From Rhea pennata (Eukaryota; Chordata; Aves; Rheiformes; Rheidae), in contig NC_084670.1 of NCBI RefSeq assembly GCF_028389875.1, positions 11,255,383 through 11,319,382 of the forward strand: 64,000 nt of DNA, in the 5' to 3' direction. The translations under genes were made by a program, and so were the position numbers. Shown here piece after piece: positions 1-64,000 of this stretch (the first letter of the stretch is position 1; each line of letters begins with the position of its first letter). The notes under the pieces are model-generated. The model was given only the letters and a program-made list of their open reading frames with translations. It was not told the origin of the DNA and did not search any database.

Positions 1-3000
1 CTTATTCTCTTACCTAGTAAGTTAATAATCAAGATACTCTTCTCCATTCTCTTTTCCCTGTACCATGCCAAAGCATCTAGGAAGCTTCTGACTCCTGCCT
101 GAAACACTTTATGTATCTGTATGTGACTGGGATTTATTTCCCTGCAGGAAGAACTAGTGAGTGAACAACAGTTGCGCAATTCAGTGATTGCAATTTGATG
201 GCTCTTCAAGGATTCCTGGATTGCATTTTTGTCTCACCTTTTTCCCCCAAGGATCAAGCTTCATGTCCTTCCTCTGGTAGTAATATGCTGCTCCTGCAAC
301 ATGGGCAGCTGTCTGTGCCAAGAATTTGGGCTTCCGGTTTGGCAGGATCTCATAATCACAGATGATGTCCACCTTCTGGTTAGGAAATTTCTGGGATGGG
401 GGGAAAAATCAGCCCAGATTCATGAAAACAGATTTGCCACTAGAGAAGTGCTGAATACTAGCAAATCATGCATGTGGGAAGTAAGCCTACAGATTTCCAC
501 CTCCTGCTCCTGAAATCTATCAGTAATTTTGCAGCCTTGGTTTCTCAGACTATGACTGTAAAGCACCCAGTGCCAAGTGTAGGCTGTAATGACAAAGGGA
601 TATAATGTGCAGGTCAACAGCCTGTTGATGCTGTTAGTAAGAATTCAGCATCATGAATAATGCTTTTACCCTTTTGAAGAGCAAGGACAGGAATGTGGAG
701 GACTGTCTCCTGCTCATGCCACCTGGTTATATGTCACAATAGTAAAAGAAGCTATTATTTCAAGGCTCTTACCTCCTTCACACATGATAAATGATGAGAA
801 ACACACTGGTCCACAGGGTCCTTGATTATTTTTAACCGTTCTTTTTTCACAAAAGGCTTAAGGGCTTTGTCAAACATTGAAGGCGTGCTCAGGACAACGA
901 AGGCCAGTGTGTCATCTGGGTATGGGAGATGAAAGGCTGTCTGGAGAACAGCATTGTACCATCCAACCTTTGGCAAAGACAAACAAATCTCCATTAAAAC
1001 AGGGTCACCACTCTTTTGCCAGTGGGCATGCAGTAATTGGAAAAGAAAAGAAAAGAAAAGAAAAGAAAAGAAAAGAAAAGAAAAGAAAAGAAAAGAAAAG
1101 AAAAGAAAAGAAAAGAAAAGAAAAGAAAAGAAAAAAGTTGAAAGTAGTGCAGCTACCTTCATTTGCAACCCAGATATGCAGCCTGTATAATTCCTTCCAT
1201 TCAAACCAAGCAGCTTTGCATACTGGGATTTACAGTTTCTGGAAGCTGTATTTTGATGTGAGAGATAAGGATGATCTACTGCATTCAGCTGAAGACAGCC
1301 CTTTATCCAACTCTGTCCAGAAACTGTAGATGGAAGTATCAGCAACTAGTCTTGCCAGTGCAGATCAGATGTTTTGGTTTAGAGAAACCTTTTTACAGTT
1401 GTGTCTGATTCTCACTTGGATTGTTATTTAGACAAGGTTCCTAGTGCTTGTACTACTTCTTAGTAGGATTTGGCCAGTTCACAGCCCTTCTGCCCCCTTG
1501 AAAGCTCCATCACCAATTTTTAACTTCACTTACTTCTACAGCAAATACCTGTTGTGCCAGCAGATGCAAACAAATTCATTATGAATCAAAATCCTACATA
1601 CAAATGCCCCTGCCAACAACAACAAAAAAAACCCTCACAGAATCTGTAGCCTAGAAAAGCAGACTTCTCTCCAAATAGCCAACTATCCAAAAGAACTTAA
1701 AGGCTTTTAACTGCAGGACACTGCATGGGAAATAAACCATGGGAATACAGCTTACTGTCAAACATCCAAAGTACTTTTCTCCCTAAAGCTATTTTACCGT
1801 AATGGAAAGATAAAAGTCAAAATCAGGTGTGTCAAGGACAGAAAGGGCATCCAATTGCCAGTCTTGCTAACACAACAGAAAGCTGAAGAGCAACATGCTC
1901 TGAAATTTTTCTTCTATCCAAGATTTTCTAGGAGATCCCATTGACTCTTAAGCCATTCCTGGCACAGTGCTGTTTTCTGGAGTTCTACCATTGAGAGGGA
2001 TGCCCTTATTGGCCATAATAACCTCAGTCCCAATCTGTTCTACTTTTGTTCCTTATTTTTCTTCCTATTGTTTAGTTGATCCTTACATTCTTGTGATGCC
2101 TCTCTTTAGCTGGAAAAAGACTGACATTTTGTGGTTTTGTTTAAATAAGACAATGCTGTTGCATCTCAGACAGAAAGAAACTAGTATTTCTGTTTTGTTC
2201 ATATGACAAGTTGTGTGGATTATTTCTTCAGCAGGAAGTGTTTGTGTGTGCAAATGAAGGATCTGAAGTTCCCAGCTGTGATAGACACCTGCAGCAGAAC
2301 ATAAGCTGTAGGGCATGGATTGTGCCATAGCCACATTTCAGAATTTACTTTCAAGGCTAGATGTATCATCACATCATCCAGAAATGAGGGATCAAGGCAG
2401 CAGGAAGGAAAACAAGGGAACAGGACTCAAACCGACAACTGCCAAACACAAAGAGGTAATGGGCTGAGAACCTCAGCACTTCATTATTAATATATTCCAT
2501 AATAACATCTGTCTCTTAAAAGGTTTTGACAAATCCTGCTCTCCTGGAATGTCATAAAGATCAGGTCTAATAATTTAGAAATATGGGAGGGATTGTGCCT
2601 CTAGTAGTATGAAACTGCAAAGCATTGGTCATCTCTGAAATGAATTTGAAAGTGACTTTACAATAGACAGCAGCAGCCAGACCTGCACATCTGGAAACAT
2701 ACAGTGAAAACTAACTAATCTATGTTTCTACATAGCTATACAGATACATTCTTAGATTAACTCCAGAGTTTAATCAGTTTTATGACTCTGTTTAAGATGC
2801 TGAATTCAGATGTTAAAAAAATGAGAGAAATGTGAATCTAAGGTTTGCTAATTTCCCAGTTTACAGGACACCTGAGCTGGCTGTATGAGGATTAAAACTT
2901 AAAGAGAAACAATGCTACAAGCTTTTCCACTGGTAGTTATAGCCATTTGGGTCTGAGTTCTGCCTCTAATTCTGCTGTCATGTTTTGGGAAAGCAGTATT

Positions 3001-4664
3001 AAATTCTTCTCTGAATTCTGGAGACTTCACTACTCTCAGGGCCTCATTCTCTTTAATTTCTGGCAGATTAAGAGTGTATCAAGAAAGATACTAATATTTC
3101 AGCGGACAAATACAAAATTCCCAGGGGAGGGAGGGTCATGTTTATTGTAGGTTGCTATCAATTTTCTTAAAAGTTCTCTTTCCTACTACATTAATGCTGA
3201 CAATACAATCTTATACTTGTAACAACTAGATAATAATATAGAGAAATATAGACAAATGATGATCTGTTTTCATGAAAAAAATCAACCATTACAGATAAGC
3301 AGAATAAAGGCAACAGCAATTGAATAACATATAACTAGCTCAATGTCTTGGTTGACTGAAGTAGCCAATGTTTGATTTAATAATGGAACAGGAGATTTAA
3401 AAGCCTATTAAACTCAGTAAAGAAGGGGTTAGTTGGTTATAGATGTATCTGTCCAGCTGCAGGGAATCTAAGTCACCGTGCTGACTGGCACAGTGAGAAG
3501 AATCCTTTAGGTCAATGTGAGGAATAGCTCTCTCAGGGCTGGCTGAGGAAGGAGCCCCAACGTTTTGGGGGAAGCAGAGTGAGAAAGGTTAGACGGAGGG
3601 GCAGGTTGGGAAGAGGATGCCTCTCAGTTCAAGGTAGAGGCCACCTTCAGTAGACCTAACTAGCTGAGCATCTGCAGGCCATTTGCAAACAGATGTAGTA
3701 GCCTGCATTTAAATATTGACAGCCCATGTTTAAATATCTGTATTTTGATTAAATTTTAAACCTGTTTAGGGGACTCTATTCTCTGTCAGTCTAGAAGTAT
3801 CCTTCTCATTTAACTCTCCTGACCATGACAGACTGGGACCCGAGCAAACCACGGCACTGCACAGCACTGGCCAGCATCAGTAACCTTGATCTAGCTTTGC
3901 CAGGCGGACAGACGTGGCATTTTTTTTTTCCAAAGAGCCTACATTAGCAGCAGTGCAACACGGCTTCTTTTCTAGCTCCAGCCGGCAGGCTGCTCTTCCA
4001 AACCGAGACAACCAGAGGCTCGGCTCTGCGCGGGGCTCCGGGTTCCCTCACGGCAAAGGCCTTCCTGCCGCCGCTCCCCGTGCGCAGACATGGCGCGTGG
4101 CGGCGCACGGGTCTCGGCCGCTCGCGGAGCCCCCTCGGCATCTCCGGGCCGGCCCCGGGCGGCGCTCCCGCCTGCCCGCGTCTCCGGGGAGGCAGCGCCT
4201 CCTGCCGGCGGCCCAACCGGGAGCACGCCGCCGCCCCGGGCACCGTGAGCTCCCCCAGCGGCGGTCGCGGCAGCCCGGCGGCAGGCGCCCCGCCAGCCTC
4301 GGCCCGCGGCGGCGACGCGCCGTCCCGAGGGGACGGGCCGGGCGCGCGGCCCTCCGCGCGGCAAACGCGCCAGGGCGCCGCCCGGAGGGCGCCGGCTGCC
4401 GCTGCCCGGAGCGCGCCTCAGCGCCGGCGGGGCGGGGTGGGGCCGCGCCGGGCCAGGCGCCGCCGACGGCCGCCCCGCCTGCCCCGGGCTCCCTCCCCAG
4501 CATTCCACGGCAGCCGCGGCACGCCGCCTCGGCGCGCCGCCGGGTGACGTCATGGCGCACGGCGTCACGGCGGGCCCGCGGGACGCCAGTACCTTGAAGG
4601 CGTGCGCCTCGAAGCCGAGCGGCCCCAAGGCGCCGCGGAGCTGCTCCGCCACGTGCGCCTCCAT
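1..4664 (-). CDS. MMACHC: MMACHC (cblC) cobalamin-processing enzyme, first three coding exons, 3' end off window
   Basis: Cytosolic enzyme that takes up cobalamin and removes its upper ligand (decyanation or glutathione-dependent dealkylation) before delivery to MTR and MUT. Coding exons, read on the minus strand: 4664-4593 (residues 1-24, starting MEAHVAEQL), 967-773 (residues 25-89) and 390-238 (residues 90-140). All three have phase-0 junctions: donors at 4592 and 772 read GTA and the donor at 237 reads GTGAGA, and the acceptors end in AG. Diagnostic stretches are [30 protein letters not shown] and [16 protein letters not shown], all characteristic of this family. Exons 2 and 3 have 65 and 51 codons, the same as in human from memory. 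The fourth exon, about half of the protein, lies left of base 1. The start has A at -3 and G at +4. It is divergent from CCDC163, with 358 bases between the two start codons. Identity is very secure. Confidence 0.96.
1041..1130 (+). repeat. (AAAAG)18 pentanucleotide microsatellite
   Basis: Eighteen uninterrupted AAAAG units lie in intron 1 of MMACHC. On the MMACHC strand this is (CTTTT)18, ending 73 bases before the exon 2 acceptor (exon starts at 967). The motif class is the one known at the human RFC1 locus. Confidence 0.98.
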
Positions 4665-4685
4665 GCTGCCTGCCGCGCGGGGCCT

Positions 4686-4700
4686 CACGGGAGAGGTAGT
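4686..4700 (-). promoter_or_regulatory. Second, weaker ZNF143/THAP11-like element
   Basis: On the minus strand it reads ACTACCTCTCCCGTG. It keeps the ACTAC and TCCC blocks with the same spacing as the site at 4855-4869 but differs in the centre. It sits 22 bases before the MMACHC ATG, probably within or just upstream of the 5' UTR. Confidence 0.4.
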
Positions 4701-4820
4701 TCTGCCCCCCCCTTCCCGCGCCCGGCTGCGCGCGGGGCACCACGGGAGGCGGGAGAGGACCCCCGCCCCCGCACCCCCCCCCTCACACACTTCCCCGCGC
4801 CATCCAGTACCGCCGCGCCA

Positions 4821-4836
4821 CGTCTCCTAGGAGACG
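4821..4836. promoter_or_regulatory. 16-bp perfect palindrome in the shared promoter
   Basis: CGTCTCCTAGGAGACG is self-complementary over all 16 bases. Its layout of two inverted half-sites meeting at CCTAGG resembles an RFX X-box, although the half-sites are CTCC rather than the usual TGCC. It lies between the two start codons and could serve either gene. Confidence 0.4.
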
Positions 4837-4854
4837 GCCCGGTGCGCAAGACAC

Positions 4855-4869
4855 CATGGGATTTGTAGT
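4855..4869 (-). promoter_or_regulatory. ZNF143/THAP11-type element (ACTACAAATCCCATG)
   Basis: On the minus strand the sequence reads ACTACAAATCCCATG, close to the ACTACAATTCCCAG element bound by ZNF143 and THAP11 with HCFC1. It lies about 190 bases upstream of the MMACHC start, inside the bidirectional promoter. In humans these factors are known regulators of MMACHC (cblX-type disease), so the placement makes biological sense. Binding itself is inferred. Confidence 0.65.
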
Positions 4870-5022
4870 GCGCGCCCGCCCCACGGCCGCGCGCGCCCGC
4901 CCGGCGAGGACTCCGCGTCCCAGCAGGCCCCGCGGACAGTGGGGCCCGCTCGGAGCCCGCGAGGCGGCCGCTGCGCCCCGGGCCCCGCCGCTCCCCTCCT
5001 GGGTGTCCGGCCCGTCGGCGCC

Positions 5023-8000
5023 ATGAGCTGGGAAGCGCGGCTCAGCTCGCTGCTGGCCGAGACCGACTGCGGCGTGGCGCGGGCCAAGGCGAGTGCGGGC
5101 CCCGTGGGCGCCTGTGCGCCGCGGGGCCGCGACCGTTCCTGCCCGCTCCGCCGCGGGCAGCCGCAGAGGCTCTTGGCGCCTCCCGCGGAACAGACAGCGG
5201 GAGCCGGGCGGCTCCCGGCTGCAGGGCGTGCTGCGGGCTGGAGGGTCGCAGGGCGGTGCAGTACCTGTTCGGGGCTAGGAGGAGCGGAGAGTCCCCGAGA
5301 GGAGCCGAGCGCACGCGGGGCGGGTGCCAAGTGCGTGTGTGCCCCCTTCTCACGCTCTTCCCTGGGCAAGTGCTGCTGGGCGTCGTACGAGGCAGGACGC
5401 TGAGTTAGGTGGGGCTTTGGGATGAGTCAGAGAAGCCGCTTTTATTTCCTCCTCTGAGGCTAGCATCCCTGTGGCCATGAATTTAAAGCCGTGTTTCCAA
5501 AGCAGGCCGTATAAAATGTCCACTGCTCCTTCCTGTGCTGCAGCTGTCACCTCTCAGCAAACAAGTAATTGTTTTCCTTTTTCTTTTTTACAGCAGCGTC
5601 TCAACATGACCAATATCCCCTCTAAAGGTAACTGCATATCTAACTTTCATAGCCAGAGTATTTCAGAAATAAAGGCAAATCTCTTTTGTTGCACAGGCGT
5701 TCCTTACATAGTTGTTTTGGATGGATAATTTTCTGTTTGTGTTTCCCAAGAGCTGCTGCTGCCCAGGATCTGACATCCAAGCTACTAGTGTTCCCACGTA
5801 GCATGTTGATGGTTCTTTCGAACTGTTCTAACTGGTAACTGGATTGATAATCTCAGTGGAGACCTGCCTTATCTAATAATGACCATATGATTGTTTCATT
5901 CAAGGGGGGATATGGAAGAATCTCATTTCTGTTTCTAAACCTGCACATTGGCCTTTTTCCAAGTTCTCTGCCTTGTATGCTAGCTGAGGCAAGTTTAACA
6001 ATGTGGCGGACCCAGGTGGGTTCCTTTCTTTGAAGCCCCTGGTAATGTCTGTTACTTTTGATCTCTTAGCAGATTTGCAGCTTGACAAAATAAGCACTGA
6101 GAACACTGTGTTTGATGAACGTTTGCTTGGAACCCAGCAGCGCTGTCCCACCTGCATAGGTCTCTCGCCCTGCAACATGGCAGCAGAGAAGCTAGCAGCC
6201 ATCACCAGTCAGCTACATTCCCAAACCAAGGTAATTTAAGCTTCTAGTGAGATTGCCTCTGTTAAGAATGAATTTTCCTAGCATAATTGTACCATGTGCC
6301 TGTGCATCCTATAATACTTTGTATTGTGCGTATTTTTCTTTCATCATACTGTGTTTGAAAGCCACACCTTCCTGTGTGGGTGGACACAGCTCACAAAAAT
6401 AGTTAGGAAGACTTTTATGTTGATGATCCTTTCTCCTTCCTGGGCTAAAAGTATGCGTTCTTTGCAGCTTCCCCATTCCCTGCCAGCACAGTTGCTATGA
6501 TGGTGACCAAATCTCGAATTTGGATCACCTTATCATAATCTTTATAGCAACTTATCTTAATCTTTATAGCTAGTTCTTGTGTAGCTTTCTCCAACTGTTG
6601 ATCCTCAGCTTTATGAAGTGCTGGGACATCAGATCTGTCTTGGGGACAGAACTACTTTGTATGTGCAGACTTTCTTCTTTGCGGAGTTTCCCCATGTCTT
6701 CTAGAACCCCAAGACTTGTTTCTCATTGTATCCATCCCCTCTGTAAGGGGAGGACAGAAGAATCCCATCTATTGTATTCAGATATTATTTATTTCTTTCC
6801 AGGCTTCCCTATGTTTCCAGCATCTGAAGTTGAGTGAACTTGTTAACTTCTTTTTTTTTCCCCAGTCTAAATTATTCTCATACAAAATCTATTCTTGCTC
6901 TTCTACTCAGATCATCGAATTGCTCACTCAGTCTGTGAATCGACTGAAGCAAGAGAAAGAGTTCCAGCAGCAGCGGATCAATAACCTGGAAGGTAGTGAA
7001 GATAAAGGGACTTGAATTGAAGCACTGTAGGATGATCACAGAAACCTCTTACACTGATCACTTGTGTTTGGGTCCTGTTGAAGAAACAACAGGCTGTGAG
7101 TGGAGCTATCAAATGTGGCATAGTATAGTTCCATCTCCCTGCTGAACAGGAGAGAACAGACTGTTCAATACTAGGCAGAAAGAACTTTTTGAATTTGTCG
7201 TTTCTTCCTTTGCCTTTTCTTTAGTGATCGAAAAACCTGAGAAGTAGCTTTGCTTTCCAGGAAAGGAAATGGACAGTAGGAAATACAAAGTTGAAGTGGT
7301 TTCTTGGAGGGCCATGACCAAGCTTGATCTAGATTCAGATGTCCTTGTGAGAAGTCCTTTGCTCTAACCATTGTTATTTCATCTTATTCTTATACCTTCT
7401 GTCCCAGCAACTGAAAGTTGAGACCTTTACACCTCCTGCTTTTCTCATTTGCTGCTACAGAGGATGTTCAACGACTACAGAACAGCTCTTTCAGTAACTT
7501 GGAGACCTTGCTAAGGAGGATAGATGAACTGAAAAATGAACACCATAAACAGCAACAGAAAGTGTTTCATCAGCCCCATGGAGACCGTGAATCCCATCTA
7601 CATCCCTGTGCCAACAGTCCTGGAGAAATGAGAGAGAGGTCAGTGCTAGGACCTTTGCAAGTTCAGGGCTGGTGCAGAAGAAATACAGGAGGAAAAAGTG
7701 TAACTTTTTTCCTTTTTTAAGCAGTGAAAAACTACTGTGGCAAGATTATGTCTACCTGAGGAAAGAATTGGAGCAGCTGAAGCGTAAAGTCAGTGAGTGT
7801 TGTTGTGTTCTGCTCCTTGCAGTGCTCTGAACTCTCATCCTGAGCAAGTTACTCAGCAAGTTACTGCCCAAGTGGTCTAGCAGAAACAGCCCCAGTGGGA
7901 AGCACTATAATGTTTGTTACAGTTGAGGGTCTCTGTTCAGTAGAATGAAGCTGGGAATACTGGTGAACAGTTAGTGCTGAAACAAAAATAAAGATGGATA

Positions 8001-11000
8001 TAAAGGGCTGGCTAGTGGTGACCGCATGCTATGCCATGGGAGAGCTGTGGGAGGAGAACATGCATTGAGCTTGCCTGAACCTCTGAATCCATCCTTTGCC
8101 TTGGGAGAGCTGTGGGTACATATATTTCTGAAAGGTTTTGTCTGGTAATAGAGAGAGGGAAAATCAGGTGTGGGATGTAGTTTAGTCATTTTTCTCTCTT
8201 TGTGATGACAAGTTGGTTTTCTTATATAGATCAACAAGAGGAAGAGCTATTGAACCAGATGTCTGCAACTGATGAAATGAAGAGAACTCAAAGTCGATAC
8301 TGCACGGTATGCTGCTTTATAGTTGTACCTCTTTCATCCAAAATCTGGCATTGGATGTTTTGATGGCCTGTGGCGGACTTGGTACTGGAATGAGCAGGAT
8401 CTGTGGAGGAGAACTAAGTGTTAAAGCTTATGTATGGAGATTTTACTATGAATAGTAGCCAGGCTGAAAATGATATTGCAGCCTGTAAAAGAGGAAGGAT
8501 TTTTATTTAGTATCACCATAAGACCTTGACAAAAAGAACTGGTGTGCAAGGTGCTGTACAGACACCTTTCCTGTTTCACAGGCTTGCTGAAACAGTAAGG
8601 AGAAGCTTTTCTCTTGTAGTGTAAAATGATGGAGAGCAGTAAGAAAGCTATCTTCAAAGCTTGTATAAATGGAAGAAAATCAGAGTTTGTATGTATGCTG
8701 ATAAGACAGGTTCTACTGCAGCTGGGATGAAGTAGATGATTTTTTTTAGTAGGGTAGGGGTTGAAATGAGAGTAGAGCTAACAATTGAATTGTATTCTTT
8801 GCAATAAACAGCATATTGCAGTCTTTTTGGAAACCTCATGCTACAGAAGAATACTTGCACAGCCAGAGCTTGTAATCTGCTTCTCAAGGGAAGGTGGACA
8901 CATGCTCTCAATTCTCTGATGAGCGCTGTGGGCAAAACACTACCACTCTATCTATAACAAAACTTTAATTGCTGTTGAGAAGAGCTAGCCTGGAGAAGAG
9001 ATGACAGATGATGCCAAGTAGGGTGTTGTCATGATCTGAACCAAGAAGACTGTAAAGAAACAGAACTTTACCCTTGCTGCTGGAAAAGTGATATGTTCAC
9101 TGATGGGGACATATTATATGTCCAGCTTTCTACTTTTCTCAGTTTTTCCAGACTCCTCTGGACAAGGCTTTTCTACAGGGTTTAATGGTTTTGTTTTGGT
9201 TTAGAAGCCACCTCTAGGGAATTCTTGAGGTGATTGTCCCCTCTTTCTCACAGGTGTTGGAAGATCTGTTGAGCAACCACAAAAAACAATCTTACAATTT
9301 AGACCAACCCAGGATGGAAATGCAGAGCACCCAGCAGGAGCTCAGCCACATCAGGTAGAGGGCATGCACCTCTGGGCAGTTTTGGGGGTGCCCAGGTCTA
9401 TGAATGCTACATGAGAGCTGCTGCAGGGGCAAGTGCAGCTCATGGACTCCCAGGGGATACCTGGTTACAGAAGGGTGGCGCTGGCTGATTGCTTTTCAGA
9501 GCCCCAGGGGGACAGCTGTTACTTTTGCAGCTAGCTCTTGCAGCGCTTGTATTGGCAAGCTTAGAGATGCCGGAGACTGATGTCTCATCTAACTGTTCTT
9601 GTTTGCGAGCTTTCCATATGCTGCTCTTTGTACCTGCCTGGTATGGAGTATTAGTGTTGTGGAGTGCTAATGCTGAAGGCAGTAGATCGTCAGTTTTGTG
9701 AGGTCAGGTCTTCCGTTTAAATCTGGAACTGGCAAAGCTTGAAGCAGGTATGGCTCAACTGTTTGCCTTGTCCTGGAGAGAACCACTTGCTAAGTGCAGG
9801 CGAGGTGTTCAGTCCCTCTGAGACAGCTGCTGGAGGGAGTGAAATGGCAGCATCTGTTACTGATGGAGCTGTTTGTACCCTGACAGTTAGCACCTTCAGC
9901 ATATTGCGTGTGGGCGTTGTGAATGAGTACCTGCTGTTCACTTCTAGGCTGCCCTTGGAGCTAAGCTGAAAGGATTTGAATTACATCACTGTTTCCCTGA
10001 GCCATCTCATCTACTTTGTTTAATTAGGAGTGCTGCTGTCTCCTACCCAATCTTTCTGTCAGGGCAGTGGCAGACTTTGTATGCTCTTTTGGTTGCTAGT
10101 TAGACAGTAGCTTGCTTGCTCCTTGCTGAAATGATGGCAGTAGTAACAGATACTTCTTTCTGTCTCTGGCTTCTCCATGAAGAGGTGCTCACTTGAATTG
10201 CCTGAACTCTATAATGCTTTCCCAACTTGCCCAGCCCCCCCCCCCCGTTTTCCTTTCTCACTGCGCTCCGTGGTGGGAACTAGCTTTGCTTGTGCCTGTA
10301 ACCTCTGCTTAGCTTGGCCCTTGCTTCCCCCCTGAGGGCTCTGACCTGTTCCCTGGAGAGAAGAGAGTGACGTCTGAGTTTCCTTGTTGAGGATCCTTAG
10401 ATCTTTTTGGCTCTATTTTAATTGTATCCTTTTCTATCCAGCCCCAGCTACCCTGGGATAGCTGCCAGATGTCCTAACTGTCATAGGGGTTTAACTGGGG
10501 TTTCATGTCACTGCCTCCAGCTCTTTCCCATACAGCCTTGTGCTATCGTAAAACAGTATCTAAAGAATATGCATCAGTATTCTGGGGAAAGGCAGGGATG
10601 CGTTTTTGGAGTGTTCTAGGTATTTCTTTTAGGAAGACCACAGCACTTCCATTCATCTCCCTCAGGTTAATGCTTCATGTTTGTTGCGTATGCTACAGCA
10701 TGATTTGGTCTGTTCATAAAGTATGTATACAGAAAGGGCCTTTCAGTTGCTGTGTTCTCCCGAATAGCAAATAAGTATCAGCAAGGCACACCGTTGTCCT
10801 GTGTACAACGTAAGGGATTTTCATTCTACTTCCTATCCAAAGCTCTTGAAATCTTTTTCTGAGCCTGTTAAAGGATTATTGCCCTACATTAGGCAGGAAC
10901 CTGATGGAAATGGTCGTATAAATTATTTGAAGTCTTGTGGCAATTGGTAGCTGAAATGGAGTTAAAGGATATCTTTGGATATTCCTTGTCTGCTCTTCTG

Positions 11001-13946
11001 ATCTCCTTCTCCCTCTTGCCCATAAGCATATTAATGTCTGTCTTTATTAGTGGATAAGTATTGGTGAAAACTGTGTGGAGGTCAGCATAGCTCTGTTTTT
11101 AAGTTTTCTTTGATAAAGAATATTGTATCAACTAGGTGAGACATTTCCAATAATGGAACTTTGCTTCAGTTCTGTAATTAAATATTGATTCCCTATTCCT
11201 TTCTGTAAAAGCCTCAGGCCTGGCCCTGTTATATCACTCTCTGACCTTCTGTCAAGCTGTGATTTCATGAAATGGGTCTGTGCTGTCAATGTCGGCTTAA
11301 AATAGTCCCATCCCTCTGTTCTCTCCTACATTGGCCTCACAGTACATTGCCTCCTGAGTTTCAGCCACTACAATTGTTGGTGTGACTATGCTGTAAATCT
11401 GATCAGGGAGCCGAGCTGGTTCTAACAAGTGCATTATTGTTTTTTTTTTCTTTTTTTTCTTTAAGTGAGATCAGAGCCCTGGTGTGTTTCACAGTGCTTC
11501 TGCAAAAAGACTTGTGCTGGCACAACAGAGATAACAACTTTCTGCTGCCAGACAATTCATCTCCTGAACACACAACTGAGTTGCTCAGCAGAACTGCCTT
11601 CTGTTGCTGTGTGGCAAGGATTTGTCAGAAACCTGTCAAAGTTGTTGCCACCTCATTCCCACCCTCTCCCCCTCCCCCAATAACTGTTGCTATTCTTGCA
11701 CACAGTGCCAAGCTTATGGAGCTGTTAGTGTTATCCTTTTGCTTCAATCAGATCTACAGTCGCTGACCTAAAAGATCAAGTGAAAAGTCTGTCCTTGAAG
11801 GAGATGCCATCTACTGAGCCGTTAGAGGAGGACAGAGTTGATTGGAGTAAGTGAGGAATAGCTCCTGTGTTACTAATGCTCTGGACATGGTCTTCTAGCC
11901 TCCCTTTGCTTTAGAGATCTTGTGATCTGGTCCAGTGTGCTGTTTTACCTTTCCAGAATAGACTGCCTCCTGTTGTGGAAGGTTTTGGGCTTGTGACTGT
12001 GGCTTTGAGCAGAAATGTGCTGGGCCAGCCTCTGTTATAATCCTGCTGATTTGGAGTAGACTGTAGAGCCATTGGTGCTAAAGACAGGTGAAATCCAGTG
12101 CCTGAACATTTTTTGCCAATATGTTCTCCTGCCTAGGTTTGTGTATCCTGGGAGCTATTGTCTGCTGCCTTGTGTCATCACTTATACTCATGCGAGAAAG
12201 AGTAAAATGCCATTAAATCAGAATAGCAACAGTTTCCCTAAGTGGTAAGAGGCATCACAAAATGTAGACAGTGAAGGCTTAGGTTCAGCAGCTTCATCCA
12301 TGAACTTTCAACCTACCCTGATACTTGTTTCATTTGTTCTAGAGAAAAGCAAGAGCTTACTGAGAGAAGCAGCGAGTTTTTCTCCATCCTCAGGTGAAGA
12401 TTCCACCTCAGAGCTCAGCCTCAAAGACTTGAGCTCTGATGAGCTTTCCAGCACCACAGAGATCAAGGTGCCTGAAGGTGAGTGAAATTTGGCTAATTCC
12501 TGTGCCCTCAAGATCTGAAAGAGTCTAGCTGGGTTTGCCACAGGAATGCAGATTGTAATAGAGTTTTAGAGAACTTGTTGACATGCACCACTTATATACC
12601 CCATAGAGATAATACTGATAATTTGATTAGAGGTACTTGTGCCCAGTTTTACTGATAGAGCTGAATATTAGGCATCTAGAGGTGGAAAGGCAATACGATT
12701 TGGAGTAGTAGACACTTGAGCCATGGCTAAAACTTTGTTCTGAGAGTACTATTGCTATGCTGAGGGCAGGAGCAACATGTGTATGCCTGTTTCTTCTTTC
12801 ATCCTCCCTCCCCATCTACAGTATGGGTAATATAAAGCTGCATGTGAGGGCCAATTGTGATGCTTATCACTTCCTCTGCCAGTGCCAAGATACTACTTTT
12901 TAATGTGGCTCCATTTTTTGTTTTGGTTCTTGACACACAGCCAGTGGGATTAGGAAGGTGAAAATTGCTGATTTCAAGAAGATTCATCTCCTAACCTCTA
13001 TCCTTTTGGACTTGTGCCTGCTTTTAGGTTATAAAGCTCCTTTGTATTTTTATTAACAAGGAGGGAAATCAGGAACAAAGGGGTTAATATTACTTTGAAA
13101 GAAATTCCTGTCCTATTTTAGTAAGATGCTTAAGATTCTTGTGAATGGGGACTGTGAGGCATATTAAACTGCCTTGTATTCTGTTTTTCCAGTTTGTTAA
13201 TCCTGCTAATTCATGCTTTACTAGCAAACCTCCTACAATTAACTGCTTTGTAGGTGCAGTTGTAACACGTTAGGTTATTGTTAGGACATTGCCTAAGCAA
13301 CCTCCATACCCATCAAGGGGTTAAGTTCTTCTCTTAAGTATTTATTCTGAGGCATGTGCCAGGTATGGACTCTTAACATTTCATTGGCAAAGCTCAGTAT
13401 CAAGCAGTATGCCTCATTTAATAGGAGTAACCTAGTTTACCTTTTACTTAGTATTAATAGTAAATATGTATATCACAGTAGTATCAGAAACCCTGATTGA
13501 TACTACAGCAGAGACACCCCGTAGCAGTGCTGGCAGCTTGCTGGGATAGTCAGGACCATGATTCATTTATACTGGCACCTGTTTTCACTTGAACTTTCAT
13601 AGTCTGTGAGGATGCTTGCTTGTGTCTCTCTGCTTCAGTAGAAGATGAGTGAGGTTGTTTGTTACTGGAGTTTGATATGGACTTCAGTCCACACTCAGAT
13701 CAATAGTGCTGGAGGGGCTAGGCATAAGCTGCCATTCATTCTTTGGACTGGCTCATGGAGTAAGGGGTTTGGAGAAGACTAATTCCCTTTTCTGTTGCTG
13801 TAGATTCTAAAGATATCTCTGCGCTGTGTTTTGAGCTGGAGGAGAGTAATGCTGCAGAAGAGACTGGAGATATGCTAGATGCAGATGATGACCTCAACAG
13901 TGACCTGTCTGACAGTCTGCCTGAACTCCATCTGAGTGACCTTTAA
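5023..13946 (+). CDS. CCDC163: CCDC163 coiled-coil protein, complete, 11 coding exons
   Basis: Coding exons: 5023-5088, 5594-5627, 6070-6230, 6911-6992, 7461-7638, 7725-7792, 8230-8306, 9254-9354, 11752-11846, 12343-12477 and 13804-13946 (TAA). The sum is 1140 bases, or 379 residues plus stop, and every junction is in phase. The protein starts MSWEARLSSLLAETD. Residues about 78-120 and 175-205 are rich in heptad-like Leu/Gln/Glu/Lys (for example IIELLTQSVNRLKQEKEF and YLRKELEQLKRKV), which predicts coiled coil. The last 50 residues are acidic and end in LPELHLSDL. No membrane segment or catalytic motif is visible, and molecular function is unknown to me. The name rests on position (divergent from MMACHC, upstream of TESK2 on the same strand) and the N-terminal MSW start. 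Exon 1 uses a GC donor, and exon 6 has a tandem NAGNAG acceptor (7719-7724). Confidence 0.82.
5089..5094 (+). other. CCDC163: Non-canonical GC 5' splice site of CCDC163 intron 1
   Basis: Exon 1 ends CCAAG and the intron begins GCGAGT, a good match to the GC-AG donor form. Joining to the acceptor TTTACAG at 5593 keeps the reading frame (ARAK then QRLNMTNIPSK). The nearby GT at 5093 would shift the frame and reach a stop within exon 2. Confidence 0.65.
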
Positions 13947-13984
13947 TGCTCAACCAAAGGAAGCCCACTTTACCATAAGAAGCA

Positions 13985-13990
13985 AATAAA
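13985..13990 (+). terminator. CCDC163: CCDC163 polyadenylation signal AATAAA
   Basis: A canonical AATAAA lies 39 bases after the CCDC163 stop codon, implying a very short 3' UTR with cleavage near 14000-14015. Confidence 0.7.
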
Positions 13991-16900
13991 AGGTGGAAAG
14001 GATATTTACTTCACTGGGAGGGCAAATTCTTCTTCTGGACTTGGTCAGTTACCTGGGTTTACCAAAACAGGGAGCTATAAGGTGTTGGACTGACCCAAGG
14101 GAGGCAATTTCAGGAAGGGAAGTAGTCATCTTGGTATCAGTTATTCAGTCTCCCATACTTTGCCTGAGACTTGAACTGTTGGTTATCATCACTTGCTATC
14201 TTGCTTAGGCCTACACCGTACACATTTACAACAGGGCTCTGTGTATCCAACACAGCTCTGTGTATCCTCTTCTTTGATTCCAGGTGACAGATGATGGTGG
14301 AGGGCATGATTTGTGGTGCCTTGATCAGCTTTGGCAGTTGCTTGCCAGCTTGCAAATTGAGAGATGCTGTGGAGCTTGCCTGCAACTAGGAGTTTCCCAA
14401 GCTCACAGAGTTCCTGTGAAAAAGCAGCCTTTTGCTTCAGCCCTCTACCTTGTCATAGGATGGGATGTATGATTCTGGCTTCTGAGCTGTCACTTGCTGG
14501 ACTGGAACAAATTGAGACTGTTTTGTCTGTTGTCTCTATGGATAACTTCAGATTTTTTTCCTGAAAATCTATTGCAGGTTTTGGGTTATGTTGAGTCTTG
14601 TTTAAACTCCTAATTAGCTAAAACTCTGGTATGCATAGCTGAGCTTAGATTGTGCCATTTGGGGAGACAGTCTATAGCAAGAACAGATCACATATTGACT
14701 GATCATAAGTTTGCTCTGTTTGAAAAGACCCAATATGGAGCAGCTGACTTGCTAGGTGTTGGTAAATTGCTTCCTCTTTTGGGGCTCAGAATAGACTAAG
14801 AAAGGTGTTTTTTCAACAGAGTCCCATGATCACCATAAAGGGGAGGTGGTCAAGTTTGTGTCGTCTTATATAAGAAGAAAGTGGCCGTAGTGGCAGAAAA
14901 ATGGCCTTTTGAAATTTTGTAATATCGTTTGGACTTTTTCATAGACACTTTCCTCTGAGAGCGACTTGATTTTAGATTCACTGGCTCGTGACGGAAGAGG
15001 TGAATGAATGGTACTGATTTCAGTACGAGCAGATGGGATGGTGCAGGAGATAGGTCTTTGGCATTCCTTTTTCTGCCAGCTTCTCAGTCAACATAAAGGA
15101 CACTGAGATATGGCACAGCCTGGGCTACTGTAAAGGGAGCATAGAAGAGCTTGGCTAGAACTGGTTTGCAAAGCAGGCAGAGAATGTCTTGTGGCACTAA
15201 TCTGAGAGTACCAGCAACAGCCATCAAGTAGGATCTTGAGCACAGATCAAGATTGTACAGAGTGGGCGAGGCTGCTCCTGTGACCTTCATCGCATTCAGC
15301 TGTGTGCGCTGTGCCTTTTGCTTTGAAGATCAGTCTGAGATCAGTTAGTTTCTCCTCTCTGAGGAACAGCTGTTTCCCAGAGTTCAACTCTGCTTCTTAG
15401 AGAGGACCTGAATGTGTGAACTGCCATTACCAGGTCATGGTTGGAATTAAAAGCCTGCTTGGGTGGCATGGCCTGACTGAAGCTGGGCTGGAATGGGACT
15501 TGATGCATCCAAGAAGCAGACTGAGCAGGATGCAAGTGAACAAATCTCCATCACCCAGCAGAGGCCACAAGGGTTTTCTTATCGTTAGGCTCTGTAAAAC
15601 AAAGGGGGCTGTTTTCCCAATGCTTTTCACAGCCCTTTTCAAAAAAGACAGGTTCCCTTTCTGCCAGCCAGCCACAAATAACACTTGGCATGATTGCCTA
15701 TCACCTACAGGTCTGAGATCCTTTAAAAAAGTAGTGACAACTCTTATCCTGCCCCCAGTCTTACCAGTTGCAAAGTGTAAGCACTGATCAGGTTAGTGGC
15801 TTGATCTCTGTGATCAGAAAGCATAGGATTCATATGAAGCAAAACTTTGCTAATTTTGCAATTGTCCTAGTAAAATCCTTCTTTGAATGAAATGAATTGT
15901 TTAAATATAGCTGAAAGATGTGTTCCGGAACCCAAGAGCCTTGTCTTGTTCCAAGCAGAACCTGTAATTTAGCATCCAGAGTTTCTGTGATTCTGACGTA
16001 AGAACGAGTTTTCAAAAAAAATACCAAAAATAGCTGTCTGCTTACCCCCCTCTCTACAGCCCCCAGAAAAGACCAGTGTGAAAGGAAACACTCTGGAGCC
16101 TGTGAGAGTCATCCTGTGGCAACTAATGTATCTAATTTCAGAACAAAAGTACTTCTAAAGGAGTTAGGATTAAAACTGGGGAGGGGAGAAGCTACCCTGC
16201 AGGAGATTGTCAACAGATGTTCCATTATAGTTCAAAGAGCATTGGCAAAAGGCTTCTGCTGCAGGGATATATTAATTCTGAGCAGTTCATCACAGGGAGA
16301 CCTGTTTTATGACTGGGAGGATGCTTCTGGTTGCTTAGCTCTTTCTTTATTTGAACTGTGGGTGGGGGATTGGGTCTACCTGTAAATAGAGAGAGAGCTG
16401 AACACTAGGAACAGACACATACTTATTTTCTTGCAGCTGTAACTACTGCCTGTCTGATCAAGATCGTGCTGGTTTTGTGGTTCAGGGAGTTATTTGGCTG
16501 ATGGGTCTTTCAAAAGAAAAATTATTACAGAGGAACTGAGGCTAACCATTGTTAAGCTGCTGGTGCACATGAAGCAGACCTGTGCTAAGTGTTTTTATTA
16601 AACGGGAAGTGGGAATAAGCACAGGGAAGGCCATGCAGATGAGTACATTAATCCCTTTTGTCCTTAAAATGCACAAATTATCAAGTTATGACACTGCCTG
16701 GCACCCTATCTGGGCTTGGGTCAGAGCTGTGCTTCCTTTAGAGAGTAGTTAATGACTGCTTGTAAAAGTTTATTAACATTGCAAAATAAGCTGTGGCAGG
16801 GGATCTGGTTTGCAAGCTGTATATCCTGCCCACAGTTGAGACATCTTTTTGTGGGCAGATCTAACTACCTTCTGAGACTGTTTTCAAGTTGTACTTTTGG

Positions 16901-19430
16901 TAAAGTTTTTCCTTTATTTTATTTTTTTTTTTTTTTTTGTCAGGAGTAAGAGTAAATATGTCCCCTGCAGCACTACACTGGGGAAGGATCTTCATTTAAT
17001 TGTGATAAGATGGGAAGTTTGAAGGTCATGATCATCTTGCAGTGTTCTAGGGGTTTAAAAAGCTATGAAAGCAGTGCTTAATGCCAAACTTCAGAGGCCA
17101 GAAGTGGCTAGTACTAAAGATCTGTTTTGTTCTGAATGAAGCTTACAAATAAGGGCCTAACACTGACAGACACTTGGATGTTAAGCAGTCATAGTCTTAC
17201 AGCTTTGCTTATTGCTTGCTAACATATCAGTATGCTCACAAATTTGGCTGTTCTATGGACAGGAAAGAAATTATTATTCTTTTCTTTGGAGGAGTTGGAA
17301 GGGAGGATAGGAGAGAAGATCTCGCTTTCACTTTCTGCTACTGCAGTGAAGCAGAAGTAGCAATTAGATGGAAACATCCCTGGCAGAGGTTCAAGAGGTA
17401 GGCTTAGAAGCACCCCTCCCCCTAGCCCCCATGACAAATCCACATTTACACTGAATTGAATATTGTCATAGAAAATTAAGTATAAATAATGTGGAGGCGT
17501 GCAGCCTCCTGTTTCCTTCCTAGCCGTCTGGGAGATGACAGTAGGCATTTTCTCTTCTCCTCTGGGAATAAGAACAACTCTTCTTGGCTACTGGCTAAAA
17601 GCTTCTCAGGTTATGCATCATTTCATAAGCTTCATTACTGAAAGTTTATTGCTCTGCCTCGCTGGCTTACTTCTGTAGTCCTGCTCCCTGGATCAGTGCA
17701 ACGCTTCTTTCTTTCTGCTTCAAGAGGTGGTGAGCATGGGGGACTTACCCATGGGAGAGCCTTGTGGAGTTGTTGGTCTTTCCTGTTTCATGTGCTGCTT
17801 TGTCCACTTCAGTGCACCTTGTGGCAGTTTCTCTGCCTCTGTGGAGTCTATAGCCTCATCTGTAGACTTGCAATGTGACATGATAGAGAAGATGCACAGT
17901 GTCCAAGCTAAATGACACACACTGAGTCATGAAGCAGCAACTTGGGTGGGCAGAGAACTAGAATGTAGCACAGGTATTTCTGCCCTTGGTACAGCACTTC
18001 CAGCAGCACTGTCACTCTTCAGCTGCTCAAACACCCTTCCCTTCAAACATGAGCCTGGAGAGGGGAGGAAGAGGGCAGAGAAGGTAGTTCTCAGACTCTA
18101 CTTCTCTGACAAAGTTTTTTCTTCTGTCAAAGTTTGCTTTACTGCATGAGGAAGATAAGCCCACACAACTGTCTCATGTTCCATCTTCAAACCTGGCAGC
18201 CTCAGAGATTGCCTAACAAGGTTGGGAGGTCAGAATTTGGCTGGGCAAAGGCAGCAGCCTCATGCCTCCCAGAGGTGGCTGCCTGTAGAAGCCTGGCTGC
18301 TGCTTCTCCAGCAAATGCAGGTTGCTCTGTGCTAGCTTACGACAACACAGCTCCACTCTTTGTTCAGCAGAGCAAAAATCAGCTCTGAAGGGGATTCATG
18401 ATGGACAGGGCAGGGCAGGAAAGAGGATTCCCCAACATAAACTAGCATGATGCTGACTTCAGACCTGAGAAGTCTGGCTTAGCTATAGCATGTTTGTTCT
18501 GTCACTTAGTTCTTCTGTTCTGTATGGCTTTATCTTTGGGGCAGGATGGAAATCTCTGCAGGTTTGAGAGATCACCCCCTGAAACTGTTCAGATTACTCA
18601 GTAAGGGTTTTGGCAAAGAAGTATTCTGGCTCAGCCCTTGTTGTAGATCTCCAAGGATTTGCTTTTCTAGAGCCCTAATGGAAGTACTTTCAAAAATTCA
18701 GGCTTTTCAATGCCCAAGTAGTTTTGCTTTTGCAGGAGGAAGTCCTATAACACAACAGATCCATAACACGGTGAGCTGGGCTATTTCACCTAAGCATTGT
18801 AACAAATTTAGCTTAGGAGAGACGTTACCAGCTCTATAGTAAGAGATGGGCTTTTGAAACCAGCTGTGAGTGCTTACCTCCCTGTAGGTCTGAGCTCTAA
18901 AGGGAACAGTTCAAAACAGCTATAAAGCTAAGCAAAAAGGAGTGTGTTATTTCAGTTTGCTTTTTCTCCTGTACTGTAGGAAGAAGCATGACAGATGTTA
19001 GTTAGGCTTGGATTAGACTGACTTTGAGGATGTTTCTGTAGATAGTTTGGGATTACAGTTGACAACAGATGAGAATAGTAAAGTAATCTTAAATCGGAGG
19101 CAAAGGAGGAGAATGTCAAGGCATGTATTTCAGATTTCTGGGTCTAGTGTAGCTCTTTAAGAGAGATTCCATCTGATTTAACTGCATAGGTATGAATCTC
19201 AATGAAATCCAGAAATAAAGAGGGAACAACTCTGTCAAGAAGCAACACAAATGGGAGCTGGTGTCCTGAGCCCTAGAGAGCTGTGGTTTGTAGGTGTCTG
19301 GCATTTTCACTGAGTCTTCTTACCCCAAACTACTGCTGTTTATCTATCACAAAATTCACTGTGGTCTCTGAAAGCTCTTCAGCTAGAAGTCTGCAATGAA
19401 AATATAAGGAGCTGGGAAACCTTTGGCATT
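13991..19430. other. Intergenic stretch between CCDC163 and the mucin-like gene, no gene seen
   Basis: About 5.4 kb of average-composition sequence. All open frames are short, without a splice-consistent partner or a recognisable domain. There is a T-run at 16917-16938. I see no tRNA, no CpG island and no obvious young transposon. It may include 3' flank of both convergent genes. Confidence 0.6.
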
Positions 19431-19436
19431 TGTAAC

Positions 19437-19442
19437 TTTATT
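19437..19442 (-). terminator. Candidate polyadenylation signal for the mucin-like gene
   Basis: The plus strand reads TTTATT, which is AATAAA on the minus strand. It lies 2.2 kb beyond the stop codon at 21612 and is the candidate I picked out downstream of the stop by eye. If used, the 3' UTR is long and the gene ends about 5.4 kb from the convergent CCDC163 end. Assignment is by position only. Confidence 0.35.
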
Positions 19443-21611
19443 GCAGAAAAAAATCCACTATTAACATATTTTACAGAGAAAGTTGCACTTTGGTGTTTGG
19501 CGAGTTTTCTTCCTCACCTGGACAGTGATGGATGGGAAACCAGAACAACCAGCCCCTGCATTTTGGGTTGTGTGCAGAGACTCTTTCCAGCTACACCAGC
19601 CTACACCAGTTTCAGCGAGGATGGAGTTTTATTTTCCACAACTAACTTGCCTCTCTTTTGTGCCAAAAACCAGTAGCACCCTGCCCTACGGCAGGGGAAA
19701 CAAGCCTGTAGCTAGGGAGATTGCTCTGTGCAGACAACACTTGATACAAAAGCTTTGGAGCAGTGACAATTGCCCTTTAGTTTCATGTAATATTAGGAGG
19801 AGGGAACCAACCCTTCTTCCTTATTGTACCGGGCATCCTTAGAGTAAACACACAAGCCCAAAGCCAACAGCTGAACCAGAACTGTGCTATGGTCATTTGT
19901 CAGCTACTTGGGAAGCAGTAATGCAGGAAAGGAGAACTAATGCCTTAGCCAGTTCATCTATTTGACCCACACAAGTTCTCTACAGGCAGCCCCATCTTTG
20001 AGTTTTATAGAGATTACTAATTTGAGCCTTGCTGGTGGGGAAATTCCCCTTTCCCTTCCTTCTGCACTAGTATGAGCAATAAATAACTGGAGGAAGAAGG
20101 TATTTTTGCTAGTGAGGCAAGAGCCTGTCCTTTGTTGGGGGTCAGTGAGTGCTGCCCCTGAAGGGAGAAGGGAGATTGCAGTTTGTAAGAGCAATGTGAT
20201 AGAAGATCTCTAGCCCTTGCTGTTGCTCTTGAGGGAGCAACTGGCTTCATCAAAAATCAGTCTAGAGAAGGGGAGATGGGCACATGTTTCTCTTACCTGC
20301 CATCAAATGTGAATTAGAAAATGGGAATGGGTGTTACTTACATGAAGTCTTCCGTACAACACTTGGAATCCTGCAATGCGCAAATTGTTTTTTTTTTCCT
20401 AAAGACAGGACATGCGAAGATCCTCAGACTTGCACTCAGAGGCTTTGGCCCTTTGAGGGAGCTCAGGAGCCTTGGTGCAACACCTTGGATGCAGTTTACA
20501 GCAAGGATGTTTTGAGGCAAAAAGGCATAATCTAAGCATCCTAACACCTACGAAGGGAACAGGAGGAAGGCACCTGCATCCAGGATTTGTCCTCATGACA
20601 AGACACGAACTGGCCTCAAAGACCAACATTAGAAAATAAAGGAATTTAGATCTTGCACTAATAGAGGAGGGATAGTACAGTACTAATTTTGTACAACTTT
20701 CAGCAATGAGATGCTAGCAGCAAAATGGGAGGTACCTGAGGAAAGGTATGTGTCAATCCAGAAAGGGAAATGGACTAAAGCATTTACTGAACTTGGGTGA
20801 GGAGTTTATGCATATGCTGAAAGCATCAACTATGGCAGACGCAGACTCCTGATCTTGGTGAGACCAAATTAGTGTGTCTAATTGGCAATTGATTGAGTCC
20901 TATCAAACCTTATACTAAAATTATGTTCATTCCCTCTTGGCAACTTCAGAGCAACATTACGTAGCAAGGGCACTTCTCCAGTGGTCACAAAGCTGTTTTT
21001 CCTGGTTGAAGAGAAAGGTATAGAGGTAGGAAGGAAGCAGAGCAGTCTGCCATCCTCCTGGCAGGCATTTTAGGATGGACAGTGCCCAATCCAGCACTAA
21101 AGCTGAAACAGGAACAAAAAAAGTGCAAGGAAAAAAAAAAAACTTAAAGTACAGAACAAGAGGGAGCCCAAGAGAACTGATCTCCCCATCCTCAGGTCCC
21201 TCAGGAAGCAACAGTCTCCTTTGCTGGCACTGTGCTGACACCACCAGTGTAAGAGCTCTTATATGGATCACTTGCCCACTTCCTTTGGAAGCAGCAGTTG
21301 CCAAGAGGGGCAGAAGAGTCCCTTGGGAGCATGCTGCCAAACACTGTCTTGGCTAACTGGCCACAACACTAAAAGGAGAAAGCACCTCTTCAGGGCATTG
21401 TTTCAAGGAGAGCCTGGAGGAAAGGGCCAAACCTGGGCTCTGATTCCCAGCATAAAAACTTCAACATTGAAATATTTTGAAAAGTCTAAAACCAAAAGCC
21501 ATTTGAAAAAGATCTTTCAGTCGTGTGCAAATCACAGCCACTCGTTCCTCAGCAGCTCATCTGGGACCAAGTCCTCGAGGCCTTCTCCCCTGGGAAGTTC
21601 AGTCTGGCTGT

Positions 21612-24600
21612 CTAGTAGCTGTAGAGGGAGAGGGGGGTGTCCTCCATCATGTCATCCTAGAAGCAGAAAAGATCATGTTGTAATGGGCTGTCTGCACAAT
21701 GGCACACAGCAACAGCCTGGAGGCGTGCTGTGCGGGCAGCACAGTCATGCCATCCTCACTGTCACTGCATGGCCATCTGCCCGGCCATCAAACCAAATGA
21801 TTTTCCTGTGCAATTCCTGGATCTTTGGGCATTTGCTCTGCCCTTCTGCTGCAGCTTTTGGAAAGAAGAGCCCTACGCAGGAAGAGCCTGCCTGCTGTAG
21901 GGATGTGGAAAACCCTGGCTGTGAGAAACTCCACTCAGCTTATAATAGCATCAGCTTTCTTGCCAGCTGCAGAAGGGAATCAGTGTGCCTTGTCCCAGAA
22001 AGCATAGTGAGTTAGTTGCAGCCTCCTCAGAGCTACTCCAACCTCTGAAGCCCTCGTCTTTTTATATCCCAAAGAATAAAATACAGACAGACAGACAAAC
22101 TCCCCTGGAACAGAGCACAAGATCTGCTTTGTAATAGGCATCCAGCAAGTTGAGCATAGGAAGAGATAGGAAAGTGTCATTTCAGGGGAAATTTGGAGTG
22201 TGCTCCCCTTCCTCCTGCATTTAACCTCTAAGTGTTACCCTGCAGAGCGAGGGGAAGGCAGAGAGCCTCTTCAGTGGTCAACCTTGAGAAATGCTGGTTT
22301 GATGCAAACCCTGAATATAAAGAGAGGGACCAGGGGTTTTGATAAGCATTTTCAGTGCTACAACTACGCCAAATGTTGCCAGTGTAGCAGAAGGGGAACT
22401 GCAAAACAGCCAAGAGCCTGTAGCAGGTCCGACTGTGCCAGGCTGGGCCAAAGGCATTGCTCACCATAGGTAGGTCCTGCAGGCGCCGGAATTCCATGCG
22501 GCTGTTGTGCTGGCGATATCTCAAGAAGGCCACCAGGCCCAGGATGCCCACCATGACAATGAAGACAGAGATCACTGCGATTACTAAGGGATCAGCCCTT
22601 GTTGTCTCGGCCAAAGGAAAGCTGGGCAGCTCTGCAAGGCACAGATACCAGGGGAGTAAGGCCAAAGGAAATCCAGCTGGAGTAGCAGAACCCTGTCTTT
22701 TCTGGACCTCCCCAGCACTCAAGTTTTAGGAAGACAGGGACAAAAGCAGAGCATTTACCTGGATTTTTATCATCGCCAACGTCCAACACAGAAGCTTTCT
22801 CATGCACAAGCTCTACTGGCTGCTTTAGTGCAGATGCACTGGTGCTGACAGCAGCTGTGCTGCTAGCAGTGGAGGTGGTCACAACGAGAGTCACTGTCGC
22901 AGCACTGGAGGTGGTAGCAGAAGACATACTCCCTTTGGTGGAGAAGGGAGCAGAGGTAGTTTGTGGCTCCATGGTGCTTGTCTCTGTGTCAGGGCTCATC
23001 CCTGATGTGGTCCCAGATCTCACTGTTGTAGACCCCACGATCTGACTGTCAGAAGATCCCAGGTGCGAGCTGTTGGTTGTTGCTGTAAATAGGGACGGAC
23101 AGTTATTTTAAAAGATAAACCCCAAACATGGCGTAGGGCCCATAAATCCTGTCCTACCCTGGGAATGAAGGATGAGCAGGGAAGCCCTAAGCAGCTTTGT
23201 GGAAAGCTAGAGACCACCCCAGAGCAAAAGTCTCTCTGTGGAGGGCAGCACCAGGACTGGATAGTGGCATCTCCCAAGGCTGTATGTGTGTGTCACAGCA
23301 GCAGGACCCTGTGACATGAGCTGGGGCGAAGGATGCAGTTCTGCATAAACACCATGCAAATCAATGGTCAATCAATACATGCTTCACATCAGGGGTGTGT
23401 GACAGTCTATGAGGCCCCAGGGCTGTTGAGAGCAGGGACCATGGCCTCTTGGAGCCAGTCCCCCCCGCTGTCCAGAGGGATCTGAAGGTCGCAGTTCCCA
23501 CGCGGGCGAGCTGGAGCTTGTGGCTGCCTCATCTCTGTCCCGTCTTAAGGGAGGCAGTGATGGGATGCCAGCATCAGCGGGATGAGCCTCCCACAGAGCT
23601 GCTCTGGGCCGCCTGGCTGTTGTGCACATGGGGATTTCCATCCGACATGGAAGAAGGATGCTCTGCCCCATTTTGCAGGCATCACTAAGGCTCCTGGCAG
23701 GCTCCCAGCCCTGGCACCCCAGCTGGGCAGCACTCCGGAGCTGTGCTGCAAGGGCACTGAATTGACAGGGGCTGCTCAGTGGCACTGTGTGCGCAGCACA
23801 TGTATATCTGGGAGGAAAAGGGCTTGGTTTGTATGAGAGAGAGAACGGCCTTCGTGGCATGCATTCAGTCACCTCGCTGGAAAGCAGCCAACACAATTAA
23901 CACCATGAAGGGGCTTGCAAGTAGGGTGCTGAGCCAACAGCACCTCAGCAAGTCATCCCCATTTACCAGGACGTGCTTAATGACTCTCTCTGCATCCCCC
24001 CCCTTCTCCGATTCCCAGCAGAGTTCAGGGGGACGAATGACATTCAGTGCTGCGAGTTCAGGTTGTGCATTCCTGGAGCAAGACTTTCTGCAGAGCTGGG
24101 AAAGGCAAAACCTCACCTGGCACACTGTTTGGTGGAGATGCTGGGGCTGTACTGCCTGCACCCACTTCTGTTGTGCTCGAAGACTCTGTGCCTTCATGGC
24201 CAGGTGCATTTTCCTCCTGAGTACTGGCATCTGAGGAAGGGATTTCAGTGCTGCTGTTAACTGAGAGGCTTGTGTTGTGGTGCTCATGATTTGTAACCGT
24301 GACATCCCCTGGGCTGGAGGTGGAAGAATTCTGCAGTCCCTCTGCCTCGGTGCCTGGCACGTTCGGAGTGGAGATGGAGGCACTCTCCTCTGCAGCAGGG
24401 GCTCCAGTGCCATTGGCCACTGCAGCAGTCATGTTTTTTTCTGAGCCTGTTTCAGGAATGGTGGTAGTCTCTGGACTGGGTTCAGCGGCTTCACCAGGCT
24501 GGTGTGAGGTTGGCATTGTGCTGAGAAAAGGTGACGGTGTCACCAAAGTTTCTCCTGTCTTCTGCCCCTCTCCTAGGGAAGGGAGATAAGAAATACTGCA

Positions 24601-27600
24601 AAGTTTGTCAGAGGTCCCATGCGGAGAGGAGAAGCAGAGGGAGAGGCCAGGAGTTGAATCTCTCCATCCCCTTGCCTCCAAATGCAGGACAGGTTTTCAC
24701 ACGGGAAGCACAGCTTCAGGAAGGGGTTCAGGCAGCCCCTCTGCCCTCTTGGCCCCCGTGGGGCAGGGGCAGCTCCAAGGGCCTGTCTTTCCTCCTCCCC
24801 AAAAAGCCCCCCCTGGCTATTACTGTCTCTACACCCTCTACTCTACCCAGGGGCACCCTTTTAGATGATTTTAAGTATCACCTGAGACATGATTCTGCAG
24901 GAAACTTAGTTTAGTCTTCCTTGGTTCATTGAGAAAGGGAAGAAGAGTCAAGAGTCAGAAGTGGTTGGAAAAAAAAAAGAAAAGAGAGAGAGAGAGAGAG
25001 AAAGAAGCAAGTGGGGGAAGAAGTGGAAGTAGTTCCTCTATCTTCCCTGGTCCAACAAACTGTAGAAAACTGATGTTTAGAAAGTCTGTGGCTGGCAAGA
25101 GTGAAGCACATGTTGCTAACCATCTTAGCAGCAGCAAGCAGCCCAGGCTTGCTGCTAGAAGGAAAGGTAAAATAGGTAGTAAGGGAGTACTCCCGCTAAC
25201 AAAGACGGTATAGAAGCCAGGGTTACGCTCAGGAAGCCGCCTTCATGAGCTATTTATGAACACATCGTCACCATAAAGTGTGACCGTTGTCATAGAAATG
25301 GGAGCGACTCAGCCTGCAGCAAAGCGGGGCAGCTCCTGCGCAGGGACCCGCCACGCACAAGGATCCCCCGGGGCCGCCGCCGCCAGACAGCGCGCCCGCG
25401 CGCAGGAGGAGGAAACCCACAGAGCTCCCACGCCGCCAGCGAACAAACACGGATCTCGGGAGCGAAGACTTCTGGAAGGGTGTGAACAGGAAAAAACAGC
25501 AGAAAAGTGTAGCCACATCAGCGTGGCCTCTTCAGGCAATTTAAAAACATTGCAGGGCCAATATTTTGACTATTTCTGTCCCAAGTTTCTACCCAAGCCA
25601 CTGAGGCATGACAAGCCAACTGCAGGAAAAAATAAAGGTATTGAAGAAAATTCCATCTTTATGCCCACTCTCTCTGTCCTGGAGAAGCATCCGAGGCAGA
25701 TGCTGAAATAGAGGAATATTCATCTGCCGACAAAGCAGACCACGCCAGTACCAAGGCTTTGGGAAAAATCTCAGCAGCTTTTAAAAGCTTTTCAGAAGGA
25801 ACACGGTTATGGGCACTCTTCTCTACTTACAGCACTTAACAAGCCCTAAGAAAAAGACACAAAGCATCTTCCACGGGAGAGCTCGGACCCGGGAAGCAGG
25901 GCTAGAGGGCAACGCGCTGCCCCTGCCGGGGCCCCTGGCCCACCCGGGCTCGCGCGGGGAAGCACGAGCCAGCAGGGCAACGCCACTCGACACGGCTGGG
26001 GAATTAGCTCTCAAGAGCGGTCTCAAGTTGGGACAAGTTAAACGCGATGACCGAAAGCGCCTTCGCCCGTGCCTGGATCCAGCTGGAACGTGCCTCTGAA
26101 CGTAGAGCAAACTTTGGGCGCTAAGGTGGAGGATACGCTTACGACGGTGATACCTCGGAGGAAAACACTGGGCGCTGCATGCCCGAAGCTCGCAGCTCCT
26201 CACGTGACAATCTCCGGCATTGCAGTTCGGGGTGCTGCTCGCTGGGCGACATCCCTGCAGCTCCGGAGCTCACGCTGGGAATGTCGAGGGATCCAGGCTG
26301 GGCATGAACAGCCGCTTCACAGCTGCTGCGGGTGCATGGCCAGCAGCAAGCCCGGCTGCGTCCTGCCTGGAATAACGGCCCGACGGCAGCCCCGGCGGCG
26401 AGCTATAACCAGGGCCCCAAAAGGATTTGGGCAGAGCTGTCTTGCACGACGGCCTGAGCAGCTCTGCCCCAGCTGTGCCATTTTCTGACCAGGAAAGGAA
26501 AACTAGGAGGAGGCAGAAGAGCCCAAGTCCTCCACAGCAGAGCACCGCTCCGGTGCTGCGGGCTGGTGTCCCCACGGGAGCGCTGCCTGCGGCACGGCCA
26601 CCGCAGCCCGTGGGTCATGCACACAGCTCCCCGCGCCTGCGGGAAGCAGAGCTGAGGGGAGTAATATTTCCCCTCTGTAACTCCTCCTGCCCTGACGGGC
26701 TGCTCTGTCCCTGCATCCCGCAACAACGTAATGGTACCATTTGGGAAGAGCTCGTGCTGTAGTGACAGCACATGTGGGAGCAGGACATAGGGATGCGGCA
26801 CTGCAGGGATGTGGCGTGCAAAACCCCATTTGTAGAGAATCGCAATAGCGATGTTGAGATTGGCAGGTTTGGAGCCTCTGAGCAGGGCAGAGTCCATGGC
26901 ACCTGCATTAGCAGGTCCTTGAGCCCAGCACACCCAGCCCAGGAAACAAAGGAGAACCTAAAGCAGGCTAACAAGGACTCAAACCATTAAGAGATGAGAC
27001 TCAAACCATTAAGAGATGATGGTGGGAAGATAAGAGAAAAAGGCAGAAGCCACAAGATGGTCAAGGAGACAAAAGGACAGTGATCACTCAGGGATGGACA
27101 GACAAAAGATCACTATGGCTGTCTGTCCCTTCCTGAGGGGTGCATCCAAAGCCTGTACAGTCACCACACAAAGCACCAAAGGAAAGAGGTGGTAGGAACA
27201 GGGAAATAGGAAACACAGGGCATCTTGGTGCTTGGAAGCACATGCCTATGAAAGCAGGAGCACCAATGAGTTTTACTTCATTTTTGTTTTAAAATAAAAT
27301 TACCCTCTTCCAAGGTCTTGAATTAAGATTTGCTTTGAATTAAGATTACACTGTTGTTGCAGCATCACAGTTTTGTTTTCCACAGATTTATCACCAAAAC
27401 AGGCACTTGCTGCAACCCATTCCCACCTACCCTTGAGCAAACCCTGCAGCACCATGGGGGAGAGCACGGCTCGCTGCAAAGCCAAAACAGCCAGCAGTGG
27501 CTGGATGAGACCTGACAAGCCTCTTGCTGTGTTAGGCTCCCCAGCATCCAGCCACTGGGGTTTCTGCTGGCTCCTTGGTGTCCAACAGGTGGGAAAATCC

Positions 27601-30600
27601 CCAGCTTCCAGGGCTGTCCTTGGTGCTCCAGCCACCGAGCGCTGATGTTTTCAGCTGTTTGTGGGTTACTTAGAGAGACATAGGTCAGAGCTTGTTACAC
27701 TGGCATCTTCCTGGAGGAGCTCTGCTCCCAGTGCCGGATGCCAGCGAGGCTCTGGCTGCGCTGCCTCGGGCACTGCCACGACGGGCACCTGCAGACATGA
27801 CTCCAGGTGGGAACAGGCCCCTCCAGTCTCAGGTGGAGAGGGAAGGAGTTGGGGTGGCCAATCTACCTTGGCCTCCCCTGGAGCCCTCCGAGGATGGAAG
27901 CTGCAGTATGCCAAGACGGCTGGCGAAGCCTGTCACCCTTACACCATTCCAAAGCAATAATGACCATAATCCAAGCAGATAAGCTGGACCAGCTCAGAGC
28001 AAGGGCTCTGATACAGCAGTTATGCCAAATGCCAAGGCAGCTGGCCCCTGGCTACGGCCGCTCTCCTGCCTCTGTGGGCCCTGCTCACCGCTTGGCTCGG
28101 CCTCACTGTGGCGGGAACCAGCAATCTCAGGCCACGGAAGAGCAGGGCTGTGGGATTTTGGAGCGGCAGCCCTGATCAGACTGTGCTGACTGCAGTGACC
28201 TCCGCCTGGGAAATGGAGGGGTCAGGGAAAAGAGCGGCCCCAGGGGAGTTCGGGTGCAACTGGCCAGGAAGCCCCCGTGTTGGGGCGGGAATGGGTGGGA
28301 AGCGCTCCCCGCTCCGGGAGGGAAAGCAGGCCTCCGAGATCAGCCCTTGGCTTCAGGCCGCTCCCAGCACAACTGACAGCACTGACGGACCTCCATGCAC
28401 CAGCCCGAGCTCCCACCGGCTCTGGGGTGGACACAGGATAAAGAAGCCGTAAGAGAGAAGGATGAAGGAAGCCTGGGCTGCAGGAGATGGGGCTTATCCC
28501 ACTTGGTGCTCTCTGCCCAAGCTTCAGGGCTGAGGCCAAGCAAGGGGTCGTGTAAGGTTTGCACGCATGGAGGCAAAGCCATGCTGTGATTAGCCAGGGA
28601 AAGATGCTGCCTGACAAACAGCTCTGGCATCCCATCTCCCCGTAGCCTGCATGCCACATCCCTGGCCACCCTCTCCAAGCTGGCTTGGCCGGGTGCAAAG
28701 AAACCTCAGCTGGAAGGTCTCCTCCATCCAGCCTGGTCTCACCCCCTGCCACAGCAGATACTCCAAGGTCCAAATGTTTCCCTAAGAAAATAGAGCAGTG
28801 AGATGGAGCAGGGCCCCAGCTGGACCGGTTGACTCAAGGGAGAGCAGAGCATCAGCCTGGAGTTGCAGTCACCACCAGTGCAGAGACCCACGAGAGCTGA
28901 GCACAGAGAGATGGGAAAGTCAGCCTAGGATTTCAGAAAAAGTGACCCATGAGAGCAGGACTGTCGCAAGCTAACACATCTTCCCATGCAGGCCGCCACT
29001 CTCTGTAGCTAGCACTTCATTTAAATTGGCTTCATACAGAACATGTTTCAAACCACGACTCTGATACATTCAAAAAGGCAAGCAAAACCCTCTAAAATGC
29101 TATTTTTGTGCACATACTGAATCCCATTTCTGTTTAAGTGTAAAAAGTCATGAACAACATAGGCAAATGCAAAATTCATACAATGTTTAAAGAGTAAGAG
29201 CATAAGCTGTAACCTGTAATGTATTTAAGCAATTACATCTTCTTCCTTAGCAAAGTACTCCATTAACTGCAGAAATTACCTTTTGTTGCCAGTTATTACG
29301 TTTTTATGGTTACCAACCAACAGTAATTAAAACAACCTCTTCAAGGAAAAAAGAGCTTAAGTATAAACGCAAATAAGACCGTGCAGTGGGATTTCAAACC
29401 AAGGCTCTTCACTGCACTTAAAAGCAGAACTGGAGCAGCTGCTGATTCAACGCCAGCCCAGCCTGCCTCTCCCTCCTTCACTCAGCGCCCAGAAGTGAAA
29501 AGCCCCACGGGGCAGACAAGGTTCCTCAAGCCCTTCCGGTAGCTGCCGGCCGCTCCCGGGGATGCCACCCAGCGAACACCCCCACACAGCCAAGTGGGAT
29601 GCAGAGATGCAGATCTGGTACGACGGGCCACCAAGTAAGCCCCCGCCCCAGGTTGACGCCTGGCTGGAGGCAGGCTCCCGCCGGGATGCACTTTGCTGCG
29701 GGCTCCCTGCCAGCAGAGGGGCTGATGCTGCCACCGTCCCTGTCCCCGGCACGGCGGAGAGGGCCTCGATGGGCTGTCTGCTGCAAGAAGCCCACACATG
29801 GGGCGCAGGGACAGCCCGGTCCCCGCCGCCCGCGTGGGGACCACAGCGGAGGCGCCCAACTGTGGGAGCCCGCGGCCGGGTTACCCGACCCTCGGGAAAA
29901 ACACGGCAGCTGCAGGGCCCGGGGCTTAGCAGCCAGCTGCTGCATCTCATCGGCGTTCGAGCAAAGATTTAGGGTGATTAATCCCTAAATTTGCCTGGCT
30001 CGCTTTGCCGGCGAGCCAGGCAAAGCGTCAGCAAGAGACGCGGTGTCCGCAGCGGTCTCTGGGCGCCGCGGCACGGGCCGCTCCAGCAGCCAGCGCTGCC
30101 CTCACCCCCCGCGGCCCCGGCAAGCGGGGCCGTGCCCCGCGGCGCGTGCCGCGAAACGCGAGGTGCCAAGAGGCGACCCTGGAAACCGGCCAGGCGCGTT
30201 GCAAAGCGATGGCTGCGGTGGGACGGGAATAGAAAGCCGCTCTCCTGCCCGAGAAGCTCCCTGCAGCCCGACAGGCAGGTGGCCACGAGCGGAGCACGAG
30301 ACTCGGCTCGGATTAGATACGGCGCTCCGCGGAGGGACAGCCCCGCGGCCAGACGCCGAGCCTCGGACTTTACGCGCCAGGAAGCGAAAAGGGGAGCCAG
30401 GGCCCTTGGCCCGAACACCCCGGACAGGGCAGACGGGGAACCGGCCGGTTATTTTCCGCGGGCTGCGTGGGACCGTGAAGCACCCTGCCCGGCAGGAGGG
30501 TGCCCAGCGGCTCCTGCGCAGTTTGCTCTGCGCCTCAGTCTTTGCAGCCCCGATAAACACAGCAGCGGTGCGGATTGCTGGCATCAGGCAGCCCTGGCCC

Positions 30601-33600
30601 CCGATCGCCTCGGCGGTCGCAGCTGCAGCGGAGGAAGCGCTCACATCGTTAGGAGAAAATTAATTAGCCAAGTGCCTTAATAGCAGCCCCGTGCCAGCAG
30701 GGCACCTGGCTGCCCTAACGCCGTCTCCAGCACGCAGCGATCTGGGGGGAGCCTGGACATCATGACCCCGCCGGCCCCCAAACAGCCCCTCCGGGGCACC
30801 GGTGACGTGCGGGCTCGAGAGGGGCCTCGAGACGCCGCCCTGGGCCCGAGCAGCTCCTTCCACCGGGTGCCCAGAGGGCTGGGGCCAAGGGAGCTGAAGG
30901 AGGCGAGCGGTTCACCGGGGCCCGGGAGGGGAACCCAGCTGTGCCGAGCCCCGTGCCCCTGTCGAGAGGAGGTGACGTCCCTCCTTGCACGGGAAAGAGC
31001 ACAAGGAAGAACTGGACCCTTTTCCCACGTGGAAGGTGGCTCTGGAAGCAGCAGGGAGAAGCAGCCGGGGATGCAGCGGGGCAGAGCCGTCCCGAGCGGC
31101 ACCCTCGGTGCCGGCAGCCGCCGGCCGGGCGCCGCGGGGGCGAGACGGCGCCTGTCGCCTGCTCGCCTGGCCCCGGGCGCCGACAGACGGGGCTTTATGC
31201 ACCCTGCGGGGTCCCCTCTGCTCGGGGAGGCGGCAGACAGCGAAACGCCCAGCCCAGAGTGACTCCGGGGCTTTTATTTTTAAGGCGAACGCTGCTGGAG
31301 GAAGTGGATTTTCGCAGGCGGTGAAGAAAGGCCGCATTGAGAGGCCGGGGTGGGCTGAGCGTGGGGGAGCAGCCGTGGGGCCGGCCCCGGGGCAGGACCA
31401 GGCTCCCCGGCACCCGCGTACGGGGCTGCACGTGGGAACTAATGGGGCGTCGTGGGAGGGAGGGGGGTTCCCGCTGCTCAGAAGTGATTCGGAAGCGGGG
31501 GGTGCTTTAGCAAGTGGTTTAGTCTCCTCCTGGCTGGTCTGTGGAGGCCTGGGTGAGCAGGGACCCAGTGCTCCCAGTCCAAAATGGGAGGGGGGGGTGT
31601 ATGTTCCCTGTGAAATCCAGTTTTTAGCTCCCTTGTAAGAGTTGCTGCTGCCATGCAGCAGCCTCATTCGCACCCCGCAGGGCAGCCCCAGCTTTACTGC
31701 AGTGCCCATGGCATCAGCTCCAAGCTGCCTTCAGCTATTGAGCCTCCTGGAAGACTTTTGCTTTTGGGAAAGAGCTGGCCTGAATACTATCTCCAGGGTC
31801 CAAGGGGTCTGTAGGGTCATTAGGTAACTTTCTGAAGGAAAGAAAGTGTGTACGTGTCCCTCAAAAAGCTCCCCAACACATTGGCTTGTGTCAGCCAAGT
31901 GTGATGGAGAGGCAAAAGTCTCAGAAATGTGGTGTCCCTACAGGTTTAGGGATGCTGGTGGCCCAGGAACAGCCTCTAGCAGGAAAGGTCCATGTGAGCC
32001 CAACCCTTTTAATGAAAATCCTGTGGACCAGCAGCCCCAGGAAGCCCCACCACAGGCAGAGTGGAGCTGGGTAATCTTGCATGCTGGCGATGATTAAGAA
32101 AATCAGGCCCTGGACAAGCGGAGTGATGGAGATTTCTGTGGCTTCCCCCTATCCTGGACTGACTCCCGTGTCTGTCTGGAGCAAACCCAGATATGGAGCG
32201 GGGCCAGATGCTGCTGGACAGAGGGGTCTGAAGAGGATCAGTGCTGGGAGCAGGGCAGAAAACAGCTTGTGGTGCTGGGAGCTGCTGGAGAGAAGTCCAG
32301 TTTGGCTGGCGGCTGTTGACTTTGGGCCCAGCCTGCACGTGAAGCCTTCCCTGCACATCATCATTGCCCAGCCTGGAATCTCTGGTGTCTCATCAAGGAT
32401 TGCTCTCACCACTTGGGGCTTTTTTTTTTTATTGACAGCATCTCTCCCTGGCCACCTGTTTTCACAAAACATGTAGAAACGTGGTCTCTCTGGCTGCAAC
32501 TACCCAGCCACAGATGCAAAAGCCACGAGGACAAGGGAAGGCAAACTGCACAGGTGCCATTTCCTGAGGCCACAGAGGGAAGTTGAGATTGGGACACTAA
32601 GCATGAAGGATCCCAGGTAAAGTCCAACACAACGTTAATGTTGGACTTTACCTGGATTTTGCATGTCCTGGCAGTCTGAGCGTTGGGCCCTGCACTAAGA
32701 GGGCTCCCACAAGCCAGCGGAGGATGTTGATCTTCCTGGGGTACCCTGGTGTGCTGGGGCCCATCAGCATGGGGAAAAGGGATAAGAACCACCCCAAGAC
32801 ATGGGTGCTCCCTGGCAGGCAGCAGCCCTCGACTCCCGTTCCTTCTCGGCTGATGGAAATCCCGAGTTGCATGCTGCAAACCACCCTCTGCCAGCACCTG
32901 GCATGCCACGAGAGCGCAGCTGCCCACGCGTGGCCGGCACAGGCGTCACCGCGGGCTTTGCACACGTATGGAGGGCTGTCCCGTGGCTGCTTCCCTCAAA
33001 CCTCAAACCCGGCCTAACCGCATCCAGCGTGCGAAAGCTCAGCCCGAGCGCCTGCTGTCGTGCCCCTGCTTGGGGCTCGGCGCCGCGCGCCGGTACAGAC
33101 GCGCCTACGCTGGGGTTTTGCCAGCCCACCTAGCTACGAGGGATGGTTTCCCCGCGTCACCTCTCCGCTCCCTACCGCTCCTCGTGCTGCGCTATGACCA
33201 GCCAAGGCGCAGCGAGAGGAACACGCTCGCTTCCCAAAGCCCTGCCCGTCGGCTCGTGGCCCCGGGGGTGACGGAGGACGGCGAGCACCCTCGGGCCCTG
33301 CAGCAGGCCCGAAATGCGGACGGGGAGCGCCGGCGGGGGCCCCGGCCCCAGCGTCGCCTCCCGTCCCGTCCCCTCCCGCGGCGTGCCCGGGGCCGGGCTC
33401 GCAGCGGGGCTGCGCCCGCCCGCCGAGCCGAGCCGAGCCGAGCCGAGCCGAGCTCCAGGCGCCCCGCACGGGCAAGGCCTCGGCCGGTGCCGTCGGCGCT
33501 GCCCTGGCGGGAGCGCGGCGCTCGCCTGGGCCGCGGCAGCATCTCCCGCGGACCCGCCGGCAGCCGCCGGGGCCAGGGCAACTCCGGCCAAGTTTCGGGG

Positions 33601-33998
33601 CCCGGCGGGCGGGCGCTTGCAGACGGGGCACACCGCGGCCCGCGGGCCGTTTGCTCCCGGGAGGTTTTCGGCATGGCGAAGGGCTGCCGGGGTGGTGGTG
33701 GTGGGGGGGGGGGGGATCCCCGAGAGCCGCCCCCCTCCAGCGCGGGGTTTTGGGGGAGAGAAGTGGAAAAGCGGCCCCGCGGCGGCCCCCGACGGCTCGC
33801 CCCGACCGGGCGCCCCGTGGCACCGGGCTGCGCTGCCGGCGCGCCGAGAGCGCCGGGCCGGCGCGATCCCCGGGACCCCCCTTCCCGGAGCCCCGGCGCC
33901 CCCCGGCAGAGCACGGCGGCGGCGCCGGTACCTGGCAGGGCGCAGAGCAGGCAGCAGGCGGCGGCGAGGCGGAGCAGGGCGCGCCGCGTCCCCTCCAT
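21612..33998 (-). CDS. Mucin-like type I single-pass membrane protein, five coding exons, unnamed
   Basis: Coding exons on the minus strand: 33998-33932, 24572-24117, 23082-22759, 22631-22465 and 21656-21612 (TAG). They total 1059 bases, or 352 residues. Junction phases are 1, 1, 1 and 0 and all agree; donors are GTACCG, GTGAGG, GTAAAT and GTGAGC. Residues 1-22 are a signal peptide (MEGTRRALLRLAAACCLLC then ALPG). Residues 23-290 are rich in Ser, Thr, Ala and Pro with several N-glycosylation sequons (KNMTA, NGTG, QNSST, HNTSL, VNSST, TTNSS), as in mucin-type ectodomains. Residues 298-319 form one hydrophobic helix (LVIAVISVFIVMVGILGLVAF), and a 33-residue tail begins RYRQHNSRMEF and ends DTPLSLYSY. 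No Cys-rich, SEA, EGF or Ig domain is seen. It was presumably placed on the cell surface as a heavily O-glycosylated protein. I do not recognise the family. The CpG-island start has A at -3 and G at +4. Further small phase-1 exons inside the 9.4-kb intron 1 cannot be excluded. Confidence 0.8.
24980..25001 (+). repeat. Purine run with (GA)n microsatellite
   Basis: About nine GA units follow an A-rich tract, in intron 1 of the mucin-like gene. Confidence 0.8.
26977..27020 (+). repeat. 22-bp tandem duplication
   Basis: The unit beginning ACTCAAACCATTAAGAGATG occurs twice head to tail with one mismatch at the last base, in intron 1 of the mucin-like gene. Confidence 0.9.
29850..31450. promoter_or_regulatory. 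CpG island inside intron 1 of the mucin-like gene
   Basis: About 1.6 kb of GC-rich, CG-dense sequence lies 2.5 kb inside the intron from exon 1. Open frames on both strands are long, as expected from composition alone, and none encodes a recognisable domain or signal peptide. It could be an alternative promoter, a non-coding transcript start or an enhancer-type island. Limits are by eye. Confidence 0.55.
29967..30024. repeat. Two abutting perfect hairpins
   Basis: The first has 8-bp arms ATTTAGGG and CCCTAAAT around an 8-base loop (29967-29990). The second has 14-bp arms TTTGCCTGGCTCGC and GCGAGCCAGGCAAA around a 7-base loop (29990-30024). They share base 29990 and sit at the edge of the intronic CpG island. 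Confidence 0.85.
32613..32655. repeat. 17-bp perfect inverted repeat with 9-base loop
   Basis: CCAGGTAAAGTCCAACA and TGTTGGACTTTACCTGG are exact reverse complements around CAACGTTAA. With one bulged C the pairing continues for two or three more bases. It lies in intron 1 of the mucin-like gene, so it would be transcribed as a stable hairpin. Confidence 0.9.
33423..33452 (+). repeat. (CCGAG)6 pentanucleotide repeat
   Basis: Six exact CCGAG units lie inside the CpG island, within intron 1 of the mucin-like gene. Confidence 0.95.
33688..33715 (+). repeat. G-rich run (GGT repeats then about 13 G)
   Basis: GGGGTGGTGGTGGTG is followed by an unbroken G-tract, in intron 1 about 220 bases from the exon 1 donor of the mucin-like gene. 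It is compatible with G-quadruplex formation. Confidence 0.8.
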
Positions 33999-34179
33999 GC
34001 TGGGCCGATCCGCGCTGACTCCGCCGGTGGGGCCGGGGCGGGAGCGGGGCGGGACCGCGGCCGGGGCGGGGCGGCCGCCGCCTGGTCCGGCCCCGGGCAG
34101 GGAGGCGCGGGGCGGGCCCGCTGCCACCCCCCTCCCCCGGCACCCCGCTCCGCTCCCGGCCCGGCCTGCCCCGGGCACC

Positions 34180-34620
34180 CCCGGTCGGGTCCCGGGCACC
34201 CCGGGTCCATTCTGAGTTCCCAGGGTCCGGTCCCGCATCGTCCCCTGGCACCCTCAGTTTGGTCCCGCATTGTCCCTGGCACCCCAACTCCGGTCCTGCT
34301 CCACTTCTGACACCCGCGGTCTGATCCTTCACTGTCCCGGGCACCCCTGGTCCAGCCCCAGACCCCTGCTCCGGTCCCCGCTGTCTGTAGCACCCTGGTG
34401 CCCAGACACCCCACGTCCGGTCGCTCACCACCCCCAGCACCCCCTGGTCTCGTCCCTCACCACCTCTGGCATTCCCAGGCCTGCCCGCACCCTCCATCAT
34501 GCCCAGGCCTCTCCCATGCGCCCCTGATCCAGCCCCACATCCCCCCGGCACCTCCAGTGCTGCCCCACATCCACTCTGCTCCTGCACCCCCAAGGCCTCT
34601 GGCACCCCAGCAAACCCAGC
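34180..34620 (+). repeat. Degenerate GC-rich minisatellite, unit about 31-33 bp
   Basis: Diverged units follow the pattern TCCGGTCCCGCATTGTCCC then TGGCACCCC.GG, about 12 to 14 times. Clear copies begin near 34225, 34259, 34290, 34320, 34410 and 34442. It sits immediately upstream of the promoter of the mucin-like gene. The repeat explains the long minus-strand open frames here. Confidence 0.7.
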
Positions 34621-35401
34621 TGGGCCCTGGCCTCTGGCTCTGCCCCTCCAGCTCCCCCAGTCCGTGATGTGTCTGCACACAGGCCCCCTTACAGGAATGG
34701 GGCCAGGCAGCAAGGCCCGCCATGGGACATCTTGCAGCCTCGGGTGGACCCACGGGTACCACCTTGCCCCGGGCCTGAGCCAAGCTCCTGTGGGACTGGC
34801 CAGGCCTGTCCTGGCACTGTGAGGGCCAAGCTGTTTCCCTAAGAGATGGTTCCTGGGTGAGGGAAAGTCCAGCCTGGGTACAAACCCAGACAACCCCTAT
34901 GCCAACCTCTCCATCCTTCAGCAAGTCTGACCACTCTCTTCTGGTTGGCATTTCCAAAGAAGAAACCCATTATGAATCTGGCAGTGGCCAGCTGGCAAGG
35001 ATGAAGCAAGGCACCACATGCCTCAGGCTGCTCTTGGAAAGGACCAAAAATCCCCTTGCAAATCCCTTGGCTTCACTGCTTCCTCTCCGAGTGAGCCCTG
35101 GCCCTGCTGAGGGGCTGAGGAGGCACCACGGGGCCCATCCCATGGCGCCATCCCTGCTGACCCTCTTTCTGGCTGCTCTGGTAGAGGCGGGACTGCGGGT
35201 CCCTTCCTCTGTCCTGATACTGCAGCACCATGGGAGAGATGAGGAAGGGGGAAATAGGTATTTTTGTACCCCATGGGGTCTTGCCTTCCTTCTTTAATGT
35301 GGGGCTCCTCAGTAGCTCCCACCCCGACTTCTGACACAAGTAGTAGAAAACAGGCTGGATCAGACTGTGCCGATGCAGAATTGATTGCAATCTTTTCTCT
35401 C

Positions 35402-35420
35402 CCTCTCTCTCTCTCTCTCT
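35402..35420 (+). repeat. Short (CT)n microsatellite followed by T-run
   Basis: About nine CT units run directly into a run of eight T. Confidence 0.8.
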
Positions 35421-37295
35421 TTTTTTTAATCTACTGAATCTCACCTCCTCCTTGGAAATGTGTTTCTAGCTGCTTACTGCCACCCAAACTATGACAGTGC
35501 CATCTTCCTGTTCAAGCAGAAGCTGTAAGGACTTCTGCAAATTTCCTAGGTCTTAGGGGAATTATTGTGAGCATACTTACAACTTGTTTGGAAGTTATAA
35601 CAGCCTTATGCTCCCCACAGACCCCGCAGAGCTACACAGTGGAGCAAAATCTGCTTCAAGCCAGACAGGCTCGTGCTCTCAGCGCGGCAGCGAGCAACAC
35701 CCAGCCCTGCACCTCGGGGTGGCTGGGATGCTGCTGCCCCTCGTAAGTGAAAGAGTGGGGCATTTCCAGCTCCCCCCCCCAACACGTGTCCCTGGGCGGG
35801 GGGGACACAAGCGCTTAGGGGACGCCCACACGGCCGGCTCGGAGCTGGGTTCACAAGCACGTCTGACGCCCGCGAGCTTCTGACTCACGTCCCTTCTCCG
35901 GTCTCTCTCGGGAGAGACTCCGAAACTAATATCCGTCTCAGCTGGCTTATAGATAGTGGCTCTCAGTTGTCAAGGTTACAGGTCCCTCTGCTTTAATTAA
36001 GCGTATATATACGGTACAGTGTGTTTTCAACAGCTGGGGGCCCAGGAGAGATTTGGGCTGGCATTCCCCGCAGGGGGTTGCAAACACCGCAATAAACCCA
36101 TGCAAAGGAACACCCCCCCCCCCCGCAGGTCACTGCTGTTGCTTTAGCTCATCTCGGAGCTATTCATTAGGGTTACAATTAATGTGCGAACAGGGGCTGT
36201 TGGGAGCCAGAGGAGCGACCGAACCGGTGCGAGGACGTCTCCGCGCTGACACCGCCGCTCTCCCACCCCGGGGAAGAGGATAAAAAGACGGGCCGCACGC
36301 TTCTTAATGTCCTGCTGTTCTCGGGGGGACAACCCCCGCCTTGCAAAACCTGCCTGGCACGTGGGCCGGCCAGGTACAGGTAGCAAAGAGAGCTGAGGGC
36401 TTCATGTAATAATTTTGGAAAGAAAGTTTCGTGCTCAGAAATCACAGCATTTACTTCTGCCAGTGCCACGCTCCCTTTCGCCGCCGTCTTTATTTAGCTC
36501 CTGTCCCTTCTTTTCTGGCTGGCGGCCAATGCACAGAGGAGGCCAGGGATGACAAAGCTGATTTTGCTAATTTGGTAGAAAGAAGCAGATAATAGGAAAC
36601 AAGTGAGTGGAAAACAGTGGCAGCAAAAGGGCTGGGGGAAGAAAGGGAAGGTGGGAGGAAGGGAGGCGGGAGCGCTGGGAGAGAGGTGCAAGCTCGGCGG
36701 TGGGACTGGGCATCCCAGCCCGGGCTGGGGGCACCGGCTGAGCATCCCCCCACGTCAAGCAGAGCAGCGGTGCAGGCTTTGCTAGCCGAAAAGCGGTCAT
36801 TTCGATCACGTGGCCAGCAGGCGAGCGGGGCCAGCAGTGTGAGCCGCGCCGCGGCTCAGGCAGATCATCCCATCTCCTGTGCTTCGGCCTCTCCGTCCTC
36901 CTCCCTTTCCTTCAGGGCACGTCTCGTGCTGCCCTCGCAGAGCCCGTATCCAGGAGAGCTCAGCGGGCCCCAGCCTGCCTTAAGCTCCACTGCACACCTG
37001 CTTTTTGAGGATGGCTGAGCAAGGTTGGAGTTAGTCATGAGGCAGATGGGCCAAAACATGCCCTCCGGGGCGGGTGCACGCTCGAGCTCCGGAGGGACTT
37101 CTGCTGCGGGCTCGCGAGAGGGGCTGCTCTCTAGGGGAGGCGATTCTGCCCCCGCGGCAGAAGGGGTTTGCTGGTCTCAGAGGGAGCTGGTGGCCAACTG
37201 ACAAGAGCAGAAGAGAGAAACCAAAGTGAGTCTCTTTTTTCCCCCAAGGCTGAAACATTAGACAAGTATTTCTTTCTTTTTTTTTTCTTTTCTCT

Positions 37296-37375
37296 CCTCT
37301 CCTCTCCTCTCCTCTCCTCTCCTCTCCTCTCCTCTCCTCTCCTCTCCTCTCCTCTCCTCTCCTCTCCTCTCCTCT
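37296..37375 (+). repeat. (CCTCT)16 pentanucleotide microsatellite
   Basis: Sixteen uninterrupted CCTCT units extend on the left into a longer pure-pyrimidine tract. The opposite strand is (AGAGG)n. A mirror-symmetric purine/pyrimidine tract of this length can form triplex DNA. Confidence 0.97.
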
Positions 37376-40300
37376 CCAAGGCAAAGTAAAATCCCAAAAG
37401 CCAGAGTCAAGAAAAAGGAATTCATCAAAGAAAAGAAGATGCTACTGGTGACTTGCAGGCTGATAGAGGGAGTATTTGCTCAGTAGTTTCTGTTGCTCCT
37501 CCAATGCAGAGAGCACTGTCATTCATCTATTTTTAATACCAGTGACACAGGCAGTGAACCTGACTTCAAGACTGGGAGTTTGTCTTCTCCCCGCTGTGTA
37601 TCCTGACTCCTCTTCCTCCCCACGGGGCCTTTACAGCTTTGTAACCCAGCAAAAAAGGAAAGGAAAAACAAAACTGTTGAAATAAAACAGATCAGACAGA
37701 AAAGCTTCAGAGCTGGACAACCCTTCCTGGAGAGCAATAATAAACACTAGGACTTTGCTGTCTCAGGGAGCCAGGGAAAACTGACTGGGAGACCTGAGCG
37801 GGGACTTAGACAGGAATTGAGTGCTCGTCTGTCTTGAAGCTCTGCAGAAAGCCCGGGCTGGAGGACGCAGAGCTGCCTTTGGGAGCCTGCCACAGTTCAA
37901 GCCAGTGCAAGTTCATACCTCCACACTCCAGTGGGTGCTGGTGTGAATACGGCTTTGTCAGATGTTTCAGGTTCTTCCCCTATAATTTGGGGCCAGACAG
38001 CCCAAAATCTCAGGTGATTCTATGGGGAGCCATGGCCTGAGCCTGCCCTGGGTGCAGGGGTCTCACTTGAGCTCACCAGGGAGATGGGCACATAGTGGGA
38101 GCTAGTTCTGACATATTCTCCCTAGAGCTGAAGCCACCTGGTCATAGAAGCACAGGCTGGTCTTGGCTCATCTGTCGCCTTGGGTGCTTGCATGGTTTCT
38201 TGGCCAGGGAGTGCTGCGGAGCAGGCTGGGGGTGGCCGTCCAGCTCTGTACCACTCCATGCCTCTGGTATCACCAGCAGCTTGGCTATGTTGACACTACA
38301 GCACTGTCACTGTGGGGCCTGATGTGTGGACAGGCTCAGAACTGGAGCCAAGATAGCAGATGACCATGATGAGGAGGCAGGGGAGCACAGGACTGTGGCA
38401 CTGGTCACAGCACGGCAGCTGCTTAAATGGGAATATCCATTTGTCCCAGCAAAAGCTCCTTTTGGTTCCCAAGGCAGGGTGTCTCGCACTGCTACCAGCC
38501 TCGTGCATGGGCTCTGTCTGTAAGAGGAACACTGCAAGATGCTTTAACAAACCCCAAGGTAGCTGGGACTTGTGCAGAGCTGCGCGTCCCAGGTTTGGGC
38601 TGATGCTGCAGCACGGCTTTGTGTGCAACGACACGCTGGTTGCCTTGTCCACATCAGCGGTGAGACAAACATTACCGTCATTCTTATCAACACACGTTTC
38701 AGTCTTCGTTCAGAGGAGACCATTCAAGCAGCCCCCTGCAGAGCTCTCCTTGAAGCCGGGAGGGTGGTTGGGGCTTGACAAAGAGGACGCAGTGAAAGTG
38801 CGGCACCGGCTGCATTTTGCCCTGCTCGGAGCAGGGGGGAATGGCTGCTTATCCATGAGCAAACCTCACCTCAGTCTGCAAAGGCTATTGGCAAGGCCGG
38901 CCAAGGGGGGCACGGGTGGGAAGACAATCTTTCAGAGGTGGGGGCAATAAGATGCTTTTTGAAAACTAAAGGGTTCAAAAGCCTGAAAGGATCATTTTCC
39001 ATGTCTGCCCTATTTAATATCTGCCCTGGAAAGGGGTTAGGGAAGGGACAATGCTGACATTAGACAGGAGGCAAATTCCAGACAGTCCCTCCGGGAGGTT
39101 GTTGCAAATGAGCACAGAGGTTTGTGATACTGTCTGATGTGTTGTGGCAGCAGGACATGACCAGAAAAGATGCTGTAATTGTGAGAAAACATGTCTTACA
39201 TTCACAGAGCTCATGGTCAAAAGGGGCCATTGTGGTCACCTTCTCCACCCGCCAGAATAACACAGCCGTGAGTTTAGCCAGATGTTCTTATCCTGAGACC
39301 ATCTACTAGAACGTGCTAAGCTACCTCAGAATAAGCTACCCCCCTTTCTGTTGAAAATGTATCCCTTTTATTTTCAACTTTAATTTTTCCATCTTCGGCT
39401 TCCAGTCACTGCAGCTGACTTGGTCTTTAACTACAAGATGAGAAGAGCTCTCTATAATAAGCAGCTGTTTCCCTGCCATGGAGGCATTTTTAAGTATATG
39501 GTCAGTCTTCACTATGTCAAGCTTCTTTGGTCTTTTGTTACCAGACCCCATTTTTCAGATCGCAGAAATTCCTTGTTTGAGCCCATTCCCTCCGCAAAGG
39601 GTACGACTAGCCCAGACCTCATTTCTAACATCCTTGCTGAGCAACTCCAGAGGAGGCTTCTCAGCCCAAAGCCTGGCTCAGCCCAAAAGGCTTTGCTGAG
39701 GCAGAGTACAGACCACTCTGTAACCTCCCCCCCCCCCCCGCATGCTACAGTACCACAGTCACTCCTGCCCTGGGCCACCGCCTAAGCCCAGAACGTGCTG
39801 GCTGTTGGGTCACGGATGAAGCTGATGAGCTGTGCCTCCTGCCTGGCATCCTGGAGTGCAAGAAGGGACTCACCTGCCCGCGAGGAGAGTCAGGTGAGCC
39901 CACGCAGGTGGGTTGTGGGCCATTTCACATTGTATAGTAGTGCTGCCTAAAGGAGCTTAAGCAAAGCTCTCCTGGCTCCCTTCCTCCACCTTCTGGCACA
40001 GAGAACTCATACACCCGGGAAAAAAACAGAACTATCTGCTTTTCCCTGAGTTTTTCATCAGCATTGGTTCCCCAGTCCAGGTCTCTGTGCAGCTGCACAC
40101 GCAGCACGAGCAAGTGGCAAGACGAAGGTAGAGGAAGGAGGCAGGGGTGGTTTCAAGAGGCAGCAAAATTCTCCTGCCAACGCAGCTGCAAGTCAAAGGT
40201 GCGTGGCTTGACAGATCGGTGGTGGCTTTACTCCTGCTACATACCTCAGCTTTATCACCTCCCTACATAGTCTGGCATTCCCCTCCCTGATACACCTATC

Positions 40301-43233
40301 TTACCTGCTTCCTTTAATTTATGAGTGTTCCCAGAGTTTTTCTCCTTGGGAATGAGAAATCTCGCAACCTTTTCTGCCTCTGGGGCATTTCCAAAGCCCA
40401 GAGGAAGGGAATTCCCCCTCCTGCCTGCTGTCACCCAAGCTCTCTCACATCTCTTTTTATTGCCACCCCGTGAGTTTAGCTTTGGCTGCTCTTTTGTCAA
40501 ACCAGTTACACTTAAAAAGCTAAAGTGATCTCTCTGGGGAAGGAAGACAGACTGATAGCACGAAGAAGCAAACCACAAACCACAGAACTGTCTTTGGAGC
40601 AGCTGATCTTTGCATAGGGCAGCCAGCTCACCGGCAGCTGGAGGAGTGGGGAATACCCGCCGTGAGCCGAGCTTCCTGCAGAGGTATTTACAGGATGCAC
40701 GGCTCTTCTTGAATGCAAGAGAGAGACCATTAAAATGAAATACACTGAGACTTCTGCAACACTTTTCCTTTGATGTGCCTCCTTGATGAAGCACAATACA
40801 ACATCAATTTTTCTCTCTCCAGGAAATATAGGAAAGCTATAAAAGCTGCTCATTTTCTGCACGTTTTAAGGCCACAGATTTGCTGAGGTATTTCTGCCAG
40901 CTGTAAGGAGGGACAAGGGGACTTTCTCAGACAGAGGTTCTGCTGTTGACGTGTGCACACACGTAGTCACCAGAAAAACCCACTTTCTTCCGCTATAGGC
41001 CTTCAGTCTTTGAGATAAAGCAGTAGGAGGGCTTATAGAACTATCCTATCTCCAAAACAGGGATCATTTGTGGCATAATTCTAATCATCAGACCCCATGC
41101 AATGGGTGTATGAAGTATATTATGAGTGTTTCCAAATGAAAGTTAATTTTACTGAATCATACTGGCATATATTAATGATGTTACCATGTACTAGTAGATG
41201 GGATGAGTGCTTGTTCCTGGATATTACCAATAAGAAACTTGTGAGCAAAAAGCAAAGATAGCTTACATCTTTACTGAAAAGCCAAAAAAAAAAAAAAAAA
41301 AAAAGGAGGGGGGTGGATTCCCATTTATGCTGAGGAATTGGAGAAAGATAATTCATTTGCTTTAGTACTGGGATTAGCCCCCGAAAAGAGAAGTAATAAA
41401 CATCTGCCACCAGATGTCATCCTGAAGCTGATGAATAACTTCTAAAACATTAGGGACAAAGAGCAGTGGGGAAATAGTGAGTGAGTGAAAACTGGAACGC
41501 ACTGGCATTTCTTTAACAGGGTACAAAGCAGCAGGGACCACTGTACCGTGGCATAGTGAATGTCCATGAAGACCCTAGGATATTTCGTATTTTACTTTGT
41601 ACAGTCTTGCATGGATAAATCCCAGCCAAATGTAAAGCACTGAAATTTAACTTTACAAAATATATTTTTTTAATTATAGAAGAAGTTTAGTCTTGATGTA
41701 AAGTTCCATTCTAGAGCTCAGGTATGCTTGAGTGTTAGCAGAAGACACTGACAGGCCTGAGGAGCTCCATCTATTTAGTCAAACATTCAAATATGATGGA
41801 TAAGATAATCATTGTTTAATGGCTTAATTACAGAAGCTTCTTTGCATCCTATGTATGAGTTGTCATTAGAATAGATATTTGTATATGGGTGATATTTAGC
41901 ATTTGGGAGTGTGGGAAAGTCATTGTTAGTAAAGGAAATCCAAAAGAAAAAGAAAACCGGGCAATTCTTTCTCTTCACACAAAGTACTTTTAAGCTGTTA
42001 GTGTTGCAGAACCATTATATTTTTGCAGTTAAATTTATACAGAAAGTCTCACTAGAAACTTGGGTAACATTCTGGAACTAAATTCAATCAATAAATTTCA
42101 GATTAGAGATTTTAATCCACCTTTAAGTGTAAATCTCTATTCAGTATTATCTGTGGAGTTGGTGCTAATGCTTCCAAAATGAAAGTCAATCAAGCACATT
42201 TTGGACTAAGTTAAAAACATTAGGGGAAAAATTAATGACAAACAATAGGGAGAAAACACAATATATTACTAATACAGTATGGCAAGGTTGAGTAATGTAT
42301 TCTTACCTGAAACCTTTTTAGCTACAACTTTAGCAGTTTTAAATGTTTGGGATTCATTTTTTTCAATCCAAGACTCTATAGCAGATGAACCGTGTTTTTC
42401 TTGAACAGTTTTAGTAGAAATAGCTCAACCATTGCCAAAGATTAAATCAGGGGGAAAAATCCACCCCTTGTCAATGTAAAACAATCTCCTCCCCCCAAAC
42501 TGTTTAATAAGATGCTCTATCCCTTCATGCTTTGGAATTGATACTTTAAGTTTGGCAGTAAAAAAGTAATTTTTCTATACCTGTTACAAGCTGCCTAATT
42601 GCGCAGATAGTTGTGGATAAGTTATAAGCCTTTGAAACATAACAGGTTGTATGTGATAACCACAGAATTATTATAGACTGGCAGCCAAAACCTCAGAAAA
42701 TTTGAGATTAATCAATCTGCAGCCAGGTGCTCGAGGGGCTGAGCAGCATTTTCTGTGCAACATGCAGAGAGGGTTTAGTTTCCTACTTTGATACCATGAC
42801 TAGGTTGTGGGCAGCTAGAAGAAGAAAACAGAAGGCTGCTAGAGAAGGAAACAGCCTGAGTAACCTACTGAAGTCTGGAAAAGTGGAGGGAGGAAGAGAT
42901 CAGAACAAAGCTGCAGCAAAACAAGAGTCCCGTGGGAAAGTCACTGTCCTATGGAGATATGTAATTAAAAGTATTAGCAGAAGAGATATGGCCAAGAAGC
43001 TTAACTGTGGTCACATGGTTAAAAACTGGCACTCCCTAACTCTTGTATAAATTCCTGTTAGTGCAAACGGGTGAAGATCAACGCTGTAACTTGCAGCACT
43101 GGCTGGTTTTTTAAACTAAGACCTGATGCACCTATGTTAAAGTAAATGCTGGATCAGGGTTTAATAAGGAGTCCCACCAAACAGCAGCCAACATTTCTCA
43201 CATACGACACAGTTATTGTTATCTGATGGACGT

Positions 43234-43486
43234 TTTATTTATAAAGTATATCTAAATAATATTTACATATTTATTGTATTTATTCACCTAGGGCCACACA
43301 AGCATATAACCAGCCCCCTGCCCACCACGTTCAGGTACAGCAAGCCCTCCACACTCCGAGCCCCCGGTCCCTCTCTGAGGGCATTTCCGAGCAGCACCAC
43401 CACCGTCAGCCCCGCCGGGAACGGGACCGCGGGCGGGCGGGTCCCCCGCTGCCGCGGCTCAGCCCGCGCCCGCAGGCCGCGCTCAT
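43234..43486 (-). ncRNA. Possible divergent non-coding transcript upstream of TESK2
   Basis: On the minus strand, leaving the TESK2 CpG island, three AATAAA signals occur within 51 bases (43284-43279, 43275-43270, 43239-43234). The first minus-strand ATG at 43486 opens only 26 codons of low-complexity Arg/Gly/Ser-rich sequence. This layout fits a short, early-terminated promoter-antisense RNA. Transcription is inferred, not shown. Confidence 0.3.
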
Positions 43487-44560
43487 GGCGCCCCACTCGC
43501 TCGTCCCGCGCGCGGCCTGCCGGGAGGCGCGGGGCCCGCTGACAGCTTCCCGCCCACTGCGCTCTGTAAACACTCGGTGATTGGCTCGCTAGCCCTTTCG
43601 TCACAAAGCAAAGCTCACTCTTACTGGCTGAGTCTCTTATTTACCACCCGCCCTCTAAGGTTGACCAATGAGAGAGAAGCGCCCTTAGCAACGCCCCTCT
43701 CTGTTTCCTGTCGCTATTGCCCCAGGAGTAGTTATCTCTGTTTCAGTTGGCCAAACCACCTGCCTCTCAACTTGCTCTCGGCCAGTTACAAAGGGGGGCA
43801 CTCACGTGGACTACCATCGAGACCCTCCGCCTGAGTCCCGCTCCTCGGTTGGGCGAGCTCCCCCGTCCATCTAGCGCACGGGCGATACCGATTGGCTGCT
43901 GGGCTGGGCTGCTCTGCGGGTGCCGCCCCCGGGCGCAGCGGGCGGCGGCGGCGGCGCCGGCAGCGGGGGCGGAGGCGGAGGCGGGGGCCGAGGGAGGCGG
44001 AGTCGCGGCGGCGGCGGCGATCGCGGCCGCGAGCCCCGCAGCTGGGCTCGCTCCTCACATGGGGCCCCCTCGCTTGCCGCAGCGGCGGCGCGGACCCTCG
44101 CCGGGGTGCTGAGGGGCCGGGGAAGGAGGCGGGGGGGGGGGTGTATGCGGCCATGAGAGCCCGCGGCGCCCGTGGGCCCTGCTGGCGCCGGCGCTCAGGT
44201 AACGGCCGGGGGCGGCGGGGAGGCGGCGCGTGCGCGCGCGCGCGCGTGCCTGTTTGCAAGGGTTGGTGATGGATTTCGCTTAACAGGTGCGCGGAGGGGC
44301 TGTGCTCGCGCAGGCGGCGTCGGAGGGGCGGCGGGTGCTGCAGGGCGCCCGCGCGCGGCGGCGGCGCCGCGAGCCGCCTGCGGGAGCCCCCGCTCGCACC
44401 GCGGGGCAGAGGTCTTTGCGGAGCGAGCGGGCGGAGCGGGATCTTTGCCCCGCCGCGTGGGCGCTCGGAGCGGTCGCTTTGCCAAGAGCTGTGAGAACTT
44501 GGCTCGGGTTTTGCTGTTCTGAGCGCTGCGCCGTAAGAGTACGTGAGTCATGCGTTAGTG
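43330..44560 (+). promoter_or_regulatory. TESK2: TESK2 CpG-island promoter
   Basis: A CG-dense island surrounds the non-coding first exon of TESK2. It carries three CCAAT boxes: ATTGG at 43580-43584, CCAAT at 43665-43669 and ATTGG at 43891-43895. There is a CACGTG E-box near 43803. No TATA box is evident, so initiation is probably dispersed between about 43900 and 44140. Confidence 0.75.
43930..44198 (+). other. TESK2: TESK2 non-coding exon 1 (5' end approximate)
   Basis: A strong donor, GCTCAG then GTAACG at 44199, closes the exon in the middle of the CpG island. The only coding-exon partner found downstream begins at 51663 and has untranslated sequence before its ATG, so a 5' UTR exon is required. 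The exon includes two upstream ATGs at 44145 and 44153. The start at 43930 is a guess from the last CCAAT box. Confidence 0.5.
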
Positions 44561-47500
44561 ACAGGCTTGGCTGTCAGGTATATGCGCGTACGTGTTTGTT
44601 TTGTGGCTTTGACATGAGAAGTGCTTTATAAACGGAGCCGATCGCTCCTCATACTGTGCTCCACTGAGGGTGGGAACTGTATTCGCTTTTAAGCAAATTG
44701 GAGGACTTTCCAGTTGGATACTCTGTTACGTACCTGGAGAGTTGAAGGCTAAAATTTTGAGTACTGAACTGGATTTTGTTTAACTTTAGACCTTTCTGTT
44801 TCTCACCTTAATTTTTAGGCCAGTTTATGAGTAATCTTTACGCTTCAGCTAAAATAATATTTTTTAACATATTGTCTGCAAAATCAATAGACCTGCAGTT
44901 CTGTGGACTTAATTAGTCAGTGGAATTTACAGCCTAACATAAGATGTTTTATGAGAAACTCTGATATGCCCAGTGGATTAGCCTTAAACCTTTCCATTAA
45001 GTCATCATATTTGGAAATTATTGTTGCATACCTTATCCTGATAGGCCAGTAAAAATGTCATTTTCTCTGACTCTTGTAAAGGTATGCTGTATAGCTGTAG
45101 ACATGTCTGTATACTTCCATTATGCTTTTTGTTTTGTCACCATGTAAAACTTGTATGCAAAACATAAATAGCTTGAACTGAAAGCAGATGGGTCTCTTTC
45201 CCCAAGCTGGTGGCAAGCATGTGCTGTTCTGTGTGTTTTTTCAGTTGTGCTACAGGAGTACATTCTGTTTTGTTAGGATGAACAGCTGGCAATAGGAGCA
45301 GAGCAGGAGATAGGAATGGACCAATCCTTGCTTCAGTACTTCATGTTTTTGTGACTGTGAAAGGAGAAAATTGGCCCAAATGAGATATTCTTAGTGGTAT
45401 ATGCCTCTTGTAACCTAACTAGACCCTCTGGTTCTATGCATCTGCTTTCGTCATTGAATTTCTTTATGTAAATCATTTGACAAATTCATGAAAGAATTGC
45501 AGGGTTGAAGGAGGGAACCGTTGCTTCTATGCCTGCTGCAGAAAATAACAAAACTTGTGGTTCTCTTGCATAATAGTTTTCCTTTCTATATTCTTCCTAT
45601 AGCTAAGAACCAGGCGTTTGCATAGGAGCAAAGCTTTTGTTTGTATCCTTATAGCATGGTACTTTGCAGCCTGGCATAAAAATACATGTTCTTCTAGGCA
45701 AGATCAAAAAATGGTCAAATCTGTAACCTTTCTGCTACTTACTAGTTTTTTAATGTATTAATTTGAAGTTGTGCATTTATCAGTAAGCACATCTAGTAAT
45801 CGGCCCCTGTATCCCACTGGCCCCATCTGTTGTCTGTTGCCAAGTCCTCTGTGGTTATGCCTGACTTAGTAAGCTTCTTTTCATATGGCTCTGTCACTTT
45901 TTCTTAAGTTGAACACACGTATGCTAGTGGCTAAGCCACTTTATTATTTGATTCTTCAGTGCAGCCAGTGGAACAACTGTAATTGCTTTTGCAGCCAGGA
46001 GGGGAGTTAGTTGAAATAACTTTGCTTTTGAAAGCCAACTTCATGTGCTTCAGCTTTGTGGCTCTCAAACTGTGAGGTATGTATTTCCCCTTGGTACCCA
46101 AGGTGCTTCAGATTGGGGTGTGCTGGAAGAAGCTTCATTTGAATACCAATGTTGGCAATATCTTAATAACAACAAATTTAGGAAGCGCTGTTCTCACTTC
46201 ACAAATTTGTAAATAAATTAGAACTGTTACTGTTCTCTTTGTGTATCAGGTACCTGAAGTAAAAAACACTTAAATATGGGCTGGAGTTTCAGCCATAGTT
46301 TAATGGTAGATTATAGCAGGTTTCGTAAATGTTTGTGGAGATGATAGCTTTAGCTGCAAAGTACAAATGTTCACAGTTGTATATGATTATATAACATAAG
46401 ATAGTGTCCAAGAGAGGTCAGTCAGATATGAAACACAGTCTATTTATTTTGATTTCATCCCTCTTTCATCCACTCCTGTTTTCTTTTGTTGCTTATGCTA
46501 TACTGGCTGCATCAAAAAATTGTAAGTTGTTTCCTATCTCCTGTGAGGAAATTCCCAGTGCAAACAGAGCTCTCACCCCTCAGATAGAAACCTTGGTGAA
46601 AGGTTGAGGGAGAATTCCTTGATTATTGGGATGTTACAATACCCATTGGTATTAAGAGGCTTTCACACCTTTTGCTTTTTCTCAAGAGCTAACCTCAGTG
46701 CACAGAAACCTGGAAGTCGTGAGCTGCTTCTCAGCCTCTTTACTGAGCCCTGCAGAGGCTGAGGGAAGAGCAGGGCTTTCTGGATGGCTTGCAAATCTCC
46801 TGTTTTGTCAGGCAAACATGATATATTTAAATTACCCATTTGAAGCAGCAGCTGTATGTTGTACCTGATTTACTTTAGTTTATTTGACTTTAGTCAAGTA
46901 CCAAAGCATTGTTATAGTCCATCTACACTATGGGTTGAAATCACTACAAGCAGGTTATGGGACAAATGGATTTTTGCAGGCACTTTTTGTTTAAGCTTAG
47001 TTCTGTATCACATTTGGACTCTAGAAATTGTTGGCAATAATATTGTTGTCATAAAGATGAAGTGTCTTTTTTCTGCAGTTATATTTGCCTTCTAAGCATG
47101 TGCCAGACTTTAAAACTACTTGTATCAAATATAGGCATAAACCTACAACCTTGTCCCCAGGTCTCAGCTTCTGCAGTGTAGTGGCTGGTCTCTTCTGTTG
47201 GGATCAAACTTGGCTTCAGTTACAAAATAAATGAGTTGTTTGTTTCAGCAAAGCTTTTTGTGGAGGCTTGTTTGCAAAACTAGCATGCAGTTTAGCAAAC
47301 TTCCAGTCCCTGTACTGGAGTAGGGGGGATAATGCAGGTCTCTCGTAAGAGGAACGCTAGCTGCAGCTGTGGCAAACTGTCAGTGCAATAGCACTGGCCA
47401 GAGTTTGGAACTGTCTTCTACAGGGGTGATGAAATTACAGCAAAAAGTTACCTAATGATTTTTTTTTAATTGAGTGTAATATAGTAACTAAAAAGATAAA

Positions 47501-48334
47501 CTGGACTGTAGGACTTACTGCATTGCAAGCAGAAAGACTGCAGTATGAGCTAGGTCTAGTGTAGTGCAAACTCTGGTGCTTGTGGCTACGTTGTCTGTCT
47601 GAAAGTAGGTAGTACTATCTTTCTCCCGAAGACTGGAAGCTAAGTTGCAAACAAACAGTCTCTTTCCTCTGTTAGGAAAGTTGACAGTAGCAGTTGAAAG
47701 CACAGCTGTGGAACACCTGGTTCTTCTTTACCTATTTAGTCTAATTTCTTGTATTTCAATCCCAAACTCTTGTTCCCTTCTCCTCCTCCCCCCCCCGACT
47801 AATCGCTTCAAAGTCAATTCAGTCCTTGAAAGATTTTGTTCTTTAGATTCCTTTGAGGCTTTTCTGAATTTTCCACATGTTACTGCAGCGAACACTTCTC
47901 TTTCTTTTCTTTTTTTTTCTTTTTTTGTTATAACTTTGAGTGACACCTGCCAGTGTGATTTCTGTGTGTTTTTGTAGCGCTGGGTTTTGAAGCTACATCA
48001 AACTGTGAGTTTAAACAGTTAACTCTTGGCAAATGTCTTATGTCAAAGCTTTGGCATCTTGTTCTTTAGAAAACCTTTTCAAATTAATAACATGCATCCA
48101 CCAGATTTATTGCTTTCCAGGCTGAATGCCTAGCGACAGTCTTCTGTGTCTAAAAATGGTTGTTGTTGTTAAGGCCATCTTTAAGGAAACAGAGTTTGAC
48201 TTTTGAGTGCAAATATGCACATACTATAAAGATACTGGTGAGAGAAAAGTAGTAATGTATTGAAATGGATTTGGAAGGATCTTGTTTTTATGTTCTGGGA
48301 CATGGAGGATGCTGTTAAAGTTGAGAAGCCTGAC

Positions 48335-48338
<4 letters not shown>

Positions 48339-48406
<68 letters not shown>

Positions 48407-48425
48407 TTTTGGTGTGTGTGTGTGT
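48339..48425 (+). repeat. (CT)30, T-run, (GT)n compound microsatellite
   Basis: Thirty uninterrupted CT units (48339-48398) are followed by about 12 T and then about seven GT units, in intron 1 of TESK2. Confidence 0.97.
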
Positions 48426-49573
48426 ATATAATCTACAAAGAGTGTAGAAATATACTAGCCAGTACTGAATATCTTGTTAGTTTTGCATCAGTATGTAAGC
48501 TATAACTTGATGTGATATTGTGGGTTTTTCATCTTTAAATATTCTCAGATGTACGCATTGTTTTTGAAAACTAAACCTCTTACTTGCTGATAGTATTTGT
48601 ATTTATAGTAATTTCTTAAAAAAAGATACCCACTGCATTCTATTAATTTGATTCTTTTTTTTTAGGTTTGTTTTTAAACCGAGAAATTAAAAAATGGTAT
48701 AGTATGAAACATTCAAAGAAATTGTAGGTTTTAGTAATGTAATAAGTAGGGCTTATAATTAATAAGTAGCGACGAGTAGGGCATGTATGCATTTTGGAAG
48801 ATGTATTTCTAGAAGATTTTGGCTTGGTAGAGTAGGGTAGGATTTTTGTGTGTGCGTGTAAAGGAAGTCAAAGTGCTGTGAAAGCTGAGGATGTATTGGG
48901 AAACACTTAAAAGTGCTCAGTGCTTTTTAACTGGCTGTTAAGCACAGCTTTAAGAGTCTTTAAGCTGAACTGCAATGTGGGGGGGGGGAAAGAAAGCCAA
49001 CAACCTGCAATTCTGCAGCAGGATGGTCTTGGATTCTGTTCAGTGCACTTTAATTAACCAGACGAAGTAGTAAATTAAAGTACCTCAGACTGACTTGACA
49101 GTCAATTAAACCTCGGTTGATTTCATTGAGAATGTGATCATTAGTGTAATTGGCCAAAATGACAGGAGGCCCCCTTGGATCTGTGCCCACGTGAAAATTT
49201 CCTCTAATTCTGCCTATGCAGTCCTGGATAGAGAAACTAGACAAATGGAGCTCTAGCCTAATAATTTCCAAGGATTTTTGTGTAGCTGTCTGGAAACAAG
49301 CAAGCTTTAGCAAGCAGAAATGAAGGAATGGGTTACTTGGGAATCCAGATGGCAAAAGCTTTTTGGGTTTATGTTGTGTGAAGTACTTTGAATCTCTTCT
49401 TTCATTGTGCAATTTGTAGAGACTTTTGCAAAGTTCACCATGTGATTTTAATCTAAAGGATATATATGTGCAAAGGTTTTTTTCTTGTTTTTATATGTGT
49501 ATATATAATGTATATAAAATATTTATACACATGTAGTTTAGCGAGTGACTATATTGAAAGCCTGATCTTTCTT

Positions 49574-49574
<1 letters not shown>

Positions 49575-49604
<30 letters not shown>

Positions 49605-49617
49605 TTTTTTTTTTTCC
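49575..49617 (+). repeat. (CT)11 followed by long T-run
   Basis: About eleven CT units run into about 20 T. This is a second copy of the CT-then-T pattern in the same intron as 48339. Confidence 0.9.
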
Positions 49618-51662
49618 TTTTTCCTTTTAATGGTATCTGGATGCTTAAGATGGAGTTAGTTTTTTTTTCTCCGGTTTAATATCACTTACCTAAGCTGGTA
49701 TGTGCCTCTGTTTGGGAAACAGCAGCGTTCTCTGATTGTTTTTATATAGATCTTGTTTTGTCTGAGTATTTGAATTTATAGCCTTGATTTACAAGTTGCT
49801 TTGGTTTGCTAGACTGCAGAATGGACATGCTGTTTCAGTAGAATTATGGGGTGGGGGGGGGAGGTCTACAAGCCTCCCCATGAGATCCTCTTCCATACCA
49901 CTTTCAGACCTTCAGGGCTCATTGGGCAAGAATACAAGGTCAGAAACTAGATCGCGATCCCCTGTGTGGCAGTCAGGCATACTATAATGTTAGATTATGT
50001 AATAGTATCTTCTGAAAAGTGCAGTAAGCTCACACATGTGGGAGTCTGCATAAAAAAATTCTGTAAGAGCACCACAATGTAGGATTTGATAAAGATTAAA
50101 TGTTCCTGAGCAGACCCTGGTAAAACTCTCATACCCTTTGTTCCCTCCCCTAGAAGCTCTTGTTTAGAGAAGTAAGTTCTAAGATGCTTGAAATAAACAC
50201 TATCCTTGAACTTGAAAAGTTTTTTTTTTCCTCCCCCCCCCCCTTTTTTTTCTGGAGAGCACAACTTCAAATTAATTCCTCACGGCTCAACAGAGCTTAC
50301 TTCTGAAGGCAGGGAAGGTCTACATGTTTTTCTGGTGTGTTGGCACAGAGTATCTCTGAAAGATACATGGCATACAAAACATGCATTTTGCAGCACTGCT
50401 GTCTATTCAGAGGCAGCTGGTGAGCCTCAGTTTTTGAGATGCTCTTCAAATTCAGTAGTGTATTGTTCAGGTTTTGTACATCTGTTTAAATAGAGAGAAA
50501 ATTGCCTGGTCTGCTCCATGCTTCGTAACTATCTTGTCCACCATAAAGGAAAAAATAAATGTTATTTTACTGTTTGTCTTGCTCCCTCCCTGTCATTTTT
50601 TTCATTCACCCTTTCCAAAAAATAAAAATCTTTTTTTTTTTCTTTGTGTGACTGCTTAGTTTTCTCAAGTTTTGTAGGGGCTCACTGAATTGCTGCAAAT
50701 GAATAGTTAAGTGTATAAAAGATGTGCAAACTTCTTGAGTCTAAAATTTAAAGGAAAAAAAAAAAGTAGGCCACCTGTCAGGTTTGCCAATCCAAGTCAG
50801 ATTTGATGGCCTCCAGAGTCATCCTGATTACTTCATCATCCTCTTAAAAAGAAGAAAAAAATCTTACTGTTGTTTTTTTCTCATACTTGGAAAATGTAGC
50901 TTATTTTCTGTGATTTCAGTTGAACTGACAGTATAGTTTAAAAAGCATGTGTGTGTGCAGAATTGTTCTGGCAATTTCTTATAAGAACACTTTGTTTCTG
51001 TAGCAGGATTGTTGACTTTTTTACAAAACTGGGAGCCTCGATCTTGAGTGGATATAAACTTATGTTTCTATCAGTTAAGGAACTGGTCATAGAACACATA
51101 CATGGAAGCTTTAAAAAACAAAGTTGTTGGTGCACCAGCTACTGTTACTGACAGCTAAAAATTTCCTGTAAATCAGCTGAAAGTTGATCCCTTTTTCTAT
51201 TTAGGGATCCTTTGTTCAACCCCTAATGTGAAATGGCTTCTTGTGATAGCAGTAGATTGGTCACCAACTGCTACTGAAGTAGATTAGAGCACAGCATATT
51301 TTGTGGGTTTCCTCCTGCTAGCTGTTTGCTTTAGCAGCTAATGGTTACTTTTTTTGAAAAAAGGAAAAAAAAAAAAAAAGAAAAAAGGTGATGGTGTTGG
51401 TCGATGAAGGTTCTTTTATTATCACTTAGTTCTGAGCTCCAAATGTATGTATCTCTTAGTAGCAAGAGCATAAAGGATTTCTTAGAATCTAAAGAAAACA
51501 GATCTTTAGGTCATATGATGTTGATTTTTCTTTTTCCTTGTGCCCCCTACCTGCATATCTTCTACTTTTTTTTTCTTAAACTGGTGTAAGTTGAGCTGGA
51601 TTTCTGTCAAACTTGATTAGATATGTTTACAATAATCATCATCTCAATTTCTTGTATTTTAG

Positions 51663-51966
51663 CATCCAGCAAGAGCAGAGAAGACAGCAAAGTACCTAAG
51701 ATGTGAAAAGTCCTCTCTTATCAAAAGGAAGCTTTGTTTTCAAAATGGACCGAAGTAAGAGGAATTCAATAGCAGGATTTCCACCACGCTTGGAGCGCAC
51801 TGAAGACTTTGATGGGGGCAGTGGAGGTGATGGGACTGCATCCCAGATAGGAAGAGTTTGGACCTCTTCATACAAAGCCCTGATAAGTGCCTTTTCCAGA
51901 CTTACCCGCCTTGATGATTTCACCTGTGAGAAAATTGGCTCTGGTTTCTTCTCTGAGGTGTTCAAG
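51663..51966 (+). CDS. TESK2: TESK2 first coding exon (coding from 51745), rest of gene off window
   Basis: Testis-specific kinase 2 is a dual-specificity (Ser/Thr and Tyr) kinase of the LIMK/TESK family that phosphorylates cofilin and so affects actin turnover. The exon has 82 bases of 5' UTR and then 74 codons from the ATG at 51745, which has a strong context (A at -3, G at +4). The protein begins [20 protein letters not shown], has a Gly-rich linker and then [19 protein letters not shown]. The kinase domain starts at about residue 58 with the nucleotide loop [11 protein letters not shown] (residues 64-74). The donor after 51966 is GTGTGT, phase 0. The ATP-binding Lys and everything beyond lie in exons right of the window; I found no further coding exon up to 64000. 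Identity is very secure from the sequence. Confidence 0.95.
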
Positions 51967-52783
51967 GTGTGTGTTTAATTTCTTTCCTTCTTCATGTTGA
52001 TTGCTTGGTGTATTTGGTGCTGAGAATATGTGAAATTATCAGCAGGCATACTACTTTCTCTAAAGTCAGTTGTTTGCTCTTACATTTGCTCAAGTATTTT
52101 CCCTGTCTCTCTTCTAGGTATTTATATTATTACTAACAATTTATTTTGATAAAGTTGCAGAGGTATTTGGAACAAGCAGTAAAAGCTAGAAAATCTTTGG
52201 TTTGGTTTCTGATCTCTGCTGTTTATTTTTATGTGTTCATGTATTGTGTTAAACACCAATGGCTGTTGCTTCCCTCGTATGTAACTTTGGATGTCTTTAA
52301 TTTAGCTTGGTAATTAGGTTTTGAGGATTATACTTGTTTCTTTGCCAGTCTTTGCCTCCTAACATTACAAGCCTATGTGTTAGGAGAGCTACATGTAATT
52401 ATTTAATTTGAAATCATAAGCTTTGTTGCACTGGAGTTGTAATAGTTACCTGCTGTTTTCTTTCTCTTCTTGTCACACCTTGTTTTTTATTCAAATTATC
52501 AAAGATTTGTAAGATTCATAATAAATAGTATGAATGAGAAAGTTTGAAGTTGTTGGTGACCTGCTACTACAATATCCGGAAAGTAGATAAAGATTTTCTT
52601 AGAGCAATTTATGAAACCATACAGAAGACTTGTGATCCTGATTTTTATAATGCCTAGTGATATTCCAGCTGTCTTGACTGTTCTGCTAAGTTTTATTGTA
52701 GAAGAATAGGACACTGAGTTGACTTCCAGGCTTTCAGACACTGAGGAAATAATTTGTTTCCTTTTCCTGGTTTCCGACTTTAA

Positions 52784-52943
52784 ATGAAGCCACCCTCCAA
52801 ATTATATCTGTCAGTGAAACTTATTTCATCCCACAATGTATTATGTCCATTCTGTGGTACCTCATGAAGCCACCCTCCAAATTATATCTGTCAGTGAAAC
52901 TTATTTCATCCCACAATGTATTATGTCCATTCTGTGGTACCTC
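52784..52943 (+). repeat. Exact 80-bp tandem duplication
   Basis: The 80 bases starting ATGAAGCCACCCTCCAAATT at 52784 are repeated without a visible mismatch from 52864. It is therefore very recent, polymorphic, or an assembly artefact. It is intronic in TESK2. Confidence 0.95.
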
Positions 52944-55900
52944 ATGTAGTCTTTCCTTTAAGAATTTAAACCAAAAAAAAAAAAAAAACCCTCTTAACCA
53001 ATTTTATTGCTATGAATATGTATGTAAATTAGAAAATGAAGGGTTTTTTTTCCATGCTGCTCTAATGCTTAAAGACATTCAGATATCCACATGTACTTCT
53101 CTACTTATGTGAAGGCAAGCCACTGCACACAACTATTTCTAGATATTTAGATAGATATTTTTACTAGATATATGAAGTTTAATTTTGCTAACACAAGTGT
53201 TTAAATCTTTGAAATGGGCAGGTAATAAAACCTTTTTAATAAAGCCTACTTTTATATAGGCTTAAAATAAGGTTCTGTTTGGTTTCTTTTTTCTGATTTT
53301 TCCTGTTTGGAAAGCTTCCTGCAGTGCATTTTGTAGCAAATGTCGTAGTATCTAGAGATATTTCTTAATGTAAAATGAACAGAGATTTAGAGTTCTGTCT
53401 GTCATTGCAAGTTATCTTTATACTATTATGTCAAAACTGCTGTGGAGTGTATAAATGTGCTAATAGGCTTGGGTAATGTCTAAGTAACTGAGGAATAGAA
53501 GACCTTGGTTTGCTAGTGAATTTCAGAATCCAGGTTTTGAAGTAGTTTTGTCTTTGTCCTCAATGTTCCTGCTTAAAGATTTTATCTTTCCTATTCTGTA
53601 ACTTGAGGAGCTTACCCTCTTTAATGCTTAGATTTTTTTCAGTGCCTGGATTATGAATTTATCCTATAGTGGCATTGGCAATCATATTTATGTTAGGACT
53701 TCTTAAACAACTATGTGCTGTGTAAACAGACTTACTAGATGAAATCACTGTAATATTCTACCATGCTGTAGTGAGTAGCATCATGGAAAAGTTTCCTGAG
53801 GCAAAATGCTCATGTGTTTCGAACAAAAGGTACAGTATTAATAACCACTAGGAAACAGAAGTGGTTGCAGAGGGGAAGAAGCAGTTAAGCAAAGGTAAAC
53901 TTCTAGGTAAACTTCTGATTTATTATGAAACTCTTTTATATAAGAATGTGCTTGGTTTAGTCAGGTGGTGGCAAACAGAGATAAACATCTGTAGAGAACC
54001 TCTATTGACTGAGATACCAGAATTATTGTCCTATATATAAATAAGTCTAACTCTCTAAAACCTTTCCCTGCCGCAGCCCTTTAAGCAGAGCTAAACTGGA
54101 CATCACACACTGTCAGTCTGCAATTGGTGGCATTACTCTAGGAAAGTGATGGTAATAGTCTGGATATCTTGTATTTTCCCAGAAGCAACCACAGATGCTT
54201 TTTTTTCATATCCATTCCAAACAAGGTCTCATTTTAGTTTTGGTGCAAAGAGATGAGAATTTATTATGGCTATCTTAAATGCAGTTCCATACTCATTTAA
54301 GCAAGTTTCTGTTCTGCTAGAATATCAGCCTGGCTACCTCTCTGATTAATCCTACTGTGCTGATCATCAGATTTCATGCAAGAACCTTGATGTCCTTCCA
54401 GAAAAGAGAGCCTCATGGTTTGACACAGATGAAGTTCAGTCTGGTATGCAGGCTTCCAACTAAATAATCAAATTCAAGAAAAATCCAGGGTAGTTCTAGA
54501 CTTGCTGATTAAGCATCTTTACAGGAGGGGGAAAAAACTTTCTCTTCAAATTAGTAAAAGTATATCAAAAAACACGTTACCAGAGTTTTCTCAATTATGT
54601 ATTTGTCTATGGTTCTGTGAGTGTCAGATGTTAGGTTTACTCAAGTAACTTGGTCAAAGGTACTTGGACAGTTTTGAGAGTTTTTTTTGTTTTGTCATAT
54701 AAATGACAATTATCTTCAGTGATTTCTTCCTCTCCACTCTTTTCTGTAGAATTTCCTATTTTTAGTATAATTTTTAACAATGGATGGAAATTGTCTTTTC
54801 TTAAAATAGAATTGAGAATACATTATAACTTAGGCATACTTTGTGTTGCTTTTTTTTATATTAATAATTGTGTGCTGTGAAGGATGTTTTAGCATTTCTA
54901 GTGCATCTTTATTCTTATGCAAATTAAGCCTTGTGGTTTATTAAGCATAATCTAGCAGTTTTTTCTTTCTTTTTTTTCTTTTTTTTTTTTTACCACCATC
55001 ACTATAACAACTCAGTTTTACCTAAACAATAAGCACTTTGGAAAGTAGATTTAGAAAAAAATGAACTTTGTCAAACTGTATTAGCAGTCTAGTTTGAAGC
55101 AGTTGGCTGACTAGTGTCTGTTTTAATTTTCAAAGGCTGGTGAGCATTCTTAGATTGCTCTTAGACTGAGTAGGCAAAGAATATTTATGTAAATGAGCAA
55201 TTCCCACCCATGACCCCAAACCTTTAAAATCCTTGCTGGGAAGTGAACATATTGCAAAATCAGTAAGGACTGATGGAGCTGTAAGTAATTGTGGAGGAGA
55301 TAAGCATCATACACTGAAAATAAATACCATATTAGGAAAAAAATACTATTCATTATAGAATGTGTGTGTGTAGAGCAGCAGTTGGACTAAAATCTAGGAG
55401 CTTTTTTATTCAGATATATTGTCTGGTTCAAAGCCATTACTAAATACTAAAGTTCCTAGAAAATTCCTTCAGCTGTTTTTGTTAGGTCTGCATTCTGTAG
55501 CTGAACTTGTAAGAGAGACTGGAAGTTTTTTTACTCTTTGTCTGAAAATTAAAAATGGACTTTCTGCAGTTTTATTCATGAATATGTGAAAACCTGGATC
55601 ATAGATCCAATACAGAGTAGTGTGAATTGAGTGTCCTATGTGTTTGTGAGTTGGGAAGGCAGAGTTGCCATGTAGATGTGGTCGCCGTGCATTTTGAAGG
55701 TTTTGACTGTTATAAGAGGGATGGTGAAGTCTTTTGGCATCGAGAGAATAATAAAAGTGGTTGTCTTGAATGCTAAAATAGCTGTCTTCTGGAGAAGTTT
55801 CTTTTACCGTTTTAAGTATGCTCGGCCATCTATTTAGTTCTGTTATCAGAAGATAATTTAACAGGAGTTAAATAATTTGTTTGGATCAGTCCTACTAGTT

Positions 55901-56569
55901 TTGTAGTGCAGGTCTATCTCACAACTATTTTAATGATGGATGCAGTTGTTGAAAGCTCCCTCTTATAGGTAGAGAGTTGACAGAAATAACAAAGAGAAAA
56001 AAAATCTATTCGTTAAGAACAAGCCCTGACAAAACTACTAAAATCAGTGCAGCCTTCAGAAGATTATGTAAATATATTTGGGATAGGCAGAGAGCAAATT
56101 TTGAAGACAGAGCTCAAGCCTACAAGGCCATGGCCCTGACCACCTTGAGCTGTCCTCACAACCTATAGGAGTCAAGAAATCAACTGTTAGAAATTAGTCA
56201 CCAGAGAAGGAATCCCTTCTTACAAAAAATTCTAAGCAGTTATGTCAGTATAATCTGAATCTTAAGCATATTCCTGGGAAGCTTATTCATGTGAGCAGTG
56301 AAAAAGGTGTATAAGATCTTTTTTAAAAAAAATCAGTTAATGAAATATTGATGTTTAATACTGGATAGGGAAAGGCAAGCTCATGAATATTAAATGTATA
56401 TGACATAATATGAAATAATCTACCTTTAGTTGTATAAGTTACTAAAATGTTATGAAATAAGGCTGGAGCATCTGTGAGAGCATCTTATTTGTTGCCTTCG
56501 CTGAAGGTCTGATCAACTGAATCACATGCTTGAATCACTTGTGATAGATGCTTAGCTAGTTCTCTAAAC

Positions 56570-57430
56570 CTGCATTGATAGTGGTGCTACAGAATCTGTA
56601 GGTAATCTGTTCCAGTGCTTAGTTGTCCTTATATCTAGCAAGTTTCTTTTAATGTTTAACTTAAACCTTTACTACTGAAATTTACCTTTATTTTCTTAAT
56701 GCTTGTGTAGAACGACTTACAGATACCTTTGTTATGGCATCTCTTACATATTGAAAGATCATTCCTTTTGATCTCTTTTGCCTAAAAGAAAAAAGAAAAA
56801 AAAAAAAGAAAGAAAAGCTACTTTGTTTGGCCTGTTTTGACACATCGCTATTCATTCTTCCTGCTTCACTGAGATTTGAGATCCACGCTTTTTAAGCATG
56901 GCTCACAAATCTGAGATAATACTCTACCTGAGTTTTTGTCACTTGGTTCAATTTATGATCTCCTATAACTTGAGAGCCTTTTCTGCAAAATGTCTGGCCA
57001 CACAAATTTCCTGTTTTTATATTTGTGCAGTAGATTATACCTACTAATCCATATTGGATTGAACATGGGTTGGCTTGTTTGTTTTTCCCCAAGCATTTCT
57101 TGATTTGTCAGGATCAGTTTGAATTCTAATTATGTCTTAGAAATGCTTAGCACTTTTTCACTCCCTGACTTGACTTCAGGCAGATTCCTCCAGAGTCCTG
57201 CTTGATAAATCCTCCCAACCTATCTCTGAACTGCTAACTACTGTTTTGAATATGGTTTTACACTGTTAATTTAGAGAAGTTTCTTCTAAATCACACTTTT
57301 TTTTTTCTGACTTGTTTAATGATGATTCTTGCATGATGTTTCAAAAGCCATATGGAAATCAAGATACAATGAATCTTGATGCTGGGATAACATGGGTACC
57401 CTTAAGAATCAAATGCTGGAAACTCATTGG
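56570..57430 (-). mobile_element. Degenerate CR1-family LINE fragment, antisense
   Basis: In order, the plus strand shows worn versions of CR1 3'-region landmarks in reverse orientation: GGTAATCTGTTCCAGTGCTT (56600-56619), a stretch like taatatccaacctaaacctt, TTTGAATTCTAATTATGTCT and TTTCAAAAGCCATATGGAAA then TCAAGATA (about 57339-57366). Divergence is high, so this is an old copy with no intact frame. Assignment is from memory of the consensus. Confidence 0.6.
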
Positions 57431-59624
57431 TCCTGTTCTGTGATATGTGCGCCCCACAGCTCATGAAACTTGTGCTATCTAGGTGCAAGGTAGAAGATAA
57501 ATGCTATGTGCTTTTGGTTGACTTAACAAGGTAGTTGATGGGAGCAAGTGGGTCAGTATCTTCATGATATTTATGCTGTTTGTGCTTATCATGCTGTAAG
57601 ACATATTGTTTTAATACCTGAAGTGATGGTCTTCAGTTCATCAGCTGGTTGGTAGTCATTATTTTGTGTGGTCAAATTAATGAGTTCCGAGTTTCAGAAG
57701 CACTGGCTGATCAGGGAAGGTGGGACTGTTTAAATGCATACCCTGCGCTGGAGGCTAGCATCCTGTTTCTCATATTTATCTAATGTGTGTAAGGCACTTT
57801 AAACAGCTGTGTGCTGCATACCTTTAAAGTGAAAGAAGAAGCAGGGTTAATGTGGAGTTTTTCTAGGGGTTGCATGAAGAGCACTCATATAATTTACTCT
57901 TTTTTTTAATTGAATACTTCTGTGGTAATAGACATAGGAAAAATCTGATAGTTCTGTTACCTCTAATATATACTATCTAGTATAATTTAAGAAGTCTGTA
58001 AGATGTATTGTCATGTGAATGGGCTTGATCTCTGGAACATCTGACTATGACAGATCTGAAAGATACCGTTTTGGCTTTCCTGAAGTGGCTGTTTAAGAGC
58101 TGTCTTTTCTGTGCCATATGACTTGATCACTATTCTGCTTGATTAACATCTTTGTGTTTTGTCTATAGTCTTGCAGGCCTTAAAGTCCAGTACAAAAATG
58201 CTTGATGTTATACAACAGCTGCTTTTCCTCTTTCTGCCTCTGAAGAAGGTTTGGCAAATCTCACTCTAGAATAAGCAGTGGAGAACAAGAATTGTAGTAT
58301 AGAGAAGTGAGGGACTAGCTCATAGAACTTCAGACAAACAGGTGAAAAGAATATACAGATCATTTTACCAAAAAAAAAAAAAGTGTCTATCTTGGTTGAC
58401 CTGAATATATACTTTTCTTGTTGTTCTTTGCCTTTATGTTTGATTGTTAATCTAGATGTTTAAGAATAAAACGGTTAAGACTGTGAAGGGATATTAGACC
58501 ATCTACACTGCTACATGATCAAAGATCATTGTTTTGCTAGTAAGTGGTATTTTGTCTGCAGCATATGTTGGCACCATATACAACACAGTGCTATGTGTTC
58601 TTTTTTGTTTTGTTTTTGTTAGTTTTTTTCCTTCAACCTTGAACTGAAGGCCTCAAAGATGGTATCATGAATTGCAGTGCCTGTTGTCTAATCTTGCTGT
58701 TATAAAATTTGCACCTAACTTGAGGTCTCTGAGCTTTATAGTCCACCCAGATGTTCGTTTTATTTCTTGGCTGGACCAGAGTTTTTTTAGTACCTCTTCT
58801 TTCTTCCCCGTAAAACTTGATGTACATTATCAAGTTATGTTTCAAACCTTTTGATGTGCTAAGTAGTTCTTGGTTTTCATTTCCTGCATCTTGACAAGGG
58901 GATTACGTAGCTCTTAACAGCATAGTCTTTACTACAGCTTATCCAACTTTTTTTTTTGCTTCCTCTCCAAAGTAGACATCCTAATTCAGAGTGCCCTGGT
59001 TTTCTTCTTAGCAATGACATATAAAAATTATCGCTCTGCCTTATTTGTCATGTTCTGTTGTAACACAGCGTTTGTCTTTATCATAACACACTACAGTCTT
59101 ATTTTTGTTTAATGAGACTCAAATACATCTAGGTCTTGCTGGTGCCTAGAGAGTGGTCTTTTGTTCTGTATGTATAGATGTATAGCCTGCAATTATTGTT
59201 TCTAGTAAGGTGTACTGACATTTCATTTGGTTGTATGTGTTTTTGCTCAAGTGTACCTATGTTATGAAGTGGTCTTCACTGCTTAGTGAAGTAAAGAGGA
59301 TAGAGTAATCTTACAAACTCATTTCTTCTGTGTTTTTTTTTTTTTTTTTTTTTTTTTTTTTCTGCGGTGGTGATTTTCATCAGTGAGTTGGAAGTGAGCA
59401 TAGAATATTGAGAAACATTAAGCCTTGTTTTGTTCCTCTGGAAGCTCACTAAAAACTTCCCTATTTCATGCTGCTTTGTCATGTACAACTGTATCCTGAG
59501 CTAACATTAGCCAGTTTTTAATCTAGTTATATTGGACTATGGAATAGAAGTCTGTGTGTTTATATAGTTATGGTAAGACTCATGCAATTATCTTAATAAA
59601 TCTTATCACCTGTTTTAAAATAAA

Positions 59625-59790
59625 TGTAGAGCTGGAAAGGGATGTTATAAGATCTAGTATGATCTTCTGAGCTGAAGCAGACTCAAGTATATGTGCTCTG
59701 TTCTTGGCAAATATTTGCAGTCTGTTCTTAAGACTTCCCTTATAGGAAGTTCTAGAACCTGCTTTGGTGTAGCCAGGCCATGCTTTGTTA
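59625..59790 (-). mobile_element. Second CR1/L3-like fragment, antisense
   Basis: GAGCTGGAAAGGGATGTTAT, then GATCTAGTATGATCTTC and CAGTCTGTTCTTAAGACTTC, follow the order of the CR1/L3 3' end read in reverse (ggaagggacctc.., gatcatctagt.., cctgttcttaaa..). Heavily decayed. Confidence 0.5.
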
Positions 59791-62700
59791 ATTTTGTTTT
59801 TACTATCCTTTAATATCCAGAACTGCCCAGTTTGACTTGTTTCTACAGCTGCTTATGTATATTTGCTTAATGGCTCAAATAGCAACCCATTGCTGATGGA
59901 GGGTTCAGTTTTCCTATGACATTTAATGATATATCATGTCAACAGAGGCCTGCTTCCAAGAGTAAAATTACGGTGAATGTGTGGAAGGAGGGAAGGAGCT
60001 ATTAGACTAGCTTTACAAATGAGCATGAAGAAAAGGGAATGCCAATTCAGATTAAAAGGAGAGGATGACTATAAACAGGACATGGAAAAGGGAAGAATAG
60101 GCAGGCAACAGAATCTGAATTTAAGAACAGAGAACTGCTGCTTGACTTTCAGCAAGTGGGGAACCCCTCTGGAAAAGAGGTTGGAGGCTGGTGTCTCAGA
60201 GCTTGTAGAAAGCAGTCTCCAGAGCTGGAGTCTCCATTAGCTTGGGTTTTGACATATAAGCAGGCAACGCAGCATTTGAACTGTCAATGTATTTTAAATC
60301 TAAATGTGAGCCTGTGCGTTATTGGCAGTCTCAGCAGGACAGCCAAGAATAGATCTGGTATCGAGCCTGAGCTCCCTCCTGTTGCCAGAGCTGGTCCTCT
60401 CCAGCAGCACAAGGCCCCTGCACACTGGCTGCGCTCTGCAAGCAAGTTCTTGCTGCCTCCTCTGTGTGCACCTGTTTGCTGCATGCATCAGATATCAGTC
60501 TTTCAGTCTCTAGGATTGTCAAGCTAATTTTTTAAAAAATTGTTAAAGGGGGGAAGGAGTTAACATTTCAGCAAAAATAAAGTAAGTTCTGAAGATAAAC
60601 CTAAGATAAATATTTCCTTTTAATCCTAACACAGTGCTTTGGTTATTATTTCAGAACTTGAAATATAAATACTGACAACAGGGAAAAGCTTGCTTCTTTC
60701 TTAATTTAGAGTTAAGGGATGAATTTGGCCCTTAATACCACTCTAGCTTTCTTAGGAATTGTACAATAGGAGCACAATCTTTATGAGCCTTCATCCCCAC
60801 TTGGGCGTGAGCATCATTAAAATTCAGAATTACCTGTCTGACATGCAAGGCACTCTTACATTTGACAGAACTGAATACGTTTTTTTTTTTTTTTTTTCCT
60901 TTTTTGGGGGGGGAAGGGGGAATTGTGGGATGGTTCATGTTTATTGTCTGAAATAAGCCCTATTTTGGTTATTTTTTCCAGCTAGAAAACTTAGTGGAAG
61001 ATTTAAAAAATCACTTTGTAACACCTAAAGTGGTTTGAAAGCTGTCACCAAGTAGTAAACCTAATGAAAGGCTTGCCTTTTGTAATGCTATTGGAAAAAA
61101 ATAAGAACTTTATGAAAATCAGAATTTCTGTGATACTTTTTCTGCAGTCTGACTTGGCATCACTGCAAGTGAGATCTAAAATTGTACTGGGTGAAGCAAA
61201 TTAACAGACTTGGGAGAAAGTGTTTTGTTTGCACTCAATTTCATTTTTCCGAGTTTGGTCAGCCAGCTTCTCTGCTGCTGGAAAAAGTCTTTGGAAAGTT
61301 GAAAAGAGGGCAGAACTATCATTAGATCTTTAAAGGATTTAATAAAAAGCGAAAACAAACATCAGTGCAACAGACTTGATGCTAGATTATTTAAAAGAAT
61401 GCTCAGTAAGAAAACTAAACAAAAAATTAATATAAAGGTACCAATTTGATACATATTTATCACCTGTTTGGAAATGTGGCCTCTTCTAACCTCTGCTGAG
61501 CGGTGTGTGTATGAATGGTTGGGGTAAGTCATTGCTGTCTTTGCAAATAGTAAGAACACTTACAAATTTAACGGTGATAAACAGATGCTGATACTGCAGC
61601 AAGTGGGACCTTGCAATAAGAGAGAGAGCGTCCGGTTGGATTTTGCCTTCAATATAGTGATTTTTGGGAGTTTACAGAATGCTTTGGGCCTTTGCTTTCC
61701 TTCTAGAAGAAACGTTGTGCCAATCTGAGCATCGTTGTATGGTTTCTCAGTGGCCAAGCAGGTGGCAAGATTCCCTTGGCACAGAAATGTTTGTGGATTT
61801 TTTTGGTCTTATTCTTCATAATAATTTCTCAAGCACAGTTAAACGATCTATTTAGTTTTCGGTTCTGGATGAAGATGTACTGGATTGGCCGCCCTGGGAT
61901 TTTCTGCATTTTGCCAGCTGGCAAACGTGCACGTTTGTGTAAGCTCATTCATAGCTGATACTGAGAGACAGGTGCTGATTTACTGTTCTTCAAATAACTG
62001 TATGCTGGCCTATGTCCAGTGTTAACATAAGTGAGCCTGCAGAACAGAGTGCATTGCTTGCTCAGAGCGTTGTGACACACTTCTCTGAACACTTATTTTA
62101 GTGTCGTTGCGGGGGAAAAAAATCAGTGATGGATGTCACTGCTTGTGCCTGAGGTGTTTGTGGGTGATAAAACAGGTTTGTGCAACTACTATGAAATCTG
62201 AAAATGAAAAGTGCAAATAAATTATTGGTGGCAATAAAAGAAAAGGGATGTTATTAAGTCTCAGATCCATAGGGAATATGCTATTATAGCCCCTTAATAC
62301 CCACTGGTAATGATGAGAGAAAGAAAGTCTGGAACTTGTACGATCTGTCTGCTGTTAATCTGTACTACTCTAGTTGTTCTGACTTCTGTATGTGAGTCAT
62401 CCAGAATGTCCTGTGCCCAGTAGCTGCTGAGGCCCTTCTCCCATCCTTGCGAGCTCCTTCTGGCACGGAGGCCCAACGCCCAATCTTGCTGTGCTTGCCA
62501 TAGTCCGAGGGTGCTTTGGGGTGACAGTGGGGCCCTTTGTGTTGAGCAGCTACAGTCATTACTTTTCTGCATTGGTGAGGCCTCCTGCCTGATGGTCTTA
62601 CTGGAAGTTACCAGGAGCTGAGGAGGAGGGCAGAGCCGTGAACTCGGTTTGAGCAATCTATACCGAGGCAGCATTGCTTTGTTAACTAATCCATAGCTGA

Positions 62701-63584
62701 CAAAAACTGTCATTAATGACTCAACATTAGACACGTTTACTTTCACACTAGCTGAAAGTCGCAAGTCCTGCAAATTCAGTTCTTGTGCTTCCTAGCCGTT
62801 ACTGAAAATGAGGAGACACTTACATAAGAAATTGCATGGCATATTTCATGGCATATTTCATTAGGTACTTTCTTACCAAGAGTTTGCTAAAGGCCTAAAT
62901 AACAAATTGTTTAGAATTTTTGTTTTCGGATGTAGCCTCAGGGTCATTAAATGTAGCAATTTATAAAAGTTGAATATCCTGAAGTAAGCAAAATGTGGCT
63001 GCTTTGCACTCCATCCTCCAAATCATAATGCTATAACTGTGATTATAATAACGATAGCTGTATGTCAGCATATTCAGTTTTGACATGTGAGACTGACTTC
63101 CTTCCTCATGCATGAGCAACGTTAATTTGAAAGACTTAAAAAGGGAACCGAAGGAAATTATTTCTGACCAAAATAAAACCTTTTTTCAAGCTCCCCATAC
63201 AGTTTTTGAAAAGAAAATCAACAAATGTGTGCATCTGGTGGGTGGTGTTGCTGACATCACTGGTACAATGCAGGGGATTGTGTATTCAATACCAAACCTG
63301 TTAATAGGCTCTAAAAAATCGAAGGTGCAATTATATGCCAGGGAAACTTAACCTGAAGTGTTTCACATAAACATCTGCAGCATGTGTAAATACCATCATC
63401 TTTCATACAGAATAAAGGTATAGTAGTGAAGGAATTATTTAACCATAAATATTAAAAATGAAAAAGGGAGATAAGGACATAGATACCATATTGCATTATG
63501 TATTCTCCTTGGATGTTACATTAGCTTTTTTTGTAGATGTCAGACTTGCAATTTCCCTGGCAGGTAGACTGTAATATCACCTCT

Positions 63585-63715
63585 ACTCCCTCTGCAACCT
63601 TATCTGCAAAATGGGAGCTGGAAAGTGAAGTAGCTTGCCTAAAGCTATTCAATAAGCTGATGAGATGGCTGACATTAAAAAGGAAGAATGTGCTCCAAGT
63701 CCTGTACTTATATTT
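63585..63715 (-). mobile_element. MIR/L2-like ancient SINE relic
   Basis: ATCTGCAAAATGGGAGCTGG is followed by AAGTAGCTTGCCTAAAGCTA and, at the right, CTCCAAGTCCTGTACTT. This is the order seen in antisense MIR/L2 copies (aagtaacttgcccaaggtcac .. ctcccagtcctgtgct). Strongly diverged, by-eye call. Confidence 0.4.
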
Positions 63716-64000
63716 AGGAAGGAAAAAGAAATACTGGGTTAGGACCTTATATTTGAGTCTAGAGTATATGTAGTCTGAGCTACATATTCACGTTGTGGTA
63801 TGACAAGAAATTTAACTCTTCTGTATTTTGTTGCCTGGCATTGAAGTGGTGTGTCCATGTTTGAACTTTCTCCTGGATTGCAAAAAGAACATTATATGGT
63901 TGCATTCTGCTGAACTGGCTACAAAATTAGTCAACTCCCCACCCAGGCTATGCCTGTTTATAATCTGATCTCAAACTGTGGAACAATAGTCTTCTGATTC

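Follow-up and report, generated by a model that had tools for sequence, protein, structure and literature searches.

A putative single-copy gene for a small, mucin-like type I membrane glycoprotein between MMACHC and TESK2 in Rhea pennata

Barriers at the cell surface and contact with pathogens are shaped in part by short membrane mucins, whose rapid evolution defeats ordinary homology searches. Does the interval between MMACHC and TESK2 in the bird Rhea pennata encode such a protein, and does it belong to a recognised family? We analysed a window of 64,000 nt (NC_084670.1:11255383-11319382, on the contig called C8 here), in which an earlier note had described an unnamed mucin-like membrane protein gene located between CCDC163 and TESK2, with CIST1 as a suggested relative. 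With a probability of roughly 0.75, we conclude that the window contains an intact single-copy gene whose predicted product is a small, mucin-like type I membrane glycoprotein with no recognised family. Judged from the sequence, it is highly probable that the gene and the topology of its product are real.

MMACHC is located at the left end of the window on the minus strand, where one exon piece matches MMACHC chains in the PDB (best E-value 5.9e-23); two of its exon pieces were located by comparison with an MMACHC sequence. TESK2 is represented by its first coding exon at 51745-51969 on the plus strand, which has 85% identity to a human sequence and matched no PDB chain at E≤1. The name CCDC163 is assigned by position only, opposite MMACHC, with no sequence match behind it. 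A sliding 300-base scan (GC≥0.6, CpG observed/expected≥0.75) revealed CpG-rich stretches that include one around exon 1 of the mucin-like gene (Table 1) and a separate one at 43.25-44.65 kb. The former may be the promoter of the mucin-like gene, and the latter is likely that of TESK2; a bacterial-style promoter scan is uninformative for this genome.

The coding sequence is distributed over five minus-strand exons (Table 1), which splice to 1059 bases encoding 352 residues and a stop codon. All introns are of the GT-AG type, with phases 1, 1, 1 and 0. The five exons, four junctions, intron phases and protein length claimed before were all reproduced exactly by splicing and translation. If the candidate poly(A) signal is used, the 3' UTR would be about 2 kb long.

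Table 1. Features of the mucin-like gene and their positions in the 64-kb window
Feature	Position	Strand	Remarks
Exon 1, coding part	33932..33998	-	start codon and signal-peptide-like N-terminus; translation
Exon 2	24117..24572	-	N-terminal part of ectodomain; 32% Ser/Thr; contains five of six N-X-S/T sequons
Exon 3	22759..23082	-	densest mucin-like part, then less Ser/Thr-rich stem; one sequon
Exon 4	22465..22631	-	stem end, transmembrane helix, basic juxtamembrane tail; splice scores 2.88 and 4.76
Exon 5, coding part	21612..21656	-	DDMMEDTPLSLYSY and stop codon TAG; acceptor score 6.69
Candidate poly(A) signal AATAAA, first 3' of the stop codon	19628..19633	-	hexamer scan of 15001-21612; consensus match only
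CpG-rich stretch	32800..34300		surrounds exon 1; sliding 300-base scan

Splice sites were scored with approximate vertebrate splice matrices and ranked against all GT or AG dinucleotides in the window. The donors of exons 2, 3 and 4 are among the top 0.06-0.7% of GT dinucleotides, the acceptors of exons 2, 3 and 5 among the top 0.3-1.7% of AG dinucleotides, and the acceptor of exon 4 among the top 5.2%. The donor of exon 1 is weak (score 0.51, top 9.3% of GT), and the ATG of this exon has A at position -3 and G at +4. On the same strand, between 24.6 and 40 kb, five listed candidates for the start exon combine a hydrophobic N-terminus with a phase-1 donor; of these, exon 1 has the highest hydropathy (2.72; next 2.37) and the lowest donor score. 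The four alternatives were rejected: all have a lower hydropathy, though better donors (1.12-2.05) than exon 1. Intron 1 contains one weak candidate for an extra internal phase 1-1 exon (28205-28089, 32% Ser/Thr/Pro), which was not adopted. Read-through into intron 4 would create an alternative tail from a frame that is open for 78 codons (234 nt) and has an unremarkable periodicity, a value reached by 23% of windows; because the open frame into intron 4 lacks codon periodicity, the splice to exon 5 is favoured.

A scan of the whole window, on both strands, for intervals with both splice scores at least 4, an open frame of at least 320 nt and at least 30% Ser plus Thr gave three matches: exon 2, exon 3 and a sub-interval of exon 2, which starts at an inner acceptor and is out of phase with exon 1. 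When the 15 kb from 20 to 35 kb were shuffled 150 times with dinucleotides preserved, no shuffle contained such a Ser/Thr-rich spliced interval. With the Ser/Thr condition dropped, the window holds six intervals of at least 320 nt, and 36 of the 150 shuffles hold at least one, while 6 of the 150 hold an interval of at least 450 nt; interval length alone is therefore weaker evidence.

Codon periodicity, expressed as a chi-square of codon-position asymmetry, was compared with that of windows outside the gene. Exon 2 has a value of 47.8 (maximum 21.5 among 8650 other windows) and exon 3 one of 44.4 (maximum 26.0 among 8743). Exon 4 alone is moderate, its value of 19.2 being reached by 0.9% of 8855 windows and by 1.4% of the 2570 windows in 20-40 kb. 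For exons 2-4 concatenated the chi-square is 69.7, which is reached by none of 8318 windows and none of 5000 shuffles. Ser/Thr richness in exons 2 and 3 is limited to the open frame; in exon 3 it amounts to 42% there, against 10-20% in the other five frames. Third-position GC (0.47 in exon 2, 0.50 in exon 3) is close to the local background and therefore provides no coding signal in these two exons. A chance origin of the reading frame is very unlikely.

The predicted protein starts with a signal-peptide-like segment of residues 1 to about 23-25, the cleavage site being a rough guess. It is followed by an ectodomain of about 270 residues (24-294) that contains 18.5% Ser and 17% Thr (35% together), 9% Pro, and neither Cys nor Trp. 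The six sequons of the ectodomain represent a weak excess over same-residue shuffles (mean 3.2, P 0.065). Ser and Thr make up 53% of residues 176-258 and 11% of the 36-residue stem (259-294) that follows. Windows of 19 residues with a hydropathy above 1.5 begin at residue 7 and at residues 292-305, the latter followed by the sequence RYRQHNSR; the best value (3.13) is at residue 298, and the helix spans approximately residues 297-319. With an N-terminal hydrophobic stretch, one helix and a positive-inside flank, the protein has the features of a type I single-pass membrane protein, as far as hydropathy goes. The tail of 33 residues, RYRQHNSRMEFRRLQDLPMDDMMEDTPLSLYSY, contains one basic and one acidic patch and terminates in LSLYSY. 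Translation and hydropathy match the signal peptide, Ser/Thr-rich sequon-bearing ectodomain, single helix and 33-residue tail ending LSLYSY that the earlier note had described. A count of four-residue words revealed no tandem repeats in the protein; two words recur.

One definition of mucin-domain glycoproteins demands at least 9 O-glycosites per 50 residues with fewer than 6 residues between sites, and includes a 12% rule and a criterion of extracellular or membrane localisation (PMC9209528). We used every Ser and Thr as a proxy for an O-glycosite under the 9-in-50 and 12% rules. Counted in this way, all 222 ectodomain windows of 50 residues hold at least 9 sites, with a maximum of 28, and residues 151-258 have fewer than 6 residues between neighbouring Ser/Thr. 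As to localisation, the sequence shows a signal-peptide-like exon 1 and one helix. Canonical mucins are defined by a PTS domain that is accompanied by SEA or VWD (Lang et al. 2006; PMC1552070, as excerpted). By that definition the protein is not a canonical mucin, as Pfam gave no SEA or VWD match among hits up to E 10.

We hypothesize that mucin-type O-glycans stiffen the Cys-free ectodomain into an extended rod within the glycocalyx, and that this rod would act as a steric, negatively charged coat, either anti-adhesive or serving as a spacer. The basic juxtamembrane patch and the aromatic C-terminus may link the protein to the cytoskeleton or to scaffolds and direct it to the apical membrane, and the short tail would not be engaged in enzymatic signalling. 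Going by architecture alone, we regard the role as a glycocalyx coat as somewhat favoured, and a role of the tail in apical placement or cytoskeletal attachment as doubtful.

In the main functional rival the gene is real, but most of its product is shed or secreted, by cleavage in the stem or through soluble splice forms, and serves as a soluble mucin or decoy in place of a membrane coat. Less Ser/Thr-rich stems are often sites of sheddase cleavage, and the 36-residue stem (11% Ser/Thr) directly precedes the helix, which is consistent with shedding. The strength of the helix, the basic stop-transfer residues, the spliced tail exon and the lack of a SEA domain match argue for a membrane-anchored product instead, and we consider predominant shedding rather unlikely.

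Searches for relatives of the predicted membrane glycoprotein are in agreement with the earlier note, which recognised no named family, since Pfam, the PDB and NCBIfam gave no significant match. In Pfam, only DUF6249 (E 0.2 with the full-length protein, 0.022 with the C-terminal piece) and Sid-5 (0.39 and 0.035) were hit up to E 10, and the PDB gave four weak matches up to E 10, the best being NRADD (0.71). These matches all fall on the helix region, and we read them as hydrophobic-helix noise. NCBIfam gave nothing at E≤1, which says little because the library covers prokaryotes. A query with the helix and tail against the bird's own genome (1.27 Gb, 180 contigs) found no paralogue at E≤10; the two scored candidates were exons 4 and 5 of the gene itself. 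Pattern matches in collections of prokaryotic (128) and viral (26) contigs included none that was confirmed as a relative, as expected. No paper naming this gene was found among the literature matches listed, and strings of the tail peptide did not occur in the literature searched. Automated annotations of bird genomes probably list the gene as an uncharacterised locus.

CIST1 (colon, intestine and stomach enriched 1) resembles the protein described here in outline, being a short Ser/Thr-rich single-pass membrane protein. As short membrane mucins, the two could be ancient paralogues that arose by whole-genome duplication. The paralogy of the 1p and 19p13 regions counts for such an origin, as does the presence of Jun-family genes at long range of both loci, with JUND by CIST1 and JUN on C8. 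JUN is located about 6.4 Mb from the mucin-like gene, however, and the helix and tail have no paralogue elsewhere in the genome at the threshold given above, so that we consider this origin improbable.

Even less probable is orthology of the bird gene to mammalian CIST1, which encodes a short membrane protein of epithelia that is rich in Ser/Thr, despite the similar outline and the likewise small number of exons in cattle CIST1. The latter has four exons, compared to five coding exons here, and is located at about 4.91 Mb on BTA7, where its block, orthologous to HSA19p13, also contains JUND, LSM4, GDF15 and KIAA1683 (PMC3276122, as excerpted); an excerpt of PMC11171348 also places CIST1 on BTA7. 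The mucin-like gene lies with MMACHC and TESK2 instead. JUND is found at C27:2135173, on a separate contig, and is surrounded there by LSM4, RAB3A and a PDE4 gene that we take as PDE4C. Between JUND and the PDE4 gene, no helix-bearing internal exon passed the filters of a scan with relaxed splice thresholds over 120 kb, in which helices were listed for the inner 90 kb and a terminal helix exon would escape; judging by its splice and helix scores, the mucin-like gene on C8 would pass these filters. One Ser/Thr-rich interval among the matches listed in the JUND block is a low-complexity stretch. Because the locus differs and the scan of the JUND block on C27 showed no comparable gene, the mucin-like gene is not the positional orthologue of CIST1.

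A non-coding or decaying locus with an accidental reading frame, in keeping with which are the weak exon-1 donor and the silence of Pfam, the PDB, NCBIfam, the own genome and the prokaryotic and viral collections, is highly implausible in view of the splice, frame and periodicity statistics, the 352 codons free of stops, and the correct order in which the signal-peptide-like N-terminus, the mucin region, the helix and the tail follow one another. Of the earlier proposal, the intact, unnamed gene for a mucin-like type I membrane protein is upheld by splicing, frame, periodicity, composition and the lack of a family match, and orthology to CIST1 is not supported.

In human, the CpG island of CCDC163-MMACHC begins at chr1:45,965,587, and of the probes listed upstream of TESK2 the outermost is at 45,957,060 (both GRCh37; PMC9020039, as excerpted). 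The gap between the CpG islands of CCDC163-MMACHC and TESK2 is, on these coordinates, approximately 8.5 kb in human, compared to approximately 38 kb here (5500 to 43250). The excerpted text of PMC9020039 calls TESK2 the neighbour of CCDC163P and names no gene between them. The mucin-like gene was either lost towards humans or gained in the other lineage. We tentatively propose, as the less probable side of an uncertain choice, that birds, and perhaps all sauropsids or older vertebrates, carry a single-copy family of membrane mucins with a distinctive tail between CCDC163 and TESK2, and that the lineage to humans lost it in a deletion of most of this intergenic DNA. If so, human biology operates without this coat protein. 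The locus allows a test of human loss upon shrinkage of the CCDC163-TESK2 interval, and, combined with the compact signature of helix and tail, provides an anchored handle to trace the gene across birds, reptiles and mammals.

Among known systems, the short membrane sialomucins PARM1, endomucin, CD164 and porimin/TMEM123 share with the protein a signal peptide, a Ser/Thr-rich ectodomain, one helix and a short tail. A tail ending in LSLYSY is not known from these sialomucins, and no Pfam family or PDB chain matched the protein described here significantly. The inventory of chicken transmembrane mucins required a PTS domain together with SEA or VWD (PMC1552070, as excerpted); the protein described here has no match to SEA or VWD and no tandem repeats. 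Chicken Muc4, Muc13 and Muc16 nevertheless resemble it in having a Ser/Thr-rich ectodomain on a single-pass anchor, and the mucin domain of chicken Muc13 is also divided among several exons (PMC1552070, as excerpted).

The CpG-rich stretch upstream of TESK2 likely represents the promoter of this gene, together with a non-coding first exon, and those in intron 1 of the mucin-like gene may be alternative promoters or regulatory elements.

CpG-rich stretches from the CpG scan (300-base sliding windows, GC>=0.6, CpG observed/expected>=0.75)
Window position	Location	Gene assigned
43250-44650	~7 kb upstream of TESK2 first coding exon	
25800-26400	intron 1, mucin-like gene	none
29750-31500 (listed as 29750-30850 and 30900-31500)	intron 1, mucin-like gene	none

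Beyond exon 4 of the mucin-like gene, the minus strand stays open for 78 codons into intron 4 (22231-22464), and this frame includes WSLSLYSG, which resembles the real tail of the protein. The likeness is probably coincidental, because the codon periodicity of the intron 4 frame is not notable.

Elsewhere in the same genome, an 82.5-Mb contig carries a third Jun-family bZIP frame (G000:C61:10357872-10358192), which we read as JUNB-like, the other two members being JUN (C8, the contig holding the window) and JUND (contig C27).
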